This document shows, in pieces, positions 1 through 64,000 of a stretch of 64,000 nucleotides of DNA (its first letter is position 1; each line of letters starts with the position of its first letter). The DNA comes from Hydra vulgaris. Its lineage: Eukaryota > Cnidaria > Hydrozoa > Anthoathecata > Hydridae. Position numbers and translations under genes: made by a program. The DNA lies in NCBI RefSeq assembly GCF_038396675.1, contig NC_088930.1, positions 35,393,501 through 35,457,500 on the forward strand, read 5' to 3'. The notes beneath the pieces are model-generated. The model had not been told where the DNA came from. It saw nothing but the letters and a program-made list of their open reading frames with translations, and made no database searches.

Positions 1-1300
1 AAGACATATTAGCTCATATTATGATTTCTTAAATTAGGTATGCTTAATTTTGAATAAGTTCTTGTATAGGCTTTACAGAACTACATGCAACTGATAGAAG
101 TTTGGGGTAGCTGTCTTGACGAAAACGTAGAAGTTGATGTAAAATCTAGAATAATATAATGTAATGCTCAAATGGAGTCATTTAAATTCTTTTATGGTAT
201 CAAAATAGGACACAATTTATTTAGTTACAGACAACTTATCAAGAACAATCTAAGCAGAAAATATTTCAGCAATTGAAAGCCATAAAGTAGCTCAACTGAC
301 CATCAATATGTTTGAACAAATGAGAAAATCAAGATCTACTCGTTTATCTAATACGGTTGAACAAATAAGATCAAAAAGTCAAGCTGCGCTTTATAAAGCA
401 AAATTTAAAGCTGAAAAATGCCACTATTTTAATTTACCATCTATTTCAAGAAAACTAAAAATGCTAAACTACAAAACGTGGAAGCTATATTTTAGTAGAT
501 TGATCAAAAGCTAATGCACATCACCAATTATGCCTAAAGGAACATTATTTTGTGATATTTTGAGATTTTTGATTCCATTAAGAGCAATCAAGGATAGATT
601 TCACCAAACTAGTTTTGAAGCTTATCTGACGATGGAGTCATTTTTACTTATAGTGTTAAAAGTTAAAATATAAAAAACAATTTTCTCTAACTCGAAACCA
701 ACTTGTTTTAAAGACATATTTAAAGAGATTCAATCACTTTCAGAATGCAAAAAAAACATGATTCCGAATTTCTTTGTTATTTGTGACCTTTTCATTGTCA
801 TTCCTGTGAGCTGTGACTGTACAACTGAAGGATCTTTTTTACGGACACGACGGTTATAATCTTGGTTAAGAGGTACATTGACAAACATCATAAAACATTT
901 ACTGGCTAACTAGACATGTAAAATTGGTAACAAATTTGTGTCTAATCACGACAAACGCTTCTTCAAGTTTAAATGGTTTGTTAAAAAAGATTTAATATTT
1001 TTGAAATTAAAAGTAGTTTAAATTTATTTATTTTTTAAAGATTTTTAAATGTATATATTTTTTACGTTAAAATAAAACAATAGGTTTTTTATTTTATTAG
1101 GTTTTATTTTAACGTAAAAAATATGCACCTGTATTATACATTTATATTTAAAAACTAATTTTTATAATAAATAAAAGCAAAGGGTTTACATCACTAAACA
1201 ACATTTTAAAAAATTTAGATTTAAAAATAATTCGCTTTTATTAAAAAAAATAACTGTTTTTCCAGTGTGATAAAATTATAAGACATTCTTGAAAAATATA
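1..1300. other. AT-rich non-coding stretch with a 24-bp inverted repeat
   Basis: I see no convincing gene here. A 68-codon open frame at 308-514 has no recognisable domain and is flanked by stops. The only clear structure is a perfect 24-bp inverted repeat, 1055-1078 against 1101-1124, with a 22-nt A/T loop. Its arms contain the word TTACGTTAAAATAAAAC. It could be the meeting point of two element ends, or a cruciform-prone site. Confidence 0.5.
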
Positions 1301-1309
1301 AATATTCTT

Positions 1310-1953
1310 TTATAAAAAAAGACGTCTCAATTTGAAAAAATCAATAGAAGGTACTTTTACTATTTTTTTAACCATTGTAGAAGGTAAAGAATCGTACAAC
1401 TTTTTTATGTACGAGATGGCAATTGCATCCCATGCATATGCGATGAAAGATTTCAAGCCAGCTAGTGAACTATATTGTTTACCACCTTTGAACACTATAT
1501 GTGACAGCTGTCCCCAAGCATTCTCAATAATATTCAGGTCTAGGGATCTAGCTGGCAATTCAGTATTGCAATTACACTGTTGAAATAATCCTTTACTATC
1601 TTAGCTGTATGAACGCTACCATTATATTGCTCAAAAGCGAAGTTTTCACCACCAATGACAAATGCTTCACGTAGTAAAAATTCTTGAACAATTAAAGAGA
1701 GCTTTTAGTCTTCATTTTTCCGTGATATCCAATTTTGCAATTTACCTTAATACCATATTACGGTCACTTAATGTTAATGGATGTCCGGGACTTTTTTTTA
1801 TTTCATACGTATCAGAACTATTAATGTAGTTTCTAATCACAGTTCAGCTGCGTCTAATGTCTCTAGCCATATAACTAATGGTATGACCTATTTTTGCTTA
1901 ATTAGAGAGTATATTTTTTTCTAATTCGGATTCAACTGTGCAGAACGACCCAT
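1310..1953 (-). pseudogene. Decayed Tc1/mariner transposase
   Basis: This is the remnant of a Tc1-type DDE transposase, the enzyme that cuts and pastes its own element at TA targets. Reading leftward from an ATG at 1953, an N-terminal piece beginning MGRSAQLNP and later frames resemble the helix-turn-helix region. Further on, a stretch ending in SVHTAKIVKDYF corresponds to the second catalytic motif, but the expected Asp is not there. The last 82 residues contain ARSLDLNIIENAWG, the Tc1 signature around the third catalytic residue (Glu retained). Several stops and frameshifts separate the pieces, so no active enzyme can be made. No matching terminal repeats were found at either side. Confidence 0.85.
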
Positions 1954-2230
1954 CATTATTTAATTTGTTATTATATACTTAATAAAAAAAACCTCAATTT
2001 TTTACAATTCAAACAGTTCACAGTTAAATAATTGTCTGTGGTGTTTGCATAAAAGTTTAGGTAAATTAAAAATGAATTTTTTAAAACTTCATTATTCCTG
2101 TATGGTCATAATGTATGGCTTCATTTGTATGGTCCAAGCGTTGTTATAACATTAAAATTATTTTATAAGTTCTCGTGAACAATTGCGTTTTTTAAAGTTT
2201 TGGGGGAACGCCTTATCATTTTGTCGCGCA

Positions 2231-2236
<6 letters not shown>

Positions 2237-2323
<87 letters not shown>

Positions 2324-2333
2324 TGTATATATA

Positions 2334-2368
<35 letters not shown>
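2237..2368. repeat. (TA)n microsatellite
   Basis: About 130 bp of nearly pure TA dinucleotide, interrupted near its right end by CATATATG and TAAATA units. Poly-Ile/Tyr open frames over it on both strands are artefacts of the repeat. Confidence 0.97.
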
Positions 2369-2647
2369 TATTTTTTTAATATATATGTATATTATTTTTA
2401 TTTTTTTAATGTTTAGTTTCATAAAAAAATAGAGTTGGACAAACTTAATCGCCGTTCTCAGCTATTTAATATTCAATGTTACCAGAAATGCCAAATGGTA
2501 TTGAGGCTTACTTTCCGAGTGTTATATCATTTATAAAATAAATTTTTATGTTGAAGTAGATTACTGTTTTAAAGAAGTTTTTTAAGAACTTTTTTAAACA
2601 TTAACAAATGTTGTTTTTAATTTGTTTTGATTTATATATATTCACAG

Positions 2648-3001
2648 AACACTAAAGCATCTAATAACGAACGTGATATCGAAAATAACTTAAACCTCGA
2701 CAAACAGTACGTAGAATCTTTTATCAAAGAAGAAGAATTATTTCAGGACTACGCTCAAAAAGTTATCGAAGGTGCTAAAAATGCTGGTAGAAATCCGATT
2801 AATCTTATAAAAGCTGCAAATGAAGGGTCAGGAGGTGGAAGAGGTCCAAAATTTGACAGCAAATCTGGCTTAAGACCTAGTTACATAGTTGCTGATGCTA
2901 CTGGTGTTCAACTACCGCATTACTTTAAAGATCCCGCTGTTTATAATCTTTCTCACGGGCACGTTGGCACTTCTGGTAAACGTTTAGGGTTTACTTGGTA
3001 A
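2648..3001 (+). CDS. Probable terminal exon of an unidentified host gene
   Basis: I do not recognise this protein. The frame is open from a good splice acceptor (ATTCACAG ending at 2647) to a TAA at 2999-3001, about 117 residues. It begins NTKASNNERD, has a charged, probably helical part (DKQYVESFIKEEELFQDYAQ), then a Gly-rich linker (EGSGGGRGP) and a C-terminus ending GTSGKRLGFTW. Codon use is balanced and the residue composition is not AT-driven, unlike the surrounding random frames, which supports real coding sequence. No upstream exon could be assigned inside the window: the (TA)n array and a Tc1 remnant lie immediately to the left. Strand and acceptor suggest the rest of the gene lies further left. 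It could also be a retained fragment. Confidence 0.55.
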   Translation, partial: NTKASNNERDIENNLNLDKQYVESFIKEEELFQDYAQKVIEGAKNAGRNPINLIKAANEGSGGGRGPKFDSKSGLRPSYIVADATGVQLPHYFKDPAVYNLSHGHVGTSGKRLGFTW

Positions 3002-3860
3002 TTTTTGAGTTGCATAATTTTTATTATTGTATTAAATTAATGCTTAGATGCGTTATATAATGTGAGATACGCGTTATGAAATATGTGACGTGATTTTTTT
3101 TATCTAAATATTTTAAAGTTATTTATAGGTAATAATATATAAAGTATTTTATATATACAAAACCTTTTTTTCTTTCTAAAAAAGTATTTTATATATACAA
3201 AACCTTTTTTTCTTTCTAAAAAAGTATTTTATAAGAGCTGAAATGTTATATAAGAAACACGAGAAACATCTATTTTCATTCTGTTTTATATTTAGCTTCA
3301 AAAGCTTTGAAATTTTTTTAATTTTTATTAACTTATTGTTGTGAAATTTTTTAAAAATTTATCAGCTTATGACAAACACAATTACAAAATCCTAAACACG
3401 TTATAATTTCGAGATAATGCACACATAAACTATTTTTGCATCGTGCTTCATTATTTTTATGAACAAAGACATCTATTCTTTAAAAAGCAATCCTTAAGAA
3501 ATTTAAAGCTTTCTAAATTACATATAATTTTTCTTTTTTTGTTTGTTTAAGAAAAACAGAATATTTTTTATTCTTGACACTTGTTTCGTAGTTTTATTCT
3601 ACATGTTAAGAAGATTTAATTTACAACTAAAACTCTGGTATATAAAATTTTATTGAAATACTAACGAACAAATAAACTTGTAACAAAAAAAAAATTTCTT
3701 CAAATAATTTTTTAAATAGAACTAATTACGATTGTTTTAATATTTTGCATACTGTTCCTACAAAAAAACAAACAAATAAAATGCTTTATATTAAATGGGC
3801 AAATCCGTCTTTAAAAAAAAAAACATCAAATATATATATATATATTTATTTATTTAATAA
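3002..3860. other. Non-coding, with a 40-bp tandem duplication
   Basis: No gene seen. At about 3141-3232 a unit of about 40 bp (core TATATATACAAAACC plus a T-rich tract) occurs twice in tandem, followed by the start of a third copy. The rest is AT-rich. If 2648-3001 is a last exon, its 3' untranslated region lies here. Confidence 0.7.
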
Positions 3861-3869
3861 CTATATATA

Positions 3870-4045
3870 ATAGCGCAGTGGTTAGTGCGCTTGCCTTTAG
3901 AAGCTAGAGATTCGCGATTCAACGCTGCACAAGTTTTATATCATCGGTAAAGAAGGAGGGGTGAACTTCCTTTCAAATGCTCTTCCGCGGTGCTCTGTGA
4001 TAAGACAGTAAAGACTTCTTCAGGCTTCTAAAATAAAACATATAT
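3870..4045 (+). repeat. tRNA-derived SINE-like element
   Basis: The segment begins with a tRNA-like half: TAGCGCAGTGGTTAGTGCG resembles a pol III A box, and GATTCGCGATTCAACGC about 35 nt later resembles a degenerate B box. An unrelated tail of about 110 bp and an AT-rich end follow. It does not fold as a functional tRNA (acceptor arms do not pair), so a tRNA-derived SINE is the best reading. Family not known. Confidence 0.55.
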
Positions 4046-4117
4046 ATTTTTCCAAAGTTTTTATTCAGCACAAAATGGGCAAACATTCTAATAAAAAAGA
4101 CAATTTTTTTGATTTTT

Positions 4118-4290
4118 GTTAAAAATCATTTTATTTTCAAACTTATATTCGAAAATCACGCCGATGCATTCTTTGAGTATATCAACAATAAACATAGTTC
4201 TATTACTTTTACAATGGAAGAAGAAGTTAAATCAAAAACATCTTTTATGGACCTAACTCTAAATAAAACAAACAATTACCACTGTTTCAC
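4118..4290 (+). pseudogene. Reverse-transcriptase fragment (Penelope/LINE-like)
   Basis: About 50 residues around the motif HADAFFEYINNKHSSITFTM followed by SFMDLTLNKTN. This matches the region of retroelement reverse transcriptases where a 'length of the strand, comparing small number of N/H, then FLDV' block follows the catalytic palm, most like Penelope-like or related LINE proteins. Nothing else of the element is recognisable around it. It is a small decayed fragment. Confidence 0.5.
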
Positions 4291-4795
4291 AATGTTATGT
4301 TTATTTGACAGTAATTTTGTATTGTAATATTTATTTAACTAAGTTTTATTTTTTTCAGATTTCTATTTATTAATATGTAATTAAAATCTGTCATAATGGA
4401 AACTAACATAATGATCGATATATACAAATGATATTAAAGAATACTCCTGGTATAAACGACAAGGAAATTAAGGCCAATAAAAAAGCAAGTAGTTTTTTGT
4501 CTGCTTGCAACCCCTGAGCATTTAACCTTTAATAATGCATCTCTTACAACTAAAAATGTTCATTATACAAAGATAAATATCCTTTACTATGTGGAAAAAA
4601 CATGATGAATTTATGAATTTAATGAAATGCAACAATAACCGAAGAATTTTTTATCCCAGGAATCTAGAAATTTATGTCAACATTAAACTGAGGCTTAAAC
4701 TTGAGTCTGAGCTGCTGGACACAGCTCAGTTCGCTTTGAAATTGAAAAGTGATGCAGAAGACAAATTAAATCTGGTGAACACATATTTGAGCCCC

Positions 4796-5036
4796 TGAGG
4801 TGCAAAGTGGTATAAGTCACTCATATCTAGTTTGGTATAAGTCTGACTAATATCACTATGGCTGTGAACAAAAACAGCTGTTTAGTGAGGAGCATAACAA
4901 AAAACAGTTCCAGCATCATTATCGATATCATTAGACTTATACCATTCTGCCATGTAATAGAATAAACAAAATGCTAACCATAGGTGACAATAACTCAAAA
5001 TATTGAAAAAAGTGACTTATACCACTATGCATCTCA
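4796..5036. mobile_element. 241-bp MITE with 24-bp terminal inverted repeats
   Basis: The left end starts TGAGGTGCAAAGTGGTATAA and the right end, reverse-complemented, starts TGAGATGCATAGTGGTATAA; both continue GTCAC. A second inner inverted pair (GGTATAAGTCT near 4838 against AGACTTATACC near 4933) lies inside. It has no coding capacity. Superfamily not assigned; no clear target duplication. Confidence 0.8.
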
Positions 5037-5640
5037 TGAACTCATTTGTTCCTCATGATATTCTCAAGAATCCAAATGTTGTCGCCTGAAGCGTGAGAAA
5101 TAACGTTAGTATTACTAAGATGAACCTATCCGTCATGATGTTTTTTATCTACCTCTTTTGGTATCTGGGGTCAATGGAGCTAAGTTTCTTGGTGTATTAT
5201 TCCTTCCGAGTTTAACCTCAAAAACTTGTCTGAAACATTGTCGCTGTTGCTACATAAAATTTACTCTTAGATTGGAAATGTTACAAAAACATCAAAGGCA
5301 TAGTCTTTGACAAAACATTCACGAATACAGGCTTCAACAAAGCAATTGTTAATTACATTTTGTGGTATATTATTAAAATTTTTTTTGCGTAAAATCTAGG
5401 ATTAGAATTGAGGGGAAGACTTCAAGTAATGGCCTAAGTGTTATAATGCTATAAACTATAGGTTTTTCAAAGAATTAATTTATTAACTCTTTACACCACA
5501 GGACAGCACACTCCTGCAGTTGTCTGCCTTCAGAGGGAGCTAGTCACTTGTTGTAGTTTGCGTGTCTCAGGCATGTAGTAAAAGTCATTCTTAGCGACTG
5601 TTAGGATTAAAAATAACTTTTTTTCACACATTTTTTTAAT
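5037..5640. other. Non-coding, nothing recognised
   Basis: No gene, tRNA or repeat structure recognised between the MITE and the dispersed repeat that hosts the P element. Confidence 0.5.
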
Positions 5641-5857
5641 AGAGATTTAATAAGTTAGGCAAATGTTGCAAAGGCAATAGTTCCTTGTTTTAAATCACTT
5701 CATATTCTAGAAACACCCGGTTAAAGCTAAATCATACTACAATGCATTTATGAAACTAAATCAAAATACAGACACACAACAAAAATACAGTTGTAAAAAT
5801 AGGAACGTCGTCACACTTCAACCAAACATGAATACGGACAATTAAAATTGTTAAAAG

Positions 5858-8053
5858 CATGGCCTACATAAAGTATACAGTCTAATATTCCGCATACTTG
5901 CCGAAAAAATAGAAGGCCAGTTTAGTAAGCAGTTAAAGTTATTGAGTGTATACAAGTTGACGAGAGTTTCCACGTAAAAAACTATTTTTGTAATGGTCAT
6001 AATTGTATATTAACTCGTAAAAGTATGTTTGAAAACTTTCCTGCCTATTTAAGAAGTCAAGCGGAATAAAATTTCTCAGTTTTCGAAGAACTTAAAAAAT
6101 AAGATATCTAAAAAAACCAATGTACTCTGATAACCTAATTCGATATGCATTATTATTGTGCTATACATTAATGCAATCCTACAAAGTACTTTTGGAAGAA
6201 TTTCAATTACCATCACTTTCTTTATTAAATAAAATTTGTTCTGGTAACATTGATGCTCTAAAAGCTGCAAAATTAATACTTGAAAATGGCAAAATGTCAC
6301 AAGATTAAGGAAAACATCCCATACATTATAAAAGCTATTCCAGTTGTAAAAATTGATAGTGATTGGTTAAAAAATGAGATTCTTGAAACTTTGAATCTTT
6401 TGCTTAATAGTGGGTTTGTTGTGCGAGCTATTGTGCGATAATCATGCAAGCAATGTTTCTGCATTAAATTGTTATCAGAATACGAAAATGGCTTTGATAG
6501 CTTCTCAATTTTATATAACTGCAGAAAAGTTTATTTATTCTATGATGCAGTACATTTAATTAAAAATGTGAGAAACAACTTGTTAAATCGAAAAAGGTTT
6601 TTGTTTTCCCCATTTGACCAATTGAGTTTATTGGGTTTAAAGATGATATTGCAATTAAAGGTGGAGAAGTGTCTTGGAAACTGTTTCATGACGTCCATGA
6701 AAAAGATCTTGCTTTAGATGCAGATTTACATAAAGCTCCAAAACTAACAAATAAAGTGCTACACCCAGGAAAATATAAACAAAATGTTCAAATAGCTCTT
6801 GACTTGTTTAATGAAAGTATAATAGCTGGTTTGAAATTATACTTTCCTTTACGTGAGGATGCTGTTGGCTTTTTACGATTGTTTTATAAATGGTGGATTA
6901 TTGCTAATAGTTAAAACCAGTTTTGTTCCAATAGCTATTTAGAAAATGCTGCTATCTTGCATGATTGATAATTGGGAAAAACAAATAATCTTGAACTGTG
7001 AGAAAATTTTTATGTCCACTCAAACTAGTTCAGCGTTTAAACAAACACTTAATTGTCATGCTTCTTTAATTGAAGATCTTTTAAACGATGGTTATAAATT
7101 TGTCATGGCTGCAAGATTTCAAAGTGATCCAATAAAAAGGTTTGGACAGTACAGACAGATAAGTGGTGGTACGTTTTTGGTGAGCTTAAAAGATGCTTTG
7201 TGTTCCGAGCGAATTATCAAATTTAAAAGTTTAGTTAATGAAAGCATTGACATCAACAATAGTGATTTCAAAATGACTAACGATCAAAAAAATATTTTAA
7301 ACAATGTTTTGGAAACACTTCAGTGCACTTCTTTAAATAATTTGTCTTTGTCAGAAGATAGCAGAAAAGTTGCCTTTCATATTGCAGGTTATATTGCAAA
7401 AAAAATTTCAAAAAGATTTGGTAAATGCTATAATGAACTAATGATTAGAATAGATAAAATGATTCTCCAGATAAACAACATATTAAAATTTTATCAAGGG
7501 GAGGACTGACTATAACATCTACCGATCTGGGTAATTATACTTGTGGTGCTTTTGCAATTTTAGACTTTACTTTTGATCAACAACACCGATTTGCCATTAA
7601 AAACAACTGCTCAGTTTATTTTAAAAACATTTTTGTTCAAAAAAAATATCCTTTGTTCTGATCACCAAAAACTTGGGATAAATCTCATAAACAAAACAAT
7701 CAGTAATATATTCTTCAATAATAAAAGAAAAATAATTACTAATGGAAATATTATGGACAATATAGTTAGTTTTAAAAAAAGGCAACGAAAAAAGCAAGAT
7801 TAAACATAAATAAATGAAATTAACAAGTTTTTAATGAACAATATTTCTTTTTTTATTTCTCTAGAAAAATGTAAGAAATTATAAAAAATTCTTAAAAAAA
7901 AATTTTGTTGTTTTTGAAAATATTTTTGAGAATAAATGCATTTTGTTTGTTTATTTGCTTTGCTTTTTATAGCGCAATAATTATTTTTTAATAGCCTTCT
8001 ATTTTTTCGGCAAATACGCGGAACAAACGGCCGTACACTTTATGTAGGACATG
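5858..8053. mobile_element. P-type DNA transposon, internally deleted
   Basis: The two ends form inverted repeats of about 60 bp: left CATGGCCTACATAAAGT, right (reverse complement) CATGTCCTACATAAAGT, both later reaching TTGCCGAAAAAATAGAAGGC. They start CATG, as P elements do. Flanks GTTAAAAG on the left and GTTAAAAT on the right fit an imperfect 8-bp target duplication, the size known for P elements. The interior carries a broken P transposase on the + strand. Confidence 0.88.
6120..7803 (+). pseudogene. P-element (THAP9-like) transposase pseudogene
   Basis: Fragments in three frames follow the order of P-element transposases. 6120-6305 has SYKVLLEEFQLPSLSLLNK; 6315-6440 reads NIPYIIKAIPVVKIDSDWLK; 6469-6914 has YDAVHLIKNVRNN and ends FLRLFYKWWIIANS; 6946-7509 has RFGQYRQISGGTFLVSLKDA and HIAGYIAKKI, the C-terminal signature; 7573-7803 is a basic tail. 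Between the first two pieces the family normally has the DEMYLQ motif with the first catalytic Asp; here the reading jumps from KMSQD straight to NIPYI, so that segment is deleted. No THAP zinc finger is seen upstream. The family excises and inserts its element in the nucleus; this copy cannot. Confidence 0.88.
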
Positions 8054-8612
8054 TTAAAATTATCAATTAGTTTCTTTTTCAACTGCATTTAATCACTGCA
8101 GTTACTTCAAAAGCATGTTTTAGACAACTTATATTTGTCACAGATTACATTCTGAAATGAACATATGTTATATGTCCAAGTATACTGCCCCACCGAGAGA
8201 CTGAGAAACGCAATTTTTCAAAGAACTTAAAACTAATTTCCCTTTGAAACCTTTCTGGTTTCATTGCAATTATATGAGCAAATATAATTTAAAGCTCACA
8301 AATAATGACGCCGCGTGATACAATGCTCTAATTGCTATCGACTAAACGACCATCATGTGGGACTCGCTTCCTGCATTTCAACAGACAACTACTCTTATTT
8401 TAAGCCAAAAGTGGGCTTGCTTACTTTTGCCGTGACAGGGCAGTGCAACAATACTCGTCAATAAATAGAAATAAGTTAATAATTTACAGCGTTCATTTAA
8501 ATAAATTACAAACAATTTACAGCATCTATTAAAATGCAAAAAAATATAAAAAGAATATAATTACATTTTACAATTTATAAAAATCTTTTTAACAAAAACG
8601 ATTAAAAAAAGT

Positions 8613-9725
8613 TTACTCTTCCATTTTGATTTCAAGTTGGAGTGGAGCCTGAACTTGACTTCGCGGGGCTTCTATTGCTAACTTAAAGTCTTTAGTATAG
8701 CGAGAACTTAATTGAGACGGATCGACATCATCTGGTAAAGAGATGTTTCTGGTAAACTGCTTGTGGTGGAAACTCAAACCGTGTTCGCCACTGTTTTCAG
8801 TTTTGGTTTCACCATGAACAATTAAATCTCTACCTTTTACTTGAATCGAAATTTCTTCTGGCTTGAAACCTTTTACATCTAAAGTGCATTTAAATGTCTC
8901 TTTTGTTGATTCTCCAGAACCAGACGTTATATGTAGCTTTTTAGGAGCTTCTATATGCAAAATACCATCTTGACTAATGTTTGAAGTAAGTGCCGTAAGA
9001 TCTACGTCATCTGGGATAGTATATTTTCGATGGAATTCACTGCAATCAAATCCATTTTCATTTTCGTTACGATGCTTTCCACTTACTTCAAGAGTTTGTC
9101 CTAAACATCGAGAAATAAAAATGAGAACAGAATAATAATGGGATGAAATACGTATTTAAGTAAATGGATGAAATACGTATTAAAGTATATATAAATAGCA
9201 AGTGCTAATTTATAAAAGCTATTTGATTTCATATTACTTTCTTTGAAAGCAGCATTTTTAACTGTTGTTTTGTAACAACAGTTAAAAATGCTGACAACAT
9301 TCTCAAGTTACGCATAACTTGACAACATTCTCAAGTTAGGTATAATCTCTCATAATCAAAATCTCTCAGTTCTTATAACAATTATTATGGTAAGAGTGAC
9401 ATAAAATAAACAAACAAATAGAAAAAAAATAACGGAAGATCCAAAATGGATTTTGATGCAATATTATAACTTTTCACACTTGTATTAAATAGTTTTAGAT
9501 TTAAATACCTTCTACTTTTAGAGTTACTTCCTCTGGCTTGTAGTGCTTTACATTAAGATTTACAACGAATCCGTTTTCCTTGTTAAAAGTCTTTTTCGTA
9601 AGAGCGCCCGCTCCAACATTAAATAATGGATAATATCTTAGGGGAGGAAAAGTAGTTTCCATTATATCTTCCAAAGATGGGTAGGAAGTAAAATGTTTAT
9701 GAACAGGAATGTGCCACAAAGACAT
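8613..9725 (-). CDS. Small heat-shock protein with two alpha-crystallin domains (left copy)
   Basis: An ATP-independent chaperone of the HSP20 family, which binds unfolding proteins in the cytosol. Exon 1 runs 9725 down to 9509 and exon 2 from 9100 to 8613 (stop TAA); the 408-bp intron has GT-AG ends and phase 1. The joined protein is 234 residues. After about 45 N-terminal residues (MSLWHIPVHK...) there are two alpha-crystallin domains: about 50-126 (NLNVKHYKPEEVTLKVEG...YTIPDDVDLTAL) and about 142-217 (DVKGFKPEEISIQVKGRD...ISLPDDVD). Usual family members have one domain. It differs from the right copy at residue 200 (Pro here, Leu there). AATAAA follows the stop on the minus strand. No convincing heat-shock element was seen upstream. 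Confidence 0.92.
9250..9293 (-). other. 20-bp perfect hairpin in the sHSP intron (left copy)
   Basis: CAGCATTTTTAACTGTTGTT at 9250-9269 pairs perfectly with 9274-9293 across a 4-nt loop. It lies wholly inside the intron of the left sHSP gene and is followed by two tandem copies of a unit containing CTTGACAACATTCTCAAG. The same hairpin is at 30973-31016 in the right copy. Confidence 0.85.
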
Positions 9726-9857
9726 TTTTTTTTTCTTCTTAATAAAAAAGTAAAGAAACTTTGAATAAAAACTTTAAAAATAAGCTTAATATAAATTTAA
9801 TAAAATAAACTTAATAAAAAAAAATAAATATTAAATACATTTGTTAAACCCTTTTGC
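9726..9857 (-). other. Upstream region of the left sHSP gene
   Basis: T/A-rich leader directly upstream of the sHSP ATG, ending in a purine run (AAGAAGAAAAAAAA before the ATG on the gene strand). It probably holds the core promoter and 5' UTR, but no TATA box or GAA/TTC heat-shock element stands out from the AT background. Confidence 0.3.
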
Positions 9858-11286
9858 ATTATAAACAAGTTATTTCAGATCTAATCGTCGCATTTGTAGA
9901 TAAAGGACGAAATGCAACAGTGCCCTCCCACTCCACGAAAAAAACCAGGCAATGATTCGCTCTACTCTCTAATCACATAAATCATATACAATTAGTGTAA
10001 AAATTTTACTTTATGAATACAATTAAAATGTTCTGGCCATTTTAATGCGTAAAAAAAAATCTTTCAAAAATAATCTTTGATTTTATATTGTTAAACAAAA
10101 CAGAAGTCTTGAACTCTAACATAACCCTAAGCGTTGCGCCTCAAAAAACATTTGGTTAACGGGGTTTCTGAAATAACTGATTCAAGTACAATAATATGTT
10201 CATTGATACTAATCTAAACAAGAACAGCAGTAGATATGTAATAAATGTAACTTAAAATCCTTGAAAAGATATTAAGTTTTGCAAAAACAACAAACAAAAG
10301 CTATGTAAAAAAAATAATAATAAAAATAATAAATAATAATTATAAACAAGTTATTTCAGATCTGATCGTCGCATTTGTAGATAAAGGACGAAATGCAACA
10401 GTGCCTTCCCACTCCACGAAAAAAACCAGGCAATGATTCGCTCTACTCTCTAATCACATAAATCATATACAATTAGTGTAAAAATTTTACTTTATGAATA
10501 CAATTAAAATGTTCTGGCCATTTTAATGCGTAAAAAAAAATCTTTCAAAAATAATCTTTGATTTTATATTGTTAAACAAAACAGAAGTCTTGAACTCTAA
10601 CATAACCCTAAGCGTTGCGCCTCAAAAAACATTTGGTTAACGGGGTTTCTGAAATAACTGATTCAAGTACAATAATATGTTCATTGATACTAATCTAAAC
10701 AAGAACAGCAGTAGATATGTAATAAATGTAACTTAAAATCCTTGAAAAGATATTAAGTTTTGCAAAAACAACAAACAAAAGCTATGTAAAAAAAATAATA
10801 ATAAAAATAATAAATAATAATTATAAACAAGTTATTTCAGATCTGATCGTCGCATTTGTAGATAAAGGACGAAATGCAACAGTGCCTTCCCACTCCACGA
10901 AAAAAACCAGGCAATGATTCGCTCTACTCTCTAATCACATAAATCATATACAATTAGTGTAAAAATTTTACTTTATGAATACAATTAAAATGTTCTGGCC
11001 ATTTTAATGCGTAAAAAAAAATCTTTCAAAAATAATCTTTGATTTTATATTGTTAAACAAAACAGAAGTCTTGAACTCTAACATAACCCTAAGCGTTGCG
11101 CCTCAAAAAACATTTGGTTAACGGGGTTTCTGAAATAACTGATTCAAGTACAATAATATGTTCATTGATACTAATCTAAACAAGAACAGCAGTAGATATG
11201 TAATAAATGTAACTTAAAATCCTTGAAAAGATATTAAGTTTTGCAAAAACAACAAACAAAAGCTATGTAAAAAAAATAATAATAAT
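9858..11286. repeat. 481-bp unit in three tandem copies
   Basis: Units start at 9861, 10342 and 10823, a constant period of 481 bp, and the third ends near 11286. They are almost identical: a visible difference is ATCTAATCG in unit 1 against ATCTGATCG in units 2 and 3. Each contains the words CGCATTTGTAGATAAAGGAC, CACTCCACGAAAAAAACC and AAGCGTTGCGCCTC. The right arm has one copy (29941-30406). The array begins about 130 bp upstream of the left sHSP start codon. Confidence 0.97.
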
Positions 11287-11988
11287 AATCACCGTGCTGC
11301 ATAATGGTTCTTACCTATTCTGTATATTTATCTCTTCTTGAACACTGTTTATCTGCTTGCATGCGTTTTATAATCATCAACGCCAAATGTTGAAATTTAT
11401 ATCTTTTTTTAAATAACGTCTTTAAGTATCCTGCTATTTTAAGAAACATCCAGAAAGATTGGCAGCATTCTGCAATTTTCTAAGAATTTCTTACTCCGTC
11501 GTTGTGCTATTTAAACGCGGGAGCCTGAGACTAGTCAAAACCTGAGTGCGGAAAAATATTCATAAGGGCTGCTTTGTTTAGAAAAATTAAATTAACTTTG
11601 GGAACTTTTTCTACATTTTATATATTACTAGATTCTTATTTATTATAAGCCATACTGTTTAACTTATAACCAATAATATAAATAGCCATATGATGTTTTT
11701 TTTTTTTTTTGTTCAATACTTAAAGGTTGCGCTCTTGCGAATTATGTTTTGAAAATCTCAAAGGACAAACATAAGGTATCGTTTACCTCAAAATAGCATC
11801 ACTTAAAATCAATATATCAATATCAGTTTTTGCAGATTGACATCTTTTGTTGGAAATTATCAAAAATAATTTACAATCAATAATAATTCTATGCTTCATT
11901 AACAAGCAGCATTTTGTAGTATATTTTAATTGTAGTGAAAATGTTTTGAATGGCTGTGTAAGAAATATTTATTCTTTACTGTTACAGA

Positions 11989-12222
11989 GGCACTCAAAAA
12001 CTGGACTTTATAATATCGGCAAAGAAATATGAAATATTGGAAATTAAAGATGGAAGTGCTCCCCCAATAATTTCTAAAAAATCTGGTTATGTCAGGGGAA
12101 CAGAGATACTAGAACCAGGTTCAAAATATGTTTTGGTGACTTACGCTAAGCAAAATTATTGTTTAAAACATTCTGCAGTTTGTTTTTTTGTTTTTTTAAA
12201 GTTCATTGTCGTATACAAGTAG
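11989..12222 (+). CDS. Unidentified open frame conserved in both arms (left)
   Basis: Not recognised. After a possible acceptor (CTGTTACAG ending at 11987) a frame is open to 12222, reading GTQKLDFIISAKKYEILEIK, then APPIISKKSGYVRG and ILEPGSKYVLVTYAKQN. The matching frame in the right arm is also open over the same part, with conservative-looking changes (DGS to DES, GTE to GTV). It points toward the centre of the palindrome, away from the sHSP gene. It may be one exon of a gene whose other exons are gone or unrecognised. The block ILEPGSKYVLV faintly recalls calpain domain III, but that is too weak to call. Confidence 0.35.
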   Translation, partial: GTQKLDFIISAKKYEILEIKDGSAPPIISKKSGYVRGTEILEPGSKYVLVTYAKQNYCLKHSAVCFFVFLKFIVVYK

Positions 12223-13182
12223 GGGCTCGGGAGGATAGATATAGCCCCCATTCCTTTCACTTTTTGTTTTTGTTGCCTTTATTTTTGTTTTTGGTACTTT
12301 TGTTTTTTTACTTTTTGTGTGGTTGTTCTAGACCCAGTGGTTTAAAAAAAACACACATAAAAGTTATGCATATACAATTTTTGAAATCCATTTCGAAATC
12401 CATTTTGATTTATTTTAATTTACAATAAAAGATGGAAACAAACATATTCTTTTAAGGTAACAATTTTTGATTTGGATTTGTTTGATCCGAGGCTCCAATA
12501 ACAGTAGCATTTTTTTAAGAACATCATTTGATACAAATATGAAGAAAAATAGCAAAGTTTGCATTTGAAATGACCTCATAGAGCAACAAAAATTACTTCA
12601 CAATAACGTAAGTGTTAGCTTATCTATCGCAATCAGTAAAAAAATGATTAATATATTTCCAAAGTTAAAAATAAGTACTATATTTCTTAAATTAAAATAA
12701 GTACTATATTTCTTAAATTAAAAAGCCCAGTGTAAAAATTACCAATACTCTATTTGTACCAATGCTTAAAAATTTGTTTTGACCATGTTACTACAAAGGT
12801 AGCCAGTTTTTTATTTTATATAAGTTTGATTCTAAGCGTGGTTTGAAAATTGTTTTAAAATAATTTCTTCCAATCTTAGAACTCTTTTCGCTAATGATTT
12901 TTCTCCAAGACATATTTTCACAAGTAAAAATGTTTCTGCATGTACCATATTTTCGCAGTCCAAGTTTTTATCTTTTTATGCTGGTTGCACAGTGATTTTC
13001 AACATTTCCGAAAGTCTGGTATTTAATTTAATAATACAAATTTATTAAGTATGGAAAAAGAAAAAAGTTGTTTCTTACTAAATATAAAATTTTTTGGTTC
13101 AAAATCAACAATGCAAATATCTTTTTTGAGTATAATATATTCTATATTAATTTGTTATTATTTAATAAGTTATGAATTTTGT

Positions 13183-13278
<96 letters not shown>

Positions 13279-14108
13279 CAATACAATATATAATACTTGT
13301 GTGGGTAGATTAGAAAAAGGTCTTGAAAAAGAGATTAGAACATATGAGGAAGGACTTTTATTAATTAGAAGAGGTGAAAATCTGTTTAAACAGGGTAATC
13401 AACTTATCCAGCAGGGTGAGCACAAATAAAAGAAGGTAAATTACTGCTTCATACTATACTGTACTGTATGCGGCAAAACCAATACAGATAATGTTGCTCG
13501 CAAAAAATTTTTAATAATCCGATTGTGACAGGGAGAATTTGAAACTTAGGTATCAGAATGATTAAGTTGTTTCGAGACTTACTAATGATACATTTTTAAA
13601 AACCAAAACCTTATCAAAATCTGTGCAAAGAATGATAGTTTATGGTAATTATTTTTTGAGGTATTTTTGGTATCTGATAGGTTCATCGTCTTAAAACCAG
13701 AAATAGAAAACCATAACTATACGAATTGTTCATGCGTTTCAAACCTTTTGTAGAAAACAAAGCATATTGAATCGGCGCAAATACTTTTAATAAGAAAAAA
13801 CAAAAAAAATTTTTTTTTTATAAATAAATATGACCTCTACACCGCCACGTATAAAAATTGATCATAAAGAAAAAAAAATTATAGGAGGGGCATAAACTAT
13901 TAAATAGCATAAGCTATTAAAAATATCTGTTAGAATAGAACGTTGAGAATATTATAAATACGATAACATAAATTAAATAGTGTTTCGAACCTTTCTATAT
14001 AAGTTAAGTTACTAAACGGATTGGTAATACCCATTCCTTTTTTTCTCATAATTTCATGTATAGTTTCTATAAAACTTTATTATTTGAAAATGTTTGTTAT
14101 GGTATGAT
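12223..14108. other. Non-coding inner part of the left arm, with a (TA)n array
   Basis: Contains a dispersed motif (GGGGCTCGGGAGGATAGATATAGCCCCCATTCC-type, near 12222) also seen at 28975-29015 and, diverged, at 19683-19722. It also holds a 25-bp tandem pair at 12663-12722 (core AAGTACTATATTTCTTAAAT) and a (TA)n array at 13188-13276. From about 13780 to 14108 it matches 25180-25530 in reverse. No gene is seen. Confidence 0.7.
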
Positions 14109-15937
14109 CCCAGTAGGCACAGCGACGTGACAAAAACGTGACTTTCACGTTATTTTGGCACGTGACAATTAGGTGACTTTTTGGTCCCCATGAAATGACC
14201 AATTCACGTGATTTATGGACGTGTTTTTCACGTTACTTTTGGCACGTGATATTTAGGTGACTTTTTGGTCCCCATAAACTGTCCAAAAGACGTGCTTTTT
14301 ACGTTAATTTTGGCACGTAATATTTAAGCAATAAGTATGCTTTATAATTACAATTATAAGTGTTTGGATTCGTGTAAAGAAAAAAAACTAATCGTCGAGG
14401 AAATATTTAATACGTATTAAATTACATGGTTTTATTAGTCAGTATATTAGTTCTCGACATAAAAATTTTTAATTTGTAATAAAAGCTGCACTTTTGTTAA
14501 AATATCCTCCTTATATCCAATAAGTAATAAGTACAAAGTCGTAGATCTGCAACTTACGAAGAGCACGCTTCAATCCACAAAGAGAACACTCCAAACTTAT
14601 ATATCTATTCTCCCATAAAAGCACGCTTCAAACATAATCTAACGAATCAGTCGATATTTTCTTCTATAAGAGCACGCATCAAACTTTATCTAATGAATCA
14701 GATTTAGCTGAAAAGAAACGAATAAAATCTTAAATAATAATATGATTATTTAATAATTATCTTAAATCACAAACTTTCAAAACAAATCTTACTTTGAGAG
14801 TTGCTACCTACTTTTGGCAACTAGATTTTTTAGGGTGTTATTTGTTTTCTTTTATCTAAATCATTAAATAATTTTAAGAAAACAATACTACATACAGTGT
14901 AAAAAAATAAAAGTCATTTGCCTTCTAATTTTATACTCTGATTGGTAAAAAAGTAAATAAGTATTTAATAAAAAAAGATGTAACAAAAAAGTCGACAAAT
15001 GATTAAAAAAAAGAAGTACAAAATAAAAAATACAAGTTTAAAAAAATATTTTTTATCTATATATATATATATATATATCTAATATCTATCTATAGATTTA
15101 TCTATATCTGTATCTATATATAAAGTTAATAACTGATATGCGTGATTAGAAAAAGACCTGTACTCACCTTATGTGATAACATCTGTGTACTATGTGATAA
15201 CATGATAACTTGTTTTCTTTGTTTTCCATCTTCTTATATTTGCATCTGTTTCTGCATTAACTTGTTCATACATTAACTCACTAGATGCAAAGGTGACAGC
15301 CCACAAAGTTGCTTTAAATGAGTAATCTACAAAGTTTTGAACAGCATTAAATGTCATTTTAGAATGCACACAAAAATTAAAACAATTTATAAAAATGTAA
15401 TAGTTATCACATAACCACACAGCATTATAGTGGGGATTTTATATCATGATTTTCCTTAGCCATGGTGAGATTTTCACCTTGAGGCTCCTTTTGCTGTGGA
15501 AACATTTACCACGGCTAAGGAGCCTCATCTATTAAGTATAAAACTAAAAATATGTATAATAAAGTATTGTCAAATTAGGTCACCAATAAATACAGAGTGC
15601 TGAAAATTCAACTCAGAATCAAGTTGCATTCTCCAACAAATATGAATTAAATCAAATTCTTACTACAGAGTGCGATCACAAAAGAAGACAAAGAGAGGGA
15701 AAAGTAAAATTTCTCAAACTTTAAAAGTTAAAAGGTTATTGGGTTTTACTACAGAATGATATTCCTAGGCAATAACATAACAATACCATTGGGTCTTCCT
15801 AGTCAATAATATTTTATGCAGAACTTATCATTTGTCATGTAGCTTAATAAATTTAATATTAAATAAGTTATAATAACTTATTTATTATCAAATTAATTAC
15901 ATCGACAAATTTGACAGTCTAAAATAATATACAATAT

Positions 15938-17201
15938 CAGGGCTTGTGATGAAGAAAATCGTCAAGCGTGTTAAATCGCGCTTGTAAAATTAGAAAATGT
16001 TTTCATCGAGCGTGATTATGTGCGCTCGAAATAACGTCGGCGAGCGCGATCATGAAAATTGCTGAAGGCGATGCTCATAAAAAGCTTTTTATTTTTTTAT
16101 ATCTTTTTTTATTTGTTACATAATTCTTTCGTCAAAAAATGTTTGAATTAGTATTACACTCATGAAACTACTTCAACGAAGTAGATTTTTACACTTCCAA
16201 ACTTCTTGTATATTGTCAGATCGCGATTTTATTTTTAACTATTTATATTAATAAAAAAATAATATCAAACAAAAACGCAACTTCTTATTGATTTAGTATT
16301 GAAGTACAATTTAGTGTTTTGATTCGTTGTTTTGATATATGCATTTTAAAATGTTACGCGGTAAACTTAATTAACGGTTAATGGTTTTTATATTTTTTGA
16401 TATTTTTTATTCAAATTAATTATTTAATTTTTTTCTAAAATTTCTTTTTTAAATTACGTTTTTTTAACCTTAAAAAAATAACACAAGAATAGTTTGAAAT
16501 AATAATAAATTAGAATAATAACTTTCCATTTAATAAATGTTGACGTTATTACTTTGTTTACTTTTCGAATGCGATTGCGAACATTCTAAACAACAGAATC
16601 GTTTTAAATTTGAGTTAAAATAAATAATAGTTAATAAAAAAACCTATACTATAAACAAAAACTAATTTTAAAAATTACTCTATTATTAATATTTATTTTT
16701 ATTATAAACGACGTGTGGAATATTACAAACAATAAATCAAATAAATCTTACTTGATATTTTCACAAGATTAAAAATACTCTAAATAGATTAAAAATAAAG
16801 TTTTAATTTTCTTATAGTGGTTTTCTAATTTTCTATTCTTATTTTATTTGCGCATTTTTGTATTCACATTGTGTTTCCACGTGCACATTCCATAATAGAA
16901 ATTAGTGACTATTAACGACTTCAAACTGCTCATTCATTACGTTAGTGCAAAAGAGAACGACGTAGTGCTTTTTATATTTTATATTAGTGCTTTGATAATA
17001 GTATATCTTTAATAAAAAATCTTTTTTAAATATTTTATGAAAATAAAAACTATTAAACCGAACTATTGGACGAGCGTTATTTTATACGCTCGTTATAAGC
17101 TGAACGAGCGTTGTTTATCGCGCCTAGAACGTTTGAAAATACCGTTTACGAGCGCGTTTTACGAGCGGAGCGCGATCGCGCTCGCTTCATCACAAGCCCT
17201 G
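15938..17201. mobile_element. 1264-bp non-autonomous hAT-like element
   Basis: Ends are a perfect 17-bp inverted repeat, CAGGGCTTGTGATGAAG. Both ends then carry several copies of GAGCGCG/CGCGCTC words (for example GGCGAGCGCGATC near 16040 and GAGCGCGATCGCGCTCG near 17165). CAATAT lies directly on both sides (15932-15937, 17202-17207), a 6-bp match where hAT elements usually give 8. The sister unit at 18995-19030 lacks the insertion. Coding capacity: none; a frame over the GC-rich right end is spurious. Confidence 0.85.
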
Positions 17202-17740
17202 CAATATGGTAGAAAAAAAAGTATACCTTGTAGTAGGGTTTTATCTTTTGCGTGTTGCAATATGTGAATTATCTGCCATAACGTTACACAATTTTGAAAT
17301 AAGCTTTATAATATATTTATTAAACCTAAATTGATAAAACTTAGTTATAAGATAATATAATATGTTTGGATAAAATATTATATATGTGACATTTTATTTT
17401 TGTCAAAAATGCATTGCGACGTTATAAAATATCTTACGCCCTACTTTTTTAATTAATTATTACAATAAAATTACAATGCAAAGTAATTACATTATTATAA
17501 AAGTAAAATAAAAAGGAATTACAATAATGAATATATAAACTACATATTTCATTATATTTAAAATGTCTGGAAAATTGTTTACGGAAAATATCCTGAAAAA
17601 ATTCAGAATATTTCCCCCCTCATTTTCCCCTTAATTTTGCATTCAGCCAAGTTGTTTCTCAATTTTTTAAAAACTTTTCTTAATTTTTGTATGAATGATG
17701 ACTAAAACAACATAAAAACAAATAGATGAATAATATATAC

Positions 17741-17802
17741 TTGTTATATATTGTAATATAAGTTGTATGTATGGAACTTGTAATATAAGTTGTATGTATG
17801 GA
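17741..17802. repeat. 28-bp tandem pair
   Basis: The unit TTGTAATATAAGTTGTATGT followed by ATGGAA occurs twice in tandem inside the composite element. Confidence 0.85.
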
Positions 17803-19498
17803 AAACTTTTCGGATATTTGGAAAAAGATAAATTTCAGAAAAATATCTGGTATTCTGGGAATATCCCGAATAAGATAATCCCTGAAACTAAATTATAAAA
17901 AAATAGTAAATAAAATAAAGAATATCTTTCCAAGTTTCTAATCACAGGTTTTTATTATGAATAAAAAAAGTTCCAAAATACACAATATTTTAACAATGTA
18001 ACTTTCACGTTTTAATCAAGTAAAATTGTCACCTGGACAAGGTCACCTAAAATATACATGATTGAAACGTGAAGAAGGAAACGGGGTAAGAGCACGCATC
18101 AAACTTTATCTAATGAATAAGTCTATATTTTCTCCAATAATAGCTCACAACACCAAATTTAGCTAATAAGAAACAAATAAAAACTTAAATAATAATATGA
18201 TTATTAAATAATCATCTTAAATCACAAATTTTTAACACAAATCTTACATGGTGAGTCACCAACTGTTTTGGCAACAAGATTTTCTGGTGTTGCTATTTCT
18301 TTGATCTAAATCATTAAACAATTTTTAAAAAAGCAATGCTATACTTGAGAGAAACTTGCTTTACATATTGGAAAGTCGTCAACATTGAAAGATAAGTAAA
18401 ATGCAGTTTCAAATACAATAGCATCATAATCATCTTTTTGTGGGGAAAACATTGAACAAATCCGCGTTAATAACCTGTTTTATATTGTACATAATAACAA
18501 TAGTAATAAAAGTCATATAATATATATAATAATAATTTCATATAGCTCGAATATGTATATATATATTAATCATATAACATTTAAATAATATAAAAAAAGG
18601 AAATAAATAAGTATTAACCTTTTTTAACAAGTAAAGCACGAGATCAAGATGTCATATATTATAAAAAAATAAAGTATTTAATAATAATATATGCATATAT
18701 CAATAATAAATAACATAACACATTTATTTATTGATATTATCTTGGATAAATTCTTTAACCTTGTTGATAAAAACCAAATAAAGAAAGAAAATCTATTTTG
18801 GGTTTTTATCTAAACGACTCTTAAGTAATAATATATGCAGAAGTTCTAGAGACATTATTATTGCTCAAGAATCAAGAATAAGTTCTGCTAGAACTAATAA
18901 TTTGTCCATGTAGCTTACTTAATTTAATATTAAATCGTTATAACATAACTTATTTCGTACTAAATTAAGTAAGCAAAATGGACAAATTCGCCAGTCTAAA
19001 ATATTATATCATAAAGTAGAAAAAAAGCATACCTTGTATTTGAGTTTAATCTTATTTGTGTGGCAAATAGGGACGCTTGGTACTAATTTATTTAACTTAA
19101 TTTGATATAATTTGGATATTAGATATTACAACTTAAAATATGTTGTTCTTTTTAGTTCTGTTTTAAATGCATTGCGTTATAAGATATTATATAGACCAAT
19201 TTTTTTTTTTTAATTATGATAATACTACAATAAAAATTAATAATATTATCATAGCAGTAAATAATTATAACTAATATAATGAATACAAAAACTATACCAT
19301 TAAAAAATAATTAATATAATAAAAAATATTATTTCACATATCTTATGCCAGGTTTTTTTGAGAATAAAAAAAGTTTCGAAAGACGAGATATTTTGGCACG
19401 TAACTTTCACGTGACTTTCACGTAAAATAGTAACCTGGACGAAGTCACCTAAAATACACGTGATTCAAACGTGAATAAAACGTTGCGTGCCTACTGGG

Positions 19499-20160
19499 AT
19501 GTATGGTATGATGTATGATGTGATGTATGGTATGATGTATGGTTTGATGTATGGTATGATGTAAAATATGGCCTTCGAATATAATATTTTTAAATGCGTA
19601 CGTGATGCGGAAAGTTGAAGAAAATAAGAAAAGAAAGCTTCTTGAGAACTTCACGGCCGTATAAAAGAGGTAATTCGTGGGGCAAGGGGAGCTATAGCCC
19701 CCTATCCCTTTCACTTTTATTTTTTTGTGTGCCTCATCAAATATATTTTTAACAATTTAAAAATGTTTAAAAAAACTTCCGTTTTTTTTAATATGCTAAT
19801 AAAAATATTTCGTGATTAAACTAATAACCAAATTAAAAATAACGAAAATAATTGTAAATAACCGCAAATAAAAGTAAACGCATCGATTCTACACTATATT
19901 TACTATATAAAAAAAAATTTTTAAATTAGTTTGTATTTTTGTTTCTTGTTTTGAAGTTTATATCAAATTGCTTTTGGCTTAATAAAATTTCTTTGAAGAA
20001 TTTATTATTTAAAATTATATATTATTGGATAATATTTATTAATCAGTTTGCATAAAAATATCGATGGCGGATTTGTTTTAGATACCTTTGTATTCATCAT
20101 TTGAAGTTATTTAAATGCTATTTATGCGTTTCTAGTTTTAAATTTGATTTAAAAAAATAT
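19499..20160. other. Minisatellite and arm remnant, no gene
   Basis: At 19499-19562 an ATG-rich minisatellite (units of TGATGTATGG) directly abuts the composite element. Sequence from about 19560 to 19660 (GTAAAATATGGCCTT...) matches the reverse complement of about 25080-25200, so it continues the left arm of the inverted duplication past the insertion. The rest is AT-rich with no features. Confidence 0.6.
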
Positions 20161-21375
20161 GACTAAAGGAAAGGCTGGAAGGAGTAGATACAAACCACAC
20201 TTTATCACTTTTTTTTCATGTAAGAGCTGTTCTTTCATCAATTTCTTTTAGCACGGCATCTACTGTTAAGAATATACCTTATAGGATACTATTTAGATAC
20301 TATTTAGATACTACTACACCTTTTTATGATTATATTTTTATGATTATGTTTTTTATGATTATGTCTTTACTAGTGCACCTCTTGCTGATTCTGTCACTTC
20401 TGCAACTAATTATTTTTCTGTTGGTATTGCATGTACTCGACAATTTTGAGTTTGCTATAATGTGTTATAAAGGTCTCATAATTAAGTGCACTGTCAAAAA
20501 AAAAATTAAATCTGATTTAGGCAATTAAATGCACAAGGATTTCAGAAATTTCAGAAATTATGATAGTTTTAACTACAAAGTTATATAAATATCGATAAAT
20601 AAATGTAAATATAAATAGTCTAACTGACATCTTCGATACATCGAGCATATCTTTTCACAAAGTTGAAGCAGTCATTAGTTCAACACAACTAAAAAACACC
20701 AATATTAAAAACAAAGACGTGACAGGATATAGAACTATTGATTGTTCAACTTTGTCTGATGTTATTTAAGTTTTGAGCTGTCTAACTTGTCTCCAAACAA
20801 CTTTAGCATAATTGAAAACAAAAGCAAAAAACAAGGAATTGCTTTTGAACTTTCTATTGTTTGTTCAAAGTGTAAAAATCAAAATGACTTTTATACTTCT
20901 AAATTAATTATTAAAAAAGAAAACTATGATATAAACACTATTAAACGAAATTAAAAGGTTTACAACCCAATGAACATACCAAAGCTAATGACGCAAAATA
21001 AGGGCTGATGCTGTATCTGATTTAAGAATACAGTGTCAAGACGATAATGATATTCTGGATATTGGTGTACTATGCGATGGCACTTGGCAGCGTAGGGTTT
21101 TTCCTCACTGAACGGTGTGTTTGCAGCACTTTCAACAGCCAATTTTAACATCGAAATGAAGTCTTCAATCTTAATTTATGAAAACTAAACATAGATCCAG
21201 GGTGTTACACAGTATATGGTTGTAACGCACAAATAAAACACATATTAAATGGTCGGTCCATAAATTAAACTTTTATAACAAGTTACATCGTCAAAAGTTA
21301 AGGGCTAAGAGACTAAAGAAAAATGACAAGTCCTCTAAAAAAGAAAGTAAAACATATAAAGCAGGAGGTTTTTAA
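20161..21375 (+). pseudogene. Kolobok/Mutator-like transposase pseudogene (copy 1)
   Basis: The order of pieces matches the better copy at 44199-45758. An ATG at 20161 reads MTKGKAGRSRYKP. At about 20700-20930 comes GYRTIDCSTLSDV and a Cys pair block ending CSKCKNQNDFYTSKLIIKK. At about 21045-21130 comes LDIGVLCDGTWQRR and, after a frameshift, FSSLNGVFAAL, which is the first catalytic Asp motif of this family. It then jumps to the C-terminal basic tail (HRQKLRAKRLKKND...AGGF, stop at 21373). The middle with the other two catalytic residues is deleted, and stops interrupt the rest. The family is often annotated as a Mutator-like domain; TTAA targets at the other copies favour Kolobok. Confidence 0.75.
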
Positions 21376-21503
21376 CTTTAAATATAGTCTAATATATATT
21401 GTTACGTATATTTGTAAATTTTTTATTATTTTGTTGCAGTTTTTATGCGGTTTCTCAGTTTGAAGTTTTTCAATATGCCGGCTAAAATTCCAAAGAACCG
21501 CTT

Positions 21504-21532
21504 CACAGTGGGCCAGTAGGTGGACAAAATGG
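21504..21532 (+). promoter_or_regulatory. RSS-like left end, 13-bp spacer
   Basis: Heptamer CACAGTG at 21504-21510, a 13-nt spacer, then ACAAAATGG at 21524-21532. The last matches the consensus nonamer ACAAAAACC at 6 of 9 positions, including the first six. It is presumably the transposase binding and cleavage site. Confidence 0.6.
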
Positions 21533-22404
21533 GAAAAATTTTAGTTGTCTAATCTTGAAAACCTATTTAATTTTAGTATCTACATATATTAGGAGAAATC
21601 TATTCATAATTTATTTATATTAAATCCCTTAGTTACCAGGACTCTAAGCATTTGAATATTGAGATAAAATAAAAAAGTAAAAAAGTTATAAATAAGTAAT
21701 TAACGGTGACATCAACGTTGTGTTATATTTCAATTACATCTACGTTTTTGAAACAAAAAATTAGTACATGTTATTCTAGAGTATTTAGAGATAAGAAAAA
21801 CCAATGTGTGAAATAAATTTGTCATAGCATGTTATCTCAGTTATACTTTGAAAATCACAGATTAAAAAAAAAAATTTCTTAAGAAACTTATTTTTTGCCG
21901 CACAATAACTAATAATTACCACAATTTGCCATGTGTTGTCTTATATTTATTTGAGCTATATGATGCTTCAATCGAGTTTTAATTGATTGCTCGTCCCCTT
22001 AAATCCCCGTTCAGATTTTATGTATGTTTTAACTTGGTTGCTATGGTACTAAATTTTGCATAGCAACAACTCATTTTTACATTAACGTTGTTTTAACAGT
22101 ATTTTACTTGCGCTAAATACACAATATTGGGGGTATGTATTAAAATGAGATTCAGAATTCTTATGAGGTTAACTTTTTTTGGTTACTATGGATACCTTAC
22201 TTTGCATAACATAGCAACAACATATTTTCGGTAGTTGTTAGTAATTTAATTACTAACACTGACAGTAATTTAATTACTTTTAATTTTAATTACTAACACT
22301 TGTAGTAACTTAATTACTAACAAGTATTAGTAGTCCAGGCGGCATATATATTATAACATTTTACTTTTAAATACAAAATACTTGTTACAATAATTATTTA
22401 GATA

Positions 22405-24228
22405 TCTTAGTATTTCAAAACAAAATATTACTGAAGATATATTAAAATTTATTCAGCCAAAATTTGCTGATTTTAAAGACGTTGATTTTAGACATGCTGT
22501 TCAACGATTTGTTTACTTGTATAAAAAAAAGTGGAAATCTGCAAACTATACTGTGAAAAATTTTGAAAAGAAGTTTGTGAACTGGCTTAATGAATATTTA
22601 ATTGTCAGAAAAAAAGACAATAAACCAACTGCAAGTAGACGTGGTCGAAAACCAGTTGCATTTGATAATAGTTCTAATAAAACTAAAAAACGGCGTGTAT
22701 CTTGTTTAATTGAATCTCATTCATCCAATGAATTATTTTTTGCTGCTAATAAAAAATTTAGAGATGAATCTGTTGTTATTGCTGCCAAGAATGTTTTAAA
22801 TATATCAAATACAGATAAAGCAACTAAATATTCAGCAGACGAAGCACTGGCTTTAATAATTGATGCAAGTCTGACAAAAGCTTCCTATCAATTGATTAGA
22901 AGCGGAGCCTTGGAGAAAGAATATAACATCTACCCCGCTTACAATGATGTCAGAGATGCAAAATTGAAATGTTATCCTGCAAACATAACAGTGGAGGACT
23001 ATTCAGCTTCAGTTCCTTTAAAAGATTTAATGACTCATACTTTGCAAAGAATCTGTGCAGTTCAGGAACCTGTGCTAAGGCACTTGATATTAAACGACAA
23101 AGCAATAAAAACAATGACACTAACGTGTAAGGCTGGTTTTGATGGTGCTACTGGCCAAAGCATTTATAAACAAGTTTTATCAGAACCCGACATTAACAGA
23201 GATTTAAAGCGTGAAGAATCATTATTTATTACTTGTCTTGTCCCATTGGATTTGACTGGATTTAACAACAGCAACGAAAAGGTGCCTATTTGGAGAAATC
23301 AAAAGTCGTCCTCCACAGCCTATTGTAGACCCATAAGATTTGCATACAAAATGGAATCCAAGGAATCTGTGATTGAAGAAAATCAGTACATTAAAAGTGA
23401 GATAGAAAGCTTGGGTATGATTTTATTAGAGGTTTGCGGATCTTCTATTGAAGTGAATTGTATTATTGAACTTACAATGATTGATGGGAAGGTTCAAACA
23501 ATATTATCTGAAAAAAATAACTCATACCAATGCTGTTCAGTGTGTGGTGTCTCTCCAAAAAATATGAATAGTCTTGATATCCTTAATATAGATTATACTG
23601 TGATATCCTTAATATAGATTATACTGTAGCTAAACAAAAGATTCAGACTGATTTTATGAACAAAATGGGACTTGTTGTTGATTTCCCTAAAAGTGGTGGT
23701 TCTGGAACAAGTAATGATGGCAATACCTCAAGGCGTGCTTTTGCAGCATATGAACAAACAGCTGAAATTCTGGGTATTGACCAAAACCTTATATTCAGAT
23801 TTTACATTATCTTGGTAACGCTCTCTTCAGGATATGAAATAGACTGCTTAAAGTTCAAGGATTATTGTTTTGACACTTTTAGACTATATGTGTCCCTTTA
23901 TCCATGGTATTACATGGCTCAATCAGTTCACAAAATATTGATACATGGACATGACATAATTAAAAGCCTTACATTACCCATCGGACTTATGTCAGAGGAA
24001 GCTCAAGAGGCTAGAAATAAAGACTTTAAATCTTATCGCGAAAATTTCAGCCGAAAAACATCCAGAAAAGCAACAAATACTGATCTTATCAATAGACTCC
24101 TAGTTTCCAGTGATCCTGTTATTTCATCATTGCGTAAATCAACATCACACCAAACAAATCATAAAGCATTTCCTTCAGATGTTTTACAATTACTTAAACA
24201 ATCTTCAAACGATATTATTGTTTTATAA
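22405..24228 (+). pseudogene. RAG1/Transib-like transposase with internal deletion
   Basis: The family cuts DNA at CACAGTG ends by a DDE mechanism with hairpin formation; RAG1 descends from it. The frame is open from about 22405 without an upstream ATG (an earlier exon is likely) to 23617, then continues in another frame, 23656-24228. Counting from 22517, the first catalytic Asp motif AGFDGATGQ is at about residue 209 (RAG1 CDGMGDV). CRPIRF then a zinc-binding C-x2-C (CSVCG) follow as in RAG1. The second part has HKILIH (RAG1 HKTLAH, H-x4-H) and SEEAQEARNK with the catalytic Glu (RAG1 SEGNESGNK). The stretch that in RAG1 lies between the C-x2-C and KKMNLKP, carrying the second catalytic Asp, is missing; a 26-bp tandem duplication and a frameshift mark the scar at 23580-23630. 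Confidence 0.85.
23580..23632 (+). repeat. 26-bp tandem duplication at the deletion scar
   Basis: GATATCCTTAATATAGATTA followed by TACTGT occurs twice in a row inside the RAG1-like reading frame. It introduces a stop in the first frame exactly where the segment with the second catalytic Asp is expected. Confidence 0.95.
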
Positions 24229-24670
24229 TTTTTTGATGTAATTTAAAATTGATAACGTTTTCTTGCACTATTTTTTGCTTTTGTTATTCCTAAAACATTA
24301 TTTACCTAAATACTCAATTTTTATTCAATATAGGTGGGTCAAAAATCCGATAAGATATTCAAATATCAATTTACCACTTTGTAACTAAGGAAAGTATCCG
24401 GTAACTAAGCAATATAAGTATCCATAACAACTAAATTTAAAAAATTATCACTTTTGTAAGAAGTGTGATCTCATATTGGTACTCATGCCAAATTTAGTGA
24501 ATATAGCACTTATAAAATACCTGCAGATAACAAAAGTAGGTTGTTGCTAAGCAAAATAAAGGTATCCATAGCAACGAAATAAAAAAATATTACCTTCATA
24601 AAAAGCGCAGACATCATATTAGTACTCATACTAATTTTAGTGAATATAGCTCTAATATTAAATTAGTTAT

Positions 24671-24708
24671 GAATTTTGTCCAGTAAAAGTGCATTCTGGC
24701 CCACTGTG
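24671..24708 (-). promoter_or_regulatory. RSS-like right end, 22-bp spacer
   Basis: Read inward on the minus strand: heptamer CACAGTG at 24708-24702, a 22-nt spacer, then ACAAAATTC at 24679-24671, matching the nonamer consensus at 7 of 9. The spacer is nine bases longer than at the left end. Confidence 0.6.
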
Positions 24709-24713
24709 CGCTT

Positions 24714-25649
24714 GAGCGTTTTATTTGAAATTTTCAACAAATTTTTCTTATCATAAGAGCTGTGTTTTAAATGAAACAAAATTTTGAAATACAACAGTAT
24801 GACCAATTTAATTTTTCAAAAAATGCACTTTTTTCTATTGTCAACTTTAGAGCACGAGTCTTCAGACCCAGAACTTAGAAAAAAAAGAAGTCGGTTTCGT
24901 TTTAAACACACATACATCTATTCTTAATGTGTTTTCAAAGTTTTATTTTGCCTTTTTTATTAGTTTTTGCTATGACTGGGCCAGCGCAAATCTTATTTTC
25001 TGCTTATTTTGGGTGTGTTTTGCGGTTACTGCAGCAGTCTTTAAGCTTCTCAAAAGCAAGCTTCGCTCACCGCTTTTTACTTATTTATTAACTTTCTTTA
25101 AACTTTTCTCTTCAAGTTTTCTTTACTTACTCGCTTTAACTTTCCACATCACGTTTGCATTTGAAAATATTTTATTTAAAGGCCATATTTTACCATAAAA
25201 AATATTTTTAAATTAAAAAGTTTTATAGAAAACATACGTGAAATAACGTGAAAAAAAGGAATCGGTACTAGCAATCCGTTAAATAACCTAACTTACATGG
25301 AAACGTTCCAAATACTATTCAATTAATGTTATCGTATTTATAATATTCTCAACGTTACATTCTAATAAATGTTTTTAATAGCTTATGCTACTTAATAGCT
25401 TACGCCCCTCCCATAACTTTTTTTTAACGACCGATTTTTATGCGGAGTGGCTAATGAGAGAGGTAGAGATCACATTTATATGTAAGGTTGTTTTTTTTAA
25501 CTTTTTTTTTGTTAGAAGTATTTGCGCCGATTGCTTGAAATTACGTTTTTCGACCAAATTTAGACAAGCATTGGCGCAAAAAGATTCTAATGTCGAATTT
25601 ATTTAATTCTTTCAACGACATTTTTTTTCTGTGTTCTTGTAAGAAAAAA
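24714..25649. other. Flank of the Transib-like element and inner right arm
   Basis: 24714-24960 probably continues the Kolobok copy 1 flank. From about 25080 the sequence is the reverse complement of left-arm pieces (25180-25530 against 13780-14108, and about 25080-25200 against 19560-19660). Open frames here are hydrophobic low-complexity products of T-rich DNA; I do not call them genes. Confidence 0.5.
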
Positions 25650-25784
25650 ACATTGGGCTTTTTAATTTAAGAAATATATTACTTATTTTTTGATTTAGGA
25701 AATATAGCACTTATTTTTAATTTAAGAAATATAGTACATAGTTTCTTCATATTTGTATCAAATGATGTTCTTAAAAAAAAGCTA

Positions 25785-28716
25785 GGGGAGAGTGAGGCAC
25801 CATGACACATGGGGCACCATGAAACAAAGTAGTTATACAGCGATATAAAAGTATAGTGAAAAAATCCTATTGATTTGTAATCGGTTTCTACTAGATGTAT
25901 TGTTCAACGTATAATTCAAATCAGAATATGTCAATAATATCGAAAGAAGTTCAAATTAGTGTTTTTTCCGTTGCAAAGTAATATTAAATTTTTTGGAGTT
26001 GTTGCGTTTTACGATGTTATAATTCACTGTATTCTTCTGAAACTGCTTATATTTTGTTAGCTATATTTCATGAGCTCTTCAGTGTGACAAAGAAATTTAA
26101 TAAAATAATTTTTTGAAAAACAAAAACCAGTCATCTTATTCTATCAGAATGTATGGCGTACCATGAAACAGTGTTAGTGGGAAACCATGAAACTAAACAA
26201 ATGTACCGTTTTGTAAATTACTCTATAGTCAAGCATACTAAAATTAATTGCCGGCGGGAAATATTGACTTCTATACTTTAATGTTTCACCTAACTTGGTA
26301 AAAAAAATTGGTGAACCATTAAATCAAGTTTATGTAGTAAAAATAAATGTTATGTTATTCAGTATTTATGCATGTAGTATGATGATGTACTTATATTGTA
26401 ATAAAATTAATTTTGTCACATAAACAGTTACACAAGTTTATATAAACATAAGTTTGCTTTATTATACTTATATCAAGGTATTTATGAACACTTTTTTGAT
26501 GAGGATTAACATTAATTTATTTTATGTTTTTATACTGGTTTCTGTTAATATATAAAATTTATAGATGTAAATTAAAGCTTAGCGTGGTATGAAATTATGA
26601 TATGACCATGAAATGAATTTTTAAACAATGTAAAGCCTCTTTGTTATTGAAATAGTATTAAAGGAACCTTCTCGAGTAGTTTAATGAAGGTAGCTGTTGA
26701 TTTAGTTCTAACAGGAGGGTGTTCATTTAACAATAAACAGAAGGGTGTTCATCAAATGCTGCAGAAAAATTTGATCTTAATCACAGCACCTTTTGCTGGT
26801 AATTTATGCTCGTTTATTCTGCACCAATAAGTATTTGTCCTACTTAGTAAATGAAATTTGTATAATTTTGTGACTAAAAGCAAATTCTAAATGTGTGTTT
26901 TAATGTATACAGATATGTTAAAAAGAAAAAAGGAATAAAAGAAGGACAATTCATTACTATGAAATGCAATTTTTTTACAAGAAGAGCATTTACTAAAGAG
27001 CAAGAAAATCTTTTGAAGCAGTAAATTGTCACCTGCGCTCAAATGTATTATGGATACATGTTGTAAATTTAAGATCTATAAGCAACATATACTTAATTAT
27101 ACACCATTTGGATCTCTTGGTCTTGCAAATCTAACTGGATGGATGAATACAGAGTTATTTGTAGAAGTAGTTCAACATTTTATATAAAAAAATTCTCGTT
27201 AAAGAAAAATCTCAACTTATATTTGATAATTACGAGAGCCACTTATCTAAAAATGCTCTTGATCTTGCTAAATGTAACAGTGTTACTAATCTTACTATAC
27301 TACCACATAGAAGTCACAAAGTTGAGCCCCTAGATGTTTCTGTATTTGCTCCATTTAAAGTTTATTATAATGAAACAGTAAAACCTTGGCTTCTAAATTA
27401 TCCTGGAGTGTCACTGTGAGTGTTCTAAATCATCCATGGAGAATCACTATTTACAAAATTGCATCTTGTGTTAGTATAGCATATGAAAAAAGTTTTACTA
27501 TCACAAAAATTCAAAATGGATTTAGGAAAACTGGAATATTTCCTTTTGACAAGAATGTATATTCAGAAGCAAATTTTTTATGTGTTGTTACTGATAGAAA
27601 CAATCCAAATATATATCAAACAAACACTGGAAAAACTCTGATCACCAACAACTTGTTACTCTCACCAGATAAACTTTAGAAGACTTTTGTCAGTTCCGAG
27701 TCAAGTACAAGTCAAGCCAATGACTCTGAAAATATTAACTTTTTTAAGCCCTTCTCAATTTAAAGAATTTCTGAAGGCCGCTAAGAGAAAAAAGAAAAGA
27801 AAACCTCGTGAGAAAGCTAGAAGTATAACAGCAACAGATGAACCAACAATGTAATGAAGTAAAGAAAAGAAAAGGAAAATAAAGAAACAAGTATTTCATC
27901 AGAAAAATAAAAATAAAAATTTTGTTTCCGAAAGTGATTTATTAAGTGATGATCATAATTCTTATTCTTAATTTTAAAAATTTATGAGTTTTTAGGAAAC
28001 ATTGCTTCTTTTTTTTTATATAATTTTTTGGATTGTTTTCCTACCTTTTATAACTTTTTTGTTATCCTGTTTCATGGTGCCCCATAGACTGTATCAAGGT
28101 ACCCCAAGGGTGGAGTACCTTGATACAAAATTCAACTTTTTCTCAATAAGTTTTTACTCTTCGACCTCTTTTATTTTGGTAATTTAAGAATTTAATTTTG
28201 AAGTTATGTTTATCTACAAATTGCACTAATCGCTAAAAATTTAAGTGTTTAACTAGTAAATCAAAAAAAAAAATCTTTTTTCAAATCCATGCTTTATGCA
28301 AGCAGAATCCTATTGGGCCTAGAAATTCTTTTAAAGCATGGAAAAAACAATAGGTTTTGAATCGCTGCGCTTTAATGTCTTCGAAACTGCAAATAATTTG
28401 CAAATCAATGATTTTTGTGACGTAATACGCAATTCATATCAAATAAATAAAATGTATGGGGAAATACAAATTAAATTTTTATTAACTTAATTAACTTTTT
28501 TTGGTCAAATTTTTCCATTTCCTTGTATTGTCATCGAAAATGATTAAGTGTGCAAAATTTGAGCAAAATTGGTTGAGAAAAAAGCTTTCAAAAATTGATT
28601 TCAAATTTTGTGACACACAAACATATATATATATAGAAAAGAACCTTATATAAAGCATAGAAAAAATTAGTTACAAAGCAAAAATCAAAAGTGTATCATG
28701 GTGTCCCACTCTTCCC
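25785..28716. mobile_element. pogo-type Tc1/mariner element in the right arm
   Basis: The left end is GGGGAGAGTGAGGCACCATG; the right end, reverse-complemented, is GGGAAGAGTGGGACACCATG. Both are flanked by TA. Direct support for the boundaries comes from the left arm: at 12500-12515 it reads CCAATAACAGTAGCATTTTT with no insertion, and removing 25785-28716 plus one TA gives the matching CCAATAAATGTAGC. Confidence 0.9.
27080..27990 (+). pseudogene. pogo/Jerky-type transposase remnant
   Basis: Pieces in several frames: LANLTGWMNTELFVEVVQHF at about 27124, then ESHLSKNALDLAKCNS and LPHRSHKVEPLDVSVFAPFK (the pogo block around the later catalytic Asp residues), then from about 27386 HPWRITIYKIASCVSIAYEK and IQNGFRKTGIFPFDKN, the family's C-terminal GF.xTGI.P motif. 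A Lys-rich, heavily stopped tail runs to about 27860. No N-terminal DNA-binding part is recognisable. Dead copy. Confidence 0.8.
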
Positions 28717-29084
28717 TACATTTATTGGAGCCTCGGATCAAACAAATCCAAATCAAAAATTGTTACCTTAAAAGAATATGTTTGTTTCCATCTTTTATTG
28801 TAAATTAAAATAAATCAAAATGGATTTCAAAATGGATTTCAAAAATTGTATATACATAACTTTTATGTGTGTTTTTTTTTAAACCACTGGGTCTAGAACA
28901 ACCACACAAAAAACAAAAAGTAAAAAAACAAAAGTACCAAAACAAAAATAAAGGCAACAAAAACAAAAAGTGAAAGGAATGGGGGCTATATCTATCCTCC
29001 CGAGCCCCTACTTGTATACGACAATGAACTTTAAAAAAAAGAAACAAACAAACAGCAGAATGTTTTAAATAATAATTTTACTTA

Positions 29085-29242
29085 GCGTAAGTCACCAAAA
29101 CATATTTTGAACCTGGTTCTAGTATCACTGTTCCCCTGACATAACCAGATTTTTTAGAAATTATTGGGGGAGCACTTTCATCTTTAATTTCCAATATTTC
29201 ATATTTCTTTGCCGATATTATAAAGTCCAGTTTTTGAGTGCC
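29085..29242 (-). CDS. Unidentified open frame conserved in both arms (right)
   Basis: Mirror of 11989-12222. It is open over the shared part and reads GTQKLDFIISAKKYEILEIK, then DESAPP, ISKKSGYVRGTV, ILEPGSKYVLVTYAK. Two residues differ from the left copy. Same acceptor-like CAG upstream. The tail after the K-rich end differs by indels. Function unknown. Confidence 0.35.
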
Positions 29243-29940
29243 TCTGTAACAGTAAAGAATAAATATTTCTTACACAGCCATTCAAAACATTTTCACTACA
29301 ATTAAAATTTACTACAAAATGCTGCTTGTTAATGAAGGATAAAATTAATATTGATTGTAAATTATTTTTGATAATTTCCAACAAAAGATGTCAATCTGCA
29401 AAAACTGATATTGATATATTGATTTTAAGTGACGCTATTTTGAGGTAAACGATACCTTATGTTTGTCCTTTGAGATTTTCAAAACATAATTCAGAAGAGC
29501 GCAACCTTTAAGTATTAAAAAAAAACAAAAAAAAACATCATTTGGCTATTTATATTATTGGCTATAAGTTAAACAGTATGGCTTATAATAAATAAGAATC
29601 TAGTAATATATAAAACGTAGAAATAGTTTCCCAAAGTTAATTTAACTTTTCTAAACAAAGCAGCCCTTATGAATATTTTTCCGCACTCAGGTTTTGACTA
29701 GTCTCAGCCTCCCGCGTTTAAATAGCACAACGACGGAGTGAGAAATTCTTAGAAAATTGCAGAATGCTGCCAATCTTTCTGGATGTTTCTTAAAATAGCA
29801 GGATACTTATAGACGTTATTTAAAAAAAGATATAAATTTCAACATTTGGCGTTGATGATTATAAAACGAAAGCAAGCAGATAAACAGTGTTCAAGAAGAG
29901 ATAAATATACAGAATAGGTAAGAACCATTATGCAGCACGG

Positions 29941-30406
29941 TGATTATTATTATTTTTTTTACATAGCTTTTGTTTGTTGTTTTTGCAAAACTTAATATCT
30001 TTTCAAGGATTTTAAGTTACATTTATTACATATCTACTGCTGTTCTTGTTTAGATTAGTATCAATGAACATATTATTGTACTTGAATCAGTTATTTCAGA
30101 AACCCCGTTAACCAAATGTTTTTTGAGGCGCAACGCTTAGGGTTATGTTAGAGTTCAAGACTTCTGTTTTGTTTAACAATCTAAAATCAAAGATTATTTT
30201 TTAAAGATTTTTTTTTACGCATTAAAATGGCCAGAACATTTTAATTGTATTCATAAAGTAAAATTTTTACACTAATTGTATATGATTTATGTGATTAGAG
30301 AGTAGAGCGAATCATTGCCTGGTTTTTTTCGTGGAGTGGGAGGGCACTGTTGCATTTCGTCCTTTATCTACAAATGCGACGATCAGATCTGAAATAACTT
30401 GTTTAT
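29941..30406. repeat. Single copy of the 481-bp unit
   Basis: Reverse complement of one unit of the left-arm array, in the equivalent position upstream of the right sHSP gene. It has ATCTGATCG, like left units 2 and 3, and the outer flanks on both sides are shared with the left arm, so the arms differ by exactly two units. Confidence 0.95.
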
Positions 30407-30540
30407 AATGCAAAAGGGTTTAACAAATGTATTTAATATTTTTTTTTTTTTATTAAGTTTATTTTATTAAATTTATATTAAGCTTATTTTTAAAGTTTTT
30501 ATTCAAAGTTTCTTTACTTTTTTATTAAGAAGAAAAAAAA

Positions 30541-31653
30541 ATGTCTTTGTGGCACATTCCTGTTCATAAACATTTTACTTCCTACCCATCTTTGGAAGAT
30601 ATAATGGAAACTACTTTTCCTCCCCTAAGATATTATCCATTATTTAATGTTGGAGCGGGCGCTCTTACGAAAAAGACTTTTAACAAGGAAAACGGATTCG
30701 TTGTAAATCTTAATGTAAAGCACTACAAGCCAGAGGAAGTAACTCTAAAAGTAGAAGGTATTTAAATCTAAAACTATTTAATACAAATGTGAAAAGTTAT
30801 AATGTTGCATCAAAATCCATTTTGGATCTTCCGTTATTTATTTGCTATTTGTTTGTTTATTTTATGTTACTCTTACCATAATAATTGTTATAAGAACTGA
30901 GAGATTATGATTATGAGAGATTATACCTAACTTGAGAATGTTGTCAAGTTATGCGTAACTTGAGAATGTTGTCAGCATTTTTAACTGTTGTTACAAAACA
31001 ACAGTTAAAAATGCTGCTTTCAAAGAAAGTAATATGAAATCAAATAGCTTTTATAAATTAGCACTTGCTATTTATATATACTTAAATACGTATTTCATCC
31101 ATTTACTTAAATACGTATTTCATCCCATTATTGTTCTGTTCTCATTTTTATTTCTCGATGTTTAGGACAAACTCTTGAAGTAAGTGGAAAGCATCGTAAC
31201 GAAAATGAAAATGGATTTGATTGCAGTGAATTCCATCGAAAATATACTATCCCAGATGACGTAGATCTTACGGCTCTTACTTCAAACATTAGTCAAGATG
31301 GTATTTTGCATATAGAAGCTCCTAAAAAGCTACATATAACGTCTGGTTCTGGAGAATCAACAAAAGAGACATTTAAATGCACTTTAGATGTAAAAGGTTT
31401 CAAGCCAGAAGAAATTTCGATTCAAGTAAAAGGTAGAGATTTAATTGTTCATGGTGAAACTAAAACTGAAAACAGTGGCGAACACGGTTTGAGTTTCCAC
31501 CACAAGCAGTTTACCAGAAACATCTCTTTACCAGATGATGTCGATCTGTCTCAATTAAGTTCTCGCTATACTAAAGACTTTAAGTTAGCAATAGAAGCCC
31601 CGCGAAGTCAAGTTCAGGCTCCACTCCAACTTGAAATCAAAATGGAAGAATAA
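30541..31653 (+). CDS. Small heat-shock protein with two alpha-crystallin domains (right copy)
   Basis: The mirror of the gene at 8613-9725. Exon 1 is 30541-30757, exon 2 is 31166-31653; intron 408 bp, phase 1, donor GTATTTAAAT, acceptor GATGTTTAG. Product 234 residues with domains at about 50-126 and 142-217 and a C-terminus ending EIKMEE, without the usual I-x-I/V tail. Residue 200 is Leu (Pro in the other copy); otherwise the proteins look identical. AATAAA lies at 31769-31774. Both copies keep intact frames and splice sites, so both may be expressed. Only one 481-bp unit lies upstream here, against three upstream of the left copy. Confidence 0.93.
30973..31016 (+). other. 20-bp perfect hairpin in the sHSP intron (right copy)
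   Basis: Identical in stem sequence to the left-copy hairpin at 9250-9293; the loop here reads ACAA, its complement. Located mid-intron. Confidence 0.85.
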
Positions 31654-32304
31654 ACTTTTTTCAATCGTTTTTGTTAAAAAGATTTTTATAAATTGTAAAA
31701 TGTAATTATATTCTTTTTATATTTTTTTGCATTTTAATAGATGCTGTAAATTGTTTGTAATTTATTTAAATAAACGCTGTAAATTATTAACTTATTTCTA
31801 TTTATTGACGAGTATTGTTGCACTGCCCTGTCACGGCAAAAGTAAGCAAGCCCACTTTTGGCTTAAAATAAGAGTAGTTGTCTGTTGAAATGCAGGAAGC
31901 GAGTCCCACATGATATAATATAAATATATATACATATAAATAGTTTGGTTTTACTCTGCATAGTTTCTACGTATAACCAATAGCAACAGAAATCATGTTC
32001 CAGCACTAATAGCAAAAAATAAGGCTAAAAAGAAAATGTCGTTTAGTCGAAATTTTTTGAAAAATTGCGTTTCTCGGTCTCTCGGTGGGGCAGTATACTT
32101 GGACATATAACTTATGCTCTTATGTTCTTACATATATCGTTTTCTAAAACATGCTCTATATTTAATTAATAGAATGTATGCGAAATTATTGACTAAAACA
32201 TACAGAATGTATTAATGGTCGAGTTAGATCTGAATAACGAAATCTCACGTTTTAATACCGCGTAGATTTAGTAAACTTGTTAAAAGCGTAGGTTTTAATT
32301 AGTT

Positions 32305-33023
32305 TTCAAGTATACTTGCTTAACAGGTGAGCTACACTCAGAACAGCGTGAGAACTCCTCAAATTAATCTTTCATAATGCCAAAATGTATAAATATAAAA
32401 AATTTAAGGTCGTTAGATGTCTGTTTGTTTTTAGCTGAACTGCCAATATAATTAACTGCTTTGTTCAACTTTTTAGCACTTGTACTATTAGTACTACTAA
32501 ACATATTTGAATAAGAAGCACTTTCAGGTGAAATGCTTTGTTGATCAGACATTTTATGTTGATTTCCATGAAAATAATTTTTTTTTATTCTTTTGCTATT
32601 TTTTTTATTTCACATTTAAGAATAAAGCAATAAAATGTGAAAAATAAATGCAATAAGTTCAATAAAATAATCATAACAAGCTGTTATTGATACACTGTTA
32701 TAAATTCACTTCCTTCTTACTATACAATTTAATTTAATATTATTAATGGAATTAACGTATTTGCAAAGTTGATATAAAGCAAAGGAGATATTGTTTGATG
32801 AAATTTATGGAAAGTTAGCCTAAAAAAAAGCATTGTTCATTGTTGCTATGCGGTCGCTGAGGGCTTCTTTTTGAGATCATATTACCAAATTAACATTTTC
32901 TGTCACTAAATTACTTAAAAACATAGTAAAACTATACATTTTTGAAATCTACAATAATTCTATTTTTCAAATTTAGAAAAAAAAAATTTGAAAATTTTGA
33001 AATTTATCGGGCTAGTACCACCT
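32305..33023 (-). mobile_element. 5' fragment of a Kolobok/Mutator-like element (copy 2)
   Basis: On the minus strand the segment starts next to TTAA (33024-33027) with the end GGTGGTACTAGCCCGATAAA. An untranslated part follows, then an ATG at 32552 that reads MSDQQSISPESASYSNMFSS, later a frameshift and FEEFSRCSECSSPVK. The last 60 bases match the start of the copy at 44199. Homology stops at about 32305, so the fragment is truncated. It supplies the N-terminus that copy 3 lacks; the two overlap by about 55 bp and so are separate copies. Confidence 0.8.
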
Positions 33024-33710
33024 TAAGCAAGTTTTTTATACACAAATTAAACCAAATTTGGCAAAGTTAAGATAATGAAGCTTTTTCGTTATTTATCATA
33101 ACTTTTTGTTTCAAACAATTTTAATACAAATTTCTGAGCAGTTTACATAAAACTTTAACAAATGATTCCAAACCTCTTTTAAATAAAGTTTTTTTCTCAA
33201 AGTTGCTCGATTAATACGTATCATGATGGTATATCAAAAATAAAAGCATCACCGATGCACGTGTGGGGATATAGGGTAGGGTGGGGCAAGATGCCCCCCT
33301 TAACAAACTTTAGCGTATATAACAAATACTTTTACATTTTCTTGTAATTTTTCTTTTTAATATCAAAGTCTACTTATAAGAGAAGACATTGGTAAGATAA
33401 AATAACTACTTTATTACTGGTGATAAACTTTAAAATTAAAAAAACTAATAATTGTGCAAGGAGACATCTTGCCCCAGCCGTGGGGCAAGATGCTCCAAAG
33501 AGTGCATCTTGCCCCAAACCTTTTAACAGTTGTTAAAAATAACTATCAGTTAAAAAAAAAGCTATTAATAGTTCTTTATTAAAACTCTTTACATTTTATT
33601 AAAATAAATGAAATATAAACACTGCAATTATTCTATGCAATTGTCTTGAAGATAAATAACTTTTTTTAATTTTTATCACTAACATAAATGTTCAAATAAC
33701 ATATACATGA

Positions 33711-35398
33711 TTATGATTCACAGTAGTAGCATAAGTCTGAATCATCTGGACCACATGAAAAGTGGTACCATGATGTACATTTACTACATTGTGTCCAATC
33801 ATCAAATGGTGGCACATTGTATGGACAAGAGCATATGGTGCATAGAGTTGTATCAGTGATAAAAATTTCAGAGGCAGAAACCATATCTTTCTTCTTTTTC
33901 ATTTGTTTCTTTATGCCATTAGGTCTTTCTGCTTTCTGCTTTTCAGGCTTTTTCACCTTTTTTGTCTTCAAATTTATTGATTTCATTTTTTGCTTGATCA
34001 CCTTATTAAGTGCAGCTTTTTCTTTACGCAATATGATTGCTTGTTGCTTTTTTTTTACATTGTTTTCATGCTCTTCTAGTCGCTTCTTGAAAGGTGAAGA
34101 AGTAAGGTTTTCAGCTGACTCTGTCTTTCTCTTTCGTTGTCTTAAAACAGGAATTTTGGGACGTGGAGAAATCTTTTCCAAAATGTTTAAGGGAGAATTA
34201 AGGCCAAGATACTCATCAACAATTGGCAAAACTGCATCATCAACAACCTTCAATTTTGCAGCAGTAGTTGTTGTGCTCATGACATTTGCCAACTGTATAG
34301 GTGCAACAAGAGGCAAATTAGGCAATTCACTAGATTGCTGACAGATTTTCAATGGCTCAGCTTCATTAGTGAGCAAAGTTGCTTCAAAGGCTTCATCATT
34401 AAAAATAAGGTCATTTATTGGGTACAAACCAGAGCATCTAAAACCATTGATTGCTTTGTCAATGTTTGCAGTAAAGTTGTAGGCAGTTGCAAAAATACCT
34501 GCCATGTCAAAAAATGAAATTCTACGCCCCTGATGTGATAACATCCAGTTGCTTGCTGCTGTATTGTAGCCAACTTTTAATGGTTTAAAAAATGTGTTAA
34601 CCATTCAATGAATAAAGATGAATCAGTCCATCCACTGGAGCTAACTCTAATAATTGAGCCTGAAGGTGCACCAACAGCCAGCCTATCAGTCATTCGCTTA
34701 CGGGGAAATATAAATAAGGGTGGGACATAAGTGCCACTTGCACTCATTGCACACACAACTGTCACAGTAGCACCTCTTTCTCCACTAGTTATTTTCGAAA
34801 CTTGTCGTTTGCCTTTCGTTGTAATTATTTTTCCTGGCTTATGGACATTTGTGATTCCAGTTTCATCCATATGCCAGAGCTGTTTGGCTGAAAACTTATG
34901 TTCCTCAAATAATGACTTGTATACTGAAAAAAACTGATTTACTTTTGGTTTATTGAAGCCAATGGCTCTGCTTATACTGGTGGCTTGTGGAGTTCGAATA
35001 GAAAGTTGTGGATTGCGAGACATGAATCCTCGCAGCCAATCCACTCCTGCCATTTTTGACTCTTTATTAAAAGGATTATCGATTCCCATTTGCTTAGCAA
35101 AATCATATGCTAGGCGACGCACATCTATTGTTGTCAAGCCAAATGATGCTGTTTCCATAATCTGAACTTGTGTAACAATCTTTAATTCAAATTCTTTACT
35201 AAAAACAGGAAATTTTCCACCCAGAGACAAACCACCAGCTACTTTTACTTTTCCATCTCGATTGTAATGTTTTTTTATTAATACTAAATTCTGATGCAAC
35301 ATTCTTTAGACTGCAGCCCATCTTTTTACATCTAATGCTGACTTTATTCTATCATTTGTTGCACCTCTCTGTGTTTTTCGCACAAAATTTCTCACCAT
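33711..35398 (-). pseudogene. pogo/Tigger-type transposase with PHD-like tail
   Basis: An ATG at 35398 reads MVRNFVRKTQRGATNDRIKS, the family's N-terminal helix-turn-helix start; after a frameshift SLKNVASEFSINKKTL follows. The frame 35302-34577 holds a CENPB-type domain (KMAGVDWLRGFMSRNPQLSI), the first catalytic Asp (WHMDETGITNVHKP) and GWTDSSLFIEWLTHFLNH. The frame 34604-33711 resumes at FFKPLKVGYN. The roughly 65 residues between, with the other catalytic Asp residues, are missing, so the copy is dead. The C-terminus is basic, then a PHD-like zinc finger: CTICSCPY, WTQCSKCTSWYHFSCG, CYYC. A PHD finger on pogo-family proteins suggests chromatin contact, but here it is only inferred. Confidence 0.85.
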
Positions 35399-35949
35399 TA
35401 TTTGTAATATTTAAATATGTATCTAAAGAAATATTAAAACCTTAAAATTTTAATTATATAAACATACCAACACATACACAGTATTATATAATTATTCAAT
35501 ACATTATTATTTTATAGATTACATAACATCTATAAATTAACTCTCTTTGAGTTAAATAAGAACTTACTAAAGTTACATGTACATACAAAATTACTCAAGA
35601 TTATTAACAATAACACGATGTTGCAATTATTAATGATGTTGCATGCTAAACACAGCTCCTTTTAGTAGAAATTGTATTATGCGCATGTAATAATATATGA
35701 AGTTGTATTAATACAACTTCATTCAACTGAATGCAATGCATATTTGTAAAACTTTTACAAATATGTATTGAATTGCAGCAATAGCATGTGATACAGCTTC
35801 AATTTACTTAGCATATACATTATAACATTTACTTAATATATAAAATTATTTTAAAAAGCTATTTATAAATATGTATAATAGTTATCAACATATAAACCAA
35901 CATATAAACATTGTCAATAACTAAATTAGTAAACGTTTTTATGTTCTAA

Positions 35950-38900
35950 GAGTCATTTTTTGTAAGAATCAGGCAGTCAATGGAAGTGACCTCCTCCAAA
36001 TTGCTTGAATTTTTTATATATTGATCAGAATATAGAAAAAACCTGTTGGGGAAAAAAAAAATTTTCAAAAATGTTTCGTTCACTCGGAATCTGGGCTTAA
36101 ATTTTTGAGATTTTTTAAAAAATTTTTAGAAATTTAGTTTTTGCCACCTTTGAACCCATTTTTTTGGCAAGGCAAAAAGTTGCACATTGCTTTTGTAGTT
36201 AATATCAGACGTAACCCAAAAGCTCTCTCCAAAAAATATAAAAAAGTTGCGTGACACTGTGCGGTTGGCTAATTATCATAGTTCAAAAGTACAAAATCAA
36301 TCACTTTTGTCAATTCTTAATCGGAGTTAATTCTAGCGGCGAAGTGTTGCACACAATTTTTCTTTTAGGATTTGAAATTATCAAAGGTATTGAGTCTAAA
36401 AATGCAAAGAAAGTTATGTGATACCTAAGGCCTATTAATATATTAAGGCTTGAAATTGGAAAAAAATGTTTTAGTATACTTACAAAATGAACCATTACGG
36501 CAGAGGCGCTTAGTTTTGTAAAAATGTAAACATATCCAACTGTCAATACAAAAAGGTCCTAACATAATAATAAAAAAAATTCGTGTGATCTTTAGATATT
36601 AAGTTAAAAATAAAGGTACAAATTGTTAAAAATGATTAAGTACGAAGAGATATTTTTTTGGACACACAGATGAGGTTTTCGCTCACAATAAAATTTCTAT
36701 CATCCAAAATTAGCATTTAGCATTACACAAAACATTGCACGTAATGTTAAGAAAAAATTTAAGCGTCTCTGACTATGATATAGAAATCATAACAATTGAA
36801 ATAAATAATAATAAAAAACAATACATGATCAGAAGTGAATTATTTAAATTTACGTCATAACCAAATAACTTGTGGTGATCGAATGGAAGAAGAATCGCTG
36901 ATATCACGATTGTGGAGAAACAAGTTAGTGGGCGGTTGTTTACTTTACCATAAAAATTTCTTAACTTTATTTTAACGATCTTTAAAGTTTGCATAAATAG
37001 AGTAGATATTTTATCATTGCTATTGAGAAATAGGTACTGCATAAATAGAACTTGTTTTTAGTTGAGTATGAAACAAAACAAATATTTTTATGAAAACTGT
37101 TGTTGCTTTTCAAAAGGAAATTGTGGATCATTCAAAAAACATAAAATTATAAACAAAATGTTTTACATTCATCAGCTGGGAGATGTTGATGTTAAGAAAC
37201 ACCTCATCAACTTAAAGGTAATTATGTATTTTAAATTTACGCAGACTGTAATATAATTTTTATAATTACATACTTTATAACTTCTCTGCAATAAGATTTT
37301 GAGACAAAGTTCTTTAAACAAAAAAAATAGCTCTTTTAATTAATTCCTCACTCTTTTAATAAATAATCACTAAATTAATCACACTCTTGCAATATTGTAT
37401 TTTAATAATAACAACAATGTATTTCAAACTTGTAAACATTTTTCGTGAAGAGTCAGATTATAAACAATGCTTTAAATGACACACTTAATAATTGTTTAAA
37501 AAATTGTTTTTAGGTCATGCGATTAAACGATAATAATATTTGGGAAGAAAATGGACTTATTGCAAATAGACTTAAAAGAAATCTTGAAAAGGATGAACAA
37601 ATATGTGCTTTTCACCGGTACACGTTTGGTATTGCATGGAGTCCTCCAAAAACATGCTTTCATCTTCACCATCTAAATATAAAAGGAAAAAAATCTCCCG
37701 CTTTAAGGGCGTCACCAATGCATGTCGTCATATCAATGTCAAAGCGATACAATGAAGTATTTTCAGTTCGTGCAATGCTGTGTTTTACCCATTTAAAGCA
37801 AGAAACTGCTTTATCTAGAGTCAACGAAAACACCAATTTATGTACAGAAACACAAACACAACAAGAACAAACATATATGACACCTGCTACTCCAGATGAA
37901 GAATTTGATCCCGGTGAAATTAATGTTTCACAGGAGATTTTGGACGAATCTCTAAGAAGCCGTGAGAGTGTAACTGAGGTTCTTAATGCAAGTCCAATAA
38001 AATTTAGATTAAAAAGGAAGTTCGAATATCTGGAAGATACTACTAAAGATAAGTTAAAACGCAAGTATGTTCGCCTAGAAAACTTATTAAAGAAAAAATT
38101 TGCGGAAGCTGTTGCTCCTGGACAAGAGGAAATACTTATAGATTTTCTTAACAGTAAAAATGTTGATGAAATAAATAGCCCTCTCCCAATTGAAATTATT
38201 CGTGCTCAGAAAGTATATAAGCAAAGTGATTCCATGAGAAAGTTAGTTATCCTCTCATTATTAGACCATACCAAGTATACCAAAAAGTTTATAATGAACA
38301 CATTTGAGTGTACCAAACATCGTATAGAAACAGCAAGAAAATGGCATGCATCTCATAAAGGGTTGGCATTTCCAGAGAAGAAAGTATTCGTCCGATCTAG
38401 TCTTGATCAAACAAAGTGTGAACATTTCTTAGACTTTATATTTACAAGCGGTATTTTGCATGATGTTGCTTATGGAATAACCAAATTAAAATACGACAGC
38501 GGTGAAGAACAAAAGATAGTGCATGCAATACTGACGACAAAATATAGCCACGCTATCATGTTCTATCGAAAAAGTTGTAGTGAAAACAATTATATACCAT
38601 TATCTGATTCAAGTTTGTGGAAAGTCTTGCATGCAATAAAACCTTCAAGTCAAAAAAGCTTAGCTGGATTAGATGATGTTACTGCTTCAGGCATGAATGG
38701 TTTTCAAGCATTACAAAAATTGGCACAAAGATTTAGTTCTAAATCTCTCGAAGCTGCCCTTGAAAAAGGAAAAAGGTATTTGAAAACAAGTTATCAAACC
38801 AATTGTAGTGTCAATGACTCAAACATTTCTTCTCATAGCTCAAAACATGCCTTATCAGATCCATCTGAAAAAAATCTTCAATCCAACACAGAGATATCAG

Positions 38901-41900
38901 AAGTGGTATGTGCCGATTGCTATGATTTGTGCAAAGCTATCGAGATGATCAAAGAACTAACAATTCAAAATTCTGACGATGCTGATTCTATTTATGATTT
39001 GGAAATTGCTGTAAAGGATGTATTCAACTACATAAAACACCTGATGAGAGATTCTCAACAGAAAAAGGCAAAAATCGAAGCTTTTAAGCAATTAAACGAT
39101 GAAACTGCTTTCTGGCTTAAAGATTTTTGTCAAAAAATTCTTCCGGTTCGATACAGAGAGGGCCAAAGAGAGTATTTTGGCAAGAAAGGAATGAGTTTAC
39201 ATGTGGATATGTTCTTCATAAAAATAGCAGGAAAGTTATTCAAACGTGTTTACTTTACTTCAATGTATAGGTGTGATCAGGGAATAGGTGATGTTGTTTC
39301 GTTAGCCACTGCAGTTTTAGACCAATACAGAATTGATCAACCGCATATCAAGAAAATGTTTACCAAATCTGATAATGCCGGCTGCTATCAGGGAAATCTT
39401 TCAGCTGAAGCAATCTACAATGTATGCAAAGAGAGAGATATAAAGTTGCTGAGATATGATTATAATGAACCCTGTTGTGGAAAAGATCAATGTGACAGGG
39501 AGAGTGCAGTTGTAAAGACAATTTTAAGGAGTTACGTTGACTCTGGTAATAATCTTTTGACTGCTGAAGATATACACAAGGCTATGCATTATAGTTTTGG
39601 CGCTAAAGATGCAAAAGTAGCAGTTGCTCAAATTAGCAATGATAAAACTGTAGTTACTGGACCAAAGATTAAGAACATTAGCAACTATCACTCATTTGAG
39701 TTTGGTGAGAAAAGTATGAAGATGTGGCGTTATTTCAATATCGGTGAGGGAATTGAACAAGAGTATGGAAATCTTAAAATTCAACCCTCGATTAAGTTGT
39801 TGTTGCCATATAGCAAAACAGATAATTCAATTAAGCGTAACAAGTCACTTAAGGAAAAACAGAAAAGAAGTGACAGGCAATTATAATCATTAAGATTTTG
39901 CACTGAAATGAATTGTACTTTATCATTTGAAAGCGATGCTGAGTTAGAAGAACACATGCTATCCGGTCTTCATACAGTTCCGAAATCATTAACATCATTG
40001 GATAAAGTTCGCAACTCGTTTGTTCATAAGATGAAAATTACTTCACAACTAAATATGCCAATTTCTTCATCCTCTAACAGTGCTTCCGTAAAAGACAAAC
40101 CACATTGCATGAACATTTTTCTATTGCAAGGTTGGGCATTACCAGTTCGAAGTTCTTTTAGATTTTCAAATCAGCAGAAAGAACTGTTGTATAAATACTT
40201 TATTCGTGGAGAAGAATCAGGTAATAAAATGAGCCCTGAGCAGGTTCACATGCAGCTGAGGAGAGAACTTCCGCCTGATCAATATGTAACTAGCCAACAG
40301 ATAAGATCTTTATTTTCAAGGTAGGCATTGTTGCTATCAAAACTTTTGCAAATTAGATTATGTTTCTGACTGTTAAATAGTTCTTTTACAAATATGAAAT
40401 TAAAATTTAGGTGAAAGTTATAATTTTGTGTGTTTGTTTACATATGTTTAAAAATATGTACAATTGATATTGTTATAGATTTAGTAACCTGAAAAGAAAA
40501 GGTAAGCTGGTAGAACCGACAACAGAAAATAATGAAAATAGTCAGGTTAACGATAACAAAGAAGTTTATGGCGAAAATGATGACTTTAATCTGGCAGGAG
40601 ACAATGAAGATGATAATAAATATGAGGAAGACATCGCCAATCTTGCAAAAGAAATTTGTCTTGTATGGAAAGTGAATGATTGGGTTGCTGTTGCATATGA
40701 AAAACAATGGAATATTGGATATATTGTGGAGGTAATATTATTCAAAGTATATATTAGTTTCAAGTTTTTATTTTGTTTTACAAGACAGTGCTCTAAAATA
40801 AAAGGAATATAAATAAAATGTAAAAATAATTTCAGAATGACATTATATAAGACTTTACAAGTTTTATTGAATGTAAGCAAAATTAAACAAATCATAAACT
40901 CTTTATTATATTATTTTAAATGTTGCGCTAATACTTTTAGGTATCTATAACTGGGATCAGAGTTAATTGTATGATTAACGGGCAAGAGAAGAATACTTTT
41001 CGCTGGCCAGTTACTACCGAGGAGATAAATAACCAAACTGATAAAATTATCTGTTTAGTAAATGCTCCTTTTCTAATCAGTGGTTGTGGCGATTATTCAT
41101 TATCCGAAGAAGACTATAATACAGTCATATCATTATTCTTAGAGAAACTTACTGCAGCAGAGTAGAAATTATGTGTGATGTGGTGGAAAATGTGTGTAAA
41201 TGACTCTAATAATAAATGAAAAACTAATTTTTAAATGGAAAAACATTTAAATGTTTGATTTATGTTTTATTTAATTAGCAATATAGTTATCTTGATGTTA
41301 GATTTTTGTTCAGTTTTTAATTCATGTTATATCATGCGTGTGACAAAATTACACGAATTTTTTTTATTATTATGTTAGGACCTTTTTGTATTGACAGTTG
41401 GAAATGTTTACATTTTTACAAAACTAAGCGCCTCTGCCGTAATGGTTCATTTTGTAAGTATACTAAAACATTTTTTTCCAATTTCAAGCCTTAATATATT
41501 AATAGGCCTTAGGTATCACATAACTTTCTTTGCATTTTTAGACTCAATACCTAAATTTGATAATTTCATATCCTAAAAAAAAAATTGTGTGCAACACTTC
41601 GCCGCTAGAATTAACTCCGAATAAAAGTTGACAAAACTGATTGATTTTGTACTTTTAAACTATGATAATTAGCCAACCGCACAGTGTCACGCAACTTTTT
41701 TATATTTTTTGGAGAGAGCTTTTGGGTTACGTCTGATATTAACTATAAAAGCTATGTGCAACTTTTTGCCTTGCCAAAAAAATGGGTTCAAAGGTGGCAA
41801 AAACTAAATTTCTAAAAAATTTTAAAAAAATCTTAAAAATTTAAGCCCAGATTCCGAGTGAACGAAACATTTTTGAAATTTTTTTTTTTCCCTAACAGGT

Positions 41901-42000
41901 TTTCTCTATATTCTGATCAATATATAAAAAATTCAAGCAATTTGGAGGAGGTCACTTCCACAGTTTCAGGAATTTGCCTGATTCTTAGAAAAAACGGCTC
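35950..42000. mobile_element. 6051-bp Sola-like transposon with ~640-bp terminal inverted repeats
   Basis: Left end GAGTCATTTTTTGTAAGAAT, right end (reverse complement) GAGCCGTTTTTTCTAAGAAT. The inverted repeats run from 35950 to about 36588 and from about 41352 to 42000 with small indels. CTAA at 35946-35949 and 42001-42004 is a perfect 4-bp target duplication. A four-exon transposase gene lies between the repeats on the + strand. Sola elements are known for 4-bp duplications and occur in Hydra; that assignment rests on the target size, GAG termini and protein type, and I could not test it. Confidence 0.85.
37068..41165 (+). pseudogene. Sola-like DDE transposase, 1144 codons with one in-frame TAA
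   Basis: Exons: 37068-37217, 37514-40320, 40479-40731, 40941-41165, all GT-AG with matching phases (0, 2, 0); together 3435 nt. Near the N-terminus is a Cys/His cluster (ICAFHRYTFGIAWSPPKTC then HLHH), then a long charged region. The likely catalytic triad is D615 (SLHVDMFF), D670 (TKSDNAGCY) and E713 (DQCDRESA); a CCGKDQC cluster lies just before the last. After 841 an in-frame TAA (39884-39886) breaks the frame, which then continues directly into a C2H2 finger (CTEMNC...EEHMLSGLH). Exon 3-4 encode a Tudor/chromo-like end (WVAVAYEKQWNIGYIVEV). Without the TAA the gene is intact, so loss is recent, or the stop is read through or removed by unseen splicing. I used the ATG at 37068 as start. 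Confidence 0.8.
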
Positions 42001-42465
42001 CTAAACACACTTTAAAAATGGTAGAAATTCCGTAAAACCACGACGCAAGAAGCCCTTTGAGGGCATCTTACCCCACGTCACCGAGGACATCTTGCCATAT
42101 CTGTAGTGAGTGCAAGTTTAATACAAATAAAATTAATTTTATTGCTAAGTTATAAAATTTCTTGACTATATATTATTGTGGGATAAATTCTCTATAAAAC
42201 AACACATTTCTTACCTTAATCGCATAAGTATTGCCAATCCAATAAACATTCAAAATTAGAAGCAACTTACTAACAAAATACTCCAAAAAGTAATAAACAA
42301 TTTAAACCTCACCTACCAGCAATATTAAAAACATTTTTTATTCCACGATTTTATTTTTAACTTTATGAATAGTATTATAGAGGGATAAAACATTACCGTC
42401 TTATGATACTCTCACATAAGCAAAAAGACTTCTTGCCCCACGGGTCATCTTGCCCCACCCTACCC

Positions 42466-43100
42466 TACAGCGCATATTTATGTAAAATAAAAAATTCAAT
42501 AACTGTTTTCCCAGAATTTTGATTTTTTTTGATTTAGTGTTTCTAATTTTTAAATCAATTAAATATTTTAATGAAAAGTCAACTTTTTTTCTTCAATAGC
42601 AATTGCCTTTTGTTTTGGAGGTTTATTGCTATTGAATTTTTTAAAAACTAACAATTTGTTGCATTCATATTTTAAAAATACAAATTTTGAGATCACAAAT
42701 TTTATTAGCTTTATATAACTAAGTACCTATACGATTCATGAATCTTTTTGCTTTTTTAATTTTAAGAGATTCGGGTGGAGTAAAACAGTCCGCGTATTTA
42801 CTCTTAAACAATTATATATTTATAAGTTACCATATGTTTAAAAATCTTTATAATCAACACTTTTTAACTCCATTCCATTTTTTTTTAACTTCATTCCGTT
42901 TTCGACACATTTACAACTTACCCTAAAAGGTAAGTTTCTTTTTGATTTTTTAAACAAACACCGCTATATTGTTACTTTAATTCAAGATATTGCTGTTTTA
43001 ATAATATAAAAACGGTTCTAACAAAAATAGTTATTCCAGCTCGTTCCTAGAAAACTTTCCCGCAACTTTGACGAGAAATAACGATAAAAACTGTAAGCCT
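42466..43100. other. Non-coding, nothing recognised
   Basis: AT-rich DNA between the pogo element and the CCCAGTGGGCAC MITE. A 62-codon frame at 42738 has no recognisable content. Confidence 0.5.
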
Positions 43101-43218
43101 CCCAGTGGGCACAGTACGTTTTTAAAACGTTCTTTGGACGTTTTTATTAGGTTTAAACCTTATAAAAACGTCTGAAAAACGTTTTAAAAACGTTTTAAAA
43201 CGTACCGTGCCCACTGGG
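43101..43218. mobile_element. 118-bp MITE with CCCAGTGGGCAC ends
   Basis: Perfect CCCAGTGGGCAC termini, then inverted TACGTTTTAAAACGT-type sequence; AACGTT/ACGTTT words repeat throughout. CT flanks both ends, a possible 2-bp target duplication. It shares terminal 12 bases (one mismatch) with the large element at 14109-19498. Confidence 0.88.
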
Positions 43219-43768
43219 CTGGACAGTTTTTACAACCCGTCAGTCACAACCCGTCAGTCACAGCTCATCAGTTTTTACAACCCGATTGTTTTTAAACTGA
43301 ACAACCTACCTGGTAGTATATCAAAATAAAAGCAAGTGTACATTAAATTAATAAAAAAAATCAAGTATAATAATTAAATTATAAGACTAAAAAATTTGAA
43401 AATATTCAAATAAAACGAATAACAATGAAAACAATTAGTAAAAACAACACAAATAACAGCATAAATAATAACAAATTTTAAGCAAACAAAAAGGCAAACT
43501 TGACCTTCAAGAAAAAAATAATAAGTTTTTGTTATTTTTGGCAGGAAAAAGAGAGGTGCAAAAATAAGGTTCTGATTAATTTTTATGTTTTAACTAGTTT
43601 TTTTTTATTATTTATTCAAACATTTTTAGAACTTTTTTTATTTGAATACTAAACTTTTTTTTTAAATTTATCTATCACAGACGGATGCTAAGAGCAGTAA
43701 GTCTTTCTAGTTACAAAAAATTTGTAGCACTAAGTCAACTTATAAACTTTTTTCAGAAATTTTATCGA

Positions 43769-43945
43769 TAAATTTAAATTATTTTAATATCGATAAATTT
43801 AATTATTTTAACATCGATAAAGTAAAATCGATATGATAAAATTATTTATCAATTTAATATTATTTTCGATATAAAATTATTTTATCGATATGATAAAACT
43901 ATTTTAATATCGATAAATTTAAATTATTTAAATTTAATAAATTAG
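43769..43945. repeat. ATCGATAAATTTAA minisatellite
   Basis: About 175 bp built from units of ATCGATAAATTTAAATTATT and shorter variants, in both orientations. It directly precedes the dispersed repeat copy at 43945. Confidence 0.85.
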
Positions 43946-44160
43946 AAAGATGTTGCGTAAGCAATAGTTCTTTGTTTTAAATCACTTTTTGTTCTAGAAA
44001 CAGCCGATTATATCATACTACATCGCATTTATGATTGTAAATCAAAATACGAAAACAAAACAAAAATACGGTTGTAAAATTATAAGACCTTTCCTACTTT
44101 TCTGCAAACTCAACTACGGACGGATAATTATATTTGTTAATAAAATTGGTTAGTTACTTT
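43945..44160. repeat. Dispersed repeat, uninterrupted copy
   Basis: Matches 5641-5857 joined to 8054-8115. The run ATATTTGTTAATAAAATTGG near 44130-44148 corresponds to the P-element target there and has no insertion. The match ends at the palindrome at 44160. Confidence 0.75.
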
Positions 44161-44203
44161 TTCAACTAGTTGTAAGCTCTATAGAGCTTACAACTAGTTG
44201 AAA
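44160..44203. repeat. 44-bp perfect palindrome at an element junction
   Basis: TTTCAACTAGTTGTAAGCTC followed by TA and its exact reverse complement arm; centred at 44181.5 with no loop. Homology to the dispersed repeat ends at its left edge and homology to the Kolobok-type element begins at about 44199, inside its right edge. Confidence 0.95.
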
Positions 44204-45758
44204 GATTTATTTGAGGAGTTCTCACGCTGTTCTGAGTGTAGCTCACCTGTTAAGCTTACACATAATAAAAATGAACACAAAGGGTTTTCACTTAAATTAT
44301 GTATAAAATATAGTGTTTGTTCAGCATGCAGATTTTCTTATTCTTCTCCTCAATATATACCTTTACAAAAAAGTAAAACTGTAAAAAAAGCACATAAAAT
44401 TAACTATCGCACAGTTATGGCTTTTCGCGAGATAGGCAAAGGTCATGCTGGAATTGAAACATTTACAACAATGATGAATATGCCATTTTCTATTGCATTT
44501 ACTACTTATAAAAAAATTAATAAGACTCTTTATTGTGCATATGAAAAATCTGCTGAAAAAAGTACCCAAAAAGCTGCTCATGAAGTGCGTCAAATGATTA
44601 ACATCAATGCGTGTAGCAATGATATTGTTGACTGTCATATTTCTATTGATGGAACATGGAAAAAAAGGGGTTATTCATCCCTGAATGGCGTGGTATCTGC
44701 AATTTCAAAGGATAATAAAAAGGTCTTAGACTATTACCCTATGTCAAAATTTTGTAAATCTTGTGAGATTTGGTAAAAAAAAAAAGGATCAGCTGGTTAT
44801 GAACTATGGAAAACAAGACATAAGTGTGCAATTAATCATCACGAATCATCTGGTGCTATGGAGTCCGCTGGTGCTATTTCAATTTTTTGTTCTTCGTTAA
44901 GTAAGTTTAACTTAAGGTACAGTCATTACATAGGAGATGGGGACACTAAAGCATACAGCAAAGTAAGGGAAGCAAGACCTTATGGAGAAACGTTGGTACT
45001 AGAAAAACTAGAGTGTCTCGGTCATGTTCAAAAGAGACTTGGAACAAGACTTCGGAATTTACGTGCAATAAAAAAAAAAGAAAAGTTGAATGACAGTAAA
45101 ACTTTCTCAGGTAAAGAAAGACTAACTGATGCAAGTATTAACTTAATGCAGAATTACTTTGGTATGGCTATTCGTCATGAATGAACTCTACCCTATGAAA
45201 AAAGCTGTACTTGCAGTTTTATGGCACTGCTGCGAAGGTGATGCAGCTACGCATCATCAATTTTGTCCCAGAACCAATACTAGCTGGTGCAAATGGCAAA
45301 GGGATAAGATTACAGGACAATGCACTTATAAAAACAAGTTAAACTTACCAGTTGCTATAAAAGACCTATTACACCCAATATTTATGGAACTTAGTTCGGA
45401 CAATCTTTTGTCAAAATGTTTACACAGCTATACCCAAAATCCTAATGAGTCTTTTAATCAAATAATCTGGGAAAAATGCCCCAAAACACATTTTGTTTCA
45501 AAAAATGTTTTAGAGTTAGCTGTTTTCTCTGCAGTTATATCTTTTAATGGAGGTTACGTTTCCCATAAAGAAACATTTAAGCAACTTGGATTTCATTGTG
45601 GAAAATATTTCCTTCTCGGTGCAATTAAAAAAGACAAAAACCGCGTCATTCATATGGAAAGGAAGAAAAAAGAAGTGACAAAATCAAGAAGGAAAAAATT
45701 AAGAGGTATAAAAAAAGAATTTAGCAAGGATGACTCCTATGTGTCTGGAAATTTTTAA
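44199..45758 (+). pseudogene. Kolobok/Mutator-like transposase, two frameshifts
   Basis: Three frames join in order. 44199-44776: FEEFSRCSECSSPVKL and a Cys cluster (CIKYSVCSACRF), then DCHISIDGTWKKRGYSSLNG with the first catalytic Asp, ending CKSCEIW. A frameshift in an 11-A run at 44776-44786 follows. The next frame to 45184 has YELWKTRHKCAINHHESSGA and HYIGDGDTKAYSKV with the second Asp. A second frameshift near 45180 leads to 45159-45758: LYPMKKAVLAVLWH, NPNESFNQIIWEKCPK with the catalytic Glu, and a basic tail ending SYVSGNF. All three catalytic motifs survive, so decay is mild. The protein acts in the nucleus on its own element. Confidence 0.82.
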
Positions 45759-46289
45759 AGATATATATTGTTAAAGTTGATTTATTTTGTTTTCTTGCGT
45801 TTTCTATGTTAACAGATTTTTTTAACTTTGAACAAGAATATCTTTTGAACTACTTGGAGATTATGGCTAAAATTTTCACTGATTGTTCATCAGGTTATTG
45901 TGAAGGGATTTGACCAAAAAGAGACTTTTATAGTTAACTGTTGTCGAGATATTGACATTAGCAGCACAAATTTTACATAAAAATTAAAAATTATTTTTTA
46001 AAGTGCAGCCATTTTGATTCTGTAAAAGTTCTGATGGTGATTCTGATCAAATCAGCATGTTGTTAACCTTTTTGCAAAATTTTAGCTTCACACGCCGACT
46101 ATTTCATGAGAAATCCTTGTTTAAAAATGTAGTTAAAATTGTATATTTTTTCCTGACTCAGCATGTTTTCGAGTATACTAATACTTTTTATTATATTTAC
46201 TCTAAATAATTTTTTAATGCACATAGTTTAAAAAAAAAATTGCATCAAAGTTAGATAAATTGACTGTTTTAATTTGGGCTAGTACCATC
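44199..46289 (+). mobile_element. Kolobok/Mutator-like element (copy 3), 5'-truncated
   Basis: The right end is GGGCTAGTACCATC followed by TTAA at 46290-46293; its reverse complement matches the left end of the copy at 33023 (GGTGGTACTAGCCC next to TTAA). TTAA targets with this protein type fit Kolobok. The 5' untranslated part and about the first 60 codons are missing; the break is at the palindrome. Confidence 0.8.
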
Positions 46290-46364
46290 TTAAATACGTC
46301 ACAACACGTATGTTTGCTTTTTTTTATCGCAATTAACACGACTTAGAAACACGCCTCAAACCCA

Positions 46365-46470
46365 CCCAGTGGGCACGCGTTGTCTGAAGGACGTCCGCTG
46401 GACGTCACAAGGACTTCCATACGTCCGTAAGACATCCGACGGATGTAACATACCAAATATGTTTGTGACA
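46365..46470. mobile_element. Single CCCAGTGGGCAC end with ACGTCC words
   Basis: CCCAGTGGGCACGCGTTGTC is followed by repeated ACGTCC/GGACGT words. No partner end was found within 2 kb, so this is a solo or truncated end of a third element of the CCCAGTGGGCAC type. Confidence 0.55.
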
Positions 46471-46894
46471 TACCAAATATGTTTGATCTGTCACAAACCG
46501 TTCAAACATATTTTAAAACTAGCTCAAAACTAGCTTGAAAGCAGGTAAAAAGTAGCTGACAAATTAATAATTAGATGAATAAAATTTCAAGAATACTGTT
46601 GTTTTTTTGAGATTATTTCAAATATTCTTTTTTGTTTAAATTTGGTAAATTATTTTGTTATCAATAATGTCGGCCGATGGCTTAGATTGGTATGAGCTCT
46701 TAAATCTTAATCATATACAGTTTGCTAATTATAGATTTAATAATCATAGATCATTTATAATTATAGATTTCATATCAATAATCGATATCATATCAATAAT
46801 TATAGATTTAAAAACTATAGATCATTTCATAATTTTAACGACGTCGCCAAATTTCATAATTGATGGTATAGGTAAACCTTCCCATTGTGATGTG

Positions 46895-47470
46895 GGCACC
46901 GTGTGGGACCCGTACAGGATGTCAAACGGGAACCGTACGAGATTTGTCCCCGGATCTATATGGGCCAAATAAAAAAAGACAAGAGTTTATCCGCTGCTTT
47001 TTTTTTGCGTATTGACACCATAATTTTACCGGATATACTTTTTTATTTTTTACTATGCATAACTTTTTTTTATACCTTAAATTAACGACAATTTGTTTAA
47101 AGCAATTTTTTTCATTTTAAACAAATTAAATGATTAATTTATTTATGATAATTTTTTATAAAAGTTTGAAAAGCTAAATGTTTTATATGCCAATTAAAAA
47201 CAGAAGGACCTATAAATGTATGTTTTATTAAATAGAATAAACTGTTATTATATATGTATCATAAAATGGAAAAAATTGCTTTAAACAAATTGTCGTTATT
47301 TTAAGGTATAAAATATCTAAGTTATACTTAATAAAAAATAAAAATATATATCTGGAAAGTTCTGGGGTCAATACGAGAAAAATAAAAGCAGCCGATAAAT
47401 TTTTCGTTTTTTTATTTGTCACGTATGGTACCCATGGTACCATACGTGATGTGTACCATACGACTTCCAA
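46895..47470. repeat. Foldback element with ~170-bp inverted arms
   Basis: 46950-47115 matches the reverse complement of 47265-47440: shared words include CAAATAAAAAAA, GCTGCTTTT and TTAACGACAATTTGTTTAAA. The outer ends differ but both hold imperfect GTGGGxCC/GGTACC-type GC-richer palindromes, among them a 13-bp stem at 47420-47448 (CACGTATGGTACC, 3-nt loop). No coding capacity. Confidence 0.75.
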
Positions 47471-47754
47471 CGACGGACCTCTTGGTTCTGAGCCAGAAAT
47501 CTAACCACGGCTGCACTAGTAATATTTGCAGAATCACATCCAATTTTTTCTAAACACATCTTAGCTTTTGCATGATTTTCTTTAGAAAAATATTTATCAT
47601 CTTTAATATCATTAAGTCAAAATGTTGCATTTCATATTGGTCTGATGCAGCTAAAATTTCATATTGTTCTGTGTTTGTTATTATCATGCCAAAAAATAAA
47701 CAAAATGAAAGCACGGTATGCTTTGCAATTATACGAAAATGGACTCTTTAGATT

Positions 47755-47830
47755 CATTTAATCATTTCATCATTTTATTGGATTCATTCATAATCATTTC
47801 ATCATTTCATTGGATTCATTGGATTTTCAG
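47755..47830. repeat. ATTCATTTAATCATTTCATC minisatellite
   Basis: Several imperfect units of TCATTTCATCATTT and GGATTCATT. No gene between the foldback element and the Tc1 copy at 47990; the remainder of 47475-47990 shows nothing. Confidence 0.75.
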
Positions 47831-47989
47831 GGTGATTTTTATTGTAATTCTCAATAAAATTGTTTCATATTTTGCAAAGCTTAACAAAAAATAATTGACA
47901 CAAAATTTGCTTTTTACACATAAAACTGGCTTTTATTCCTCATGTTCAATATGTAAGCCCAAATTTAGCAAACATACATGTACTGTGTA

Positions 47990-49233
47990 CAATTTACTCA
48001 TTGTGCCTATTTTTCAGTATTTGGTTGCACCACCTTTGGCTTTCATAAGCGCTGCAATTCTATTTGGCATACTTGCATAGTATTTGAAAATTAACTGTGG
48101 TAATTTCCAAATACTAATACGGGTAATTTCCAAATACTAATACGGGTTGTGAAACCCGGATATTACGCTCTAAACCATCACTTTAGTCGGATGTTTGACC
48201 TTCTGCACCAGACAATGCGGAAGAAATTCTTTTCCTAGTCTTCTTCTTACATAGCGGCAAATTTTGTTCAATATTTCCAGTGTTGATTCATCAGAAAAAC
48301 ATACCTTAAACACACACATACACATATACTGTGGATTACACAGACTGTGTATGTGTGTTGTAGACATACAGTTTTTACAATTAATCTTATTCTAGTAACT
48401 TAAATTAAGTTTAATTTAATTTATTTGTCGCTAATTAAATTTAAAAACTATTTTTCTGGACAGTATAGAAGTAATCAAAGATTTAGACAACTCACAATTT
48501 TCCAGTCCTCCACTGTCCACGTGGCAAATTGTTCGGCCCATAATAATCTTTTCTTCATCATTGCAGTGGTCAATTTCGGTTTCTTACTTGTTCGATATGC
48601 CCTAAAACCAGCTTCTATTAATCTTCGTCGCACAGTCCTACAACTCATTTGAATACCTAAAATGTTCATTTCAACAATCAATTTTGCGGTTAAATTTAGA
48701 GAGTCTCGCCAAAACTTGGTCACCTTGTTGCGAAGATATCTGCTTTCTTCCGCATTTTCCTTTACGTTTTGGAGCATCAGTTGAGCTATGCTGAATATTT
48801 TTTTTTTATGCTCTTAGTCACCCCACATTTGAAGGCTATCTGGCATTGAGTAAGCTCTGTATTCTACAAGAAAACCTTAATCTGACCCCTTTTACAGGAA
48901 GATGTCACTTTTTTCACATTGCTACTAAAGTGAATAAATAAAACAATTAAACAATGAAAACAATGTTAATTTTGTACATGAAATTGATGGTCTGGTTTCA
49001 GGACCTCAAATTGAGTTATTTTTGGTGGCCTGACTGCTTGCAAAATAATCCCTATTTTTTAAATTTTCAACGTTCAAAATCTAACATGCAGGCACTAAAA
49101 TCCCTCAGACATGTCCCAGGAATGATATAAAGTATAATACTTGTTTACTATAATGCATTGTAATGACAAAAAGTACAAGTAAAGTCTAATTTTGGAATTT
49201 TTTTCAAATATCGTAACAATTTGGCTAGTACTG
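47990..49233 (-). pseudogene. Tc1-type element with an apparent intron in its transposase
   Basis: The right end, reverse-complemented, is CAGTACTAGCCAAATTG next to TA (49234-49235), a Tc1 terminus. On the minus strand 48777-48496 encodes SCRTVRRRLIEAGFRAYRTS and FATWTVEDWKI. GTGAGT then opens a 191-bp gap (48495-48305) ending AAG, after which VCFSDESTLEIL resumes exactly in frame: the Tc1 block W(K)xVxFSDES with the first catalytic Asp. The frame stops at a TAG in place of the expected Trp after KVMV. A direct repeat (TAATTTCCAAATACTAATAC, twice at 48095-48145) follows, then a detached C-terminus, YYASMPNRIAALMKAKGG, near 48010-48080. The middle is deleted. The left terminal repeat was not found. 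Confidence 0.8.
48095..48147. repeat. 26-bp tandem pair
   Basis: TAATTTCCAAATACTAATAC plus GGG occurs twice in tandem at the deletion point of the Tc1 copy. Confidence 0.9.
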
Positions 49234-49235
49234 TA

Positions 49236-51288
49236 CTCGATACAATTGTAATATGTTTACAATGTTATCAAATATGTTACTAAAATAATTAGTATATTAA
49301 ATATTTTAAGTTGCAACTTGTTGACATTTTGGATTTTAATTAAAAAACTAAAACTTATTAAAATATAAAAATTACAATTTTTAAATTTCTTTTTCACAGC
49401 TACACAGTTTTGAGATCATATAAAAAAAAAGATACTGTTAATCATATTTTTTGGTCTTAAAAAAAAATTATTACTCAAAATCTGAACATCGTGTGAACTT
49501 GAAATTTGGAAAAAATAATAGATTAAAAGAAAATTAATAAGAACAAAATTACATTTTAGAAATATGCATAAATTAAATATACTAAAAAAAACAAAAAAAA
49601 AAACTTAATTAACAATAACAAAAAGGTTAGCAGTGTGTAGTGCATTATTAAGTAACAATATTTAAAAAGAACTTTAGAGTTAACAGATTTTTTAATGTGT
49701 TTACTCATGACGATGTTGTAGTTATTCTATAGAGTGAGTTATATTTATGCTTTTCTACATGCCATCTATTATACAACAATGGTACAAGGGACTATCCAGT
49801 TTATTACTTATGCATTCTTGAAGATCGTCTATTATACTATTTATTGCACCACTCATGTAAATTTATCTTTTTGCATGGTACTTTTGAAATTACGTCAACT
49901 ATTGGACTTAATTAATTAAGTCCAATAAAACATTGCAAAGTGTGCTTGAATGATCTTCAAATCGAAAAGAATAACTAACTTAAATAAATTATCTTGAATA
50001 AAAAATAAAGTTTTTTGAAAACGCTTAACAAAAACGTAAACGTGATACTTCAATTTGAAACCAAAAGAATGACAAAAAAAAAAAAAATTGACTTTTTAAA
50101 TCTAAATTGACAAAATATTGTTATAAAAATCACCAAAAGATGATTTTTATAAACATATGAAGATATTTTAAAATGTACGCTGAATGTAACGTTAATAACG
50201 ATTATTATGACAGTTATTATATACAATTAATTCATTACTATTTATATAATTTATAAGGGTCTGCGTCTAGTAAAAAAATTTATTTCAATACCAATACCAA
50301 GACAATTCCATTACAGTCTTGAAATGTTTCAAGACATACTAATACTTTTTCAAAGTGGTCTTGTTACATAAAAATAATTTCAAGAAAATCAAGACTTGAC
50401 AAGACTTTTTAAGACCAAAAATTAAGTCTTGAAATTGCTTTCTAAATTACAAGACTTCAAGTGCATTTTTTTTTTTAAATTTGGAAAGGAACTATTTTTT
50501 TCTCAAAAAATTTATTTATCATAATTTTTCACAAAAAAATCATAAAACTGTTTTCAGTATGTTAATGTTCAGTTTTAACTTGAACTGATTAACATTCCAT
50601 ATCACCGGTTAATGCTTGATGAATCAGTACTTTACCCAGGGATGACATTATCTTCATTTATTTGATATTTGCTCCCACAAAATTCCAGTGAGTTGTAAAC
50701 AAACTAATTATAATGTATAGATATTTTACGCAGCGGTTCTTGATGACAAGACCTGAAGTCTTCTGCAAGTCTTCGCGCTCCTTTTTTTGATTCGTTTTAT
50801 AAAATACTTGTATATTTTTATTACTTTTTACTTATCTCTTTTTCAATTATCTCTTTTTTATTGTATCTTTTATCTTAATATTTTAATTTATCGAACAGAA
50901 TTAAAATAAAAAATTCTTTGTTTATTACGGCGTAAAATAATATCTCTTTGCTTTTTTGTTCTCGTCCGTAGAGACTTTTTTGATTTCTTTTTTGTTTTTA
51001 AAATGTTTATAGGATGTTTAGAAAACGTTTCTTTTAATAGTATTTTAAGTTCTATGTTTACTTAAGAAATAACAATGTTTACTATTTAATTCGTATAAAT
51101 TAAAATGTTTTCAAATTTCACTTCATCACCTTAGAGCTATTCAAATTAATAAACTAAACTGTTTTACGCATTATGAACTAGTTACGACAAAAATTATCAC
51201 TGTTTTATTCTGCGTGCACGGTCAATGCCAAAATCACTTTGAAAGAGTTTTTTTACAAGTTTTTATTTAAGTATTTATTTAACTAGTT
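49236..51288. other. Non-coding; palindrome and AGTCTTG-word repeat
   Basis: No gene seen. 49901-49926 is a perfect 26-bp palindrome (ATTGGACTTAATT and its complement). At 50300-50480 words such as CAAGAC/GTCTTGAAA recur about ten times, and the same words recur near 59130-59260, so this is part of a dispersed repeat of unknown class. Confidence 0.55.
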
Positions 51289-51332
51289 AAGTACTCTAAT
51301 AAATTTTATATATAAAATTTATTAGAATACTT
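51289..51332. repeat. 44-nt near-perfect AT palindrome
   Basis: AAGTACTCTAATAAATTTTA pairs with TAAAATTTATTAGAATACTT across TATA, with one mismatch. It lies 80 bp upstream of the tRNA-Ser gene. Confidence 0.85.
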
Positions 51333-51412
51333 AATTATTATTATAATTATATTATTACTTTATTTTAATACTTAAAGTTAGATAATTTAAACTTTAACGC
51401 AGACTGAAATGC

Positions 51413-51494
51413 GACGAGGTGGCCGAGTGGTTAAGGCGATGGACTGCTAATCCATTGGGCTCTGCCCGCGTGGGTTCGAATCCCATCTTCGTCG
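51413..51494 (+). tRNA. tRNA-Ser (GCT)
   Basis: Acceptor arm GACGAGG (51413-51419) pairs with CTTCGTC (51487-51493); discriminator G. The A box is TGGCCGAGTGG and the B box GGTTCGAATCC. The anticodon loop CTGCTAA gives GCT. The long variable arm (GGGCTCTGCCCGC) is typical of class II tRNA-Ser. The CCA end is not encoded. It decodes AGC/AGT. No intron. A T-rich run shortly downstream (ATTTTTAATTTT) can end pol III transcription. Confidence 0.97.
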
Positions 51495-52477
51495 AAATGA
51501 ATTTTTAATTTTGAAATGAGGATTTATTACATGGTTATAATCAGGTTTGTGGAAAGAGCCGGAGCCGCAGAGCTGTTAGCTTTTGTTATAGCCGAATTCG
51601 TAAAATCGTGCGGCTCTCAAATATATATTTTTTGCCATAACTACTTTTGACTGCAAACTGCAAGATGAGTTGTGTAACATCTTGAAAATAGCGCCATCAT
51701 TTCTGTTATACGCCCAAAAGAATCATAAATAAAGATATTACTTAAAATTTGTTGATTTGTAGTTGTAATATTAAAAAAAGAACATAATTGTTGGTTATTA
51801 TTTTTCTTGGTTTCTGTAAGTTCTGCAAAAAAAATTCAATAAAATAGTAATAATAAAAAAGCTATTTCCGGTCACCTTTGTATTATTCAACTGTTCCGTT
51901 AAAAAGCAACGAATAGCATTCCGTTCTGGTGTCAAGGTCAAGTTGTTCGAATTTCAATCCCAAAACCACTTACGTCGTTAACAAAAACAGTCGTTTCTGT
52001 GAAACGATTATTTTTCGAATATCAGTTTCACACTGCCGCTTAGAAAAAGTGTTTAATATGGTGACACCTTCTTTGATGTGCACCTAAGGAAATCCTAATT
52101 TTAAAATTAAAAAAAAAAAAGATGAAAGCTCTTATCTTTTTCGTCTTAGTAAAAATATAGTTGTCAACCACAGATGTAACTAAAGATGTTTCTGGATGAG
52201 TTGTAATGTTTTTTTCTTAGTAAGAAAGACAGTGCATTTATTTGTTAAGTTCCCGGGAAAGAGCTGGGAAAGTGTGTGGCGCGCAAGTTAAAATGCTGAT
52301 GGATGGAAAATGAGTAAAGTAGCCGACCTCAAACATGAAACAACACATTAAAAAATGACACGGAACACTTTACAAGAAAAAAACTGAAACAAGAAAAAGA
52401 AGAGTCATACACAATTGATCAGCAAATGTTTCCGACGGTATTTTCTCAGAAAATTGGAATCTTCTTTGCATAACAAT
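51495..52477. other. Non-coding, nothing recognised
   Basis: No gene. A B-box-like GTTCGAATTTC near 51945 has no matching A box or folding arms. Confidence 0.5.
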
Positions 52478-52655
52478 TGAAGTGCTTAGTGCTAAATGTA
52501 TTTAAGTAATACAATAAATGTTTTGAGAAAATCTTCTTTAAGAAGCCATTTTAAATTTTCATTTTAAAGTATTAAATCTCTGATCAAAGGAGATTTTTTC
52601 AAAACATTTATTTTGTGACTTAAGTACTTTTAGCTAACTAAGCCCTTCAATTAGT
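52478..52655. mobile_element. 178-bp foldback MITE
   Basis: 52478-52545 matches the reverse complement of 52585-52655: shared words TTGAAG.GCTTAG, AATAAATGTTTTGA and AAAATCT.CTTT. The arms make up nearly all of the element. No coding capacity; class unknown. Confidence 0.75.
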
Positions 52656-53782
52656 TCTTGACAATTTTTACAAAAATATTAAGATTACAATCTCCAAAAC
52701 CGAGTTCAAGAAAGCTTTGAATATTTTAATACTTTAAGTTAGGCTAAAGAAATTTAAGTTGTCCTTGAATTCGCTCTTGATAAATTTGGCATTCATGAAG
52801 AACTTTTACATAAAGTTCAAAACTTGGTCAGAAATTCTTGATGGTGAACACATTAATATGTTTTGATCAACATAGAAAAACTAATATATTTAAATAGACG
52901 GATAAAATATTTTTAAATTTAAAATCTGGGCCCTTAAATACACCTGGGCCCCAGAATAATGACTCTTAATTCTCCTCCACAGTCATTCACATCTTTCTCT
53001 ACAAACATATACATATGTTAGAGCAGTTTCTCCAGTAGTGTAGTTGCCCCAGGATTTATATTTGTTTATTTATATTAATATGTGACTTTATCTAAATAGT
53101 TATAATAACTGATTTTATTTAAAAAAATTAGTAATACTATTAGTAATACTGAGTATTGTAACTACGATACTCAAGTCTTTGCAAGATTGTAAGGATTTAT
53201 TTTTCTAATTTTTTTTAGACAATTAGGATTGATCACAAAATAGTTAGATTTGTTTTTTTATTGATATATGGTAGGCCAGAAGTTGCTATATAATATATAA
53301 CAAGCTAAAATATTAAAGAGGTTCAAACATTGCATGATTTTTTAATAATAATATTTTGGTCAAAGGAACAACGCACATTGGTCAAAGGTACAACGTACGT
53401 GTTGTACCTTCGACAAATTGACTTCTTTTTTAAAACGCAGGAAAAAGATACTTCTTGGTTGAATGAAAAAAAGTCCTAAGTATAATTTTTGACCAAAATA
53501 TGAGATAATATTATATAGTTTGAATGGTTTAAATTTACTCAATAGACTACGCAAAAAAAGCTTTAAAGCAAAAAGTGATCAAAGGTACAACAGGTTCCCC
53601 TACAGGTTGCTTTTAAAAGTATTTTTTTTGTAGATCTCTTGCTTTATCTTTGATAATTTAAGAATGTTATTCGCCATCGAGGGGTTATGCACATTTTATG
53701 GTTTTTTTAATTTTAGGGAAAGCTTTGTCATATTGCTTGGTAAAAATTAAAAAACCATATGCTTTTCATGGTCAACTTGCTT
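52656..53782. other. Non-coding; GGTACAAC inverted motif
   Basis: No gene. Around 53370-53420 and 53580-53600 GGTCAAAGGTACAAC words occur in both orientations (AAAGGTACAACGTACG then GTTGTACCTT), possibly parts of a pogo-type MITE, but I could not fix its ends. Confidence 0.4.
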
Positions 53783-53784
53783 TA

Positions 53785-54721
53785 CGGAAGACCGGGGCTA
53801 GTTGGCTCGGTTTTTACACTATGAGCTCTGTAGCCGTCACAGCACATTTTTTTGAAAATATTTAAGTGTAGTCTCAAAGAGTATGAATTTGGGTAACGGA
53901 TAAAATGTGCATTCATTTACAAAAAATAATTCTTGGGGCCTTCCAGGGCCCTCAAAAAAAAAAAAAAAATTGCGCCAACTTACCCCACTACGGGGTAAGT
54001 TAGCGCAAACTATAAAAATGATTAATAATGTATTATTAAGTGCAAAATTAATAGAAATTTTTTTACTATTAATTTTGGCAACAAACTTAAGCCAAAAATT
54101 TAATATTAGTTTTAGCTGGTACCAAATATTAGTACGTATAACAGCCAAAACAGTAGCCCACCTTTTATCTGTGAAAAAAAAACTAAAAAATAACTCTTTG
54201 TTAAGAGTAAGTTTTTTCAATATTGTTAAAAATTAAAAAAAAAAAAGATTAATTTTATAAAAATATGTATTTTTTTCCATTGTATTTTCCATAGTTCTTT
54301 CCATGGTAAATGCTATGAGCCAACTTACCCCGTGAAAATTTTGTCAACTTACCCCGAAAGCCCTTTTTTTCAATAAACAGTCTATAGATCTTGAAAAACG
54401 GCAACTTTGAAAAAAAGTCTGACTGTTTATAGTAAACCAATTGTGATTGGAACTTCTACAACCATTTTTTTTTCATACGACTAACTATTTTCTTTGTAAA
54501 GTTTAAGGAAGCGATGTTCCAAAAGTTACGTTTTTGTCCATAAAACACATAAATTTTAGTTTTTCCCATGCGCATGCGCGAATCCTGACAATACTAAAGT
54601 GAATGATGGAATGGTCAATTAGGAAGGTTCTGTGTCATTTTTTTCAATTTCTGATAAAAGGCTCTAAAGATAAACGCAATTCGTCAACTTACCCCTGCAG
54701 CCAACTATCACCGGTCGCCTC
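53785..54721. mobile_element. 937-bp Tc1/pogo-type MITE
   Basis: Flanked by TA (53783-53784 and 54722-54723). The ends align as CGGAAGACCGGGGCTAGTTG and GAGGCGACCGGTGATAGTTG, both continuing GC. Inside, GGGGTAAGTTGxC words appear in both orientations (near 53975-54005, 54325-54355 and 54690). Frames inside are on opposite strands of the same low-complexity DNA and are not protein-like. Confidence 0.7.
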
Positions 54722-54938
54722 TATATATTTTGTTAAGGTTTTTTTTATTATAGTTATGAGCATTTGTTGTTAAAGAAAATAAGGAAACGGGAATCTAAAA
54801 ATATAGGTTTTTATACAAAATATGTTGAACTTTTTAAATAAAAATGCGTGCTTTTAACAAAATATCAATTTTCTCAATTTTTTTTAAATAAAAGTGATAT
54901 TTGAGACAATTTATTCAAATAAAAACAAAATATATCTT

Positions 54939-56639
54939 CTATATGAGGCAACTATTGCAAACAATTTTGCTATGAGCCTTGCAAACAGAATGGCTACATG
55001 ATGCACATTGCAGACGGGTTTTTCTGTCATGAACACGAGGACACATATAGCATCTTTTTATATTCTGCTCTTGTATTGGTTGACCTTGATTTAAAAGGCT
55101 ATTTTGTGCAATTACTTGGCGAAGATTATTATTTTCAACTATTTGTGGAAGATTGTCATTTGCATCAAATTTTTTAATAAGACTTTTTGATAATTCTTTT
55201 AAAAATTCTCTTCTTCTATGAGAAGCCCCATTTTTATAATTTGGGTGAATTGATAAGAATAAAATCAAAGCATTGTATGCTGCAATATCCAAAATATTAC
55301 AAAACATTGTAAATGGCCATCGGTTACTCTTTTGGCGACTCGAGTAGCACCTGACAACCTGGTCTAATGTGTCAACTCCACCTTTATATTTGTTGTAATC
55401 TAGAATAATACGAGGTTTTTCATTATGGTCCACAACAATGTCATTATTGTAAGGGAAGGCTGATAATAATATTACTGCTTTGTTTTTCTTAGGTACATAA
55501 GAAACTATAGTAGAGTCATTTTGAAAACCGAAAATGCTAGAGTAAACTGGTCGATGTAAGGCTGGCAATAACTTTTTTGGTATTTCTTCTTTATTTTTTT
55601 TAATGGTGCCAGTGTATGTCATTTTACGTCCTAGCAATGCACGTGCAAGATGAATGTTTGTAAAATTATTAGCTGTTATGCTACCACTTCCATTTAAGTG
55701 ATCAGTTAGTTCAAGAACTAGTCGTGTACCTTGTCCAACATCACGTGCTCCATTTACTCTACCAACATATGGTTGCAAGTTTATGCAGTAAGAGGTTTCA
55801 GCATCCCATAATATCGATATCTTCATTCCATACTTTCCTGGCTTAGTAGGTATAAACATCTTAAGTGGACAACGTCCTCTAAATGTAACTAGTTGCTCAT
55901 CGACAGTGAGATATGCACTTGGATTGTAGTTGCTCTTACATTTAGTAATAAACATTTCCATTATATTTCTTAAAGGTGCAAATTTGTCTTCAAACCGTCT
56001 TTGATTTCTTGTTTCTCTCTCATCAAACCGAATGCATCGCCGCAAGTTAACAAATCGATCTCTTTGCATTGAAGCCGAAAATATTGGTATGCCATCTAAT
56101 CTACTCCAAAGTTCTTTTATGCTTTGATTTTTAGAATGGAACACTCCAACTAGAAGAAGAACTCCAATAAACTCATAAAGTTCATTTACTGTCGTGTCAA
56201 TCCATCTTTCTAGTCTTATTCTACGAGCTTCAGCATTAGTGCAGTTGACAATAATTCTAATCATTTCTGGTGTTATAAAGAGTTTAAAGGCAGTATCCTC
56301 ACTTTGGCCGCAAACCTGAGGTGCAAACCTTGTTGGGCCAGTTGGTTGTCGAATAATATTGTGTGCGCCTGGCTGAGCAGCATCTACATATGGAAGTTTA
56401 CTTCAAATTTCCTCACCATTCTTTGAAATCATGTTTTGATTTAATATGTGATTTTCCTGAACAACTTCTTCATCACTTTCATCAAAGATAATAGCATCTG
56501 ATTCATCGTCAGCTGTAATAATATCTTCTTCATCATCTGTAAGATTCTCGTCAGCTGAGTCATCACTTGAAGATAATTCATTTAAACTAAAAATTATATT
56601 ATTAGCCTCGACTGCAGCATTTCTTCTTGGGCGACTCAT
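54939..56639 (-). pseudogene. piggyBac transposase, nonsense mutation and altered catalytic site
   Basis: The frame runs from an ATG at 56639 to 54939, 566 codons, broken once by TGA at 56403-56405 (codon 79), probably a former Trp. The N-terminus is acidic (DDSADENLTDDEED), as in the family. The first catalytic Asp is present (LTVDEQLVTFRGRC, about residue 247) and the third too (GGVDTLDQ, about 423). The second site, normally T.DNF, reads TANNF at about 324, so Asp is replaced by Asn. The C-terminus is the Cys-rich zinc-binding domain (CYMCPRVH, LQCASCSHSVCKAHSK, CNSC). piggyBac enzymes excise precisely from TTAA; this copy should be inactive. Confidence 0.93.
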
Positions 56640-57193
56640 TATATTAGTTTTATTTATTCTAAAAAATAGTTTCAGTGTTTATCAAACAAAATATGTGAAA
56701 AATATATAAGAAATTCTTTAGACATTATTATTTTGTATCAATAATATAAATATTTTTGACATAAAAACAAAATATATGCAACATGAGTACACTATTGTTG
56801 TTACAGTGATTGAATATATATAATGCATATATGGTATAATTTACTCATAAAAAAGATAAATAACACCCCATACCTATTAAAAAATAACTAAAACACAAAC
56901 AAGTATTAAACTAAACATGATTCATATAACTATTTATTGACTCACTAACTAAAACATGGAAAAACTTGCATGGGGAATAAAAATACCCCAACCGTCTTTA
57001 ACGTAACTAAATTTTTAACAAACAATATTATTGTCAATTAATTAGTAAAACAAAAGCATTTTACACTAACAACTTCCTTAAATGATAATAAAAGATGTTC
57101 TGAAGTGGCAGTTCAAATAGTCAAAATTTGTTGATGTGGCAGTTAAAAACAAACTCTTCTGGGGTAGTAAAATACCCCGCCGTCCTTTAAGGG
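54939..57193. mobile_element. piggyBac element, left end not found
   Basis: The right end, reverse-complemented, starts CCCTTAAAGGACGGCGGGGT next to TTAA (57194-57197). A related motif, GGGGxATAAAATACCCC with CGTC, recurs at 56972-57000, like the inner repeats of piggyBac ends. No matching terminus is visible left of the gene; the MITE at 53785-54721 lies close by. Confidence 0.75.
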
Positions 57194-57197
57194 TTAA

Positions 57198-57595
57198 GTA
57201 GTTCAAATTGTTTGTAATTGCCAACCTCGCCATGATATCTCGACCTCAATTTTGAAAAATCGGAAATAAAAAACTCATAAAAGAAACTTAATACTTGACA
57301 TTTTATATCCCAAAGTACCAAAAAGATAATGAAGTTTGCCTGTTTTAAAATCAATCTGACCTTTTAGTACAATCTTTTAGTACAATCTGACCATATGGAC
57401 AATTAATGACAACCTATTTTGAATGAGTCTATTAAGTTAAGTTAAAATGGATAACATTGTTAACACTTTACTTAAATTGTTTTGGTAAACAAAAAAATAT
57501 ATATTTTGCTTTTAGTCGATAATTCTGGTAATTTAACATAATAGTCGTAAGTTTAGTAAGTTTTATAATAATGCTTGACTTAGGGAATGAGCAAG
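57198..57595. other. Non-coding, nothing recognised
   Basis: No gene between the piggyBac end and tRNA-Gln. A 14-bp unit (TTTTAGTACAATCT) is repeated twice near 57365. Confidence 0.5.
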
Positions 57596-57667
57596 GGTTC
57601 TATGGTGTAATGGTTAGCACTCTGGACTTTGAATCCAGCGATCCGAGTTCAAATCTCGGTAGGACCT
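57596..57667 (+). tRNA. tRNA-Gln (TTG)
   Basis: Acceptor arm GGTTCTA (57596-57602) pairs with TAGGACC (57660-57666), with one G-T wobble. The A box is TGGTGTAATGG and the B box GAGTTCAAATC. The anticodon stem is CTGGA/TCCAG with loop CTTTGAA, giving TTG, which decodes CAA. The discriminator is T, unusual for Gln. A TTTTT pol III stop lies at 57671-57675. No intron. Confidence 0.95.
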
Positions 57668-58886
57668 TGCTTTTTGTAGCATCTAACGCTATTTGAAACT
57701 ATCTCATGTAATTTAATCGGTTATTTGTATAATTTATTACATTAATATTTTTTATAAAAATATATTGAAAGTAAAACAGTTTACAATTGAAGTTTATGTT
57801 AAAATAGAAATTAAATAAAAATAAAGAACGTAGAAACTCAAAGAAGAATTAAAGGTCTTGTCATGAAAACCGCTAAAGTTTTTTTTTGTAATGTAAAATG
57901 AAAACAAAACAAATACCATAAGTTAGAGCTAAAGATTAACAGTAAAAAAATAACAAAATTATTGTAATAATATTATTAGTCGAAAACTTATGCAACTTTT
58001 AAACCACAAAACTTAAGATTTTTTTTTGTATGACTTTTGAGGTATTAAGCGATCTAACGTTTTTAAGAATCGCATCGACGCTTCCGTTCTTTTACAAAAG
58101 TAACAATAAAAAAGACCGTTATTATTCAAACTAAGAATATAAAACCAATAAAAACTATGTAAATGAAATTTTAATGACTAGGAAACAACCCACCTTCAAC
58201 ATAATAAATCTGTGACACAGTACTTTTTTTAAATATTTTATTTTAATGGTAATGGAAAAACGGTTTTCCGAGACAATAAACTAATTTTAAATACTAAGTT
58301 TCCGTTATGAAAATTGACGAATTGAGCCTTGAAAATTGACAAGTGCTAAAAAAAATTTTTTTCAAAGATAACTTTTCGGTGGCAATCATATTTTTTTGGG
58401 TGATCAACGCTTGCTATTCAAAAATATGCACACTATTAGGGTAATATAATGCTATCATTGATTTTGTCATTAAATCAAAAAAATAAATTACTTTCAAAAA
58501 TATTTGGGTTACTAAATGACCTTAATTTTTGAATCAAATCATCTCCTAAAATAAAATTTTTAAGCTGAGTTTCTACTTTTTGCAATAAACAAATAAAAAG
58601 CTATTGTATTTTAAGCCATCGGTTGAACGATTTTAAGTCATCGGTTGAACATACACCTTAAACTATTTTGTCGGCATAAAAGCTCAGATCTTTTTTCTTT
58701 AGCCGTGTTTTATCGATTCTCGATATTATGCGATCCGATGTTGACGTGCCTAGCTAAAGTTTTAAGAATCTAACTTTTGATTTTTAATTAATAAAGTAAC
58801 TAAATTACTTTTGCTTTTATTAGTTATATTAATAATCTATATTGTATATATAGTTTATAAGTTATCGTAAAAAAAAAAAGAAAATT
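57668..58886. other. Non-coding, nothing recognised
   Basis: No gene. A 20-bp unit (TTAAG.CATCGGTTGAAC) is repeated twice near 58613-58650. Confidence 0.5.
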
Positions 58887-58912
58887 CTTAACTACCGAAA
58901 TCGGTAGTTAAG
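58887..58912. other. 12-bp perfect hairpin
   Basis: CTTAACTACCGA, a 2-nt AA gap, and its exact complement. It follows an 11-A run. There is no adjacent gene for it to terminate. Confidence 0.7.
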
Positions 58913-59999
58913 ATGTAAAATTATAAACTTAATTAAAAAAAACAACTATTAATGAACAGAAAAAAAATTACATTTATAACAATAAAAAAATAATAACAAT
59001 AATAAAATAAAGTCATAATAATATAATAATAAAACTATAATAATTATTTACATCAAGGGTGATTTGGATGGGTTTTCCCTTGACGTTATTTTTTATTTTT
59101 ATTCTTAAAAATAAAGACACTTACTAACTTGTAACCCAAGATGTAGGTCTCGAGACCTACATTGAGACTCATATTTAACTGTCTTGGTCTTGAAACCTAA
59201 AGTCTTGGTCTTAGTCTTGGTCTTGAAAGCCTAGGTTATTAGTCTTGGACCACTACTGTCTTTTACTTTCTTGATTCTTACAAAAATTTCAACTCAATGA
59301 ATGGATTAGTTATTAACAATAAACCGAAGATCGCCGCAACTTCCCCATCTCAATGAGAGTTTGTCGCGTTAGTTTGACAAGGTTCAAACTGAAATTTTTT
59401 ATGTTGGGAGAACACGGCGATCTACGTTTGGAAGTGAAACATTAAAACTCGAAGTTTGAATTGTTTTAACTACATGATCCGCAAATTACACATATTTTAA
59501 ATAAGAATAATTTCGCGCAAAGCATTAATTCAACGCGTTGAATTAATGCTTAAAATAATTTTTGCTTTGCGCAAATAGGATTCTTATTTATCTATAATAC
59601 TTAGTTAACATACTATAATACTTATTTTTATATATCTATAATACTTTTTGTACAGGTTCACGGGTTTCTTTCATCTTTTATATTATGCAGTTTTGTTTAA
59701 TTTATGGTTTTTTGCTTCTAAAAAGAATAACTATTTACACCACGTTTGCTAATAACTCATCATCGTCATCAGTTTTTATGCTAAAAAACTATAAGAGTTA
59801 ATTTTTATAATAACTTGTTAAGTAATTTTTGTAAAGACTCTATTCTTAAAAACATTATCTTTAAAAAAGAAAAAGAACTTCTTTGTTTGTTTCCGAATCT
59901 CATTTTCCATCACATTTTGAAATATTAGATACAAACTTCGTGAACTAAAAAACCAAGGCAGTTAAAACACGCGTTTTGGAATGTAGCATCTAGCTGACT
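58913..59999. other. Non-coding; 32-bp palindrome and AGTCTTG-word repeat
   Basis: 59520-59551 is a perfect 32-bp palindrome (AAGCATTAATTCAACG and its complement), nested inside GCGCAAAGC...GCTTTGCGC. At 59130-59260 GTCTTGGTCTTGAAA words recur, the same family as at 50300-50480. No gene. Confidence 0.65.
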
Positions 60000-60781
60000 T
60001 TATTCATCAGCATCGATTTTATTCAATTGCTGAGTAACACCACGGTACAAGTTAAAATAAGACTTTTCCACATGCGCTATATTGCCACGAAAGGTTGGTG
60101 ACTTCACAATTTTATATTTACAATTGTTTGCTGTTTTGGTTACAATTGTTTTAAAATAAATTACATCAAAATCTGCACAAGATATGACATCTCTTATTTC
60201 ATAATAAATGTCACATATCTTAAGAAAATCGCGATCTTGAATATTTTGGTATTTTTGAACAGATGCAAAATTTTTGTTTAGATCTAGACTGACAACTCCA
60301 ATACCTCTTTTGTGTATATATAAGTGAGGTGTAATGCTGAGTTGGAGGTTATAGGGATAATATTCGTTTGTCCATTCTGGAACATTGTTATCTTCGTCAA
60401 GGCCGCCACACACAAAAAAAACTACCATTTTTTCACCACATTCTTCATATATTGGTAGTACAAGAGCCACTTTCAAAAAAACAATGTTTGTTATCATCAA
60501 ATAAAATAATTTTTGAATCTAACAAATTATACCAAGGAGTAATAAGTGAAACATCGTTTGATTTATGTACTTTTATAATTGCTTCTGTACTCAAAATTCT
60601 AACAACACGCTTTAAAGATTTAAGACAAAAAATAGCAGTTGATTCTTTGGTATTCTTACCTTTGGTACCTTGACATTTTTCAGTGGGTGCATCGAATTGT
60701 CTACCATAAACCCACGTAAATGAAAGTTTAGGGACATGCGATAATGTTACTTTTCTGTGATGTGGAGTAGCCAGATTTTAA
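60000..60781 (-). pseudogene. Unidentified protein fragment in two frames
   Basis: I do not recognise the family. Reading leftward, 60781-60470 gives HHRKVTLSHVPKLSFTWVYG, then ESTAIFCLKSLKRVVRIL and SLITPWYNLLDSKIILFDD. Near 60470 the frame changes and 60470-60000 continues VLPIYEECGEKMVVFFVCGG, WTNEYYPYNLQLSITPHLYI, GIGVVSLDLNKNFASVQ, to a stop at 60000. Composition is protein-like in both pieces and they abut in one direction, so they are probably one coding sequence with a frameshift, or two exons with an unseen junction. No start codon or acceptor could be fixed upstream. It may belong to an unclassified mobile element. Confidence 0.5.
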
Positions 60782-61389
<608 letters not shown>

Positions 61390-61392
<3 letters not shown>

Positions 61393-61909
61393 GGTAGGTC
61401 GATTTTTCCCTTTTTTTTTTACATCGTAACGGCTAAGGTACTGAAAGTTGTATTTATATATATAAAGCAAAAAAATAAAAAGTTGAAGGTGTTTAGTCGA
61501 ACGGCTTGCGGATTAGCGATCAAAATTTAGAAGTACCCTCATCAACATTTGGAATAAAAATAATAACATTTTGCTTATGGTTTCATACTTTTCAATACGT
61601 GCAGACAAAATTTCAATCAAAAAAGTTTGACACACCATTTAAAATCATTTATACGTTTTATCGTTTCGTTTTATTAAGCAAAAATGTTACAAGTCCAATT
61701 CATATTTAAGTATTAATTTTTTACTTGTAGTATCACATCGATTATCTCATTAAATGCTCAATAAAATCCAATAAATAATCATTATTAGTTTAATAAATTA
61801 TTTAAAAAACAATATTAAACTTTAAAAAAATTATTTCAAGAATGTAACAAGTAAGTTAAGCAGATAAATCATCGTACGACTGAGAATATCGACCTTTTGA
61901 TAAAAACCT
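61390..61909. other. Non-coding, nothing recognised
   Basis: No gene seen between the (TA)n array and the hAT-like pseudogene. Confidence 0.5.
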
Positions 61910-63889
61910 TTAACGCATTTTTCTGCTAAGTAGTTTTGTTAGTATAGATTTATGCTTGGCTTTAAATCCATACACGGTGTTAGAAGCTTCAGAAACTAAT
62001 TTGACACATCTCTCAACGCTCTGGGAATGAGAGGGGAGGTCTTGAATATTAGGCTTTATTTTATTTTTAATGAATGTGTAAATATCTTCCTCGAAAAACT
62101 CTTTTGTAGTTAGTGGCTCCATTTCGATATAAGCAAGATCAGCAATATCAATAAGAGATATCCAGCTCGTAGCATTTTATTTGAGGGATTTTCTTTTCTA
62201 TTCTATAACTGCTTTTGTTTCTAAAAATAAAAACATTGTTACTTTCAAAAAACTTGTTTCCTGTAAGTGAGTATTGTCTCAAATCCGAGAGTTCTGATCT
62301 GTTCATCATTATTTTTAACCATTGCGTAGTGAAAATTTGCAGGTATCAAACAGAAAGCATTACCTTGAATGTTTTTTTTACAATTCTTTTTACATCATCA
62401 AACTTAATAAGATTCAATTGAATAATAGTGAAAAACAGAATCTGGGGGGAATCTTGCAATTTGGAAGATTTCTTTATTTGAAACCATGATAGAGGATAAA
62501 CTTTAACTATATAATGGGTTAGCTTTTTTAGATTGCGTTTGGAGAAATATCTCGAGTGTATAAACAAAGATGTCGTATAGAAAGGGTTAACCATCGAGCA
62601 TGATTCATTGGACCTATTATTTTACAATTAGCCCATTTGTCGTCTACTTTACCTAATCCAATACCTTTACAATATTCGTAAAGAAGCCTTTGATCATGAC
62701 TAATATCTTTTAATATCTCATGTGAAATATATCCTTCAGTGATAGAAGTTTGAATTGCTTCTAACTCTACTTGAGGTTGTCTACGAATTTCTTCAGAGTA
62801 TCTTTTCCCAATTGGTCCGCTAAAATTTTGTGGACCGGTTGTTTTTCCATCTAATTTTTTAAAAAAGGCTTTTAGTGGGAGTTCATTCTGATGAAGGCTA
62901 CAACCTATTGTGTGAAGTTTACCTCCTATCAACTCTTCTAGATTAACCACCAAGCCACTCCTCCAACCTGTTTTTGATGCAGTATTGTCTAAAAGAATAG
63001 CACGGATCCTCTTCAGACTGTCATATTCTTCAAGTACACTAAATGTCTCAAGAGCAAGAACATCTCCAGTAGCACCAACAACGGGAATTGTTCTCCTCAT
63101 GTGTAAAAGTAAGGTGATGTTCTGCAGCAAAACATTTTGTTATGAAATTTTTTCCTTCAGAACTAATTGTTTTTAAGTACATTTTTGTGTTCTTATCTAT
63201 CTTTCCATCTAAACCAATGCAAAATAGTTGTGTCTTCTCTTCTGAATCTGCGTTTTTTGAAATTATTTTTACTTTTGACTTAGCTCTGTCTAATTTACAC
63301 TTATCTATTAGAATATTATTGATGTCAACTTCCGGTAGCAATAGATGCTTGATATCATGGAGTAAGGCGTTTCCTAGAGCTGCGCCGAGATTTGAAGACC
63401 AGCTCCATTGCATATCTTTGAAACTTTTGAATACTATAACCTGCCAGTGTTCTTTTACTTGGTTTCCATTCATCCTGTTCCTTAAGTAAAAAATTTAAAA
63501 TACTTATGATAAGTGATTTTATTACTAATAAGCGTTAAATATATACTAAACAAAAAAAAATACGTGAGATGTTATTATTTCAGATATACATTATGGGGAA
63601 CTGGTAACAAACTTGAAAGGTCATTATTAATATGTTTGTGATGTGACATATTTCATTCCTTCTCTTTAATCCTGTTGTTTTGTTTTAAAGCAGATGTATC
63701 TACCGAAGACAACTGAAACAGCCCTTTTGGTCCTGTTTTTAAACGCTGGTCCCGTATATAAGCTCTTTCTTCTATTGGGACTTTTGCTTCTTTAGGGAAT
63801 ATGCAAATAATGTGTTCCATTTTGCATTTTTCTTTTTTGCACTTTACATAAACATTGTTACATGACACAATATCCAATGAAAGCAACAA
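61910..63889 (-). pseudogene. Decayed hAT-like transposase-type protein, continues past the window
   Basis: Pieces in at least four frames, reading leftward. 63889-63653: IPEERAYIRDQ-type block (VPIEERAYIRDQRLKTGPKG), probably a separate upstream exon. 63473-63048: CIGLDGKIDKNTKMYLKTIS and EHHLTFTHE. 63100-62528: VVGATGDVLALETF, ILLDNTASKTGWRSGLV, GGKLHTIGCSLHQNELPLKA and GPMNHARWLTLSIRHLCLYT. 62570-62440: VYPLSWFQIKKSSKLQDSP. 62340-62260: FHYAMVKNNDEQIRTLGFE. 62122-61910: SQSVERCVKLVSEASNTVYG, which resembles the C-terminal dimerisation motif of hAT enzymes. Similar proteins are common as unnamed, transposon-like families in invertebrates. The frameshifts make a product unlikely. Upstream exons would lie beyond 64000. 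Confidence 0.65.
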
Positions 63890-64000
63890 GCAGATATGTC
63901 AAAAAGTTTGTCTAGTTTAGAATCTAGGTTTCGTTTGATATTTCCGTGTTTGCGGTTTATGTTTTTTACAGTTGCAAATAGATTTTTAATTTTTGTTTCA
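63890..64000. other. Window edge, nothing recognised
   Basis: Short AT-rich tail; may be the intron or 5' part of the hAT-like gene. Confidence 0.3.

Follow-up and report, generated by a model that had tools for sequence, protein, structure and literature searches.

A locus of the Hydra vulgaris genome raises the question of how V(D)J recombination acquired its 12/23 spacing rule. The window (the whole stretch of 64,000 nt that was analysed) contains, at positions 21504–24708, an element of 3,205 bp that an earlier note, made from the sequence alone, had described as a complete Transib/RAG1-like transposon. We asked what this element is, how its ends are built and what bearing they have on that rule. 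Our results indicate that it is very probably a defective copy, 3,205 bp long, of a cut-and-paste Transib transposon of ca. 3,360 bp, designated family A, which has spread recently in Hydra.

The element in the window and its copies in the genome

The earlier note had placed CACAGTG ends and a 5-bp CGCTT duplication at the borders of the element, and both were found there, the ends being identical 13-bp inverted repeats (Table 1). With two mismatches permitted, CACAGTGGGCCAG matched the 64-kb window only at the two element ends, against 0.14 matches expected, and two or more matches occurred in 2 of 100 shuffles of the window. X-box-like motifs, GTTGCTATGG and CCATAGCAAC, lie in subterminal repeats (window 22023–22230 and 24411–24660) in an inverted arrangement flanking the gene; GTTGCTATGG was counted seven times in one family A element and 20 times in the 64-kb window, its own copy included.

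Table 1. Features of the family A copy, in window coordinates.
Feature	Position	Strand	Remarks
Left target-site duplication, CGCTT	21499..21503	.	Flank read; 25/26 two-ended family copies with perfect 5-bp duplication
5′ terminal inverted repeat, CACAGTGGGCCAG	21504..21516	+	Heptamer CACAGTG at 21504-21510
Second shared block, TGGACAAAAT, 5′ end	21521..21530	+	Element positions 18-27
Nonamer-like, ACAAAATGG, 5′ end	21524-21532	+	13 bp past heptamer
First transposase frame piece, stop to stop	22394..23617	+	NBD-like GRKP stretch, DDBD, two Asp stretches (GFDG, TMIDG), CxxC
Scar of ca. 46-bp deletion	22404..22405	.	Relative to other copies; start codon region gone
NBD-like GRKP stretch	22643-22654	+	Inside first frame piece
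26-nt tandem duplication	23575..23626	.	At site of ca. 133-bp deletion; frame broken
Second transposase piece	23587..24228	+	HKILIH stretch, SEEAQEARNK Glu region, through stop codon
Nonamer-like, ACAAAATTC, 3′ end	24671-24679	-	22 bp past heptamer
Second shared block, TGGACAAAAT, 3′ end	24673..24682	-	Positions 27-36 counted from 3′ end
3′ terminal inverted repeat, CACAGTGGGCCAG	24696..24708	-	Heptamer at 24702-24708
Right target-site duplication, CGCTT	24709..24713	.	Flank read

A search of the genome (911.5 Mb, 15 contigs) gave 5,874 first-look candidates, and all of the 102 that were scored matched. Family A has thus at least 102 copies, window copy included, with 98–100 % protein identity; this is a lower bound, because only the best end of the ranking was scored. 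It contrasts with the statement that autonomous Transibs typically have a single copy or a few at most (PMC4411706). The 30 best-scoring loci, the window copy among them, were examined in detail, a choice that biases the sample to intact copies. Both ends were present in 26 of the 30, one end being missing from the stretch examined in the remaining four, and 25 of these 26 were flanked by perfect 5-bp duplications; the exception has CACTG on one side and CATTG on the other. The 25 duplications are mostly of different sequence, although 23 begin with C and 19 end with G. The boundaries of the element are thus real; no copy with divergent boundaries was seen.

A stop-to-stop frame of 670 residues (659 aa from the first Met) was found in 12 of the 30 best copies, and one of 671 residues in one more. 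Pairwise DNA divergence among the 26 two-ended copies averages 1.15 % (range 0.68–2.03 %), which reads as a recent burst of the family. The 10 intact frames compared differ by 25 synonymous and 59 nonsynonymous changes, and their dN/dS-like ratio of only 0.61 does not strongly show purifying selection.

The window copy cannot produce an intact transposase. Its deletions, as defined against four family A copies (L002, L008, L011 and L026), removed the start region and, together with the 26-bp duplication, broke the frame, so that the copy is dead. The supposed single coding region 22405–24228 is in fact two frames, split by this duplication and deletion, and the earlier description of the element as complete with both ends applies to its ends and not to its gene. 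The FDG, CxxC, HKILIH and SEEAQEARNK stretches do occur in the order announced, within regions that align with HzTransib and, in the profile comparison, also with RAG1L and RAG1. The GFDG, TMIDG and SEEAQEARNK stretches retained across the two pieces would belong to a putative nick-and-flank-hairpin catalysis. Besides the two transposase pieces, no frame of 80 aa or more was found inside the window copy.

The surroundings of the element are rich in repeats. A large inverted duplication occupies window positions 8352–14104 and 25191–31914, with arm pieces 86–99 % complementary and near-identical HSP20-type frames in both arms (8613–9155, minus strand; 31111–31653, plus strand); the Transib sits in the spacer between the arms, with ca. 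480 bp between it and the inner end of the right one. The left arm contains three direct copies (9858–11119, at intervals of 481 bp, with 99 % identity over 300 nt), all of which pair with a single stretch of the right arm. Long inverted repeats at 35981–36592 and 41345–41960 (405- and 208-nt pieces, 96–99 %) surround long frames at 37514–40324 that matched no Pfam family in the part tested; this unit, 35981–41960, is perhaps another transposon. Mutator-like transposase pieces (PF20700) and a DDE_Tnp_1_7 transposase (PF13843), of piggyBac type, are situated at 44198–45181 and 54942–56402.

Homology of the transposase

In a phmmer search of the PDB, the first and second pieces of the window copy matched entry 6pqn with E-values of 1.3e-32 and 1.3e-52, respectively; we take this entry, whose record reads DNA-mediated transposase, to be HzTransib. 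A profile of seven sequences from the Hydra genome matched HzTransib with 1.3e-163, amphioxus RAG1L with 1.3e-8 and vertebrate RAG1 with 6.2e-5 at best, and there were no other kinds of protein among the 14 PDB sequences found at E ≤ 10. The proposed membership in the Transib/RAG1 lineage is thereby supported, with no match to another DDE superfamily in this search. The profile aligns to residues 7–481 of the chain of HzTransib (Helicoverpa zea; 6pqn and relatives), nearly the whole of what was solved, and the window piece has ca. 140 extra residues ahead of the first aligned one (query 143 = chain 5). Pfam gave one weak, unrelated match under the cut-off for each of the two window pieces, and when the second piece (201 aa) was used to scan viral contigs, the pattern matches lay in 20 stretches, with no relative among them.

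A GR-bearing, KRR-rich stretch precedes the DDBD, reading GRK in family A and GRP in families B and C (see below). It sits where RAG1 has its NBD, and the solved HzTransib chain aligns only just after it. When family A2 (5/6 sequences) was compared with the RAG1 NBD using hhalign, GRP was in register with a probability of 1.8 %, and 2 of 200 shuffles scored as high; for NBD and DDBD together, 18 of 200 did. The PDB profile search with A2 found HzTransib and not RAG1, and the N-terminal 160 residues gave no match to RAG1. By sequence, homology of the GRKP stretch to the RAG1 NBD is weak and no more than suggestive; an equivalent, GRP-bearing NBD has already been asserted for Transibs (PMC9435367).

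Two-part ends and spacer lengths

Both ends of family A are in two parts, the 13-bp repeat CACAGTGGGCCAG and a shared block, TGGACAAAAT, situated at positions 18–27 of the left end and 27–36 of the right end. The layout is thus 13 + 4 + 10 bp at the 5′ end and 13 + 13 + 10 bp at the 3′ end; with the nonamer-like part taken to start at ACAAAA, it is separated from the heptamer by spacers of 13 and 22 bp, respectively. This asymmetric arrangement goes beyond what the earlier note had claimed. A shared block of the length of TGGACAAAAT occurred in 100 of 20,000 pairs of 37-mers drawn at random from the window. The match to the RSS nonamer consensus, ACAAAAACC, is 6/9 at the 5′ end and 7/9 at the 3′ end, at spacers 13 and 22, and a fraction of 0.00095 of 20,000 draws of random window pairs scored as well against it at 12 ± 1 and 23 ± 1.

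Other Transib families were sought in the genome with a stretch of HzTransib, which gave 151 matches (150 scored of 4,266 candidates), of which 30 loci, L031–L060, were fetched. They form six clusters at 85 % identity, and their identity to family A in the core is 30–39 %. Five of the loci have convincing paired ends, namely L033, L041, L056 and L058, with 5/5 flank bases equal, and L055, with 4/5; none were found in the other 25 within the stretch fetched. In families B (L041) and C (L055, L056 and L058), TGGCCAAAA is at position 27 of both ends, so these ends are symmetric (22/22), whereas family D (L033) is symmetric with 24/24 and has a weaker second block. All three of these symmetric families carry target duplications, with the one imperfect base at L055. 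Since B and C are ca. 34–39 % identical to A in the core and have the second block at the same position as the long end of A, the block holds its place across deep protein divergence, and it is the 5′ end of family A that departs.

Unequal ends were also found outside family A. Family A3 (L065 and L067; 55–72 % identical to A, depending on the segment) has a short 5′ spacer (13 bp) and a long 3′ one (24 bp), with perfect 5-bp duplications in both copies. In family F (L061 and L066), ca. 30 % identical to A or less, the polarity is reversed with respect to A, the 5′ spacer being the long one (22 bp) and the 3′ spacer the short one (13 bp); the duplication is perfect in L061, and L066 has unlike flanks, catag and ctgtt. 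The C-terminal piece of family F matches HzTransib with 2.6e-14, amphioxus RAG1L with 7.8e-6 and RAG1 with 5.4e-5 at best. L061 carries CKLCSEIGHSKKTC, that is, the Cx2Cx3GHx4C motif known from the RAG1L tail (PMC7204232), in which Arg replaces Gly in L066. Family F is a second, deeply different Transib/RAG1L-like family of the Hydra genome; the best of its further copies are 93–97 % identical, one with a stop-free frame of 627 aa. L062, L063 and L064 have short ends for which the ca. 4.7 kb fetched contained no convincing partner.

The spacing was also examined by pattern counts over the genome, which are counts of sites and not of independent events, because most sites come from few young families. 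CACAGTG-N10-TGGMCAAAA, with a 13-bp spacer, occurs at 813 sites (one for the reversed-pattern control), and the N2–32 pattern, covering spacers of 5–35 bp, at 2,428 (control, 10). By comparison, the eight spacers of 14–21 bp together (N11–18) account for 74 sites (control, one), many of which resemble main ends altered by indels. For the other 1,541 sites (N2–9 or N19–32), the genome-wide count is a joint one over all these lengths. Among the first 100 sites listed, all on one contig (C1), 39 have a total length of 26, 46 of 35, six of 36, six of 37, two of 25 and one of 23, with none of 27–34, which indicates that the spacer is mostly 13 or 22–24 bp. End spacings are therefore bimodal, in symmetric and asymmetric families alike. 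The ends among these 100 sites form 30 adjacent convergent pairs, of which 27 are short/long, two long/long and one short/short; the 27 comprise 22 of family A and five of A2, two families with alike ends. The short/short pair is 316 bp long, with a 13-bp spacer on both sides (contig C1, 26877590–26877905).

Comparison with known systems shows both likeness and difference. The heptamer of family A is identical to the RSS consensus, CACAGTG (PMC8289069), and its spacers differ by 9 bp, not by 11 as in the vertebrate 12/23 RSS; those of A3 differ by 11. Also unlike the vertebrate system, the frames of the window copy include no RAG2 alongside the transposase; a Pfam scan for RAG2 gave no matches in the genome, yet likewise none in 14 of 14 control genomes, and is thus uninformative. 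Transib ends resemble the RSS heptamer and their duplications are 5 bp long (PMC7204232), but the ends of HzTransib are described as symmetric, with little or no similarity to the nonamer (PMC8289069), in contrast to the 13/22 of family A. According to PMC8355894, 12/23-like ends with a heptamer and a nonamer-like block, at spacers of 12 or 23 ± 1 bp, occur in insect Transibs (Transib5 of D. melanogaster; Transib2 and N1–N3 of An. gambiae); compared by description, they differ from family A in their hosts, and in Hydra symmetric families exist in the same genome. The RAGL transposon AanRAGL of the alga Aureococcus anophagefferens is reported to have 13-bp and 10-bp elements with 4 or 13 bp between them (PMC9435367), the very layout of family A, although it encodes RAG1L and RAG2L and its block sequences differ. 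This agreement is our own comparison and could be a coincidence.

Transibs have been divided into Subgroup I, with all ends asymmetric and the CTT1 tail, and Subgroup II, with ends of both kinds, a CTT2 tail and loss of the α11–α12 region, and two Hydra elements were named (PMC9435367). CMC-Transib is one of 14 putatively active TE families enriched in H. vulgaris strain AEP, although not placed in the top fifth by expression (PMC12220107). Asymmetric Transib ends, Hydra Transibs and putative activity of Hydra CMC-Transib are therefore already in print, and family A belongs to a known kind of element, of which it is a well-resolved example. It shares superfamily and host with HvuTransib-7_HMp, HvuTransib-9_HMp and CMC-Transib, and may be identical with one of these entries. 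In the running text searched in the literature on Transib ends, no description of a 13/22 layout in Hydra was found.

Alternative readings and the meaning of the spacing

That the element is an artefact, with an inverted repeat that happens by chance to enclose an unrelated gene, has a negligible probability: no point in its favour was found, and it is refuted by 25 loci that share these boundaries and have perfect 5-bp duplications, most of which differ in sequence. Family A could instead be a RAG1L (RAGL) transposon, a direct relative of the RAG1–RAG2 pair, that lost RAG2L. Its DDE core is indeed related to RAG1L and RAG1, its heptamer is that of the RSS, and ProtoRAG and AanRAGL are also reported to have asymmetric two-part ends (PMC8289069, PMC9435367). 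Nevertheless, family A is much closer to HzTransib (1.3e-163) than to RAG1L (1.3e-8), the Cx2Cx3GHx4C tail (CTT1 or CTT*, of Subgroup I or RAG1L) is absent from the C terminus of family A although present in L061 of family F, and the window copy has one gene only, not a convergent RAG1L–RAG2L pair. On the frames, the profile E-values and the missing tail we reject this origin, which we consider very improbable. The element has instead what characterizes a Transib: a homologous DDE transposase, terminal inverted repeats starting with an RSS-like heptamer, a 5-bp, GC-leaning target-site duplication (25 of 26 two-ended copies) and, inside the window copy, a single transposase gene without RAG2L.

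Accepting family A as a Transib, the difference of 9 bp between its spacers might still be an accident of drift, with a second block that has no function. In line with this, the symmetric families B, C and D exist with target duplications, as does one short/short pair of 316 bp; furthermore, the family A copies are too young for constraint to show, and most matching sites, coming from few young families, are not independent. We nevertheless regard drift as unlikely, because the position of the block is kept in families only ca. 34–39 % identical to A in the core, the spacings are bimodal (813 sites at 13 bp against 74 at 14–21 bp, of 2,428 at 5–35 bp), and family F, so distant from A, also has 13 and 22 bp, with reversed polarity.

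A functional spacing could operate as follows. Intact family A copies encode one DDE transposase of 659 aa, whose N-terminal GRKP/KKRR stretch occupies the position of the NBD in RAG1, and a dimer of it most likely holds each end at two sites, the CACAGTG heptamer and the TGGACAAAA block. The cut would be made beside CAC and the flank hairpinned as by HzTransib and RAG, and the ends would then be joined 5 bp apart into a CANTG-like target. The dimer probably needs the second block on a workable face of the DNA, or at a workable distance, which would give rise to the two spacing classes, and unequal spacing may favour the pairing of unlike ends. We infer the cutting chemistry by homology from HzTransib and RAG, and likewise which domain reads which block and the role of unequal spacing in end pairing.

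As a tentative reading, the heptamer and a nonamer-like block at ca. 13 or ca. 22–24 bp may form an old end code of Transib and RAG1L elements, a rule read by the transposase on its own, with no need of RAG2. In Hydra, this code would extend over families with proteins 30–39 % identical and over both polarities, and includes a layout like that of the algal RAG1L–RAG2L element (13 + 4/13 + 10). If this is true, V(D)J recombination would have put an older spacing rule to late use in its 12/23 logic. The single genome of this laboratory animal contains young, partly intact asymmetric families (13/22, 13/24 and, in F, 22/13) together with symmetric ones (22/22 and 24/24), which have the heptamer and a similar second block in common, and would therefore permit direct tests, with natural sequences, of a RAG2-free preference for unequal ends.
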